Virus record (IMG/VR): IMGVR_UViG_3300050343_000027
Span: 1 to 47,610 of that record
Strand: one strand, 5' to 3'
Source: a virus
DNA: 47,610 bases
Numbering within the stretch: position 1 is the stretch's first letter; each line of letters starts with the position of its first letter. The translations under genes and the position numbers were made by a program. Positions 1 through 47,610 of this stretch are shown here, one piece after another. The notes under the pieces are model-generated. The model did no database searches. It saw nothing but the letters and a program-made list of their open reading frames with translations, and was not told the origin of the DNA.

Positions 1-399
1 AGAAAGAAATTTGATATTGACTTAGAGTATGGAGAGATAAGAGAAGATAAAATAAAAGACATGCTAACTGGTAAGAAGATAGAAGTTAAATCAGAGAAAG
101 GTATGTGGATGAAGACAGGAAACATATGTATAGAGTATGAGTCTTGGAATAAACCATCAGGAATTAGAGCAACAGAATCAGACTATTGGTTTCATAACTT
201 ATGTGTAGGAGACAACGAGTTCTGTACTCTTGTATTTAAAACAGATGTACTTAGAACTATTGTTGATGACCTTGATAGTTTTAAAACTGTATGTGGTGGA
301 GACCATAACGCTAGTAGAATGTTCTTAGTTAATCTTCAGAAACTATTCTCATCAGATGTAATTAAAGCATTTAAGGAAACTGAAGATGAAAAAAAATAA
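1..399 (+). CDS. PD-(D/E)XK-like nuclease, 5' partial
   Basis: The reading frame is open from base 1, so the start lies just upstream of the window. About 132 residues are visible. Seen: a KIEVKSE stretch near residue 25, then a W-x-TGN-I-x-IEYE segment and a KPSGI...SDYW.H segment. Such an E-x-K followed by an aromatic strand is typical of small restriction-endonuclease-fold proteins in phage replication clusters. I infer a Holliday-junction-resolvase or nuclease-like protein, but no complete catalytic set can be assigned by eye. The 3' end overlaps the next nuclease gene by 14 nt. If the ends join, it follows the DNA polymerase directly. It could also be an uncharacterised non-enzymatic relative. 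Confidence 0.5.
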   Translation, partial: RKKFDIDLEYGEIREDKIKDMLTGKKIEVKSEKGMWMKTGNICIEYESWNKPSGIRATESDYWFHNLCVGDNEFCTLVFKTDVLRTIVDDLDSFKTVCGGDHNASRMFLVNLQKLFSSDVIKAFKETEDEKK

Positions 400-1261
400 G
401 AAAACACTTGACACATTAGTAGAAGATATATATAATGAATTGTCGGCATTAGGAAAAGGCGAACATCTAAACATAGATGAAGAGTCAATCGAACAGTTTG
501 GAGAGTCAATGAAACAGATTCTATATGACTGGTCTCATCCTAGTCCAAGAGGTAAACCTAGTTTAAGAATGTCTAACATAGGTAAACAACCTAGACAATT
601 ATGGTATGAGATGAACTCTGATTCTGATAATACAGAAGTCATATCTCCACCTACATTTATTAAGTTCTTATATGGACACTTACTTGAAGAGATAGTTTTA
701 TTTCTTGTTAAGTTATCTGGACATGAAGTTACTAGTGAACAGAAAGAAATAACAGTTTCTGGAATCAAAGGACACATGGACTGTGTTATTGATGGAGAAG
801 TTGTTGATGTTAAGACTGCTTCTAACTATGCCTTTAAGAAATTTAAAGATGGTACTCTAGCAGAGGATGACCCATTCGGATACATGGCTCAACTAGCAGG
901 GTACGAATCAGCAGAAGGAACTACTCATGGTGGTTTCCTTGCTCTTAATAAAGAGTCAGGAGAGTTAGCTATGTTCAAGCCTGATAACTTTGATAAGCCT
1001 AATATCAAAAAGAAAATAACTGATATTAAAAAGGCTGTTAAGTTAGCAACACCACCTGATAAGTGTTATGATGATGAACCAGATGGTAAGTCTGGTAACA
1101 TGAAACTTGCAAGGGGTTGTACTTGGTGTAGGTTTAAACATGATTGTCATAAAGATGCTAACGATGGTAAAGGGTTAAGAGTATTTAAATATTCAACAGG
1201 GTATAGATACTTAACTCAAGTACCTAAAGTTCCTAATGTTATAGAGGTAACACAAATATGA
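386..1261 (+). CDS. RecB/Cas4-like PD-(D/E)XK exonuclease
   Basis: A 291-residue intact frame. The core runs GHMDCVIDGEVVDVKTAS at about residues 129-146, giving the G-H-x-D and D-x-K signature of RecB/Cas4-type exonucleases, followed by a YMAQLAGY motif (QxxxY-like). A C-terminal cysteine cluster, CTWCRFKHDC, at about residues 245-254 recalls the Fe-S-binding end of Cas4/AddB-type nucleases. Expected role (family knowledge): DNA end resection, recombination or host DNA breakdown, equivalent in position to the T7 gene 6 exonuclease. It overlaps the preceding nuclease by 14 nt and the following small gene by 4 nt (ATGA), indicating one operon. A perfect sigma70-like promoter lies inside its first 50 nt. 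Confidence 0.75.
   Translation: MKKNKKTLDTLVEDIYNELSALGKGEHLNIDEESIEQFGESMKQILYDWSHPSPRGKPSLRMSNIGKQPRQLWYEMNSDSDNTEVISPPTFIKFLYGHLLEEIVLFLVKLSGHEVTSEQKEITVSGIKGHMDCVIDGEVVDVKTASNYAFKKFKDGTLAEDDPFGYMAQLAGYESAEGTTHGGFLALNKESGELAMFKPDNFDKPNIKKKITDIKKAVKLATPPDKCYDDEPDGKSGNMKLARGCTWCRFKHDCHKDANDGKGLRVFKYSTGYRYLTQVPKVPNVIEVTQI
408..436 (+). promoter_or_regulatory. Internal sigma70-type promoter, TTGACA-N17-TATAAT
   Basis: TTGACA at 408-413 and TATAAT at 431-436 with a 17-nt spacer is a perfect match to the bacterial vegetative consensus. It lies inside the 5' end of the exonuclease gene. Transcription would begin near 443 and could feed the endonuclease I, DUF3310-like and ribonucleotide reductase genes. 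Being inside coding sequence it might be chance. Confidence 0.5.
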
Positions 1262-1540
1262 GTGGTAAGAAATCAAAACTATTAAGACGTAAGGCTGAAG
1301 GATTACTTATAGATTGGATTAAAGCATGGTTCCTGAAGGAGAAGATACTAAGTAAGATTACTAAGAAAAACTTACATGAGTTTCTACCAGAGCAAACACA
1401 TATCTTTGCTAACAATAAGATTTATGTTAAGTGCTTATAGTCTTAGATGGTTTTATAAGAAAGTAAAACAAAATCCTAACTTTCATTTGGAAGAGTTAAT
1501 GCCTAGAAGAGTACCAAGAAAACCTAGACCAAAGAAGTAA
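1258..1540 (+). CDS. Small basic hypothetical protein, frameshifted
   Basis: Unrecognised, about 93 residues. Starts at ATG 1258 overlapping the exonuclease stop. The frame reads to a stop at 1438, but the +1 frame from 1430 continues with matching character (AYSLRWFYKKVKQNP...PRKPRPKK) to a stop at 1538-1540, so a single indel near 1420-1430 splits one gene. The protein is rich in Lys and Arg, has no hydrophobic segment, and has a C-terminal PRRVPRKPRPKK tail. It sits between two nuclease genes, which suggests a DNA-metabolism accessory role, but that is only context. Confidence 0.45.
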
Positions 1541-1542
1541 AT

Positions 1543-1932
1543 GTACCTAAAGGGTATGACAGTTTATGGGAAGCAACGCTACATGAAACTGTACTACAAG
1601 AATGGAAACATCATTGGGATAACATTAATTATGTTGTTAAGCATAAATACGAACCTGACTTTGTAAAGGTTATAGATGGTAAAACAATTTTACTAGAAGC
1701 TAAAGGTAGGTTCTGGGACTATGCAGAGTATAGTAAGTACATACATATAGAGAAGCTTTACCTAAAGACTATGAGTTAGTATTTCTTATTTCAGAAACCT
1801 TTCTCTCCAATGCCTCAAGCAAAGAAAAGAAAAGATAAAACAAAAAGAACTCATGCTGAATGGGCAGAGACAAATAATTTTACATGGTATAGTGAAGATA
1901 CATTACCGGAGGAATGGAAAAGTGAATTATAA
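1543..1932 (+). CDS. T7 gp3-like endonuclease I (Holliday junction resolvase), frameshifted
   Basis: Reconstructed across at least two indels (near 1758 and 1812). The first segment contains the motif order of phage endonuclease I: HETVLQEW, then YEPDFVKV, then LLEAKGRFWDYAEYSKY. This gives the E...PDF...E-x-K metal-binding set followed by a Lys/Tyr helix. The second segment holds THAEWAETNNFTWY and LPEEWK, matching the usual C-terminal W-x-E-x-x-G/N-x-x-(F/W) and IPxEW ending of the T7 protein. The true start codon is obscured; ATG 1541 is one frame off. Role: cleavage of branched DNA before packaging and breakdown of host DNA. The stop overlaps the next gene's GTG start region by 11 nt. Confidence 0.7.
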
Positions 1933-2189
1933 ATTTAACGAAGATAAAATATTAAATGAACTAAAAGCTTATGTAGGTAATACATATGACCAACACTATG
2001 CTAATGGTAAGTATCAAGCAACAGATATGATAATTGATTCAGGATATGGAGAAGGATTCTGTCTTGGAAACATTATGAAGTATGCTATGAGGTTTGGAAA
2101 AAAGATGGTAAAAACAATTTAGACTATATAAAATTATACACTATGCTATAATAGCAATATACATTTACAAGGAACAAGATAATGGTTGA
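1922..2189 (+). CDS. DUF3310-like protein, frameshifted
   Basis: About 88 residues starting at GTG 1922. The stretch DQHY...YQATDMIIDSG, then GFCLGNIMKYAMRFGKKDGKN and a Tyr-rich helix, matches the layout of the DUF3310 family of small phage proteins (often next to nucleotide-metabolism genes): an acidic/aromatic start, the LGN-x-x-KY motif and a GKK-x-G-x-x-D-L/Y turn. Two single-base indels (in the A-run at 2098-2103 and near 2137) break the frame. The C-terminal end YIYKEQDNG overlaps the NrdA start. Function of the family is not established. It may be related to MazG-like nucleotide pyrophosphohydrolases, but I see no complete metal-binding motif. Confidence 0.6.
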
Positions 2190-4078
2190 AGATAAAGATA
2201 GGAAAGAAGCCTTACTTAGGAATTGAAATAGATTACGATAAAGAAAAAACATTTGATAAATTTAGTTTAGATACACTCAAAGATAGATATTTTTGGGAAG
2301 GAGAAACACATGCACAAGAAGCATTCGCAAGAGCCTCCGTCTTCGGAGCAACCTACAAAGGTGAGACAGATTTTGAATTGGCTCAAAGACTTTATAACTA
2401 CAGTTCCTCTCGTTGGTTCATGTTTAGCACTCCTATACTTAGTAACGGGGGAACAACTCGTGGGCTTCCTATCAGTTGTTTCCTTAATTATGTTCCTGAC
2501 AGCAGGGGTGGTTTATCTGCTCACTATGATGAGAACATATGGTTGGCAAGTTCAGGTGGAGGCATCGGTGGATATTGGGGCGATATTAGGAGTAACGGTA
2601 TTTCTACTACTCATGGCAGTCGTTCTACTGGTTCAATTCCTTTCATGCATGTAGTTGATTCACAGATGTTAGCCTTTAATCAAGGCACAACAAGACGTGG
2701 TTCTTATGCGGCTTACATGGATATAAGTCATCCAGAGATTGAAGAGTTTATAAACATGAGAAAAGAATCAGGTGGAGATATAAACAGAAAGAATCTTAAT
2801 CTTCATAACGGTATAAACATTACAATGCTTTCCTTGAAGCAGTAGAGAAAGATGAAGACTGGAGATTGATTGACCCTAAGACTAACGAAGCTGTTAAGAT
2901 ATAAACGCTAGAGATTTATGGTGGCAGATTATTCATGCTAGAGCAGAGACAGGTGAACCTTACATGGTTAACATTGATACATGTAATAAAGCTTTACCTA
3001 AAGCACAAAAAGATTTAGGATTAAAAATTAGACAAAGTAACCTATGTTCAGAAATTACTTTACCAACAGACGAAGAACGAACAGCAGTATGTTGTTTATC
3101 TTCTGTAAACTTAGAACACTTTGATACTTGGTCAAAGGATGATAACTTTATACAAGATTTAATAACCATGCTTGACAATGTTTTACAGCACTACATTGAC
3201 AACGCAATAGACACAACACAACTAGGAGAATACAGTGCAAATTTTAAACGCTTTCAAAAATATGTTAAAGAAGGTAAAGAAGGATTTACTAAGTCTGCCT
3301 ACTCAGCGTATAGAGAAAGAAGTCTCGGTCTCGGTGCTATGGGTTTCCATGCTTATCTTCAATCTAGGAACATTCCTTTTGAAGGTATTTACGCAACTGG
3401 GTTTAACTATAAAGCATTTCTTACATTAAAAACTAGAGCAACTGAAGCAACTAAAGAGTTGGCTATTGAAAGGGGAGAAGCTCCTGACATCCATGGTAGT
3501 CAGGTAAGCGTAATGCTAATCTCTGGCTATTGCTCCTAACGCTAGTAGTGGTATTATATGTAGTGGCACTTCCCCTAGTATTGAGCCTTACAGGGCTAAC
3601 TGCTATACTCACAAAACTTTATCCGGTAGTTACCAAGTTAAAAATAAATATCTTAGAAAAGATTTTAAAGACTAAAGGATTAAAAGCAAAGAGTTAGAAA
3701 ACATTTGGAAAGATATATCAGGTAGTGATGGTTCAGTACAACACTTAGATATTCTTACTGATGATGAGAAAGAAATATTTAAAACAGCAAATGAGATAAA
3801 TCAAATATGGATTGTTGAACATGCTGCAAAACGACAGGAGTTTGTGTGTCAAGCACAGTCTGTCAACCTATTCTTTACTTTACCTAAAGTACAGAGCCTC
3901 AAGAAGTACATGATGAATACATGCAGTATGTAAATGATGTACACTGGTATGGTATGAACAAACTAAAATCGCTTGTATTACTTTAGAACTAATGCTGCTC
4001 GTAATGTAGAGAATGTAAATGTTAAAGTTCCAGAATAAATTTAGAATGATGTGGAATGTATCGCCTGTGAACAATTAA
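2182..4078 (+). CDS. nrdA: Class I ribonucleotide reductase, alpha subunit (NrdA), frameshifted
   Basis: Reduces ribonucleoside diphosphates to deoxyribonucleotides for phage DNA synthesis, in complex with the NrdB encoded next. Seen in order: PISCFLN (first redox Cys), SGGGIGG, GTTRRGSYAAYMD, NLCSEI (active-site Asn-x-Cys-x-Glu), AVCCLSSVNL (second redox Cys), LGLGAMGFHAYLQ, ASSGIICSGTSPSIEP, LYYFRT (the radical-transfer Tyr pair) and a C-terminal CIACEQ redox pair. There is no N-terminal ATP-cone, as in many phage enzymes, so dATP feedback is probably absent. At least six indels break the frame (near 2190, 2825, 2900, 3420, 3500 and 3670). Start ATG 2182 is preferred; TTG 2186 is the in-frame alternative. 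Stop TAA is at 4076-4078. Confidence 0.9.
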
Positions 4079-4087
4079 GGAAAAATT

Positions 4088-5082
4088 ATGAGCTTATTAA
4101 CAACTAGAGATTATTATAAACCGTTTGAATATCCATGGATGTATGAGTATTACAAACTACAGAATCAAATGCATTGGATGCCTGAATCAGTACCACTACA
4201 TACAGATGTAAAAGATTGGCAGGATGTACCACTACACAGATGAAGAAAAAATTTACTTACACAAATATTTAGATTGTTTACTCAGTCAGATGTAGATGTA
4301 GGTGCAGGATATGTAGATAAGTATATGCCTATCTTTAAGAAAGCCTGAAGCAAGAATGATGATGGGTTCTTTTGCAAACATGGAATCAATACATCAACAT
4401 GCTTACAGTTTATTACTTGATACAGTTGGTATGCCTGAGATAGAGTACAAAGCTTTTGCAGAGTATGAAGAGATGTCAGACAAGCATGATTACGTTGGTA
4501 ACTTTAAACCTTTAAAGTCTGATAAAAGAAACTATTGCTAAAACACTTTAGCAGTCTACTCAGCTTTTACAGAAGGACTACAGTTGTTCAGTAGCTTTGC
4601 AATCTTCTTAAACTTCCCAAGGTTCGGTAAGATGAAAGGTATGGGACAGATAGTTACTTACTCTATACGTGATGAGTCTATGCACGTTGAAGCTATGACT
4701 AAATTGTTTAGAGAATTTATCCAAGAGAACATAGAGATATGGACAGATGATTTTAAAGCAGAGCTATATCAAATATGTAGAGACATGGTAGACTTGAAGA
4801 TAAGTTTTTAGACTTAGTGTTTGATATGGGAGACTTACAAGGACTAACTAAGAAAGATATGTATGCTTACAATAGATACATAGCAGATAGAAGATTACTT
4901 ACACTTAGGTCTTAAAACTAACTATGACCAAAGAGAAAATCCACTTGGTTGGATTGATGAAGTCATGGGTGTAGAACATCAGAACTTCTTTGAAGGTAGA
5001 GCTACTACTTATATGAAAGCAGGGTCTGAGAGGTAGACAGGACAATATTAAATTTACAAATTTAGAGGAATCCCATGATTAA
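4088..5082 (+). CDS. nrdB: Class I ribonucleotide reductase, beta subunit (NrdB), frameshifted
   Basis: Di-iron/tyrosyl-radical subunit that starts the NrdA reaction. Metal-ligand motifs are visible in order: TQSDVDVG (Asp), MESIHQHAY (Glu-x-x-His plus the radical Tyr four residues on), [10 protein letters not shown] (Glu) and [10 protein letters not shown] (Glu-x-x-His). The protein ends [15 protein letters not shown] and a tail, like phage NrdB. Starts at ATG 4088, nine bases after the NrdA stop, so the two are co-transcribed. At least six one-base indels interrupt it (near 4225, 4345, 4540, 4795, 4890 and 5028), several at short homopolymers. The conserved radical Tyr argues for a conventional tyrosyl-radical class Ia/Ib enzyme. 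Confidence 0.9.
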
Positions 5083-5294
5083 TAAGGACGAAGCTAACCT
5101 AGTTAGTTTCAAAATACTTTAACTAGAGATAATAAAATAGTCAACAGAGTTTAGTATGCTTACCAGAGAATATGGTTGATGAAGTATTTCCTATTGATGA
5201 TAGACCATTAATGAAAACTATTATTAGAAATGGTAAAGCTAAACTAGAAAACCTACATGATTATTTTCAAAGAGAACTTAATGTTCTAAAGTAG
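5076..5294 (+). CDS. Small hypothetical protein, last gene of the plus-strand unit
   Basis: Unrecognised, about 72 residues. Starts at ATG 5076 overlapping the NrdB stop by 7 nt. The frame reads [12 protein letters not shown], then shifts near 5115 and again near 5155 to continue LVCLPENMVDEVFPIDDRPLMKT and ends NVLK at 5294. The mostly acidic and hydrophilic sequence has no visible motif. Its last 17 nt overlap the 3' end of the cyclase gene on the opposite strand, so the two transcription units collide here. Because several indels are needed, the exact product is uncertain. Confidence 0.4.
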
Positions 5295-7014
5295 TGTAAA
5301 TAATAATCTCATCTTTCTTACCCTTTACTTTTATAGGGTCTAGATACCTAGTGGGTATATCAGAGTTCATAGCTGTGGTGTACCCAATTACTATATCCTC
5401 TCCTACTTCTTTAGTAGAGCTTTCTAGCCTTGCTGCTAGATTAACAGCATCACCAATTGCAGAGTAATCAAACCTTGTATCACTTCCCATATTACCTATT
5501 ACTGCCTCTCCTGTATTTATCCCTATACCTATCTCTATTCCTAAATCGGCTTCAGCCATATCTTGTTTTATTTTCAAGGCTGTTTGAATTGCTTTGGTTT
5601 CGTGTTGTTCTAGGTCTATAGGTGCATTAAAGATAGCCATCATTGCATCTCCTATATATTTATCTACCATACCACCATACTCTTTAACTGCATTAGCTTG
5701 TATGGTTAGTGCTTTATTCATTATCTCTGTAACTTGTTCAGGTTCTAAAGTCTCTGATAAACTTGTAAAGCCTCTAACGTCTGTAAATAAAAACGTACAA
5801 CGTCTTCGTTCTCCTCCTAACTTCAAAAGCTCAGGATTATCTTGTAGTTGTTTGACTTGTCTTGGGTCAAGGTAATGTTCAAACTGTTTCTTGATAAGCT
5901 GTCTAAGTTTGAATTGTGTTCTAAAGTTTAAATAGAATTGTAGGGTAGCAATAAGTGTCATACTTATCAAGCTCCATGTAAAGTCTATCAAGATATTAGA
6001 GCTTACAAAGTGATACTCCATATATCCCATAAGAGAGAACAAACCTAAGAATGATACAACACCCTTAGTGATACCAAGATAATTATTGCAAGAGCTGTGA
6101 GTAAGCCTGAGACTAATAATAATAATAGTTCAACAAACAATCTATAGTCTGGTATCTGTGGTGTATCCATTAACATACTTTCTGATAGAGCTGCTTGTAT
6201 TTTATGAGGTTCTAATAACCCTACAGGTGTTGCAAGTTGTGGAGATATTCCTTTAGCTGTGAATCCTACAAACACAAACTTATTAGCTACATTCAGTTCT
6301 TCTAGTGTAGTCTGTGGTGTATCAACCCAACTAATCCATTTACGACCAAGACTATCTGTGGCAATGGGTGGAATGCCTCTCACTCTAACCTGTTCTATTC
6401 CATTCAGATTTGTGACAATCTGATAAGTTCGACCACCTCCTAGTATTTTTAAAACTTCCGTTCCAAACGAAGCGACCCACCCATTATTAGTTTGTTGTAG
6501 TAAAGGTATACGCCTTACTAAATTATCTACATCTACTGGTGCAGATATAGCACCTTGATTAGCTGATTGTTTTAAAGGCTCTATGTTCTCTAAAAAGCCT
6601 TGAGCTTTTGGTAAAGATACTATTGGTCCTTTGATAACTGTACCAACTGTCTTTGGATAGTTACCATTGTTTACTTCTGGCATAGCTATAACACTTGGAG
6701 AGCTTTGTAAAGCTTTAGAGAACTCATCATCTCCACCTAGTCTATCTGCATGTGGGAATAACATAACCCAACCAACACCTAATGCACCAGTTTATTATAT
6801 CGTTGTGAATCTTTGCAAGTGTTTCTCTAGGCAGGGGATATCCACCCTGTTCATCTAGGAATTGTTCGTCAATGTTGAGGATTGTAAAGTATCCGGTAGG
6901 ACTCTGGAGTTGTACTAGAGCATCAAAGGTTTTGAGTCTTAGTACTTCTAATGGTACACTGTTGAAGAGGAGAGGCAAAGTTAATAGAGTTAATAAGGTA
7001 ATTGCCCACTTCAT
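5278..7014 (-). CDS. Membrane CHASE2-domain class III adenylate/guanylate cyclase, frameshifted
   Basis: Predicted to make cyclic nucleotide in the cytoplasm in response to a periplasmic signal. Layout from the N-terminus: a membrane anchor/signal (ITLLTLLTLPLLF), a CHASE2 sensor (FDALVQLQSP, ILNIDE, GVIKGPIVSLPKA, VRRIPL, FVGFTAKGI), then three closely spaced membrane helices (about 6010-6115), a short linker and a class III catalytic domain. Catalytic features: LFTDVRGFTSLSE and DKYIGDAMMAIF give the two metal Asp residues; the Lys in DKYIGD sits where adenylate cyclases bind adenine; DYSAIGDAVNLAARLES matches the transition-state region. Two indels split it (near 6770 and 6045). Its start lies one base after the FecR-domain gene stop, so they are translationally linked. 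Lys at the purine site favours cAMP over cGMP. Confidence 0.88.
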
Positions 7015-7015
7015 G

Positions 7016-8122
7016 TTAGTCTCCTTGTGTTATAGTTATGGTAGAGTTACCACCACCGTTGACAACTATCTGTGTACTCTTACCGTTTTGTATCATTACA
7101 ATAGTGTAAGCATTTGATTTATCTAAATCTAATTTAATAGTATCTTCTAAAGCTTTGTAAAATGTTATGACGTTATCAGTCATAAAAGTATTTATCTGTG
7201 TCTCACTATCGTAACCAATTTAGTACCTTTTAAATCTATATCAGTTTTTAAAAGTGTTGAAGTTTGGTCTAGCTCGTTTACATCTTCTATAATGTCTAAC
7301 AAGTCTTCAAGAAAGTTTACATCAAGATAATTAATGTCTAACTCTGTAAACTCTAAATTCATCTTCTGCAAGATAGTCTGTTTCTAAATCATCAAACTCA
7401 AGGAAGTCAACATCAAGAAGATTAGTGTTACTCCCTCCATCTTGTCCTTCATTCTGTTTTATTTCCTGTGGTGTATTTACTATTAACATGTTATCAATTA
7501 ACTCAAGGGTCAAGTCAAGGATAACGGGATTAGTTGGTTTAGTTTCAAACATAGAAACTGTAGTAGCTTGGTAAGGCTTGTTAAGAACTACCTGTCCCAT
7601 AGCTGTTGCAACAACAATCTCTCCACTTGGAAGACCGTCATCGTCTGGTAATAATATAACTAGACTTCTACCTAACTCATCTACAGTTACAGTAAAGTCT
7701 GTACCACGAATACCTATCGTAGCACTTGGAGTTTGTATAGATATATTTTCTTTATCTATAGTGCTAACTTACCTGTGATAAATCTTGCAGTACCACTAGC
7801 AAATTGTAAAGCCATCTTAGACTTAGAAGGGTCAGGGTCATAGATAAATTCATCTATAATTAATTCAGAATGCTCAGTCAATCTAACTTGACTGTCATCT
7901 AAAAAAGTAATGCCCAATCTCCCGTTAGAAGTTTGGACATTATCGTAGCTGTTGATGTCTAAGGTCTAGAGAGGCTTGGAAGGTTTCATCTCTTACAACT
8001 CTACCTGTTCCGTTTAGTTCAGTTATGTTGCCTATATTAGCAACCGACTGCTGTTCCCCCATCGTTTTGAATGACACAAATAGTGCCACTAGAACCAGTA
8101 GATGTAATTTGTAACCAGTCAT
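7016..8122 (-). CDS. Secreted FecR-domain protein, frameshifted
   Basis: About 368 residues with an N-terminal signal peptide (LHLLVLVALFVSF, residues 6-18). The FecR core is seen as ITELNGTGRVVRD, LGITFLDDSQVRLTEHSELIID, FASGTARFITGKL and the diagnostic TPSATIGIRGTDF. A long acidic linker follows, and the C-terminal end is Gly/Asn rich: IVVNGGGNSTITITQGD. FecR domains act periplasmically as sensors or scaffolds and are often encoded beside CHASE2 proteins, as here. Indels occur near 7765, 7945, 7340 and 7220. Starting at ATG 8122 overlaps the curlin-like gene by 86 nt, with the export signal coded inside that overlap. The C-terminus weakly resembles a curlin repeat. Confidence 0.82.
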
Positions 8123-8754
8123 TGTCTAAAGTACTCAGTTGTTGTATGTTAAATGTTCTAGAGTTACCTGTTTGATTTAACTTAAAGTAACCACCTGCAT
8201 AACCTTGACCTGTAAAGTTTACAGTATTATCGTTACCATCTACATTTACATCATTGGTTGCATCAGCGTTATTAATATTAAAATCAAATGTGTTACCATC
8301 TACCATCTATAATCCAATCAATATCTGCATTACTTGCTAAAGATGTTGTAGCTAAGTCAAGTGTAAAAGTATTTGTACCACCTGTTACATCTACATTAAC
8401 ATTAGAACCATCAGCACCATAAGTATTAGTAGGGTCTATCTGTACATTAAACACGTTAGTAGAACCATCAAACTCCCAAAAACCTACAAAGTTATCAGCA
8501 GTAATATCTCCTAAGAACTTATTGTTTGACCCTATTTGATTAATATCAATAGTCTGTGTACCACCATCTAAGTCTAAGTGCAGTCATAGTACCAGCAATT
8601 GCATCTGCTCCACCTATAATGTTACCTGAACCTAACTGTTCAGCATCTAATTAAACGTAGCACCTGATTGGTCTATGTATATTTCGTTGTCAGCCCCGTA
8701 TAGCAGCGATGCACTCATCATCACAACTAGGCTTATTAATTTTATTTTGTTCAT
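8037..8754 (-). CDS. Secreted curlin-repeat-like fibre protein, frameshifted
   Basis: Starts at ATG 8754 with a signal peptide (KLISLVVMMSASLLYG) and a mature end beginning ADNEIYIDQSG. Curlin-type strands with Q-x-G-x-x-N spacing recur: IDQSGATFN, EQLGSGNIIGG, IDINQIGSNNKFLGD and LNQTGNSRTFNIQQ. The C-terminus holds a Cys pair (TICVIQNDGGTAVGC). About 238 residues, longer than E. coli CsgA. Family knowledge: such proteins are exported through CsgG and polymerise as amyloid fibres. It lies directly after csgG, overlapping it by 65 nt. Indels occur near 8310, 8570 and 8655. Repeats are degenerate in the middle, so it may form a soluble beta-solenoid rather than amyloid. Confidence 0.75.
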
Positions 8755-9548
8755 ATTTCCAATAGCCTCTCTCTATTCCAATATTTATAATATTTAACAC
8801 TCCAGTCTCTACAGCTTTTTGTAAAGCTATAGAAACACTTTCATTCTCTGATATACCACCTTCTATTTCTACTAGCTCTGTGCCAGTCTCAATAAAACGA
8901 AATACATCTTGAGAAACACTTGTAGATAAAATGCTTTTGGATACTAATGTTTCCATAAGAACTTCACCAGTAGATACAGATACTAACCTTAAAGATATAG
9001 TAACTGTGTCTTCTCTAAACTGTTTACTTGTACCAATACCTAAGTACCTTGCACCAGAACCTCCAGATTTTAGATTAGCTTCATAACTAATCACTCCACC
9101 TTGGACTAACAACCCTGCAAATAACAGTGGTTGCATCTTATTATCTTCTTTAAAATCTTTACGTGTACTACGTATGAGTTGTCTTTCTTTTGTTAGGTCA
9201 TCTAAACCTACACGTTCTACAACTCTAAAAAACTTTCCACCTGCTGTATGCTTAAAAGCTCTAATAAGAAAAGCTTCAGGTGCTTGTGTTACAGCAGTAC
9301 TAAACAAAGCAAAGGTACTGTTACTTCTTCGTCTGTCCTGTTAAATCCCTAAAACTATTAGGGTATATAGCTATCGTTGGTCTTATTTTAGCTGGTGGTA
9401 AATTTCTTAACTCTTCTGATTGTAAATCTAATGTAGAACTAGACTGGACTTTTTTAGTTAAAACTAAATCTCCACTCTCTTGTACTACTGCACAACTAGA
9501 AAGTAAAGTTACCAACAGGCAAAGATATAGTCGTTGTATTGCCATCAC
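8690..9548 (-). CDS. csgG: CsgG-like curli secretion pore lipoprotein, frameshifted
   Basis: Outer-membrane lipoprotein forming the curli export channel. Seen: a lipoprotein signal with lipobox LLSSC (residues about 14-18), FRDLTGQ, then LFSTAVTQAPEAFLIRAFKH, VVERVGLDDLTKERQLIR, GVISYEANLKSGGSGARYLG, VSLRLVSVSTGEVL-type strand (here ISLRLVSVSTGEVL), SKSILS, VFRFIETG, and AVETGVLNIINIGIERGYW. This follows E. coli CsgG almost segment by segment. One indel near 9310-9335 falls in the loop that forms the pore constriction, so eyelet residues cannot be read reliably. The C-terminal tail has a CDDEC pair. Start ATG 9548 or 9545 overlaps csgF by 53 nt. Homology is clear; activity in a phage context is unknown. 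Confidence 0.9.
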
Positions 9549-9964
9549 TATCCGTTATAGTTAAAGTTATTATTCCATCTTCTACATTGTAAACAATTGT
9601 ATTGCCTTCTAAAGTTAATGTACCACTATCAGAAGGAGTCTCTCCAAACAAGTTTTCTACTAACTGTCTTGATAACTGTGAGTATATTCTAGATTCTAAG
9701 TTTCTTATAAACCTTGCAAGTGTTGTATTCTCTTTGTCTCTTTCTATCTGGTCTTGTAAAGCTTTTATCTCTGCTTTCAAGAGCTGCTTTACGATTGAAC
9801 TCTTGGTTCTGAATTGTAAGATAATGTGAGCTAGTGTTCACACCACTAAAGCTAGGACTCTTAAACTTAAATACTACTTCATCTGCAATACTTCCTACAG
9901 ACCAAAACATAATTAACATAGACCAAAAGAACATACAGAACTTGCAGTTCCTTAAGTTTTTCAC
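9496..9964 (-). CDS. csgF: CsgF-like curli assembly factor, frameshifted
   Basis: CsgF binds CsgG at the cell surface and couples secretion to fibre nucleation. The signal peptide (FFWSMLIMFWSVGSIA) is followed by VVFKFKSPSFSGVNTSSHYLTIQNQE, matching the CsgG-binding N-terminus of CsgF (F-x-N-P-x-F-G-G...). Then come a helical neck (IKALQDQIERD...FIRNLESRIYSQLSRQLV) and the C-terminal strands NVEDGIITLTITDSDG and TTTISLPVG, like the end of E. coli CsgF. One indel near 9780 separates the halves. Start is GTG 9964; an alternative ATG at 9989 needs a second indel. It opens the accessory module, 38 nt after a small membrane protein gene. Confidence 0.83.
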
Positions 9965-10002
9965 TTTTAAATGTTGGTTTTAATTTCATAATGCTTTAAA
10001 AT

Positions 10003-10185
10003 TTATCGTTTATCCAAAAGCATAAATAACATAAAACCAAACACTACTACTTGTACAATAGAAGCTACAGTAATTTGTTTCATCGGGTGTATATCTACAA
10101 TTTTTTCTATCCAAGATTCACTTGGAGAAAGATTAACTACTTGTAATATTTTCTTATTAATCTTTTCGTTGGTCTTTCTTTCCAT
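10003..10185 (-). CDS. Small single-pass membrane protein
   Basis: Unrecognised, 60 residues: a basic N-terminal half, then one hydrophobic helix (ITVASIVQVVVFGFMLFMLL) and a DKR tail. Starts at ATG 10185, overlapping the previous gene by 29 nt. The cluster of three small membrane proteins here (10003-10874) after the virion genes is where podoviruses often keep holins or spanin-like lysis proteins, so a lysis role is possible, but no specific family is visible. It is the last gene before the csgF-like gene, and transcription probably reads through. Confidence 0.55.
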   Translation of the reverse strand: MERKTNEKINKKILQVVNLSPSESWIEKIVDIHPMKQITVASIVQVVVFGFMLFMLLDKR

Positions 10186-10437
10186 CTGCTCTCGCTATCC
10201 TATCTATATCGGGTTTTAAACCCATTGCTGCCCGACACATAGCATCTATTCTAATCATGTCGTTATCCATCTGTCTTATTCTATCTATTAATGCAACTAT
10301 CATACCGTGTTGCGTATCTAACTTCTTATGTATGTCTGCTATTAAAGATTTAAAAGTACCCATACAAGATATCCTAACCCTGCTGCACCTGCTGCCGGTA
10401 TACCTATAGTCTCTATAGCTTGTACCCAATCGTTCAT
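10157..10437 (-). CDS. Small membrane protein with amphipathic tail, holin candidate
   Basis: About 93 residues if read from ATG 10437 (MNDWVQAIETIGIPAAGAAGL then GYLVWVLFKSL), with one indel near 10365 joining it to the frame ending RADGKKDQRKD. There is one N-terminal hydrophobic helix, then a helical region (HKKLDTQHGMIVALIDRIRQ...DRIARADG) and a charged tail. This size and layout resemble small phage holins or pinholins, but no family signature is visible. Neighbouring genes are also small membrane proteins, with 1-nt spacing to the upstream stop. Lysis function is inference from context. Confidence 0.5.
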
Positions 10438-10438
10438 A

Positions 10439-10874
10439 TTACTTCTTAACTAAACTACCACCAAAGTACATACCTATAATAGCTGATACTAGGTTGGTAT
10501 CTAATTGTGTTATTACCAAGCCTTGAAAAGTTATCCATTCAAATACATCTCTACCTTCTTTAAAGAACCAGAATCCCGGTTGAAAGTTTGTATAACCTAC
10601 AGTAACATCTACATTAGGATAATAAACAGCTACAAGTTTAGGTAACACAACAATAGCAAACACTGATGTTAGTGCTATGATTCTTCTTGTCCACTGGAAT
10701 CCTTTATCTTTAACATCTCTTGCAGCTTTACGAGCTTTCATTTCAAACTCGCCACGTGTTATAAGTAACTTCTGTGTTGTCTTGTTTAGCCTTACGACTC
10801 TCTGCCCAGACACTCATAACTCCACCAAGTACAGTAGAGCCAAGCATAGTTATTATTTCAAACGGAAAACCCAT
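10439..10874 (-). CDS. Membrane protein of the late region
   Basis: About 144 residues from ATG 10874 (MGFPFEIITMLGSTVLGGVMSVWAES), with one indel near 10755 leading into the frame MKARKAARDVKDKGFQWTRR. Hydrophobic helices lie at the N-terminus, at IIALTSVFAIVVLPKLVAVYY and at the C-terminus (LVSAIIGMYFGG), so about three membrane segments. The basic loop between helices one and two is presumably cytoplasmic. I do not recognise a family with a known function. It could be a holin or a head/tail membrane-associated protein. Position after the lysozyme-bearing virion protein is compatible with lysis. Confidence 0.55.
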
Positions 10875-10878
10875 TACA

Positions 10879-11010
10879 CTACATCCGCCATAAGTCTTCG
10901 TATAGTATTCTAAATTCTTCTAACTGCATAAAGCCTAAGTCTTTTTCTATCTGGTGTATCCTGTAGACTTTATAAGCTTTTCAAGTTGTATCTCTGTGTA
11001 AAGTAGTCAT
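10879..11010 (-). CDS. Very small hypothetical protein, frameshifted
   Basis: About 43 residues. An ATG at 11010 overlaps the upstream stop as ATGA. The product reads DYFTQRYNLKSL, shifts near 10965, and continues KVYRIHQIEKDLGFMQLEEF to a stop at 10879-10881. It is helix-forming and charged, with no motif. I list it because both halves read as sensible protein in the right strand and the gap between flanking genes is otherwise unexplained. An alternative is that it is a decayed gene. Confidence 0.35.
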
Positions 11011-14000
11011 TCTGCTATTCTTTTTTCTAAATGAGGAACTCCGGGTTTTTCATATTTTTCAGAAAACATCTGTGTTATAAAACTAACATCCTTACTTCCT
11101 AAAGCTTCTTGCAAAGCTTTTCTGTCTTTAGTATTCATTCCCATAACTTTATCATTACCTTTTAAAACTTCATGAGTAAACATAACTTGACTAGCTGCAG
11201 AATCTTCAAGTTTATTATTTTCTAAATACTTATCATAATAAGGTCTTTGAAAATCTAATTGATATAAACCGTATCCTTTACCGTTCTTTTGTTTTTGTTG
11301 GTAGTCATAAGTATAACCTGTCTCTACTCCTATATTACCTAACTTAGCAGCTCTTGCTTCTTTAGAATATCCCAACTCTTTAAGTAAGTTATTAATTTGT
11401 AATACGTTAGGATTTACACTTCCACCTTCAGACAATCCCAACCTAGCCATTTGGTCAGAGTAAGGTTTACCTGTGTTAGGGTCTACTCTATCAGCAGGGT
11501 TTTCTTTAGTATATGGTACATCGTCTTTGCCTTTTACTAATCCGCCTGTTGCATATTTAGATAAAGGAACAATATCTTCTTGTTTAATCTTAGCAGCTTC
11601 TTTTAAAGTAGTTCCTGTTTCAGTAAGTTGTTCTCCTATAACTTCACTCCTCATTATATCCTTACCAAAAGGAACAACAGTTTCTACTAAATCAACTCCA
11701 CCTGTATAAAATTTACCCTTACCTACAGTTTGAGTACCAGCATATAAATCATTTAATAATCCAGCAGCAGGATAAATTGTTTCTATAGCATCGTTACCGT
11801 AAAATTTAAAAGAGTTTAATATTTTATCTAAATACCAAGGCATAGTTTGACCTGAAAATACTGCTGAATCAGCCATAGCTTCTGTTAATTTTTCTAAGTC
11901 TTTTTCTTTTAATGATGAATAAAATTGACCGTGGTCTTCTCTAAAATCTTTACTAGGATTTACAGCTACATACAAATCTCTAACTGTTGCATATAAAGGT
12001 AAAGTACCTAACATCATCATAGCTAACTTACCGTCCCCTTCTTCAATCCTTCTTACTAAAGCATTTGTTTGACTTCCTTTAGCCATAGCCCAAGATAAAA
12101 AACTACCTGCTAATTTTATCCAAGGATTTTTACTTTGAGCAAATAATCTTCTGTTACCTATTTGAGGCAGTAAAGCATCTCTATCAGCAGACCTTCTACC
12201 TGCTCTGTCAATTAATACTTTACCAATCTTATCTTCATAAGCTTCATCAATGTTTTTAAACTTACCTAAATAATTAATGTTTTCAGTATTTAAACCCATT
12301 AAATCTATCTCTCTAGTTTTAGAGCCTTTTAAAGTTCCTTTTCTCACAGCCTCTTTACTTAAATCAAAAGCTCTGAAAGCACCAGCATCATATGCAAACT
12401 CTCTAGCAAATCTTGTAACTCTACCTAGTTGTATTGCTTCAAAAAATTTTCTTTGAAACTCTACTAAACCTTTTTGATATCTAGTATTAGCATCTATTGA
12501 AAAGTTTTGTAACTCTCTTTCTAAGGCACCATTATACTGTCTTCCTGAAAAAACTCTTCCAAAAAATCCTTCGTCTCCCTCTACTCTTAAAGCTAGTTCT
12601 TTAGAAAACTTTGGACCGCCAGTTATTTTCCTAACAGCAGAGTTCCACCCAGCTTTAAATCCACTATTCTGTATAGTTTGAATGGTATCACCTAAAGACG
12701 GTAAAGCTACTTTAGTAAGTTTAGTGGTTGCTAATAGTGTTTGTAGACTGAGGATAAAACTTCTTTGTAATTCTCCTTTAGGCATTTTATCAGCATCTAA
12801 AACTTTAAAATAAGAATTAACTGTGTTACTAATATCTTCCAAATCATTTGTATAAAGTTTTTGTAAAGATGAATTTGTTTTCCAATTCTTATCTATAGAA
12901 CTATAGTAACTACCTAATTGTTTTTTTAAATTTTGTATACCTTGACCTTTAGTTCCATACCTCCTAGCAAACTCAGCTACTCTTATTGAGTTATCAAACA
13001 AACTTAAATTTGTAGCTATTGGGTCTTGAATAAATAAATCTTTAGCTAAAGCTCTAGCTTCTTGGTCAAACAAAACTCTTTCATTTTCAAAAAACCTAGC
13101 TGATTGTATTATAGTATCGTTTTTATCAACTACCTTACCATTGTTCTTAATAAAAGATTTCATTACGTCTTGGTCTAGAAGCCTGTCTGAATCTAAAACT
13201 AACTGTCTTCTCACATTATCAGACGACATTATATAAGAAGTGGCTAAACCTTCTGCTTGTTTATCTGTTAAGACTTTAATAGGTAGTAAATTTCCTTTAC
13301 TATCTACTTTAGAAAACCCAGGAACTTTTTTACCTTTATACTTAACGCTTTGTAATTTAAAAGAATCTTTTAGAATAGAAACTACTTTATCAAAACCTAA
13401 TTCATCTATTTTGTTTCTATCAAATATTTGAGTTAAACCATAAGAGTCTTGTTCTGTAAATTCAACTCCTGCTTTTTTCATATAAGTCTTAAAACTTACG
13501 TTTAGTTTAAACAGTTCGTCTGCTAATGTTTTAGCTTTAGTGTTATTTAAATCTCCAGTTTTTAAAAAAGAAGATTTAGCAGAAGAAGGCATGTTCTTTT
13601 GCTGTAGTAGTCTTCCTGCTGCTTCTATAGTAGAATCGTCAGTAGTTCCTAGGATACTAAATAACTTTATTTTAAAATGGTCAAAAGATTTATCAGCTAA
13701 TTCTTCTACAGATTCTTGTAACGTTTGTCCAGTTTTTAAAGAAGCTCCTTGGTTTCTTAAAAAATCTAATCCAAACTTTTGAAGTATAGGATTACGAGAT
13801 TGTAAAACTGCAGCATGGCTAGAAGAAAATAATCTTTTCATAGCGTTCATATTACTATCTCTAAAAATTTTAACTGCTTCGTTATTGGCTGTTTGTTTTA
13901 CTTTATCAGATAGTTTATATTTAGATAACTCTAATCTTTTAGAGAAAGCTCCTAGAAAAGCTCCAACAGCAATTCCTTTATACATAGCTTCATTAGTATT

Positions 14001-15344
14001 TTCATCTGATAAATAAATGCCAACCAAGCCTCCGCTAGTAGCTCCTAGTAAAGGACGAGTTAATTCATGTACCAATGCTTTAGTTAAACCCTCTCCCACC
14101 TTACCTTCTAGTAAACCTTTTTGATAAGCTTTATATAAAGATTCGACACCTACTATAGCTGTGTCTTCTGGTTGTTTTACAAAATTAATTTGGTTTATTT
14201 CTTTCTTTAAACCTTTTAATTCTTGTTTATTTTGTTGAAGTTGTTTATACATCTTCTCACCTTGCTTAACATTTATTGTTTTAGAAGGCTTGAAAACTAT
14301 TTTATTTTTAGAATCAAATACAATATGATTTTTCCTCAACTGTTTCATTTGATGTAAATGAGGAGCTAAAATATTTTGAATGTCAGCATTTTCTTTTTTT
14401 ATTAAATCTATTTTACTATAAGCAGCTCCTACAGATTCAAAATTATTTGACATAGATTGAATAACTGGTTGATTTTCTTCATATATTTCTTTAGAAATAA
14501 TATTAAGCTCATCTACAGTTTTATTGTTTAAAGCTGGAGTTGTAGGTGTAGAAGCATCTATAACTTTTGTTTTAATTACATTACCGTTTTCATCTATAGA
14601 ATTAACAGTTTGATTTATTTTATTAGAACCTAATCTATTTGCAATCAGAGAACCTAAAGCTGAACTTGCTCCTCCTAATCCAGCAGAAGCCGCAACTATT
14701 GTAGGACTTATTTCACCGTATAAAGCTTTTTCACGTAACAAAGCTTCTCCACCTGCAACAGTTGAACCTGTAGCTATAGTAGCTATTCTACCGGCTTTAG
14801 CTACCTTAACCCAAGGTATAAAAAATGTAACAGGGTCTGCAACTGCAACACCCATTCTACCGCTTAGTACTGTTAAGTCCTCTTCTCTACCATAAAACTC
14901 TGGAAACTCTTTATATATTTTTTGTTGTCTATCAGATTCTATTCTCTGAGATGCTTCAGTAAAACTTTCATCAGAAGCTAAAGATTCTATTCCTGCTTTT
15001 GATAATCTATATAAACTTCCTAATATTGAAGGTTCTTGAGCAGCTCCAAACTTCACTTTTCTACCACTAGAAATATCATCTAAGCCAGAACCTTGTTGTA
15101 TCTCAGAGGCATCTTTTATAAAGTTAGAATATAAATCAACGCCTTCTACAGGTTTTTCTTTAGTAACATCTTGTATGTCTTGTAGCTTTTCTTGCTCAGT
15201 TTTTTGAAGTTCTTCAATTTTTCTTTGTTCTTCTTTTATTCTTTCATTGTTTTCTTCTTCTCTAGCTAAAAATTCATCGTCTTCTTCATGATAAGGAGAC
15301 TGTAAAGAAGCATTCTTTATAAATTGAGAATATAAATCTGTCAT
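11007..15344 (-). CDS. Large internal virion protein with C-terminal lysozyme-like domain
   Basis: A 1445-residue uninterrupted protein. The N-terminal 150 residues hold Glu/Lys-rich helices and a repeated LYSxFIKDAS/LYSQFIKNAS peptide. The middle has several Gly/Ala-rich hydrophobic stretches (about residues 170-235 and 425-465). The C-terminal 130 residues match the phage tail lysozyme family: GNIGVETGYTYDYQQKQ, GYGLYQLDFQRPYYDKYL and SAASQVMF, with the Glu of GVETG as likely catalytic acid. By analogy with T7 gp16 it may be ejected and open the peptidoglycan during DNA entry. No separate endolysin gene was found, so it may also help lysis. It follows four other virion-type genes and ends by overlapping a small gene. 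Confidence 0.75.
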   Translation of the reverse strand: MTDLYSQFIKNASLQSPYHEEDDEFLAREEENNERIKEEQRKIEELQKTEQEKLQDIQDVTKEKPVEGVDLYSNFIKDASEIQQGSGLDDISSGRKVKFGAAQEPSILGSLYRLSKAGIESLASDESFTEASQRIESDRQQKIYKEFPEFYGREEDLTVLSGRMGVAVADPVTFFIPWVKVAKAGRIATIATGSTVAGGEALLREKALYGEISPTIVAASAGLGGASSALGSLIANRLGSNKINQTVNSIDENGNVIKTKVIDASTPTTPALNNKTVDELNIISKEIYEENQPVIQSMSNNFESVGAAYSKIDLIKKENADIQNILAPHLHQMKQLRKNHIVFDSKNKIVFKPSKTINVKQGEKMYKQLQQNKQELKGLKKEINQINFVKQPEDTAIVGVESLYKAYQKGLLEGKVGEGLTKALVHELTRPLLGATSGGLVGIYLSDENTNEAMYKGIAVGAFLGAFSKRLELSKYKLSDKVKQTANNEAVKIFRDSNMNAMKRLFSSSHAAVLQSRNPILQKFGLDFLRNQGASLKTGQTLQESVEELADKSFDHFKIKLFSILGTTDDSTIEAAGRLLQQKNMPSSAKSSFLKTGDLNNTKAKTLADELFKLNVSFKTYMKKAGVEFTEQDSYGLTQIFDRNKIDELGFDKVVSILKDSFKLQSVKYKGKKVPGFSKVDSKGNLLPIKVLTDKQAEGLATSYIMSSDNVRRQLVLDSDRLLDQDVMKSFIKNNGKVVDKNDTIIQSARFFENERVLFDQEARALAKDLFIQDPIATNLSLFDNSIRVAEFARRYGTKGQGIQNLKKQLGSYYSSIDKNWKTNSSLQKLYTNDLEDISNTVNSYFKVLDADKMPKGELQRSFILSLQTLLATTKLTKVALPSLGDTIQTIQNSGFKAGWNSAVRKITGGPKFSKELALRVEGDEGFFGRVFSGRQYNGALERELQNFSIDANTRYQKGLVEFQRKFFEAIQLGRVTRFAREFAYDAGAFRAFDLSKEAVRKGTLKGSKTREIDLMGLNTENINYLGKFKNIDEAYEDKIGKVLIDRAGRRSADRDALLPQIGNRRLFAQSKNPWIKLAGSFLSWAMAKGSQTNALVRRIEEGDGKLAMMMLGTLPLYATVRDLYVAVNPSKDFREDHGQFYSSLKEKDLEKLTEAMADSAVFSGQTMPWYLDKILNSFKFYGNDAIETIYPAAGLLNDLYAGTQTVGKGKFYTGGVDLVETVVPFGKDIMRSEVIGEQLTETGTTLKEAAKIKQEDIVPLSKYATGGLVKGKDDVPYTKENPADRVDPNTGKPYSDQMARLGLSEGGSVNPNVLQINNLLKELGYSKEARAAKLGNIGVETGYTYDYQQKQKNGKGYGLYQLDFQRPYYDKYLENNKLEDSAASQVMFTHEVLKGNDKVMGMNTKDRKALQEALGSKDVSFITQMFSEKYEKPGVPHLEKRIAE

Positions 15345-15354
15345 AGTGAGTTAA

Positions 15355-16794
15355 TTAAGATAATGGATTTTTTCTAAATTTTGTTTCGTATTGAAAAAAA
15401 GGAGAAAGTGTTTGTTTAGTTTTTTCTTCTTCAAAAATAGAACTTTCTAAATTGTTTAAAAATCCTTGAGCTTGTGGAATGTTTTCAAATTGTTTAACTA
15501 TTTGCATATATAAGTTTTCTTTTTGCTCTTGATTATATTTACCACTTAAAAAAGCTTTTTGAATTTGTAAAGGAGTAACTTTATTTTCTCCAACTTGAAT
15601 TTCTGAATTCATAAACTCTCTATTTATTTGTTCTTTTTTTCTTAAGTTTAAATCTTCTTTTGTTTTTTCTGACATAAGCTCAGTAGTATTAATATACTCA
15701 GTTAAACCTATATTTAAAAAATAATCTGGGCTTTTTAATTTTCCTCTATTTTCAGGTACTGCTTCATATTGTTTTCTAGCTTCAACAGCAAAACTTAAAA
15801 CATTACTTTTAAATAAATCTGCACGTTCTACTGTATTCTCACCCTTATCGCCTTTTGTCATAGCCCTATATATTTTATCTATACTCAGTGTATTATCTGA
15901 TAAAGAAGTAGAATATTTTTGCTGATAAAACACAGAAGTTGGTTCTTTATTTATAGCATTATTAAAAGCGTTTTCTAAATCTGAAGGAGGTTTAGATTTC
16001 CAACTTGATGTACTAACAAACTGTGCAATTTGTTCGTCTGTAAAAGGAGTATACTTAACAGTTTTTTCAATATCATCAAGGTTTTTTAGATATATTTTAT
16101 TTAATTTTAAATTATCTACTATTACTTGTTTTTGTTGAGAAGTCATTCTTTTAGGTAGTAGTATATCTTGTCCTTCAACACTAACAGTTTCCATTCCTCT
16201 TTCTCTAAAACCAAGTTTATCTAGTACATAGCTTCCTACGTTAGCTTCACTTTTTATTATTTTCTGAGCCTCTACAAGTTTATTAGTTGTTGGAGCTAAG
16301 AATAATTTTTTATTCTCTGCAGTATCTTTAATATTTTCAAAGTTTTTAAATAGTTCTAATTTTTGCTCGTATCCATTAAGGTCATCTTGTATCAAAGGAT
16401 TAACTGTGTCTTCAAACTGTTTTATTTTTTCAGCGTTTAATTCAGAAACTTTAGATTTTCCTAGTTCTCTTTGTTTATACATATCATATTGTTTTTGTTT
16501 AAAAGCATTTTTCCAATCTTTATCAGATGTACCCATACCATAACCTTTCATCATACTATTATGGTCAGTCCAAAAATTAATACCTGCTCTAAACTGTTTT
16601 GATTTATTATCTATTAAACCAATATTACTTTTCCAAAACTCATCAGCTCTTTTCTGAGCTTGTTTACGTAAAACCATATTACCGACTTGAACACCTAACA
16701 AAGCTGCTCCAAAAAATTTACCCTTTTTTTCTTCTTTCTTTCTTCTCTTTTTTGCTTGAGATAATAAAGATTCACCTAATTGTTCTATTGCCAT
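15355..16794 (-). CDS. Internal virion/structural protein
   Basis: Unrecognised, 479 residues, intact. The N-terminus is very basic (KKRRKKEEKKGK) followed by a short Gly/Ala hydrophobic segment (FFGAALLGVQVGNMV). The remainder is Lys/Glu/Asn-rich and helical, with no cysteine-based or enzymatic motifs. It lies between the lysozyme-bearing virion protein (10 nt downstream) and a smaller acidic protein (2 nt upstream). In podoviruses this position is that of internal core or ejection proteins. I infer an ejection protein; a tail component is the alternative. Confidence 0.6.
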   Translation of the reverse strand: MAIEQLGESLLSQAKKRRKKEEKKGKFFGAALLGVQVGNMVLRKQAQKRADEFWKSNIGLIDNKSKQFRAGINFWTDHNSMMKGYGMGTSDKDWKNAFKQKQYDMYKQRELGKSKVSELNAEKIKQFEDTVNPLIQDDLNGYEQKLELFKNFENIKDTAENKKLFLAPTTNKLVEAQKIIKSEANVGSYVLDKLGFRERGMETVSVEGQDILLPKRMTSQQKQVIVDNLKLNKIYLKNLDDIEKTVKYTPFTDEQIAQFVSTSSWKSKPPSDLENAFNNAINKEPTSVFYQQKYSTSLSDNTLSIDKIYRAMTKGDKGENTVERADLFKSNVLSFAVEARKQYEAVPENRGKLKSPDYFLNIGLTEYINTTELMSEKTKEDLNLRKKEQINREFMNSEIQVGENKVTPLQIQKAFLSGKYNQEQKENLYMQIVKQFENIPQAQGFLNNLESSIFEEEKTKQTLSPFFQYETKFRKNPLS

Positions 16795-16795
16795 G

Positions 16796-17398
16796 TTATT
16801 CCTCTCTATCTAATAAACTTTCTGGTTGACTTGTTTCTGGTTTTTCTAATAAACTTGGTTGTTCTGGTGGAGTAAACTGCTCTAATCTTTCTTCTATTTC
16901 TTTAGGAAGTACTCCTGATTTAACTTTAGATACTATTTTATCTTCAGCTATTTTTGTTATTTGACTTATTTGGGATATTTGCTCATCTTCATCTTCAGGC
17001 TCATCTTGCTCACCCTCATAAGTAATGTATTCTTGTATACCTGCTTTTTCTGCAAAAGCTATAATCATGTACATAGTAGGCTCAACAAGTAAAAGCATTA
17101 AGTCTGGATTCCACATTCCTTTTTGAAAACCATCTGTTAGTATAACTTGTGCTATATCTCCTACAGGAACTTCGTTTCTAACCAAGTCCATTAATGAATG
17201 GTAAGCTTCAGGTTCAGATAATTCAACAAATAAAGAATCTATTGCAGGTTGTATTTCTACAAACTGAGGAGCTTTTTCCCAAGGATAAGGACTTTCAGGA
17301 CTGTTAGTTAAAGAAGAACCGGGTATAGGTCTTCCATTATTAGCTAAAAATTCTAAACCTTGTTGGTCAAAATCTTTATATTCAACTTTGTTAGCCAT
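16796..17398 (-). CDS. Acidic structural protein
   Basis: Unrecognised, 200 residues, intact. The first 60 residues are Pro-rich, the middle has two hydrophobic helices (LMLLLVEPTMYMIIAFAEKA), and the C-terminal third is strongly acidic (EGEQDEPEDEDEQ) and Gln/Ser/Pro-rich, ending in repeated SLLxxEE/SLLDREE segments. Overlaps the upstream gene stop by one base (TAATG) and is 2 nt from the next, so it is translationally coupled within the virion-protein cluster. Likely a minor virion or core-assembly protein. Confidence 0.55.
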   Translation of the reverse strand: MANKVEYKDFDQQGLEFLANNGRPIPGSSLTNSPESPYPWEKAPQFVEIQPAIDSLFVELSEPEAYHSLMDLVRNEVPVGDIAQVILTDGFQKGMWNPDLMLLLVEPTMYMIIAFAEKAGIQEYITYEGEQDEPEDEDEQISQISQITKIAEDKIVSKVKSGVLPKEIEERLEQFTPPEQPSLLEKPETSQPESLLDREE

Positions 17399-18291
17399 TA
17401 TCTTGCTCCTAAAACATTATTTAAAAAGAAGGAGTCTCCTCCAAACGAAGTATCGTTACTTACAGATACAGTATGTATAGGTCCTCCATAAATACCTCCA
17501 GAAGCTCCTACCTCATCGTTTATTTGATTTAACTTTGTAAAATCTACTTCATTATAAGTAGTGTATCCTTGATAAGCATTGGCATTTAAAAAGTCTGCTA
17601 CCTCTGCATTATACTCAACGTCTGGTTGATATATAGAAGCTGCAACACCTTCTTGAACTCCTGAAACAACTCCTGTAGTAATTTTACTTGGTATATCTAA
17701 AATAGCTTCTTTACCTTTTTCTTTTACTTGCTCCAGTAAAGTTTTTTCTCCTGCTTCTGTAACTACATCTTTAACTTTCGTATCTAATAAAGACTCAGGA
17801 ACTGTTTTAGCTAACTGTCCTTCTACAGTTTGTGAAGTTACTACATCTTCTACAGCTTTATCATATGGAGTTTTACCAAAATCAAACTCTTTCATATCAG
17901 GAGAATTTTTAACTAAATCTGAAACATCAGCATTAATACCAAATAAATCTTTAGCTTTAGTAGTGACAGTTTCTAATCCGCCTTTAATAGCATCAGTAAC
18001 AGTACTAAAAGCTCCTTTTATTTTAGTAGCTCCCCAATGTACTCCTTTCATTACTGTACCTGCAGCTTTAACAAATAAATTACTACTTCCTGCCATCGCT
18101 GTACCCAATGTACCAAGCCCTTTAAAAATAGCACCGGCTGCCCAAGGCATTACAAATCCTAAAGCAATTTGTCCTATTACTCCCAGTTTAGCAAAAGGTT
18201 TAGCTATTTTACCTATTAAGCTTTTAAACTTTTTACCTACTTTTTTAATTCCTCTTCCTATTTGTTTTATTTTTTTTCTAAGAAATCCCAT
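17398..18291 (-). CDS. Amphipathic internal virion protein
   Basis: Unrecognised, 297 residues, intact. The N-terminal 35 residues are strongly basic and amphipathic (FLRKKIKQIGRGIKKVGKKF), then come long Gly/Ala hydrophobic stretches (GVIGQIALGFVMPWAAGAIFKGLGT is the clearest). The latter half is acidic and Val/Thr-rich. Basic amphipathic and membrane-like segments are what ejection proteins that cross the host envelope look like, so I infer a role in DNA entry. It lies 18 nt downstream of the giant coiled-coil protein. A pore-forming or tail-tip role is an alternative. Confidence 0.55.
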   Translation of the reverse strand: MGFLRKKIKQIGRGIKKVGKKFKSLIGKIAKPFAKLGVIGQIALGFVMPWAAGAIFKGLGTLGTAMAGSSNLFVKAAGTVMKGVHWGATKIKGAFSTVTDAIKGGLETVTTKAKDLFGINADVSDLVKNSPDMKEFDFGKTPYDKAVEDVVTSQTVEGQLAKTVPESLLDTKVKDVVTEAGEKTLLEQVKEKGKEAILDIPSKITTGVVSGVQEGVAASIYQPDVEYNAEVADFLNANAYQGYTTYNEVDFTKLNQINDEVGASGGIYGGPIHTVSVSNDTSFGGDSFFLNNVLGAR

Positions 18292-18308
18292 GTCTTTTCC
18301 TGTTATAT

Positions 18309-21300
18309 TTATTTACTGCCGAATATACTACTTATTAAAGTACCTATAGAGTTAATATTTTGACTCCAATCTTTTGCTGAACCACCTTCGTTAGCTAACG
18401 CTTGTGCATATAGTTGAGCTTTTCTGTTTTCTTCATTTTCTGAAGACTGCCAAGTATAATTAGCTTGGTCTCTTGATTCCTGCCATAAGAATGATAAAGC
18501 TTGTGAACTTAAGTTAAATGAGTTCATAGCGTTTTGCATAGAAGCTTGATTAGCTGCAGCAGTGTTAATTGTATTGGCTTGTCTTCTCCATGATAAGTTA
18601 GCTTGTTCTATAGCTTGAGCATTAGCTGTATTAAACTTATCTCTTTCAAAAGCAGTCTGCTCGTTAAACTGATTAACTTGATTAACCATAGCAGCATTAG
18701 CTTTTTCTAAATCAGCTTCTACTTGAAACTCTAAAGCATCTCTAGCATTTTCTTGTTGAGCATTGAACTGTTTTGAAGTATTTATCTGAGCTTTATTAAA
18801 CTGGTCTACTTGAGCAGCTAAACTTGTCATAAATTGATTTTTTTGATTTTCAGATGTAGCATTAAACTGAGATGCAGCATTTTCTGCAGCTTGATTAGAT
18901 AACAGTCTTTGTTGTTCTTGTTGAGCAGTTAGCATGTTAGCCTGTTGCTTATTATTTAAGATTAGCCATATCCATCTGTAAAAAGTTTCTTGCGTTCTCT
19001 ACTTGAATTTTAGTTTGAGTATCTAAATTAGCTAAGTCCATTGAAGCCATAGCTGTAGCATTTTGCATTACAGACTGTTGCTCGTTATTAAGATTTGCAA
19101 GTGTAGCTGTCTGCATAAATTTACTATTAGCTAAAGCAGTTTGTTGTTCTGCATTAAAGTTAGCCATGTCCATATTAGCATTGATTTGAGCATTAGTCAT
19201 TGCAGTTTGTTGTTCATTAGAAAGCTCTGCAAGTCCCATTTGTTGTGCTAAGTTAGCATTAACTTCAGAAACTCTCATCTTCTTATTTAGATTAGCTAAC
19301 TCAATTTGATTTTCAGCAGTCATGCTTTCACTATCAGCTTGATTTTTAGCTGTAAGATTTGCCAAAGATATTCTTTCGTTCATTGACAACTTAGCTAAAT
19401 CTGCTTGTTGATTTAATTGCTCATTCTGTGATAATACTTGAACTGTAGTTTGTAACTCTTGTAATCTAAATTGATTTTCTGTACTAAAATTAGCAGCATC
19501 AGCTCTAGATTTTTCTTGCAACTCTGCAATTTCCATCTGTTGCTCATTACCCAAATTAACTAAATCCATTTGTTGAGCTAGAGTAGCGTTAGTTTTTCTA
19601 AAATCTACTAAATTATTTAGATTAGCTAACCTCATCTGCTGTTCATTCGACATACTAGCTCTATCAGTTGAGTTAAGTTCTGATAGATTTGATAGTTCAA
19701 CTTTTAAAGAGCTATCAAGATTAGCCTGTTCCATTTGCTGTTCTAATTCAGCCTGTCTAATCTTAATTTGAATATCAGCATTATACTCAGCTAACTTAGC
19801 TTGTTGTTCTGCATTAAGGTTTTCAGAGTCTGCTCTGTTTAAAGATTCTAAGTTTGCTAGTTCTGTTTGTTGAGATTGACTAAATGTTTGACTAACAATT
19901 TGTTGTTTTAATTCAGCGTTTAAAGTATTTTCCCTTAACTTAGCATTTAAATTAGCTAGTTCAGTTTGTTGGTCTTTATTTAAATTATCTCTAGAAGCAT
20001 CGTTAAGAGCTGTTAAGTTAGCTATGTTAATTCTTTCGTTAGCGTCTAAATTTGCTAACTCTGTTTGCTGTCTAAAAGTTGCATTCTGAGATAAAAATTG
20101 TGAAGCTCTTGTTAAGCTTTCTAATCTAAACTGATTCTCAACTGTAAAGTTTGCAGCATTAACTTCTGACTTTTCTTTTAGCAGAGCCAGTTCTATCTGC
20201 TGCTCATTAGACATATTTGCCATGTCCATTTGCTGTGCTAAATTAGCATTAGTCTTTTTAAAGTCTACAAGAACATTTAATTCTGCCAACTTCATTTGTT
20301 GCTCGTTAGACATACTAGCTCTATCTGTAGCATTTTGTTCAGTTAAATTAGCTAACTCTACTCTTAAACCTGTTTCTAGGTTAGCTTTTTCCATATCTTG
20401 CTCAAGCTCTGCTTGTCTAACTTCTTTATTTATTTTAGCTTGATACTCTGTAAGTCTACCTTGTTGTTCTGCAGACATGGTTTCTCTTGAAGCTGCGTTA
20501 AGCTGCTCAAGATTTGCAAGGTCCATTTTAGTACCAGTATCTAAATTAGCTATAGCAACTTGTTGTCTTTGTGAAGATTCTTGAGAAGCTCTTTGTTGAG
20601 CGTTTTGAATGTTAGTCATTCTAACTTGCTGCCCTTGTTGAGCTGTAGTCATGACTGCTTGTTGGTCAAACTCACCTTGTTTCAACACAATCTGTTGTGC
20701 CATTTGTGCAGTCTGTGAAGCTGCTGTTTGTCTGATTAGATAAGTTAGTCATTCTTTGTTGCATAACCTGACTAGCTTCTTGTAAGTTTGCTTGTTGTTC
20801 GTTACTTAAATTTTGTGAAGCTCTTTGTTGTAAAGCTTGTGCATTGCTTTGTGCTATAGGCATAGCACTTTGAATAATAGCATTAAACAAAGCATCTCTA
20901 CCAACTGTTGAAACATTTAAACCTCTTTGAGCCATCATTGCATTAACTGCATCTACAGCAGGTTTAGCCCATAGAGGAGTTTTATTTTCTTCTATTCCAG
21001 AAAGTAAACCTTCCATCTGTGTAGATACTAAAGCTTCTTGTGGAAGTGCTGCTACTGCTGCTTGAACATTAACAGGTTGAGTATCTAACTGAGCTTCTAC
21101 CGTTGCAGGGTCTTCTAATACTGCTGCAGTTATTTCTGGAGGTATTTCACCTACCACTTCCATCATATCTGCTGCTGCAGCTTTACGAGCTTCTTTAGTT
21201 ACTGCTTGTCTTGATGCAGCTTCAAACGTAGGTACACCACCTATTTGAGCAGCATCACCTTTTACAACCCCATCAGATGTTATAGCTTCTCTAGTAGCTG

Positions 21301-22834
21301 CATCTTTACTCGGAGCTGTTCCAAGCTCTTGTGCAATTCTTGTAGCTGCTTCTGCAACTTGTGCAGTTCTTTGAGCTGCTACTTCATACTTTGGTAATTT
21401 TGTTACGTCTGTTTCTTGAGCTGTAGCTTCTTCTAAAATTTTTCCAGTAACTGCTGTTCTATCAGCTACTACAGCTTCTCCAGTAGGAGTTACTTGAGCA
21501 GCATCTGGAGCTTTTAAAAACTCAGCTTGTCTTTCTTGACGTTCAGCAGCTTTTAAATCTTCTTGTTGTTGTATAGTAGCTGCAGTACCTTCAGGAGCTT
21601 TATCTATAGTAATACCTTCTCTAGTTGCTGCTGTTTCTACTGGAGCTAATCCTAATCTATTTACATATTCTCTAGTTGCTGCTTCACCTTTTTGAGCAAT
21701 ACTTTGTCTTACAGTTTTATATTCTGGTAAATTTTCTAAGGCAACACCTCTGTCTCCAGCTAAAGCATTTAAACTGTTAATAGCGTCTTGACCTATGACT
21801 TCTGCTACTCTTGTAGCTGCTTCAGCTTCTGGAACTTCTTCCATTTCAATTCTTTCTTTTGGAGCTATGGTAGGAACTTGAGAAATATCTCTTAACTCTC
21901 CTTTAACTTCAGGAGATAACGCAGCTTCAACTTCCTCTTTAGCAACTTGAGCAGCTACTGCAGGACTTGTTAAAGAAGCTTCTTGAACTTTTGAAGTTAT
22001 TCTTTCTTTTACTTCTGGAGTTAATTCTTGAATAGCTGCTTGAACATTTGGAGATTGATTTACTGTAAAAGCTTCTATAGTAGCTGTTTCTATCTCTTGT
22101 GGAGTTTGTGCAGTAGCTATATCTTCCATTAATTTAGCTTCTGGTGCAACGCCTACTTCAGCAGTTTCAGCTTTGATAGCTTCTCTTTCTGCCATAGTCT
22201 TAGCAACACCTAATTCTCCTACCTCAACTTCTTTAGGAGCAGGTATAGTAATGTCTTGTTGTATCAGTTGTTCTGCTTTTTGTTTAGCTGTTAAATCAGC
22301 TTCACCCGGAGGTGTTACTGGTGGAGTTACTGGAGGAGTATATGGAGGAGTATATGGAGGAGTTACAGGAGGTGTGTATGGAGGAGTGTAGCCACCTGTA
22401 CCAATACCCGGTATGTCTCCTATTACTACAGGTTCATTCCCGTTTGTTATAGTAGGAGTAGGTTGTACATTACCACCACCAATACCGCCTATTGATATTT
22501 CTTCATTGCCTTTACCGGTTGTTGGTCTTCTTAGAAGAGTTTGTGAAGGTTGTACTACCGCATCTTGTGCATTTCTGGGTCTATTACTTTTTAAACCCTC
22601 TGGTCCTACATTAATAGTTTTACCAGCCATATTTTGTAATTCTATTTCTCTTTGCTTTCTAAGACTTGGTTGTGCAGGTTGAGCTACAGGTCTGTTAGGT
22701 TTATTAATTTTATCTAACCTATCATCAGGTTCAGCAGGTTTAGTATTTACACCACCTTTAGCTTTTTGTACTCTACCACCTTTACGATAGTCTTGTCTTT
22801 TAGATTTATATGTTTGTTTGTATTTCTTTTTCAT
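18309..22834 (-). CDS. Giant Gln/Asn-rich coiled-coil virion protein with internal duplication, split by two indels
   Basis: I read this as one protein of about 1500 residues. The first segment (22834 to about 20725) has a basic start (KRQDYRKGGRVQKAKGG), a TPPYTPPVTPP repeat near 22300-22390 and Ala/Glu-rich helices with recurring AATREAI/AATRxA motifs. A frame shift near 20735 enters a segment of endless ELANLNxEQQ-like hendecads, and another near 18960 enters a QFNxxxENQ-rich end. At both joins the amino-acid pattern continues across the shift (SNQ into QTAASQ; MANL into NNKQQAN). The middle contains a 220-residue duplication. Likely an internal core or tail-needle-like rod; no enzyme motifs. 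Confidence 0.65.
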
Positions 22835-22851
22835 AGTGTTTTATACCTATT

Positions 22852-23094
22852 TTACTTGACTTCAAAGAGTTTGTCAAGCTTTTCTCCGATTTTATCTATC
22901 CTATCCATGAGGATTCCCATGTCATCTTTAACTTCGTTTTTGGTTACGTACTCTCTTGCTATCTCTTCACGAGTTTTGTTTAAGAGTATGTCGAGGCGTT
23001 TAGCCTCTTCTGTGTTTTGTCTAATGCTGTAAAGCACTGGTGCTAACACCAAAGTTATAAAGATATTCCAAAATAAATAAGGTGTTAGTTCCAT
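22852..23094 (-). CDS. Small membrane/coiled-coil protein, holin-like
   Basis: About 80 residues from ATG 23094 (MELTPYLFWNIFITLVLAPVLYSI), one N-terminal membrane helix followed by a charged coiled coil (NTEEAKRLDILLNKTREEI, then DRIDKIGEKLDKLF). An in-frame ATG at 23157 would add 21 polar residues before the helix. I prefer 23094 because the hydrophobic helix then starts at the N-terminus, as usual. Such one-helix plus coiled-coil proteins beside tail-fibre genes are often T7 gp17.5-like holins, but the match is only in layout. Confidence 0.5.
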   Translation of the reverse strand: MELTPYLFWNIFITLVLAPVLYSIRQNTEEAKRLDILLNKTREEIAREYVTKNEVKDDMGILMDRIDKIGEKLDKLFEVK

Positions 23095-23157
23095 AGTGTT
23101 TTTATCCGATTGTTTTAGTAACGGATGTTGGTGTGATAAGTAATGCGATTTGAGCAT

Positions 23158-23445
23158 CTAAGCAGACTTCATAGCTGTTACAGTCATCAGCACCCATCCT
23201 GCTTCAACCCAACCTTGTACGTCTGAAGCAGATAAATCTGCAAAAGCTGTAAAGCTTGACAAGTCTGAAGTATCTACAGATTGTGTTCCGTATGATGTAG
23301 CAGTCCAGTTGTTACCATCAGCATCCTGATTAGCATCGTCTTCTGCTGTTAATCTCCAATGCACGTTATAAACAACGTCTGCATTACTATCTAGTGTTGG
23401 GTAAGTATCAACTGTTGAAACGTCCCAAGTATATCCAATTGCCAT
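23158..23445 (-). CDS. Small tail-associated hypothetical protein
   Basis: 95 residues, intact: beta-rich, Asp/Asn/Thr/Trp-rich (GYTWDVSTVDTYP, VVYNVHWRLTAEDD, VQGWVEAG). No membrane or signal segment. It immediately follows the fibre gene and has a good ribosome-binding site (AAGGAG about 7 nt before ATG 23445). I recognise the general look of small proteins coded beside tail fibres in marine phages, but no function. It may be a fibre chaperone or tip protein. Confidence 0.55.
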   Translation of the reverse strand: MAIGYTWDVSTVDTYPTLDSNADVVYNVHWRLTAEDDANQDADGNNWTATSYGTQSVDTSDLSSFTAFADLSASDVQGWVEAGWVLMTVTAMKSA

Positions 23446-23492
23446 ATTATTCTCCTTAAATTAAATTGCTGCAATAATAAATGCTAGAGTTC

Positions 23493-26400
23493 GCTATAAC
23501 GTACCATCTGAGCTAAGTCTATTTAAAACTAAATTAGTATTGCCTGAACGTGTGCTTGTGATTCTACCATCTGCTCTATTTTCAATACCTGCACTACCTA
23601 GTGTTGTATCAGTCTTACCCACAAGCAAGTTACCTGATGAGTCTATTCTTGCTTTTTCAGCTTCTGCTGTACCAAATCTTAAAGCATCAGAAGAATGGTC
23701 GTATGTTACAAAGCCTTGAAAATCATCTCCTGATGTATTCGTATCTGTAAAATGTATGCCTGATGCACCAGTTGCTCCTGCATAAATAGATATTAATTCT
23801 GAGCCTGAACCATCACCTACAGTTAATCTTTGTTGTGGACTACCAGTTCAATTCCAACATTTCCTGCTGAGTCTATTCTCATGGCTTCTGAAAGATTAGC
23901 GGTACGTGTGCTTGAACCATGTACAAAAAATGCTAAACCAACTTGGTCTTCGTCTGATGAGTTTTGAAAAGGAACTATTGCTGCTGATTGGTCATCACTA
24001 GCACCTCCATTTCTACCAAAAGAAATACCAGCACCAAAATTTCCGCTTCCAGCAGTTGCGTTTTCATTGTTTATATGTAGACCAGTGTGTCCTGAGTTGT
24101 AAACTAAACTTGCATTTCCTGTACCAAAAATGACTGTTTTTAACATTACTAGGAGAACTGGTAGTGCCTCCTACTAGCAGTTGACCATTTGAGTCTATTC
24201 TCATTTTTTCATCAGCATCTATTTCATAAACAATTCTTGTGCCACCTTGAGTATTACCAGCATCAGCTTGAAGGGTTAAATGTCCACCATTACCTGAGAT
24301 TTCTGAATAACCACCGTCTGTATCAGTAATTCTAAACCTTGGATTTGCTGCCGCTAATTCAAGCTCTCTATTTGGCGAATCAGTACCAATTCCAACATTA
24401 CCTGATGAGTCTATTCTCATGGCTTCTGAAACTGCTGTATCATCTCCTGCTGTATAAAATGTTAAAGAAGTTGCAGCATTAGCATCAGACGAGCTTTCTC
24501 TAAGTGCAGCAATAGCAGCACCCTCTTGTGTTGTTTGGTTGCCTTCAGGCACATAAAAAGAAAGTTTAGTACCATCACCTGCAACAAGGTCGCTTATTTC
24601 AGGGGATTCTGTTACTTGCAGTCTTAAGACTTCTGTAGGAGTACCTGTTCCGCTTGTAGATAATGTTTCTATGTGTAAAGGAACACTTGGTGAAGTCGTT
24701 CCAATTCCAACGTTACCTGATGAGTCTATTCTTACAGACTCAGAACCGTTGTTTTCAAACGAAGTGTACCCGGTTGTTGTATTGTTGATTACAAAACCAC
24801 CAGTAGAGTTTGTATATAAGAGCTTTACACGCTCTGCACCTGATTGGTCAAACGATATTCCACGCTCACCAGAACCTGTTGAGTTAATTGACAAGAGCTG
24901 GTTTGGCGAATCAGTGTCAATTCCAACGTTACCAGCTGAGTCTATTCTCATGGCTTCTGCACCACCTATACTAAATGATACAGCACCGTTTCCAGAGGTA
25001 ACGTTAAAATTGTGTCCTGCATCAATAGAGGCTGTATTAAAGCTAGATAACTGTAGCGGTCTTGTGTCAGTAGAGCTAAAACTAGCGTATATTGAATTTG
25101 TTGTTGGAGCTACTACATCTAAAGGGGCATCAGGCGTAGTAGTACCAATACCCAATCTCTCAGCACTTGCATCCCAGAATAAAGCTGCAGTTGTGCCTGT
25201 ATTTTCGTAGAAAGATATGTCGTTGTTAGATTGTATTTTTAATAAATCTTTTTGGTTTTTATCTTCAATAATAAAACCAAAATCATTAGCGTCACTTACG
25301 TTGGCTTTTATGTTATATCCATTAGAAGTACCATCGTCTGAACGTAATTGTATAGTTGTAGAATCTGCCCTTACAAGTGCTGTACCATCAATAGTCAAAC
25401 CATCAGCAGTTACTGTTCCTGTTACGTCTATACCTGTTGAGGTTGTTTCTAGTTTTGGTGAGCCATCGTAATGTAATTGTGATTTTCCATTACTTACAAA
25501 CCTAGCCATGTAGTCTGAACCTGAATCACCTGTAACCTGAATTTCAGTTCCGTTTGTTCTAACTTCTAAAACGCCAGTCCCTTCTTCACTTATTATTGAG
25601 TTAGTTCCTGAGTGATAAATCTGTAAATCTGAACCAGTTCCGAAGATGGCTTTGTCATTATCGCCAAAGTTTATGTCTGCTGAAGTTGTTAAACCTGTAA
25701 GAGTACCAACGCTAGTTATGTTTGGTTGAGCTGCTGTAGCTAGTGTGCCTGTAATGTTTCCTGAAGATTGAATAGTACCTGTAATGTTTATATTACCTGT
25801 ACCTGTAATGTCATTAGAGTTTAAATCTAAATCACCACCAAGCTGTGGAGTTGTATCTTCAACAACTTCATTAGTTGCAGCAACTGTAGTATCTACATAA
25901 GCCTTTACAGACTGCTGTGTAGGTATAAGAGTTGCACTATTAGATACCATGTTGTCTTCATCAACAAAAGCTGTAGCAGTTATTGTGCCATCGTTAAGAC
26001 TACTAAGTGTTTTATTCGTTAAAGTCTGTGAGCCTGTAAGTGTTGTTACTGTACTATCAATTGCAAGAGTAACTGCATTACCTGTTGCAGAACTATCAAG
26101 ACCTGTACCGCCTGATACAGTTAATGTTTCACTATCTAAAAATTGCAATCTGTTGTAATGCTAAGTCTTCTGCAGTAATCTGTGTCTACCACTGTCTTGT
26201 ATGTTATCGTAACCTTCTGTCAATTAAGCTTTAAAATTATCTACTTCTGATCTGTATTGTTATCAACATCTATTGTTTTATTTGTAAGAGTCTGTGTGCC
26301 TGTTTGTTACTGTATCTATATTACATAGTATTCCCTGAACCTACAGTAGCTAAACCAGTCCCACCAGCGATTGTAAGGCTCTCTGAGTCGAGGTCAATGC

Positions 26401-26918
26401 TTAATGCACCACCACTATCGCCTAAGAAATCTAAGTCCTGTGCAGTGACTTGAGCATCGATATAAGCTTTTACAGATTGTTGAGTTACTAAAGATGTAGC
26501 ACTATTAGAACTTAAGTCATCTTCATCAAGTACTGCTGTAACGGTAGAACCCGTTGCAAGTACTCTTTAAACTGTAAAGTCTTTGAATTGTAAAGACTAG
26601 TACCTAAGTCTACATCGTTATCTGTAACAGGTACTATAGCTCCATCAGCTATGTATAAGTTGTTGTACAGAAGTTACTTGATACTTCTACATAAAACTCT
26701 ATATGGTCGTTTGTTGTATCTATTAAAACTTTGTTAAGTGGTGTAGCTAATCCAGCATCACCAATTAAACCTATACTGGTCCTTCGTTTGCAGTACCATC
26801 GTGTTTATGACCACTTGTATTCAAAAGCATTTAAAAGTTGATTGTACTCATTATTAAATAATGCAGCAGTAATTGTATCTCCATCTGCGAATGTACTTTG
26901 TCTTGTATAACCTGCCAT
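23493..26918 (-). CDS. Tail fibre protein with GNVGIGT repeats, frameshifted
   Basis: Host-recognition fibre of about 1140 residues. The N-terminus (MAGYTRQSTFADGDTITAAL, then FNNEYNQLLNAF) is the usual tail-attachment start in marine podoviruses. The shaft has TGSQTLTNKTL and STTPQLGGDL-type strands, then at least six copies of a (M/V)RIDSSGNVGIGT-x-SP-like repeat, typical of trimeric beta-structured fibres. One continuous frame spans 24064-26148; the N-terminal third (26150-26900) has many indels, and two more lie near 24130 and 23845. The C-terminal end is uncertain: the frame stops at 23493, but the +1 frame runs about 40 nt further. It lies directly after the gp10-like tail gene. Confidence 0.8.
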
Positions 26919-26923
26919 TGTGT

Positions 26924-28475
26924 TTATCTCCTACCTGATGGAATGTAATCTATGTATAGTCCGTTTATTGTGTATGGTGCGTTTGTATCGTTTGTTAATA
27001 TTCTAAAGCTATTAGTGTAACCACTACCTTGTAATGCTAACCTAACTAAAGGTTGTTCAGATGCTCCAAACTTTGCAGAACCAAATAAAGCTGTATGGTT
27101 GTGGTGTATCTTACTATCGTAATCAAATCTAACTCTTAATGTAGGTTGTGCTCAATCCTTCTGGACCTATAGAAATTTTAATAGTGTAAAGTTTTTAAAG
27201 TTCCTAAGTCTCCATAATCATAATCAGGTGTTTGATATCTTGCATCTATGTTTTACACCATCAAAAGTATTACCTAATTATGATTATAAACATAACCATC
27301 TCTATCACCATGATAATACTTTTCAATCCATTTTATCAAATCCTGATGTTATTGCTGTAACTTCTATCCTAAAGTTTCTGACCATTCAAATCCATTTGGT
27401 CTTAAGTGTTCCTATAATTCCTTTTTGTGAAGCATTAGAATCAAGTCTGTATTGTATAAAATAATCTATATTGTGATTTTTCTCTAATAACAACACTACT
27501 AAATTGTAAGTTGTCATTGCTTTCTTGCTAATTCTGTTATAATAGGCTGTATAGCTTTACTAACTGTTCCTAACTCAACGTCACCAATTCTTGCTGTACC
27601 AGCAACTGTTCTTAATCCATCAGGTGCTAAGAATATTAAGTCACCACCAATCTCTTGAATACTGTAACCACTTAAACAACCTACGTTTTTGCAACAGGTA
27701 CAACTTGCTATAGTAGAACATTATTTATGTTTATAATTTATGAAATGAGTTTTCACAAAATATAAATAAATCTTTACGGAAACCTTTAATACCTACTATT
27801 TGGTCTGATATAGTTACTAGCACCTGCACCTGTACCACTAAAAGTATCTATGGGTCATTGTAACACTATAGTAAATAGTATTTAAGGTTATCTTTACTCC
27901 AGCAGCTATTAAATGATGGTCATGTACTGTACAAAACTTAGCTTTAGTTCCTGTAACTGTTATTTCTTCTGTAAAAAATGTTCTAGTGTTTAAAGCACCT
28001 GTACCTTCCATTCTAAAACTAAAAGGTTTTTACTCCATCAGCTATAATTAACTTCACCATAATCTTGTAGCACCTTCAAACATTGCAAACTCACATTGTC
28101 CTTGTTAGTTCTAGCTGTAACACTTTTACCTGTAAAGGTTGTGTAGTTATCTCCACTACTATGCTAGATAGCTTTATTTATCTGTAACCAAGCTAGTTCC
28201 ATCTTGACTAAAATAATATATTAGTACCTACACAGCAACTACACCATCTGCATAAATAACTACCTAATATAGTTGTTAGTGCTTCCTTAGGTTTACTGAA
28301 CTTCCTCCACCAAACTTAGTATATCCATTAATACGTCTATATCCACCTTCTATAGAGACTTCAAAGTTTCTTAACTTCTGTAGCTACTCCGGGTGTTTAA
28401 GTAAAGTCTATAGAGTTAGCTGATTTACTAATCCACCTGCTACATGCATACGGTAAAAGGTTGTGAACGTGCCAT
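26924..28475 (-). CDS. Tail tube / packaged-DNA-stabilisation protein (gp12/gp10-like), heavily frameshifted
   Basis: About 515 residues if reconstructed. Start ATG 28475 (MARSQPFTV) overlaps the previous stop as TAAATG. Readable islands include NFEVSIEGGYRRINGYTKFGGG near the N-terminus and, at the C-terminus, KIHHNHTALFGSAKFG, GSGYTNSFRIL and APYTINGLYIDYIPSGRR. The last is the typical APYTI-G-x-x-IDY-x-P-x-GRR ending of P22 gp10-like and T7 gp12-like tail proteins. Many one-base indels destroy the middle, the worst-read stretch in the window. Role: tail component below the portal. I cannot decide between the two families. Confidence 0.6.
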
Positions 28476-29240
28476 TTAAAAGTAAGTTCTATCGTCTGTC
28501 ATATATTTAGGAGCTGGATTCATAAATTAGATTTCATAGTACTTCATCCTTTTTTATAATCATCCAATGCAAAAGCTGCTTGTTGTGGGCTTTCTTTAAA
28601 CTGCCAAACATAATATCTTGCTTTAGCTGTTATTACATTACTATATTGCTCTGGTAAAGTAATTGTATCATCATGTGCTGATAAGCTTGTAGGTCTTTCA
28701 AAAGCATAAAAGTGTACGTTATAAACTTTATCAGGTATTGGACTTAATCCAAACTTTCTGTGTCTGGAGATTTAATAACAAACTTAGGTTCTCCATGGTT
28801 TTGAGTATCTGCATCATCTGCATTTTCACTGTCTCTGTAGTATCTTTTCCAATCTGTAAGTGTAAGAAACTTTAATCCTTTAGAGACATAAGGAGTTGTT
28901 TCTCCACTTACGTTAATTGTTGTAAATAAAAATCATCCCAATCTATTGATGCATAGTCTGTAGTAATACTAGAACTATCAGCTTTAAAGTGTACCATCTT
29001 GTTCCTGCAACTGTAGCTACTGTTACGTTACCATAAAAAGGGTCAGTAGCTCCACTTGCTCCTGCAGCAAAAAAAGGTAAGTTGTGGTTCTTCGTTGGCT
29101 ATATCAAATATAGATTTATTAATAGCTATCTTTTACAAACTTTTGAATACCTGTAGCGTTTCAAAGTTTGCAGAAGTTAAAGGAACTTCATTGAGTTCTC
29201 TTAGTACTTCGTTAGTTATGTCAAGATATGTTGTAGCCAT
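28476..29240 (-). CDS. Head-tail connector / tail tubular protein A-like, frameshifted
   Basis: About 250 residues reconstructed from ATG 29240 (MATTYLDITNEVLRELNEVPL, then TSANF). Seen further on: FVKDS, SIFDIANEEPQ, ASIDWDDFYL, LKFLTLTDWKRYYRD, PDKVYNVHFYAFERP, TITLPEQYSNVITAKARYYVWQFKE and a final DDRTYF. The order and spacing recall phage gp11-like adaptor proteins. At least five indels interrupt it. It overlaps the small upstream gene by 1 nt (TAATG) and the downstream tail gene by TAAATG. The product links portal and tail; assignment rests mainly on gene order. Confidence 0.6.
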
Positions 29241-29386
29241 TATTTTTTATGAACCTTTTGAATTGGAAAGTTTGCTTCTAAACTTGCACCTTTATGTTTT
29301 ACAAACTTACCTGTGTGTTTCATTAATTTAAACGTACCATTTTTTTGTTTCATCCAATGGTGTCCTTTTGGTGCTTTAACTTTCAT
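29240..29386 (-). CDS. Small basic protein downstream of capsid gene
   Basis: 48 residues from ATG 29386 (MKVKAPKGHHWMKQKNGTFKLMKHTGKF). Very Lys/His-rich, with a repeated G-x-F/HKG-type turn (GTFKLMKHTGKFVKHKGA). Follows another small gene by 1 nt and overlaps the connector gene at TAATG. Small basic proteins near the capsid gene may bind packaged DNA or act as cement, but I see no motif. Confidence 0.5.
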   Translation of the reverse strand: MKVKAPKGHHWMKQKNGTFKLMKHTGKFVKHKGASLEANFPIQKVHKK

Positions 29387-29387
29387 A

Positions 29388-29532
29388 TTAGTTAGCTTTA
29401 GCTTTTGGTGTTCCTTTATATACAGGCTGACATCCGTCCATCTTAACATCTCCACCATATACCATATAGTCCACCCATGCTTTTTTTCTTTTATTCCATT
29501 TACATCTTTTTTTTTTTATCTTTACCGTACAT
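29388..29532 (-). CDS. Small Lys-rich protein, frameshifted at an A11 run
   Basis: About 48 residues from ATG 29532 (MYGKDKKKKDVNGIKEKKAW). The raw sequence has 11 A residues after GAT in the coding strand (29506-29516 on plus) and stops three codons later; with 12 A residues the frame runs on to a stop at 29388-29390 (VKMDGCQPVYKGTPKAKAN). A Shine-Dalgarno AAAGGAG lies shortly before the start, immediately after the terminator. A likely homopolymer miscount, or a slippery site. Confidence 0.5.
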
Positions 29533-29544
29533 ATTTTATTTTCT

Positions 29545-29578
29545 CCTTTAAAAAGTGGAGGAGTCCGAAGACTCCCCC
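29545..29578 (-). terminator. Intrinsic terminator after the major capsid gene
   Basis: On the minus strand, GGGGGAGTC - TTCG - GACTCCTCC forms a 9-bp stem (one G-U pair) with a UUCG tetraloop, followed two bases later by TTTTT. It begins 12 nt after the capsid stop. Very strong, classic Rho-independent form. Placing it directly after the capsid gene parallels the T7 late terminator after gene 10, which sets capsid mRNA levels above those of tail genes. Confidence 0.88.
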
Positions 29579-29590
29579 GAGTTTTGACAA

Positions 29591-30565
29591 TTAGTCAATT
29601 ACGTAGAATGCACTACATAAAGCGTCATCTCTAAGTACTTTCGCACCATAGACATGTAAGCCTCTTACTATATCACCAAATGATGATGGGTCTCTCAACA
29701 CTTCAGTTGAAAGAATAGTATTAGCAGTAGCAGTTGATGAAATGTGACCAGCCATACATTTACCAGTAGCATTAGATGTAGCAGCAACATTGTTAGATTT
29801 GTACATGTCAAATCCTCTTAGTTTACCACTTGATACTAAACCATTTCTGATAGAACCTTGTCCAGCGTTAAAGTCAACAGACATTAAGTTTAGAGTCAGC
29901 TTTAGCTAATTCTTCATAGAATGAAGGAGGAGCAACGAACCATCTACCTTCTTCAGGTACATTCTGTTCGTCTAATAGTTTAGCCAATCTAGCCATAAGG
30001 TCAATTGCATCTACACCAGTTCCGTCTGAACCTAGTAGGTCTACAGAGTTAGTTGCGTGTCATAAGTTGCATCAGCAGTTGCACTGTCTGAACCAATGAT
30101 GTGGTCAGGTGATGAAGCTGAACAACCAGCAAACATAGTTGCTAGAACAGCAGCATCATATGCATCTTTAAGAGCATACGCAGCAGATGATGAAGCTACT
30201 TCTTTGAAGTTGACATGTGACATTTTAGTTTCAATATCATCTACGATGAATTTGAAAGCTTTAGCACTATCAACAACAAGAGTTGTTTCTTGCATCAGTT
30301 AGTTTAGTTGCAGTTGTGTCAGAACCTCTTGTATAGTCAGATACAGAGATTACTGGTTCACCAATGATTTTTACAGAGTCTCCAAAAGCAGATATCTCAC
30401 CGGCATAGTCGGTGTTAGTAATAGCTTCAACTACACTTGCCTTTCTAAAAAGTTTAAAACTTTCTTAGAGTATATGGAAGGTAGGAAGAAACTATTAGTT
30501 TGTCCACTTACGGAGTTTGCAAAGTTTGCATTAGTATCAGTTGAGGGTTCAAAAAATTGAGCCAT
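29591..30565 (-). CDS. Major capsid protein, frameshifted
   Basis: About 325 residues from ATG 30565 (MAQFFEPSTDTNANFANSVS), preceded by an AAAGGA ribosome-binding site. Segments in order: FFLPSIYSKKVLNF, VVEAITNTDYAGEI, GDSVKIIGEPVISVSDYTRG, TTLVVDSAKAFKFIVDDIE, a helical region with AYALKDAYDAAV, LLDEQNVPEEGRWFVAPPSFYEEL, and a C-terminal VLRDPSSFGDIVRGLHVYGAKVL. This is the HK97-fold layout of phage coat proteins of the P22-gp5 / marine podovirus type. At least four indels (near 30450, 30295, 30050, 29885). Followed by a strong terminator and preceded by the scaffold gene, as expected. Confidence 0.8.
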
Positions 30566-30590
30566 GATATTTTCCTTTAAGTTATAATAG

Positions 30591-31463
30591 TTATTTTACG
30601 ATTCTGCCTTCTTGCATTGCATCTGATATTTCTTTTTCGTATTTATCAAATTCAGCAATACTCATTGCAGCAATCTCCTTTTCAGACCAAACCTTTTGTT
30701 GATTAGGTTCTATACTTTTTGTTTTAGTAGAAACCATATCAGCAGCAGATTTTCTAGTCGGTTTAGAAGATGACTTAGTCTTTGGAACATCAATTCCAAA
30801 ATCCTTTTTAAACAAATCTAAAGCACGTGAAGCTAGGTCAGCATCGTCAGCGTTTGATATATCCAGTCTTGGATAGACTTAGGCTGTTCTTTTGCCCAAC
30901 CATGAAAGTCATCACTGTTTCTGATATCTTCAAAATCAGGATGTCTTTCCATTAACCTTTTTTCTGCACTCTTGTCGTACTAAGTTGTTTTCACGTTCTT
31001 GGAGTTTACTAAGGCGTTCTTCTAGAACTTTTGCTTTAGTCTCGATTGCAAATGAGCAACGGTTTCTACGACTTCGTAAACATCAGGATAGTTATTTTTA
31101 AACTCTTCTAGTTCTTCTGGAGATTTAGGAGCTTTGTATTCGGTTCTATTACTAGTAGCCTCTTCAATTAACTCTTGTTCTCTAGATTTAAACTCGTTAA
31201 GTTTACTATCGTAATGCTTTTTTAAATCATCATATCTTTTTTTATAGTCTGGTTTCTTATAAGGAGTATCCAGATTTTCTGTTTTAACATTATCTGTAGA
31301 CTTAACTTCAGTTATGTCATCACTATCAAAGAGTTTATTCTTTTCAGAAGGCTCTTCAAAATATAATTGATTAGCAGGGGTAAAAGGTTTATCTTCTACG
31401 TGTGTAATCTTTTTTTGCGTTATAAGGATTCGCTTGTTCTTCCTGTTGGACTGTATTAGTCAT
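30591..31463 (-). CDS. Scaffold/capsid assembly protein, frameshifted
   Basis: About 290 residues from ATG 31463 (MTNTVQQEEQANPYN). Almost wholly Glu/Lys-rich helix: KKRYDDLKKHYDSKLNEFKSR, then KVLEERLSKLQERENNLVRQ, and RHPDFEDIRNSDDFHGWAKEQ. The helix-turn-helix C-terminus (EIAAMSIAEFDKYEKEISDAM) resembles the capsid-binding end of podovirus scaffolds. Lies 25 nt upstream of the capsid gene. Indels near 31415, 31050, 30975 and 30865. It opens with a structured repeat-rich leader at 31464-31590. Confidence 0.72.
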
Positions 31464-31590
31464 TTTCTATTCTCCTACTCAGGGCTTGTTTCACAAGGTA
31501 GCTCTATGTCGACTAGAGGGCTTGTTTGTAAAGGTAGCCTTTCGGTTATTAAAATGATAAAGTGCCTACGCTAATAGGGTAGCTTTATCG
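31464..31590 (-). promoter_or_regulatory. Structured, repeat-containing leader of the scaffold-capsid genes
   Basis: Non-coding. On the minus strand two imperfect units of GCTACC-TTnnnA-AACAAGCCC occur about 41 nt apart, and a third GCTACC lies upstream. Inverted repeats are GATAAAG...CTTTATC (31556-31589, with inner CTAC/GTAG pairing) and CTCTA...TAGAG around a GTCGAC core. No TTGACA/TATAAT promoter is visible. May be an RNA processing, stability or regulator site. Confidence 0.45.
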
Positions 31591-31690
31591 TTAGTTTGTT
31601 TAGCTTCTTAGGATTAACTTTTAACATTGCTTTTACGGATTTCTCTTCTTACTCATCATAGTCATAGGTTCTTGGACAATTCTGGTCAAG

Positions 31691-32236
31691 TTAATAAACT
31701 TTCAGTCTTTTGGTAGACATTAACATTCCACCTTCAGCTAAACCTTGTCTTTCATCTGCTTTAGCTTCAGCGTCTTTCATCATAGACATTAAAGTGTCTT
31801 CTCCGATTTCTTCTACAGCTTTTGCAGTAAAGACAAATTCTCCGTCAGATAACCTTGCAGGTATACTGTCAGAGACTCCTGAACCCGGTCCTTCAACAGG
31901 ACCAGACCCAGCAAATTCTTGAGCAACATCTATTATCTTATCAAATAACATAGATAGTTGTTCATCTTGTTCTAGTTTGGAAGTTAGCATATCTTCTTCT
32001 TCTTCACTTAATGCTTCTTCCATTATAAATCTTGTGTAGTTATCTTCCATGTCATCAGATTCCATTTCAGATTCCATTGGTGGTGTCATAACCATTAACA
32101 TTTGGTCATCCATTGAACCACCTTCTTCGTAACCCATACGTTCAACAACTTCTGGTGCTTCTTTTCTAAGAGCTTCTATACCCGGACCACCGTCTTTCAT
32201 TCCATATCTGTCTTGGTCTCATTCTTTCTTTTTCAT
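31691..32236 (-). CDS. Acidic virion-assembly protein
   Basis: About 181 residues from ATG 32236 (MKKKE), with one indel near 32220 before DQDRYGMKDGGPGIEALRKEAP. Acidic and Met-rich (MESEMESDDMEDNY; SEEEEDML), then GSGPVEGPGSGVSDSIPARLSDGEFVFTAKAVEEIG, a Gly-rich SDSIPARLSxGEFV motif found in phage proteins encoded between portal and scaffold. Overlaps the previous small gene at TAATG. The C-terminal end is uncertain: sequence from 31690 down to about 31575 reads as protein (KAMLKVNPKKLNKLTI) in a shifted frame, so the gene may be longer or followed by a tiny gene. Confidence 0.6.
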
Positions 32237-32377
32237 TATTGTTTCGCCTTACCTACGTTTAATGCACACCAGTCTAATATTCTGTAAGCTTTCCTACCCA
32301 TACATCGTCTTTGGTGTAGGTGTAAGAGAACAAATTAAAGATGCTCCCATTACTATAGATGGTATTACCGCTATCAT
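32236..32377 (-). CDS. Small hydrophobic protein, frameshifted
   Basis: About 47 residues from ATG 32377 (MIAVIPSIVMGASLICSLTP): one hydrophobic segment with a Cys (lipobox-like SLIC) then, after one indel near 32305, DDVWVGKAYRILDWCALNVGKAKQ. Stops at TAATG overlapping the next gene and starts 2 nt before the portal stop. No known family; a small lipoprotein or membrane peptide is possible. Confidence 0.45.
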
Positions 32378-32378
32378 A

Positions 32379-34649
32379 TTATTCGTTTTTGTGTTTTATA
32401 AAACCTAACATATTATTATCCCTCTTGTTTTCTGTTAATTGCTTCTTTAACCTGTTGTCCAGTTGCTCTAACCGTACCAGAGAACTCACTTCCCCTGCAA
32501 CCGGTACATTTCCTGTTCCGATGTTGCCACCGCCAGTGCCTGTAGCTCCAAGTTCTTGAGGTTGTTGAGGTACTCCTTCAGGTCCTCCCATTGGGGGCTG
32601 TTGACCACCGGGTTGAGCTTCCTCGCCATTTGTTTGTCCAGCATTTTGCATTCCTATTATTTGTGCCATGATAGCAGCTTCTTCAGGGTCATTGAGTATT
32701 TCATCAGGGTCTAAGTCTAAGCTGTAGGCAAGTTCACTAACGAGTTTAGAAATCTTAACAAACGGAGCAATAGCAGGACTTTGTGCAGTTTGTAAGAACA
32801 TAGTAAGTCTTTGACTTCTAACTTCTTTCTGCATCAAGCTATTTGTTCCAGTAGCCTTAACTTCTAAATCACCTTTAACATCCAACTCATCTTCTAAGAA
32901 TTGCATGTTCCACTGGAAGTAAGCTTCTCCTAGTGGCTTTAATAAAAAGTCATCAAGGTTTTTGATAACTGTTTTAATATTTAAACTTGATGCTCCAAGT
33001 AACATAGACATACCAGAAGCAGTCCTTGTCATACTTTGAACACCTGTTTGTCCGTGTGAGTAACTAGGTATACCTGTTTGTTCATCTGCAAGTTGTCTAA
33101 ACTTATCAAACATCATTAAGTTTTCTTGTGATGTATTAGGAAACTTTAAACCGTGTATAGCTTGTCCCGGCATTCCAGCTTGTCTTCTAAAGACTTTACC
33201 CGGATATATTTCCATTGATTGTCCACCTACTAAAGCAGACTCATCTACATCAAACACTAGAGAACCAGACATTGCTAAGTTATCTATAGCCATTCTTGCA
33301 TGACCATTCATAATCTGTTGTGAATCATCCATGTTCTCTGCTACACCAATACCAAAGAAGTTATATGGGTTTCTTTCGTATGGGAAAGCGTTGTATGGTA
33401 TTCTATATGGAGTAAATGGATTAAGTACAGCTCTTAACAAGTAAGTACCACATGTCCATATATTTACTTGTACTTCATCTAGGTCATCAACGCTGTCGGG
33501 TAAGTCAATACCTACTTCTCTGCATACTCTGCATCCATCATTCCCCAGTATTCTAAGACTTCAAACTACTATTTATATCTTCGTCACTTCTAGCATCGTC
33601 TTTTAACTGGCTTTCAAAATCTTTTTCTACGTAGTTAGCACCCATTTGAATTGCATTACGTATTGCATCATCATCAAAGTAAGGCATGTTACGTAACTGT
33701 CTTAATTGACTTCTGTTCATTTTATGTCTATGAATAATATATTCACATTCTTCCATGTTAGTAGCGTTAGGGTCTGGATAAAAATCCCAACAACTAACAA
33801 ACTCTATTCTAGGTACTCTAACTTCTAAAGGGTTATAAGTTCTGTTACCTTCTTCGTCTGTATCCCACTTGTGAAGTTTCTTGTTAAAGTTAAATGGTCC
33901 TTTTACAATCCCTGTACCTAGTAAAGCAGATTCTAAAAGAGCATTTCTTATTTCAGAGTTACCATTTGATTCTTCTATTTGGTCATGGATAAGTTTTTCC
34001 ATTCTTCTTGCAGCTCTTTGTGCAGGAGATACTTCTATTTTTTGTGGGTCAGGACTTGCTACCATCTTTAAGAATACCAGCTTCTTCAGCTTGGTCTTCA
34101 AGACTATCTTCAAACATACCGTTATAAAAAGTAGCACCGGGTTTTAAAGTTCTACCATCTCCTTCATAACCAACATCATATGGATTAGGTTCGTCTCTAA
34201 TCTATTACCAATGTCATCTGGTATTTCAGCTTCTGTAGTTTCTAAACCGGGTGTAGGATTAGCTGTATCAAGATGTGCAAAGTTTGTTTCACCTTCAGGT
34301 ATTTTAGTTTCAGCAATTCCTATAGGAAACTTACCTGTACCAAAGATAACATCAACAAGCTGTCCAAAAGCTGCTAGTACTTTAGTCTTAGTAACTTTTA
34401 CAAATACTCTAGACTTTTCTGATTCTCTAAACTTAACACTTTTAGCATAAAGACCTCTATAGTTCTCATAAGCTTTTAACCAACGAGTCTCGTCAGTTTG
34501 TCTAGCTTCTTCAGCTTGCATAACTACCTTTAATAATACCAATAAGATTTCTTTGTTGGTCTTCTTCAAAGTAAGTTTACTCCAGACTCACCTTCAACTT
34601 CTTCGTAGATGCTATCAGCGTTTAAAAATGTATTTCTATCTTCTGCCAT
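32379..34649 (-). CDS. Portal protein, frameshifted
   Basis: About 756 residues from ATG 34649 (MAEDRNTFLNADSIYEEVEG). Recognisable segments: RWLKAYENYRGLYAKSVKF and KVLAAFGQLVDVIFGTGKFP (N-terminal), a middle with EIRNALLESALLGTGIVKGPF and PRIEFVSCWDFYPDPNAT, then NPFTPYRIPYNAFPYERNPYNFFGIGVAENMDDSQQIMN, MMFDKFRQLADEQTGIPSYSHGQTG and TASGMSMLLGAS, all characteristic of large podovirus portals. Length is close to P22 gp1 and larger than T7 gp8. The C-terminus is Gly/Pro/Gln-rich. Indels near 34575, 34200, 34060, 33550 and 33440. It forms the dodecameric vertex for DNA passage and lies directly after the large terminase gene. Confidence 0.82.
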
Positions 34650-34654
34650 ATTTT

Positions 34655-36537
34655 TTAATAACCAAAGGTTGAGTCTACTGGTCTATACATCTCACGTTTT
34701 AAACCTCTTATACGTTCTAATGGGCTTTCCATTCTTGGTCTACTCATTATCATATAACGTAATGCATCATATGCGTGGTCTGAAGCATTTGTATCTACAT
34801 CTTCAGGGTTAGTTTTAGATAATGGTATAGACTGTAATTCTCTTATTAAGTTAGGACATGTATTAAATATCTGTAACTTAGGTCTACCGTTCTCTCTAAC
34901 CTTTAAATACTCGTGTATTTGTATTTTACCTTGTATTCTATTCTTATCAGCTCGTCTTAACTTATGACCAGCCTTAACTAAACTTTCTCCTACAGTTGGA
35001 CCAGTTGTTCCTGTTCTTGCCCATGCTGCTGTATCTAAGACACCGTTCACTGAGAAAGGGTCTTCTGTCTCCATATCTGTTATTATAGCACCTAATTCTT
35101 CTCCTGTCAAGCCTTTTTTGTATAATTCTCTATATATTATTAAAGTATTATCATTTATATCCATTATTCCCCATAAACAACAACTTTCTGCAGCATAACC
35201 ATAGTCAACTGCTTTAACTCTTTCCCAGTGTACAGGTAGTTCAAATGGTGTAATAATGTGTTCAGGACTCAAACTCTACAAATGCAGCTCCTTCAGCTAC
35301 ATCCCAGTTACCTTCAAGCAGTTGTCTACGTTGTATAGGAGGTAAGTGACTTAAGCATCTGCTCATAGACACCATCTTCTGCAAGGTAAGGGTTATCAGC
35401 TAACTTAGCAGGAATAAACTTACGTGTTAATCCATCTTTACCTTCAAAACTTTATTTGATTCGTTTGGTTCTATGTATCTTTTCTTTACCCAATGAGAAC
35501 CAACACCACCGGGGTTAGCAGTACATCGTAAGTATGTTTCTATTTCTGGGTCTGTTGTTCTTAGACGTGAAGCAAGATAGTTCCAACTAAACTCTGTAGG
35601 TAAGATGAGTTATCTCATCAAAGCCTATCCAACTATATGCTTGTCCTTGATATCTGTATACGTCTGCATCTCTTTCAAGGAAACCAAACTCTACCTTTGC
35701 ACCACTTGGAAAGTTCCAAAGCTTTTCTACTTCTCTAAACTTAGCACCGGGAAATGCTTGTGGATATAGTTCACGAGACTTATCAATCATTCTCTAAGTT
35801 CTGGCATAGACCTTCTAAGTATTAAAGCTCTGTGTGCTTTTTTGTGTGCATATCTTAATGGGTCAACAATCATGGCATATGATTTACCACCACCAGCAGC
35901 TCCACCATATAACACATCTTTCTCACCAGCAGCAAGAAAGTCTGTCTGTGGTCCTTCGTTAGCATGGAAGAATACATGATGATTATCAAGTACTTCTTTA
36001 ACAGCTTTGGGTAATGTATCTAAATCACTTTCTGTAACAATACCTTCTTTAGTATTGTCCAGCTTTTCAAGTGTTGTCTTTTGTTTCTTGAATGATTTCT
36101 TAGCGTTGTTTAGCTTCTCTTCAAGTTTTCTGAATGTTCTTTTGTTTACGAGTAATAGTCCTACGTGCTGCATCTTGTGCATCTTTAGGAGGTCTACCAC
36201 CTTTCTTACGAGGCGTACCATCTTTGTTCTTTACAAAATTACCTTCGTTATCTTGCAAGTAAAGATGAGGTTCAGTTCCCAATCTTTCGCTTCGTAATCC
36301 ATATTTTTTATCTATGTGTTTTTTAAGTCCCGGAGCAGACATGCGTCTGTCCGTTTTATATTCTAACCAATCACATGCAGCCTGTAACGATATCTCTTCG
36401 TTGACTACCATGTTCTCTGCAATCTGCAAAGCTTCTAACTCTTCTTCAATAGGTTTTAAAAAAGAACTAGCTTCTTCAGCTAACTGATACCCAAAAGGTA
36501 TAGTTGATGTAGCTCTTTTTATATATCCTTCTTTCAT
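34655..36537 (-). CDS. Terminase large subunit, frameshifted
   Basis: Motor and nuclease of DNA packaging, about 627 residues from ATG 36537. ATPase: Walker A YGGAAGGGKSYAM; Walker B YSWIGFDEIT with the catalytic Glu; coupling segment ...RCTANPGG. Nuclease: VDYGYAAESCCLWG, VLDTAAWA and DHAYDALRYM supply the Asp residues. Before the ATPase lies a long N-terminal extension: a helical NEEISLQAACDWLEYKTDRRMSAPGLKK that looks like a recombinase-type helix-turn-helix, then a very basic linker (KKGGRPPKDAQDAARR). Indels near 36130, 35790, 35600, 35440, 35345 and 35270. It overlaps the upstream small gene by the ATGA motif. Confidence 0.87.
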
Positions 36538-36784
36538 TTTACTTTTCTATAAGCTCTTGTTTTTCTTGCTAGTTTTCTTTGGTTGTGCTTACTGTGTTGC
36601 TTTCCTTTTTTAGTATCTTCTCGTTTTTTTCTAGTTGATTCAGCATACTCTTTAGAAGATATGCCTTAATCGCCTTTTTCTGGGAGATATCTTTCCCCCG
36701 TTTCTGACGACTTCTTACCACTCTTAGTACGCCATTTTTGTTTGTCCAAGCTCTAAGACTTCTTTGACTTTCTTTTAGTGACAT
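36534..36784 (-). CDS. Small basic phage protein (KWRTKSG type), frameshifted
   Basis: About 83 residues from ATG 36784 (MSLKESQRSLRAWTNKN). After indels near 36735 and 36700 it reads KWRTKSGKKSSETGERYLPE, then KAIKALSSKEYAESTRKKREDTKKGKQH and a Lys/Arg-rich tail. I recognise this sequence type as a widespread small basic protein next to marine podovirus terminases, but no function is established. Stops at TGA overlapping the large terminase start. Confidence 0.6.
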
Positions 36785-36881
36785 TCTTTTTCTTTTTGGT
36801 GTTAAACATTTTTAAATAGTTTTGCGTAACTTTGTTTAGTCTGTCCATCATCTTTATCATAAATTCTTTTATCCTTTTCAT
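36753..36881 (-). CDS. Very small Lys-rich peptide gene
   Basis: 42 residues from ATG 36881 (MKRIKEFMIKMMDRLNKVTQ): an amphipathic basic helix followed by a Lys-rich tail (KKKKNVTKRKSKKS). Overlaps the next gene by 32 nt. Starts just after the upstream stop. May bind DNA or be a poorly supported open frame. Confidence 0.35.
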   Translation of the reverse strand: MKRIKEFMIKMMDRLNKVTQNYLKMFNTKKKKNVTKRKSKKS

Positions 36882-36882
36882 A

Positions 36883-37071
36883 TTATTTATAGCCTCCCCC
36901 TTTGGCTTTATATTCTTTTGCAAGGAGCTGGGCTTTTCGAGCTGACCATTGTCCGGCTTTACCACCTTTAGTACCGGCTTTAATCTTCTCGAAAAGTCTC
37001 TTACGCATAGTTGGCTTGGTATAGTTACCAGCTTTGTTCACGGTTGATTTAGCTTTCTTCTTTGTTGGCAT
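36883..37071 (-). CDS. Small basic protein (NYTKPTMRK type)
   Basis: 62 residues from ATG 37071 (MPTKKKAKSTVNKAGNYTKP), then TMRKRLFEKIKAGTKGGKAGQWSARKAQLLAKEYKAKGGGYK. This basic, Gly-rich form with a GQWSARKAQ-x-LA-x-x-Y motif is recurrent in marine phages near the terminase. The frame is open upstream into the next gene (KGRLYKPSDGGKGSAP...), probably because an indel removed a stop between two genes. Probably a DNA-binding or packaging accessory protein; this is inference from charge and position. Confidence 0.55.
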   Translation of the reverse strand: MPTKKKAKSTVNKAGNYTKPTMRKRLFEKIKAGTKGGKAGQWSARKAQLLAKEYKAKGGGYK

Positions 37072-37203
37072 CTTTCCTCCCTTTCCAAATATTGCATCCC
37101 AGTTATCTCTATACTGTTTAGAATGTATATTAACTCTAGGTGCAGAACCTTTACCACCGTCTGAAGGTTTGTAAAGTCTACCCTTATTCTTCTTACTAGA
37201 CAT
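37072..37203 (-). CDS. Small protein (YKPSDGGKGSAPR type), stop apparently lost
   Basis: About 44 residues from ATG 37203 (MSSKKNKGRLYKPSDGGKGS), then APRVNIHSKQYRDNWDAIFGKGG. It runs in frame into the following MPTKKK gene, giving a 106-residue fusion. In related phage gene layouts these two look like separate proteins, so I split them; a genuine fusion is the alternative. Confidence 0.5.
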
Positions 37204-37239
37204 AAGGACAGGTTTTCGTTGCTTCCTAGTTGTGGCATC

Positions 37240-37537
37240 TTACCACTTAACCTTATCAGCCCAATAAGCTGCTGACATTTTGCCTTTAGCAATGTTCTTA
37301 CCGTGTCTCGCTTTAAAAGACTTTCTCTTTGCTTTCATTCTAGCTGATTCACCTGCTTTAGGTTTACCTGCAGTCTTAGCACCTTTCTGACCAAACCTAA
37401 TAGTTTTAATCTTATCACCTTCTTTAGCCACAACAATGTGTGACTTCTTAGGATGACTAGGAGTTCTTTTAGGTTTGTTAAACCCTGAGACTCCTGCTCG
37501 TTTTAATCTACTATCTTTTTCTTAGTCCTCCGGACAT
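37240..37537 (-). CDS. Small basic protein, DUF6321-like
   Basis: About 98 residues. From ATG 37537 (MSGGLRKK) through one indel near 37512 into SRLKRAGVSGFNKPKRTPSHPKKSHIVVAKEGDKIKTIRFGQKGA. The C-terminus is ESARMKAKRKSFKARHGKN, then IAKGKMSAAYWADKVKW, the hallmark of the DUF6321-type proteins seen in phages and some bacteria. The upstream part reads well even though the intact frame begins only at 37431. Function unknown; Arg/Lys-rich, so nucleic acid contact is plausible. Confidence 0.65.
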
Positions 37538-37712
37538 TAGTGTACTATCCTTTTCTTTGTTTGGTCATCGTGTTGTAGTTCTTGGATCTCTCCTAAACTA
37601 ACAACCCATATTGTATTGCTATTCTATTAGCTTGTGCAACTGTATCTGCTTTAATGTATGGACCTATTGCAGCTCCATCTTCATTAACATGTTCAGTTAT
37701 CCAAAGTTTCAT
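37537..37712 (-). CDS. Small hypothetical protein, frameshifted
   Basis: About 58 residues from ATG 37712 (MKLWITEHVNEDGAAIGPYI), with KADTVAQANRIAIQYGLLV and, after one indel near 37603, GEIQELQHDDQTKKRIVH. The stop overlaps the next gene start (TAATG) and the start overlaps the small terminase end by 4 nt. The W-x-x-x-x-x-x-E-x-G...A-x-A-N-x-I-A pattern is common in small phage proteins encoded by terminase genes; role unknown. Confidence 0.5.
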
Positions 37713-38116
37713 ATTCTAGCATCCTCTGCTTCTATATCAATCGTATGTTTTTCTGGTAGTATAAAGATACCACCACTAACATTATGATTAACATCTAGCT
37801 TATCTGTCTTAACAACACCAGCCCTATCTAGTATCGTCTGTGCAGCTTGTAACTTGTTGTTAGCTTGGGGAACAGGCTTATCAGATTTCATAACCTCTAT
37901 AAGCTTGAATGCTGCAGTAGGGGCTTCCCTTGCAAGTACGTCACTGGCTAAATCCACTACTTCGTTTTTAAGTGCTTTTAATATTTGATAGTGATTGCCT
38001 GAATACCCTGCAAGTTCGGCTGACTTTTTGAAATCCCCACCAGTGTCTACTAAGTGATTCAAGAATGCTTCTTGTTTCTCAGTTAGGTTTCTCTTCTTTT
38101 CTGGTAAGTAACTCAT
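37709..38116 (-). CDS. Terminase small subunit-like protein
   Basis: 135 residues, intact. N-terminal NLTEKQEAFLNHLVDTGGDFKKSAELAGYSGNHYQIL is a helix-turn-helix of the terminase small subunit type (EKQ-x-x-F...A-x-x-AGY). The middle is LASDVLAREAPTAAFKLIEVM, and QAAQTILDRAGVVKTDKL is the usual oligomerisation and C-terminal motif. It begins the late operon, recognising the packaging site before the large subunit takes over. The start ATG lies only 6 nt after a perfect -10 box, implying leaderless translation. Confidence 0.82.
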   Translation of the reverse strand: MSYLPEKKRNLTEKQEAFLNHLVDTGGDFKKSAELAGYSGNHYQILKALKNEVVDLASDVLAREAPTAAFKLIEVMKSDKPVPQANNKLQAAQTILDRAGVVKTDKLDVNHNVSGGIFILPEKHTIDIEAEDARI

Positions 38117-38122
38117 GGTATT

Positions 38123-38151
38123 ATTATATAGTATCTTTTAAAGTTTGTCAA
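38123..38151 (-). promoter_or_regulatory. Perfect sigma70 promoter of the late operon
   Basis: On the minus strand TTGACA (38151-38146), a 17-nt spacer and TATAAT (38128-38123). The small terminase ATG is at 38116-38114, so the transcript start falls at or within a base of the A of ATG: a leaderless mRNA. No other late promoter of this quality was found, so it may drive the late unit with host RNA polymerase. Confidence 0.85.
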
Positions 38152-38188
38152 GTCTTTTAATGTATTTTAAAGTATTTGCAGAAAGTAC

Positions 38189-38217
38189 TTGACAAAATTG
38201 AAAAGTATGTGTATAAT
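38189..38217 (+). promoter_or_regulatory. Perfect sigma70 promoter facing the origin and early genes
   Basis: TTGACA at 38189-38194, 17-nt spacer, TATAAT at 38212-38217. Divergent from the late promoter, -35 boxes 37 bp apart. The first good coding start downstream is 38955, so the transcript would have a leader of about 730 nt running through the repeat cluster. It may prime replication or yield a non-coding RNA as well as early mRNA. Confidence 0.82.
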
Positions 38218-38382
38218 AAAGTTGAAAACGTCCCCCGGTTTAAATACCTACATAAGCCCCACCCTAGTCCTTCTTTATTATCCCCAAACTAACACTAACA
38301 ACTATGAAATATTAGGAGTTATTCTGTGTTGTAAAGTATATAAAAGCTTATGAAGTTTTTAAAGTTTTAAAGCTTTATAAAG

Positions 38383-38408
38383 CCCAACTGGTTAATACCA
38401 CTATTGGG
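38383..38408. other. Nested hairpin in the control region
   Basis: CCCAA-c-TGG-ttaata-CCA-cta-TTGGG pairs as two stacked stems. There is no following T-run, so it is not a typical terminator. It lies in the long leader of the rightward transcript. Confidence 0.5.
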
Positions 38409-38435
38409 TAGAAATGTATAAGATTTATATATATA

Positions 38436-38468
38436 CCCACCCACCCCCCGTGTGCATCCTGCCCCCCC
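38436..38468 (-). other. G-quadruplex-type tract
   Basis: Plus strand has C runs of 3, 3, 6 and 7 (38436-38438, 38440-38442, 38444-38449, 38462-38468); the minus strand therefore carries four G runs of at least 3, with loops of 1, 1 and 12 nt. Striking in a genome of this base composition, and next to the proposed origin. Confidence 0.6.
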
Positions 38469-38501
38469 TACTTTAAAAACTTATAACAGGATATCAACAA
38501 C

Positions 38502-38620
38502 TTATCCACTTTTAAAGTGTGTCATGTATAACCTGTGGATAACTCTGTGGATAACTTTATAACTTTACAAGCTTGAAAAGTGTCATACTCCCCTTTAAAA
38601 GTGTCATACTTTACAAGCTT
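38502..38620. other. Candidate replication origin: DnaA-box-like sites and direct repeats
   Basis: TTATCCACT at 38502-38510 and two TGTGGATAA (reverse of TTATCCACA, the perfect DnaA box) at 38534-38542 and 38546-38554. The direct repeat AAAAGTGTCATACT occurs at 38576-38589 and 38597-38610, with a degenerate copy near 38513. CTTTACAAGCTT occurs at 38563-38574 and 38609-38620. The flanks are AT-rich. DnaA boxes imply use of host initiation proteins, unusual for a phage that also encodes T7-type primase-helicase and polymerase. Confidence 0.6.
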
Positions 38621-38696
38621 ATCAAGTCTAGTTTATGCCCCGTGAAAAGTTAATTAAGTGTAAAGTTTACTTTACAAACTTCATAGACTTTGAAAA

Positions 38697-38804
38697 GCTG
38701 TACAAAAATTCATACTTTTAAAACTTCATAAACTTATAACACATTATAACCACCTCTTTATAATACAGTCTCATTATCATAAGCCTGTATAATTTTTGTA
38801 CAGC
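38697..38804. repeat. Perfect 14-nt inverted repeat, arms 80 bp apart
   Basis: GCTGTACAAAAATT (38697-38710) and AATTTTTGTACAGC (38791-38804) are exact inverses. The central 80 bp are AT-rich. Together with DnaA-like boxes upstream it could be a binding-site pair for an initiator or repressor, or a cruciform. Confidence 0.6.
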
Positions 38805-38846
38805 ACCACCTCTGAAACATGCATTCTTACAGTATAAAAAAAAGTG

Positions 38847-38877
38847 TTGCATTCTCTTTTTATATTGTGCTTATAAT
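38847..38877 (+). promoter_or_regulatory. Weaker promoter just before the early genes
   Basis: TTGCAT (38847-38852), a 19-nt spacer and a perfect TATAAT (38872-38877). The spacer is longer than ideal. Transcripts would start near 38884 and reach the first early gene at 38955 after about 70 nt. In the 38117-38954 stretch I see no protein gene. Confidence 0.4.
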
Positions 38878-38954
38878 AGGGCATGAAAACGAAAACAAGC
38901 ACTTATCAAGATGTCAAGTACACTTTACAGTGCATAACAAAAGGGAATATTATT

Positions 38955-39236
38955 ATGAAAACATTTAAACACACACCAATAACAAATGATGATACAGATT
39001 ATTTTGCATTGTCTTTAATAGATAGAGGGTTAGCAAATACAAGGGCTTTAAAAATAGCCGAGGGATTAAGAGCTAACGATTGGGACAAGGTAGCGAGTGC
39101 AATTTGCAACTGTGACTGTTCTAACTTTAAAAGACTTTACAAGATAGAAGAACGATTAATGTACTTAGCTAGTGAGAAAGGTAATGCAAAAGTTATATTA
39201 GATAGAATTAATGAAATCAAAGAGGCTAAATTATGA
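38955..39236 (+). CDS. Early hypothetical protein
   Basis: 93 residues from ATG 38955, chosen over an in-frame ATG at 38883 because AAAGGG lies 8 nt before it. Content: DTDYFALSLIDRGLANTRAL...AEGLRANDWDKVASAICNCDCSN with a Cys pair and a helical C-terminus (SEKGNAKVILDRINEIK). No recognised family. It is the first gene of the early unit, so it may be an early host-takeover protein. Overlaps the next gene by 4 nt (ATGA). Confidence 0.6.
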   Translation: MKTFKHTPITNDDTDYFALSLIDRGLANTRALKIAEGLRANDWDKVASAICNCDCSNFKRLYKIEERLMYLASEKGNAKVILDRINEIKEAKL

Positions 39237-39505
39237 CTTATAAAATAAACGATAAAATAAACTACTTCTTTAAAGGGGACGAAGATAACGAACCTTGCGA
39301 AGATGTAATGATAGTTAAAGCATTAAAAGACTTAGATAATGAAGAAGTCTTTAAGCTTAAACCAACAGCTAATAATAAAAATGTATTAGTAAAGGGAGAC
39401 TATGACAAAAGCACGGGCAAATATTGGGCTACTAAGTGGCACGATATGAATAACGAAACTTTAAAAGCTGGGGATACTTTAGTATTTACTGGCTTTATAT
39501 TTTAA
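39233..39505 (+). CDS. Early hypothetical protein
   Basis: 90 residues, acidic, mostly beta-type: KINDKINYFFKGDED, EDVMIVKALKDLDNEEVFKL, DKSTGKYWATKWHDMNNETL. No membrane or signal segment, no known motif. Overlaps the preceding gene by ATGA. Probably a small soluble early protein, possibly a host-protein binder. Confidence 0.55.
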   Translation: MTYKINDKINYFFKGDEDNEPCEDVMIVKALKDLDNEEVFKLKPTANNKNVLVKGDYDKSTGKYWATKWHDMNNETLKAGDTLVFTGFIF

Positions 39506-39510
39506 GAGGT

Positions 39511-39591
39511 ATTAAAAAGAAAAGGAATAGAATTAGAGGATAAATTACAAATGCTAAATGATATCTGTGACAAGATACAGCAACAAAGATA
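39511..39591 (+). CDS. Short coding remnant between early genes
   Basis: An open stretch reads VLKRKGIELEDKLQMLNDIC and DKIQQQR then a stop at 39589-39591. No proper start is visible, which could reflect an indel or a missing ATG. Helical and charged, no motif. I list it because it is the only content of the 107-nt gap. Confidence 0.25.
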
Positions 39592-39612
39592 AAAAAAGGA
39601 GTAAATAAAATT

Positions 39613-40266
39613 ATGAAGATATCAAAGGTTGGAAAATTAAACAGTCGCAGTTGGTCGCTTGAAGCGTTGGAAACTTGCCCCGCTTCTAAAGGCTCAGATG
39701 GGGAACTTGTCCCCGCTTGTAAGGGTTGCTATGCAGTAGGCGGGAACTATCGTTTTAAGAACGTTAAAGAAGCTAGAAGCCACAATAAAAAAGATTGGCA
39801 AAGGTCGGAATGGGTGGCGGATATGATAGAGGAGTTAGATTCTGATAGATATTTTAGATGGTTCGATAGTGGCGACATGTACAGCCTAGGATTAGCTGAA
39901 AAGATATATGAGATTTGCAAGGCTACACCATGGACAAGGCATTGGATACCCACAAGAATGTATAAGTTTAAGAAGTTTAGAGATGTTATTGATAGGCTCA
40001 ACGCTCTTGAAAATGTTGTTGTTAGACTTTCAAGTGACGGTATTAACGGGGAAATAATAGAAGATGCTCAATACTCATCAACTATAATACCCTTTATTGA
40101 TAGCGTTACAGTTGCGACTATATGTAATGCACCGCTTCAAGATGGCAAGTGTAAGAAGTGCCGTTTATGTTGGGATAAATCAACAAAAGTTATAGCATAC
40201 GCAGGACACGGGGCGAAGATGAAGAAACAACAAAGAGAACTAATACAAGTCATGGAGGTGGCATAG
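39613..40266 (+). CDS. Gp88-like cysteine-rich protein
   Basis: 217 residues, intact. Starts after AAAAAAGGAG at a suitable distance. The N-terminus (KLNSRSWSLEALETCPASKG, then CKGCYAVGGNYRF) and a C-terminal cluster (CNAPLQDGKCKKCRLCWDK) give seven or more Cys residues arranged like a metal or Fe-S-binding protein. The N-terminal CP...C-x-x-CYA signature is that of the phage 'gene product 88' family. The family has no firmly known function; the cysteine layout hints at metal binding or redox. It has a more G+C-rich, differently composed codon pattern than its neighbours, consistent with recent acquisition. Confidence 0.7.
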   Translation: MKISKVGKLNSRSWSLEALETCPASKGSDGELVPACKGCYAVGGNYRFKNVKEARSHNKKDWQRSEWVADMIEELDSDRYFRWFDSGDMYSLGLAEKIYEICKATPWTRHWIPTRMYKFKKFRDVIDRLNALENVVVRLSSDGINGEIIEDAQYSSTIIPFIDSVTVATICNAPLQDGKCKKCRLCWDKSTKVIAYAGHGAKMKKQQRELIQVMEVA

Positions 40267-40267
40267 T

Positions 40268-40544
40268 ATGAAGCATACAGAATATTTAAAAAGGCTTTTC
40301 AATTATATTGAATCTAAAGGCTACACAGTAGACTGTGAATGCGAGGGCGAGGGAATCACGCAAGATGAAGCATTAACTCAAGTAGACGACGCTCATATAT
40401 ATATTATAGATAAGGACGGGTATTCTTTAGGGTGGATTTATTGGACTTTTTGGAATGATTGGGGACGAATCCATATCTGATTATACTTTAGAACTTGAAA
40501 AGATTTTAAAGCTTGACGAATTTATAGAATGGAATGTAAAATAA
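40268..40544 (+). CDS. Early hypothetical protein, frameshifted
   Basis: About 91 residues. From ATG 40268 (MKHTEYLKRLFNYIESKGYT) it reads VDCECEGEGITQDEALTQVDDAHIYIID, then WIYWTFWND; an indel near 40460 moves it into GDESISDYTLELEKILKLDEFIEWNVK. The strongly acidic and Trp-rich nature resembles small phage DNA-mimic proteins, but this is only a compositional impression. Start lies 2 nt after the gp88-like gene's stop. Confidence 0.45.
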
Positions 40545-40583
40545 ATTAATAAATAAATAACAAAGCTAGAGGGCTATAAGAAT

Positions 40584-40796
40584 ATGAAATATAATAACAT
40601 AACAGATGTATCAACAACTAACTTAATGAGAATGTTAGATATGGAAAGGTTTCAAGATAGAGACAGCCAAAAGATGATACAAGATGAGTTGAAGTTTAGA
40701 AATAATGGAATGTCTTTTAATGACATGGTAAACACTTTTAAAGGGGGTAAAGTAGATGAAAAAATATACAGACATATACGAATACAAGGTGATTAG
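40584..40796 (+). CDS. Early hypothetical protein
   Basis: 70 residues, intact: TDVSTTNLMRMLDMERFQDRDSQKMIQDELKFRNN then a basic C-terminus. Helical, no motif. The 3' end overlaps the next start by 41 nt. No function can be proposed beyond a short early phage protein. Confidence 0.5.
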   Translation: MKYNNITDVSTTNLMRMLDMERFQDRDSQKMIQDELKFRNNGMSFNDMVNTFKGGKVDEKIYRHIRIQGD

Positions 40797-40923
40797 TTAC
40801 AAGGATTATAGAAAACTTAAGGGTGTCCGCAAGTGGAAAAATGTCTGGGTAGTTGTAAAACCTAATGAGATAAATGAAAATAAAAATGTAGAAGTAAGGA
40901 GATTAAAAGAATGTTTGACTTAA
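40756..40923 (+). CDS. Early hypothetical protein, overlapping
   Basis: 55 residues from ATG 40756, preceded by AAAGGGGG about 9 nt upstream. Content KKYTDIYEYKVISYKDYRKLKGVRKWKNVWVVVKPNEINENKN. Overlaps the previous gene by 41 nt and the next by 13 nt. Basic, beta-like; function unknown. Confidence 0.5.
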   Translation: MKKYTDIYEYKVISYKDYRKLKGVRKWKNVWVVVKPNEINENKNVEVRRLKECLT

Positions 40924-40994
40924 ACATGGCGGGTGTGTTAATTTATATAATTGTAGGGCTAATAGTGGCTTACTACTTTAACGGGAGGGATTGA
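40911..40994 (+). CDS. Single-pass membrane microprotein
   Basis: 27 residues from ATG 40911: MFDLNMAG, one hydrophobic helix (VLIYIIVGLIVAYYF), NGRD. Preceded by AAGGAG (9 nt upstream). Overlaps the end of the previous gene by 13 nt and ends 2 nt before the next start. A membrane-inserted peptide of this kind could be a superinfection-exclusion or lysis-inhibition factor. Confidence 0.45.
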   Translation: MFDLNMAGVLIYIIVGLIVAYYFNGRD

Positions 40995-40996
40995 GA

Positions 40997-41284
40997 ATGA
41001 ACTGTGAATTACTAGTGATGAGTGATTGGATAGAAGGAACTAAACCTAAGAAGATAGAAGCTAGATACAGTGCATATCTTAGTTGGGATTTAGATGAACT
41101 AGGTATTGATTGGGACGATATAGAAGATTGGGACTTGTTAAGAGCAGACCTACACATAACTTTTAAAGACGGAACTCAAAAGGTATATGAAAACTGGCAA
41201 GACTTGGACGTAGATTATAAACATAACTTTGAAGAAGTACTTATCCTTGATGAGAACTGGGACAGAGTGGAGGGATTGAACTGA
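40997..41284 (+). CDS. Acidic early protein
   Basis: 95 residues from ATG 40997, selected over a TTG two codons upstream because GGGAGGG is well placed. Very acidic and Trp-rich: ARYSAYLSWDLDELGIDWDD, IEDWDLLRADLHITFKDGTQ, ENWQDLDVDYKHNFEEVL. Such charge resembles DNA-mimic anti-restriction proteins, though no named family matches. Overlaps the next ATG by one base (TGATG). Confidence 0.5.
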   Translation: MNCELLVMSDWIEGTKPKKIEARYSAYLSWDLDELGIDWDDIEDWDLLRADLHITFKDGTQKVYENWQDLDVDYKHNFEEVLILDENWDRVEGLN

Positions 41285-41451
41285 TGAAAGTATATGAGAT
41301 AACAGTAAGCACAACTGTTCAGATAGATTCTTTAGATGACTATGCTGAAAGCAAAGAACATGCTATAGATATTATGTGGGATAGGTGGGGTGTATATAAA
41401 GACACTTTAGAAATAACAGAAGTAAAAACATGGGAGGAAGATGATGAATAA
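41284..41451 (+). CDS. Early hypothetical protein
   Basis: 55 residues, intact: MKVYEITVSTTVQIDSLDDY, AESKEHAIDIMWDRWGVYKD, TLEITEVKTWEEDDE. Acidic alpha/beta fold candidate. Its pattern (hydrophobic strand, DDYAESKEHA) resembles that of the next gene, suggesting possible paralogy. Start ATG overlaps the previous stop by one base. Confidence 0.5.
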   Translation: MKVYEITVSTTVQIDSLDDYAESKEHAIDIMWDRWGVYKDTLEITEVKTWEEDDE

Positions 41452-41650
41452 ATACAACGTAGCAGTACATTATGAGGAAGGCTTTTCAGTAGAGGTAACA
41501 GCACCTAACGTTGAAGATGCTAGGAAGTTAGCTCAAGAACTTGTTGATACTTATTGTGGGGTTAGTGAATCCTTTGATAACGTTGGACAAGATGAGGGTA
41601 AGTATTTAAAAACTTATCATAGAGACTGTTGGATAGTAGGAGAAAAATAA
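41441..41650 (+). CDS. Early hypothetical protein
   Basis: 69 residues (or 68 from the ATG at 41444, which is better spaced from GGGAGGAAG). Content YNVAVHYEEGFSVEVTAPNVEDARKLAQELVDTYCG. The N-terminal strand followed by V-E-D-A-R-K-L-A-x-E resembles the preceding gene's layout (DDYAESKEHAID). Overlaps it by 11 nt. Function unknown. Confidence 0.5.
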   Translation: MMNKYNVAVHYEEGFSVEVTAPNVEDARKLAQELVDTYCGVSESFDNVGQDEGKYLKTYHRDCWIVGEK

Positions 41651-41651
41651 T

Positions 41652-41888
41652 ATGAACAAAACATTATACAAAAGACTAGAAGATATATGTGCAAGAGAAT
41701 ATGTGGTCAATAAATTATCTGAAGATAAGTTCAGAACATTTGTCGACTTTCTTTATGATGACATAAGAACATGGGACAGACCAACAGAAGTATCAGATGT
41801 TGATGTAATACATAGGATAGAAGAACATCTAAGCTACATGGTGAGCAGGAGATTAGCTGATGCACACATAGGTACTAACCATGACTAA
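41652..41888 (+). CDS. Early hypothetical protein
   Basis: 78 residues, intact: TLYKRLEDICAREYVVNKLSEDKF, RTFVDFLYDDIRTWDRPTEVSDVDVIHRIEEHLSY then a short end. Mostly helical, acidic. No motif found. Lies 1 nt after the previous stop, and overlaps a tiny open frame. Confidence 0.5.
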   Translation: MNKTLYKRLEDICAREYVVNKLSEDKFRTFVDFLYDDIRTWDRPTEVSDVDVIHRIEEHLSYMVSRRLADAHIGTNHD

Positions 41889-41988
41889 CAATCTCTTAGA
41901 AAGGCTTAGAAAAAAATTAGTATTTTTACTTGACAAGCTAAAATTAAGTTTAGAATGCTTAAAAAATCTAAACAAAATAATAAAATAA
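41881..41988 (+). CDS. Tiny basic open frame, doubtful
   Basis: 35 residues from ATG 41881 (MTNNLLERLRKKLVFLLDKL...). Lys/Leu-rich amphipathic. The following 100 nt up to 42088 are very A+T-rich; another tiny frame (MLKKSKQNNKIIINKDIK) starts at 41955, and QLKDLQSLFKRGYN lies in frame just before the next start, so indels may hide one gene here. Confidence 0.25.
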   Translation: MTNNLLERLRKKLVFLLDKLKLSLECLKNLNKIIK

Positions 41989-42088
41989 TTATTAATAAAG
42001 ATATTAAAAATAATATTCCTAAACATTTAAAGGATTAAATAATAAACAACTAAAAGATTTACAAAGTCTTTTTAAAAGAGGATATAAT

Positions 42089-42324
42089 ATGAAGGTAAAA
42101 CAATTAAAAACTAAAGTAAGTATTGACATGAGTGTTAGTGAGTATGACACTTTATTTAAATACATAAACAAAATAGATAGTATGTTAAATACTTTACATG
42201 AAACAAATGATTTATGGTTGTCTGATGTACATAACTTAAGCAGTCTTAGGTGGGAGTTAGTTGAGTTTTAGATGCTGAGTGGAATCCAGATACTTATAGA
42301 TATGTAAAGAGAGGTAGTAAATAA
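42089..42324 (+). CDS. Early hypothetical protein, frameshifted
   Basis: About 78 residues from ATG 42089, with AAGAGG about 8 nt upstream. KTKVSIDMSVSEYDTLFKYINKIDSML, then NDLWLSDVHNLSSLRWELVEF; an indel near 42270 adds DAEWNPDTYRYVKRGSK. No known motif. Next gene begins 1 nt later. The mix of acidic and Trp/Tyr residues resembles others in this cluster. Confidence 0.45.
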
Positions 42325-42325
42325 T

Positions 42326-42680
42326 ATGAAAGCATTTATTTTTAAAATACTAATGTTTATAACTTTAGGTTTCTATGTATGTTAGTGTTCTTGTACTTGA
42401 TAAGAATACTACTATCAAACAGAAGATATAGATACTATCAATAGGAAGATACTCTCTTGAAGAAACTATACTTGAAGTAGAGACAGAACTTAACAACTTG
42501 AAAATTATTTACAAGGGTTTGAGAGATGCTGTAAACAATACAGAGATAGAGGTTGATACTAAAGTAAGACAAGCTGTTGATGATAAGTTCAAGGAGCAAT
42601 CAGCTACAGGTGGGTTAGGTGTATTGACTGGAGACTATGCAGAAGAGTTAGAGAGGAAGTTGAATGAGAGAAGACTGTAA
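42326..42680 (+). CDS. Single-pass membrane coiled-coil protein, frameshifted
   Basis: About 117 residues from ATG 42326: an N-terminal membrane helix (FIFKILMFITLGFYVSVLV), then after indels near 42380 and 42437 a long charged helix (INRKILSLEETILEVETELN, then GLRDAVNNTEIEVDTKVRQAVDDKF) and GVLTGDYAEELERKLN. An N-terminal anchor followed by coiled coil resembles i-spanins, but it sits among early genes, and no matching outer-membrane partner is seen. Confidence 0.45.
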
Positions 42681-42861
42681 GCTATTGTGTGTTGAACTAA
42701 CACCTATGACTAAAGAAGAGTATAGGGTATGGGAAGATTATGTTATTAATTATAACTATAATAATCCTACAGACCAGATATCTTATGAAGTTACATTTGT
42801 TAATAAAGATATCTATGAAGTTAAATTATTAGACTTAAAGGTTGACAGAGAGGGAGAGTAG
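42664..42861 (+). CDS. Early hypothetical protein
   Basis: 65 residues, intact: CKLLCVELTPMTKEEYRVWEDYVINYNYNNPTDQISYEV then KDIYEVKLLDLKVDREGE. Beta-alpha layout, no motif. Overlaps the previous gene by 17 nt. Its final codons contain the next promoter's -35 box. Confidence 0.45.
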   Translation: MREDCKLLCVELTPMTKEEYRVWEDYVINYNYNNPTDQISYEVTFVNKDIYEVKLLDLKVDREGE

Positions 42862-42870
42862 TAGTATAAT
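42842..42870 (+). promoter_or_regulatory. Perfect sigma70 promoter of the replication genes
   Basis: TTGACA at 42842-42847, 17-nt spacer, TATAAT at 42865-42870. The start site falls near 42877, 11 nt before the ATG at 42888. It would drive the small genes, SSB, primase-helicase and DNA polymerase. Confidence 0.8.
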
Positions 42871-42887
42871 AGATACTTATTTCAGGT

Positions 42888-43073
42888 ATGTCCAAAGGTG
42901 TAGCCCTCAACTAACCTTCCTGAACCTAAAGACATACGATTATATCGTGCTAGTTTCTGGTCTAGTGCCACTAAAACCAGACTAAGTTTTAAAAGTTTTT
43001 ACAAGGTGTTCGAGCTACTGTAAAATCTTTAGAGGTGGCAACACTTATTAAAGTTGTAGATGAAATGGGATGA
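42888..43073 (+). CDS. Small hypothetical protein, frameshifted
   Basis: About 61 residues from ATG 42888 (MSKGVALN). Indels near 42912 and 43000 join it to NLPEPKDIRLYRASFWSSAT, KTRLSFKSF and LQGVRATVKSLEVATLIKVV. It ends at 43071-43073 overlapping the next ATG. The reconstruction is coherent, which explains hairpin-like sequences in this stretch. It is the first gene of the replication cluster. No family recognised. Confidence 0.45.
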
Positions 43074-43486
43074 GAACTAAACCGATTACCTTCCCTTGTA
43101 AAATTAAATCCAGAGTTGGTAAGGAGAAAGCTACCCTTACTGTATCAATAGGCTCGGTGTCATCTATAAAAGATAATGTTCAGAGTGCTGGGTATCACTT
43201 TAAAGTACCCACTTTTAAACTGGAGGGTTATTATGAATTATATTTTAAATCAACAACACTAGACAAAGAGATAGGTTGGACATGGAAAGACATGGACAAA
43301 GCTTACTGGGATACTTGGATACCTAAGAAGTCTGATATCAAAATCATTACAAGACTTAACAAAGAACAAAAGAAACAAGCACTTGATGAGTTATGGGAAG
43401 ACTTGCAAGGGGCTATACAATTTACACGTGATAGAAACAATGCAAGAAGAAGACAGAAAAGACTTGCACAAGTAAACAAAACGTGA
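43070..43486 (+). CDS. Hypothetical protein upstream of SSB
   Basis: 138 residues, intact: KPITFPCKIKSRVGKEKATLTVSIGSVSSI, FKLEGYYELYFKS, EIGWTWKDMDKAYWDTWIPKKSD and a Lys/Arg/Gln-rich helical C-terminus (LNKEQKKQALDELWEDLQGAI, RRRQKRLAQVNKT). The layout resembles a small beta-barrel with a basic tail, plausible for a nucleic-acid-binding protein, but no family is recognised. The gene is followed by the SSB gene 49 nt on. Confidence 0.5.
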   Translation: MRTKPITFPCKIKSRVGKEKATLTVSIGSVSSIKDNVQSAGYHFKVPTFKLEGYYELYFKSTTLDKEIGWTWKDMDKAYWDTWIPKKSDIKIITRLNKEQKKQALDELWEDLQGAIQFTRDRNNARRRQKRLAQVNKT

Positions 43487-43535
43487 TAGAATCTGAACAC
43501 TTAATACTAAAAACTAAACCAACGGAGGTAATTAT

Positions 43536-43949
43536 ATGTATGAGTATGTAGAAGGAAAAGCTATGTGGGCTAATGTCAGCACACCAAACACTAAGTTTGA
43601 ACCACATAAGTATGGAATAGTTGTGTTGACTGATGAAGATACTGCTACCAGATTAGAGGGTGCAGGTTTATCAAGAGTAAGAACCAGAGATGGTCAAGCT
43701 AAGTATGATGAACCGGCTTTCTCATTCAGTAGAAAAGTAGAACGACATGATGGGACTACCAATCCTGCACCTAAGTTAGTTGACGGAGACGGAAACCCTT
43801 TAGATGTTAGTCTTGGTAATGGCTCTGAAGTTACTGTGAAGATTAAACCTTACACAGGAAAGTATGGTACGTTTGCAGAGTTAATAGCTGTGAAGGTTAC
43901 TAATTTAATTGAATACACTGAACCAAGTTCAGACAACGAGGAATTTTAA
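43536..43949 (+). CDS. Single-stranded DNA-binding protein (T7 gp2.5-like)
   Basis: 137 residues with a GGAGG Shine-Dalgarno 8 nt before ATG 43536. The protein coats ssDNA and contacts the polymerase and helicase. Seen: MWANVSTPNTKFEPHKYGIVVLTDEDTATRL, a basic loop KVERHDG, and DVSLGNGSEVTVKIKPYTG, forming the OB-fold typical of gp2.5 relatives. The C-terminus YTEPSSDNEEF is acidic and ends in Phe, the hallmark used by T7 gp2.5 to bind its partners. Followed 1 nt later by an acidic small gene. Confidence 0.8.
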   Translation: MYEYVEGKAMWANVSTPNTKFEPHKYGIVVLTDEDTATRLEGAGLSRVRTRDGQAKYDEPAFSFSRKVERHDGTTNPAPKLVDGDGNPLDVSLGNGSEVTVKIKPYTGKYGTFAELIAVKVTNLIEYTEPSSDNEEF

Positions 43950-43950
43950 T

Positions 43951-44198
43951 ATGATTATTACTATTAAAAATGATGATGGTGAATCAGTCTATGATGTTTC
44001 AAAGATTGAGGACGAACAGAAGAGAGCAGGTGCTAATGTATCTATCAGTAAGATAGGAACATTGAATGTATTAGTTGAAGCTTTGAACTATGCTTCACAA
44101 GGACATCAAATAATCTTGAAGCTGTATTAAAGGATAGTCCAGAGGCAGTAGTTGAACAAGAAGAAGAAGAAACTGTAGAAGATTCAGACGAATCATAA
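43951..44198 (+). CDS. Acidic hypothetical protein, frameshifted
   Basis: About 82 residues from ATG 43951: MIITIKNDDGESVYDVSKIE, RAGANVSISKIGTLNVLVEAL, then, after an indel near 44105, NLEAVLKDSPEAVVEQEEEETVEDSDES. The C-terminal half is an extreme acidic tail. It lies between SSB and primase, so a replication accessory role is possible, but no motif is present. Confidence 0.45.
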
Positions 44199-44216
44199 TT
44201 CATAGTGAGGGCTAAC

Positions 44217-45880
44217 ATGGATAAAACTTGGGATAAGCTACACCAACCCTGTCCACTTTGCAACAGTAGTGATGCTGTAGGAATCAACGAAGATGATTCA
44301 GCAAAGTGTTTCAGTTGTGGAGAATTTATGCCTAGCTATACTAAAGCATGTGGAGGAAAGGATATGCAAACAGCAACAACAATAACCAACTAAACAACCT
44401 GATGTGGTAGATGAAGGAAAGTTTTCAGCCCTTACGGACAGAAAGATTTCATGCACTGCTCAGAAGTATGGGGTTAAATGTGTACATGACTTACAAGGTA
44501 ATGTAGTTAAACATTTCTACCCTTACTATAATGGGCATGAGTTATCAGCTACTAAGTTCGTAACTGTAAAGGACAAAGACTTCTTTGTATCTGGTAGTTA
44601 TAATGATACAGGTTTGTTTGGTCAACAACTTTTCAAGGGTGGTAAGTATGTTACCGTTACTGAAGGGGAGTGTGATGCTATGGCTACTTATGAACTCTTG
44701 GTTCTAAGTGGGCTGTAGTATCTATTAAGCGTGGAGCAAATGGTGCAGTAAGAGATATCAAGGAAAGCTTAGAGTTCTTTGATGACTTTGAAAATGTTAT
44801 CATTGCATTTGATAAAGATAAGGCAGGACAAGAAGCTAGTATTAAAGTTGCTAGACTTTTCAAACCCGGAAAGGCTCGTATAGTTACACTTACCTAACGG
44901 TTGGAAAGACCCTAACGATATGCTAAGAAACAACAAGCATAAAGAGTTTGTTGAAGCTTGGTGGGCTAGTAAAGTTTATACACCTTCTGGTGTTATAAAT
45001 GTATCTGAACAGCGTGAGAAGTTTCACAATCGTGAGAAGAAACAAAGCGTACCTTATCCTTATGAAGGACTGAACAAGAAATTGTATGGTCTTAGAGCAG
45101 GAGAACTTGTAACACTTACAGGTGGTACTGGTCTTGGTAAGTCAAGTGTTACAAGAGAACTTGAACATCATCTTATTAAGAACACTACAGATAACGTAGG
45201 TATCATAGCACTAGAAGAAGATTGGAGAAGAACCATTGATGGTATCTTATCTATTGAAGCTAACGCTAGGTTATACGTTGACCAAGAACGTGAGAAGTTT
45301 TCTAAAGAAGAATTAGATAAGATGTTTGATATCTCTATGATGGTGAGAACAAGAATAGAGTATGGGTTCATTCACACTTTGGTACGAATGACATTGATGA
45401 TATCTTTACTAAGCTTCGCTTTATGATTATAGGATGTGACTGCAAGTGGGTGGTCGTTGACCATTTACATATGTTAGTCAGTGCAGTACATGAAGGAGAT
45501 GAGAGACGTGCCATTGATACTATCATGACTAGACTAAGAAGTTTGGTAGAAGAGACAGGTGCAGGAATCATTTTGGTTTCACACTTACGTAGAGTTGATG
45601 GTAACAAAGGACATGAGAACGGTATTGAAGTATCTCTATCTCATCTAAGAGGTTCTAATAGTATTGGACAACTTAGTGATTGTGTGATAGCATTAGAACG
45701 TAATCAACAATCAGATGACCCTGATGAAGCTAGGACTACAAGACTTCGTATCTTAAATCTAGGTATACAGGAGATGTAGGTATGGCATGTAGAGTTATAT
45801 ATGATGCAGAAACTGGTAGACTATCTGAACTATCAGATGATGATATAACCTTTGATGCTAGTTTAGATGAGGCATTTTAA
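44217..45880 (+). CDS. T7 gp4-like primase-helicase, frameshifted
   Basis: About 553 residues. Zinc finger CPLCNSSD...CFSCGE at the N-terminus; TOPRIM-type primase core with KYVTVTEGECDAMATYELL, VVSIKRGANGAVRDI and VIIAFDKDKAGQEA (acidic metal site); then the hexameric DnaB-type helicase: Walker A GGTGLGKSSVTRELE, the GIIALEEDW strand, CDCKWVVVDHLHMLVS (Walker B-type), GAGIILVSHLRR and LRGSNSIGQLSDCVIAL. The C-terminus is short and acidic. At least six indels (near 44390, 44712, 44893, 45345, 45415, 45770). The stop overlaps the polymerase start (TAATG). Start ATG 44217 has GAGG upstream; the GTG at 44205 is an alternative. Confidence 0.87.
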
Positions 45881-47609
45881 TGGACTTAGTATTTGACATA
45901 GAAACAGATGACTTAAAAGCAACTCTGGTACATTGTATCGTTGCTCAAGACATGGACACTGGAGAGATATATAAATATCCACCAGATAAATTGAAAGAAG
46001 GTTATGAACTGTTAGCTAATGCAGATACTTTAATAGGACATAACATCATCGGATTTGATATACCAATGGTAGAGAAGTTCGGTGGTGTTGACTTGTCAAA
46101 GATACCAGTCATTGATACTCTTGTACTATCAAGACTGTTTAATCCTAACAGAGAAGGTGGTCATAGCCTTGAGAAGTGGGGATATAAATTAGGCTATCAT
46201 AAGATAGACTTTCTCAGACTATCTTAATTATTCTAAAGAGATGATGGACTATTGTGTTAGAGATGTACAACTCAACGCTGTAGTATTAAAGAAACTTAGA
46301 GAGGAGAGCAAAGGATTCTCTAAACAATGTATAGCTATTGAACAAGGTGTAGCTAGGATAATGAAACAACAAGAAGTAAATGGTTTTAAGTTTGATTTAC
46401 AATCAGCTTTGTTATTACTTGCTGAACTTAGAGAAAAGAAACAATCCATTGAAGATGAAGTTCATAATACATTTAAACCTAAATGGGTAGATGATAAGTT
46501 AGTTAAGCCTTACATTAAGAAAGATGGAGACTTATCTAAGCGTGGACTTACAGATGATGAGTATCAAAGATGTTTAGATACAAATAACTTTGAACCTTTT
46601 ATGAGACAAACACTACAAGACTTTAATCTTGGTAGTCGTAAACAGATAGGAGAATATCTTATTGACTTTGGTTGGAAGCCTGAAAGGTTTACACCAACAG
46701 GTCAACCTATAGTAGATGAGAAAACTCTATCAGCAATCACACACATACACGAAGCTAAACTTATAGCAGACTTCTTACTACTTCAAAAGCGTATAGCTCA
46801 AGTTGATTCTTGGGTTGAAGGAGTACAAGAAGATGGTAGAGTACATGGCTTTGTAATACCTAACGGTGCTATCACAGGAAGAATGACACACAGGAATCCT
46901 AACATGGCACAAGTACCGGCAGTCTATAGTCCTTATGGTAAAGAATGTAGAGCATGTTGGACTGTAGAAGAAGGTAATGTTTTAATCGGAGTTGATGCTT
47001 CTGGTCTTGAGATTAGAATGTTAGCTCACTACATGAATGACGAGGAGTACACAAATGAAATTCTCAATGGAGACATACACACCGCTAATCAAAAACTTGC
47101 AAACCTTGAATCAAGAGATAAGGCAAAGACATTCATCTATGCACTTATGTACGGAGCAGGAGATGAAAAACTTGGAAGCGTGGTCGGAGGAAGTACATCA
47201 GATGGTAAGAGAGCTAGACAATATTTCTTTGATAATAAGCCTACATTTAAGTCTCTTAGAGACAGAGTACAAAGAGCTTCAGCAAAAAATTACCTCAAAG
47301 GATTAGATGGTAGGAAGCTATATGTTCGTAATCAACATTCAGCATTGAACACTTTACTACAAGGTGCAGGTGCTATCGTAATGAAACAAGGATTGGTTAT
47401 ACTAGATGAGTTGTTAAATTAAATAACATGGAATATAAATTCGTAGCTAACATACATGATGAATGGCAGATAGAAGTTCCTAAGTGTCATGCTGATAAGG
47501 TAGGGCAATTAGCTGTAGACAGTATAGTAAAAGCAGGAACACATTTTAATCTTCGTTGTCCTTGGATGGCGAATACAAGATAGGAGGTAACTGGAGTGAA
47601 ACCCATTAA
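45880..47609 (+). CDS. Family A DNA polymerase with 3'-5' exonuclease, T7-type, frameshifted
   Basis: About 576 residues. Exonuclease motifs: VFDIETD, HNIIGFDIPM and YCVRDV near residues 4, 53 and 122. Polymerase motif A is VLIGVDASGLEIRMLAHYM, motif B RDKAKTFIYALMYGAG, motif C ANIHDEWQIEV. In motif B the position equal to E. coli Phe762 is Tyr, as in T7 polymerase. Frame breaks near 46218 and 47420, and one near 47565 by a missing T. Ends with GGNWSETH and TAA at 47607-47609, leaving one base in the window. It appears complete. The gene starts by TAATG overlap with primase-helicase. Joining the window ends puts it immediately before the nuclease at base 1. Confidence 0.92.
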
Positions 47610-47610
47610 A

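Follow-up and report, generated by a model that had tools for sequence, protein, structure and literature searches.

The uncultivated virus record IMGVR_UViG_3300050343_000027, a marine phage (47.6 kb, analysed along its whole length and called the window here) carries an array of DnaA boxes between its late and early genes, which we hold with high confidence to be real, oriC-style and not due to chance. The array represents one variant of an exchangeable cassette of about 180 bp, and the exchange is observed among close relatives. It is best read as a genuine DnaA-binding array, the binding itself being predicted. Tentatively, its most likely role would be that of an accessory replication origin; a close rival places its role at the genome end.

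The window and its late/early junction

An HTVC103P-like polymerase, packaging genes and gene order place the window in the HTVC103P-type pelagiphage group or among its group IV neighbours. Parts of its portal/capsid region share 74-77% DNA identity with the Pelagibacter phages HTVC103P, 104P and 115P, and its family-A polymerase is 52-54% identical to the HTVC103P/115P counterpart. Relative to HTVC103P the genes are circularly permuted, the polymerase reaching the right end and a nuclease gene coming first at the left. The window encodes the gene set of a T7-type replicon, namely a Gp2.5-type SSB, a T7-type primase/helicase (phrog_239) and a family-A polymerase (phrog_17), so that the coexistence of DnaA boxes with a gp4-like primase-helicase and a T7-type polymerase, pointed out in a first-pass annotation, is borne out. 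Such replication genes are joined with HMO-2011-type packaging genes in the HTVC103P group and the neighbouring "group IV" (PMC8528129). No match to a single-subunit RNA polymerase was found among the window ORFs scanned, and none is annotated in HTVC103P. Conserved genes of the window are often broken by apparent frameshifts (26100-32400, 44404-46227 and elsewhere), resembling an uncorrected long-read assembly; because so many genes are split in this way, single bases need caution.

The features considered are the following.

37709..38116, minus strand: terS, terminase small subunit, last gene of the late leftward block (PHROG 2538/51 with weak E-values; synteny with HTVC103P terS)
38123..38151, minus strand: sigma70-like promoter P_L (TTGACA-17-TATAAT) for terS and the late block (from sequence; kept in relatives)
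38189..38217, plus strand: sigma70-like promoter P_R (TTGACA-17-TATAAT) (from sequence; strongly conserved among relatives)
38388..38396, plus strand: left bracket CTGGTTAAT (CTRGTTWAT motif)
38411..38470, plus strand: conserved core of AT-rich GAAATGTATAAGATTTATATATATA, G/C tract and TGCATCCTGCC (in nearly all relatives)
38481..38510, plus strand: forward DnaA array in 11-bp phase, with degenerate TTATAACA, ATATCAACA at 38491 and TTATCCACT at 38502 (sequence, alignment, spacing)
38534..38542, minus strand: perfect DnaA box TTATCCACA (sequence scan)
38546..38554, minus strand: perfect DnaA box TTATCCACA, 12 bp from the preceding one (sequence scan)
38563..38620, plus strand: tandem AAAAGTGTCATACT (38576, 38597) and CTTTACAAGCTT (38563, 38609) (exact repeats)
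38628..38636, plus strand: right bracket CTAGTTTAT, where the swappable cassette ends (CTRGTTWAT motif)
38847..38877, plus strand: promoter-like TTGCAT-19-TATAAT directly 5' of the first early gene (inferred from sequence)
38883..39236, plus strand: first early gene, no assigned function (ORF)
44404..45779, plus strand: T7-type primase/helicase (phrog_239; broken into several ORFs in this assembly)
45880..47422, plus strand: family-A (T7-type) DNA polymerase (phrog_17; broken into two ORFs)

The boxes lie in the 766-bp gap that separates terS from the first early gene, the point from which the late block runs leftward and the early block rightward. Two perfect TTATCCACA and one TTATCCACT (38502-38510, plus strand) fall inside 53 bp; TTATCCACN occurs at these three places only within the window, and the perfect box nowhere else in it. 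This cluster exceeds chance: dinucleotide shuffles of the intergenic region gave a mean of 0.008 perfect boxes, and none of 5,000 reached two. Boxes with at most one mismatch are at chance level across the whole window (19 found, 14.7 expected), so the signal lies in the clustering and not in the total count. The first-pass annotation had described both the three clustered 9-mers, two of them perfect, and the tandem repeats, and the scan and shuffles uphold the former while the latter prove exact, with two copies each of AAAAGTGTCATACT (21 bp apart) and CTTTACAAGCTT. It had missed two further sites, ATATCAACA, phased 11 bp upstream of 38502, and a degenerate site at 38481 which reads TTATCAACA in aligned relatives.

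Several other candidates were set aside. TTATACACA at 38208 overlaps the -10 element of the conserved promoter P_R and was rejected as a DnaA box. The cumulative GC-skew minimum falls at the junction, where gene direction switches as well, and was rejected as origin evidence because it is confounded by gene direction. A copy of a host oriC was rejected since the 30-mer array is absent from all genomes searched; a looser phased triple array is common across bacterial genomes, with no Pelagibacter among the matches listed.

The leader driven by P_R, a strong promoter, (38189-38330) begins with a conserved AAACGTCCCCCGGTT-like sequence, and in L005, L022, L028, L037 and similar relatives it is followed by a terminator-like hairpin and T-run, which suggests that P_R may yield a short noncoding RNA. 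A structured RNA in the junction region was rejected: an Rfam scan of the region gave no match, and the leader folds no better than shuffled sequences. Elsewhere in the window, an early gene at 39613-40266 has GP88/DUF7227 domains. A CHASE2-adenylate/guanylate cyclase gene (split) and a CsgG-like gene lie on the minus strand at 5278-9307; their nearest phage relatives are in the myoviruses HTVC008M and Melnitz (OM43), suggesting an accessory cassette acquired by transfer.

An exchangeable cassette among relatives

With the window terS protein as query, we retrieved 80 IMG/VR loci. Six near relatives with the array, 30-50 kb long, have no perfect box outside this junction region; in a seventh record, G011, two boxes lie near the region and a third lies elsewhere. 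Intact copies read TTATCAACA-gg-ATATCAACA-gc-TTATCCACT on the forward strand, with 2-bp gaps, followed by two reverse boxes 12 bp apart. Across 50 distinct cassettes, a set of related and not independent sequences, same-strand DnaA-like sites are spaced by 11, 12 or 22-23 bp, with nothing else between 9 and 40 bp. Sites in the same direction are thus helically phased, and opposed arrays are present. The divergent relatives L065, L102, L105 and L161 carry arrays of their own in the same slot, that of L065 consisting of TTATACACA-ac-TTATCCACA and one reverse box and that of L102 of three 11-bp-phased pairs. Outside the cassette, L064, L066, L069 and L070 have phased DnaA boxes (TTATCCACAACTTATCCACA) about 730-760 nt from terS, 5' of the early gene.

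The comparison with close relatives which the first-pass annotation had proposed gives a divided answer: boxes are present in many of them, but L009, L016, L019 and L021 have other repeats instead, and the junctions of the cultured HTVC103P, 104P and 115P lack DnaA boxes. Slicky01, a cultured relative by its polymerase, likewise has a divergent intergenic region without a DnaA cluster.

The array occupies the roughly 180 bp between CTGGTTAAT and CTAGTTTAT. The bracket motif CTRGTTWAT has only two copies in the window, 240 bp apart and flanking core and cassette; in near relatives the spacing is about 237-245 bp, and longer in some. The segment from core to CTAGTTWAT mostly measures 165-181 bp; a few are shorter (near 143-156 bp) or longer (near 190-228 bp), and two measure 260 bp. 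The scaffold of L016 and L021 is 96-97% identical to that of the window, yet their cassettes have no DnaA boxes and match the window's at 67-70% identity, about the level of shuffled sequence (mean 64%). Because such near-identical relatives carry non-DnaA cassettes, the array is not essential across the group. The repeats in non-DnaA cassettes include TGTACAA-N-TTRTACA, ACAYTTGTC, ACTTTACAAAGTTTGTCAAG and GGTACARSAC, and a GTGTCATACT pair recurs in relatives, non-DnaA cassettes included.

Neither neighbouring gene accounts for the cassette type. TerS is 97-98% identical across phages with different cassettes, so the cassette was rejected as a TerS-binding site. The first early gene was rejected as a cognate regulator since it does not follow cassette type, being common to L019 (non-DnaA) and L007 (DnaA).

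The conserved core and the packaging genes

Adjoining the cassette is a core composed of an AT block, a G/C tract and a GCC motif (near TGGCnCCTGCC). We found it in the divergent junction of the cultured HTVC103P, 104P, 115P and HTVC033P, and in that of HMO-2011 and CRP-1, -9, -13, -207 and -603, similarity being judged partly by eye. It is present in all checked phages with HMO-2011-type packaging genes, even CRP-9 and CRP-13, which have Cobavirus-type replication genes, and absent from all three cobavirus-type phages checked (CRP-4, ICBM2, MEP402). Strict rules derived from these sequences match the window, CRP-1, -13 and -603 and HMO-2011 and, under a second rule, CRP-9, once each and at the junction; the second rule also gave one unrelated match inside C72C1. 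The core is not merely linked to terS, because in the roseophages the two are several kb apart. In the cobavirus ICBM2, the corresponding junction holds 159-bp direct terminal repeats; a T7-like strategy is described for this phage (PMC6775973).

The core is thus probably a packaging or terminus site rather than part of an origin or an unwinding element, because it follows the packaging genes and not the replication genes. Its AT block adjoins the boxes but belongs to this core. Duplex stability has a local minimum at 38410-38434, beside the G/C tract, and less stable DNA than the AT block exists elsewhere in the window.

The G/C tract (38436-38469, beside TATATATA) keeps its position among relatives while its strand flips, giving C-runs, G-runs or palindromic mixes (L009, L022, L044, L065 and L072 were examined), and several contigs end inside it. 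A fixed cos end was rejected, as contigs stop at different bases and long contigs cross the tract. The contig ends of L010 and L015 are poly-C or poly-G, and assembly or sequencing dropout is the likelier cause of such stops.

Possible roles of the array

Phage DNA is already known to carry DnaA boxes. T7 has a primase/helicase, SSB and family-A polymerase related to those of the window, but only a single isolated box (at 8255); its primary origin consists of two T7 RNA polymerase promoters and an AT-rich stretch. SP6 has no box. The earlier statement that T7-type replicons do not normally use DnaA agrees with these two phages, but it is qualified by clusters at or near the genome ends of the enterobacterial T7-type phages phiEap-1 (L285, 1-200), P483 (L286, 740-900) and ZK1 (L287, 1-230). 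These resemble the window in that several copies of TTATCCACA occupy noncoding DNA at, or close to, the end of a T7-type genome, but their flanks are unrelated and their spacing is not of the 11-bp oriC type throughout. A literature search covering non-subscription papers returned no paper describing DnaA boxes in T7-type phages, these three clusters included.

In E. coli oriC, low-affinity sites lie exactly 2 bp apart and two arrays face opposite ways (PMC4451416). The window array likewise combines consensus boxes, 2-bp gaps, an opposed second array and nearby AT-rich DNA; it differs in being viral, having fewer sites and lying beside T7-type phage replication genes. The cultured HTVC103P-type and HMO-2011-type isolates checked share its scaffold of divergent promoters, AT block, G/C tract and GCC motif, and the HTVC103P type the bracket repeats too, but they have no DnaA-box cluster at the junction.

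As an accessory origin, the array would be loaded with host DnaA along its forward low-affinity sites, ending in TTATCCACT; DnaA would also occupy the two opposed strong boxes, forming an oriC-like complex. It might then melt the AT-rich DNA nearby, after which the phage primase/helicase, SSB and polymerase would take over. In relatives lacking DnaA boxes, a different DNA-binding protein would act at the cassette. Because the gene blocks diverge at the junction, forks leaving it would run with transcription. For this reading we count the three TTATCCACN in 53 bp, the confinement of the relatives' boxes to this region, the phasing and oriC layout, the arrays of divergent relatives, the stability minimum and the diverging gene blocks. 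Against it we count L016, L021, HTVC103P, 104P and 115P, whose lack of boxes means that DnaA is not required group-wide, and the AT block not being the window's least stable DNA; the reading of the core as an unwinding element is weakened because it tracks the packaging genes, not the replication genes. To our knowledge, DnaA loading is not known for T7-type primase/helicases. The arrays suggest that DnaA serves some of these phages in replication or in a different early step. If they do recruit host DnaA, host cell-cycle control would extend to their replication or entry, unlike in the DnaA-independent T7 paradigm.

The close rival, somewhat unlikely in itself, is that the region is a packaging terminus and that DnaA docked just inside it governs the entry of DNA, the protection of its ends or its packaging; a role of this sort has been proposed for the T5 injection-stop region (ISS), which has been discussed as having DnaA boxes (PMC13250531). 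We found box matches inside the terminal repeats of T5-like phages; as in the window, these boxes lie amid repeats in a noncoding terminal region, although the phage class differs, with a large terminal repeat and two-step entry. A genome-end role also gains from the core being common to phages with the same packaging module and different replication modules (modules: PMC8528129), from the ICBM2 terminal repeats, and from the placement of the phiEap-1 and ZK1 clusters within the first 250 bp and of the P483 cluster near terL. Near-complete contigs, however, run through the site, and the cassette varies while TerS hardly does, so that it is not a TerS site.

An arrangement spanning both roles is possible, though we regard it as doubtful: a fixed terminal element of about 240 bp with an exchangeable docking cassette, in which phages with nearly the same terminase would swap cassettes binding different proteins for the same job at a genome end or origin. 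Host DnaA would serve the window lineage, and other proteins the TGTACAA, ACAYTTGTC, ACTTTACAAAGTTTGTCAAG and GGTACA repeats.

Transcription control or DnaA titration seems improbable. The boxes, lying between P_R and the first early gene, could block or tune P_R or early transcription, or could slow host initiation by serving as a decoy, as multi-copy high-affinity boxes would titrate DnaA; but a promoter-like site of its own precedes the early gene, cassettes swap independently of that gene (L019 vs L007), and there are only about five sites. Chance or lineage-specific drift without DnaA function, to which the AT-rich, repetitive region and the close relatives without arrays might point, is very improbable given the cluster probability, the phasing, the specificity across relatives and the recurrence in divergent lineages.

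Nearly identical phages with DnaA and non-DnaA cassettes form natural pairs in which the question can be tested directly. That DnaA-box clusters recur near the ends of unrelated lytic phages merits a systematic look; more than 50 further viral contigs also carry phased DnaA-box arrays.
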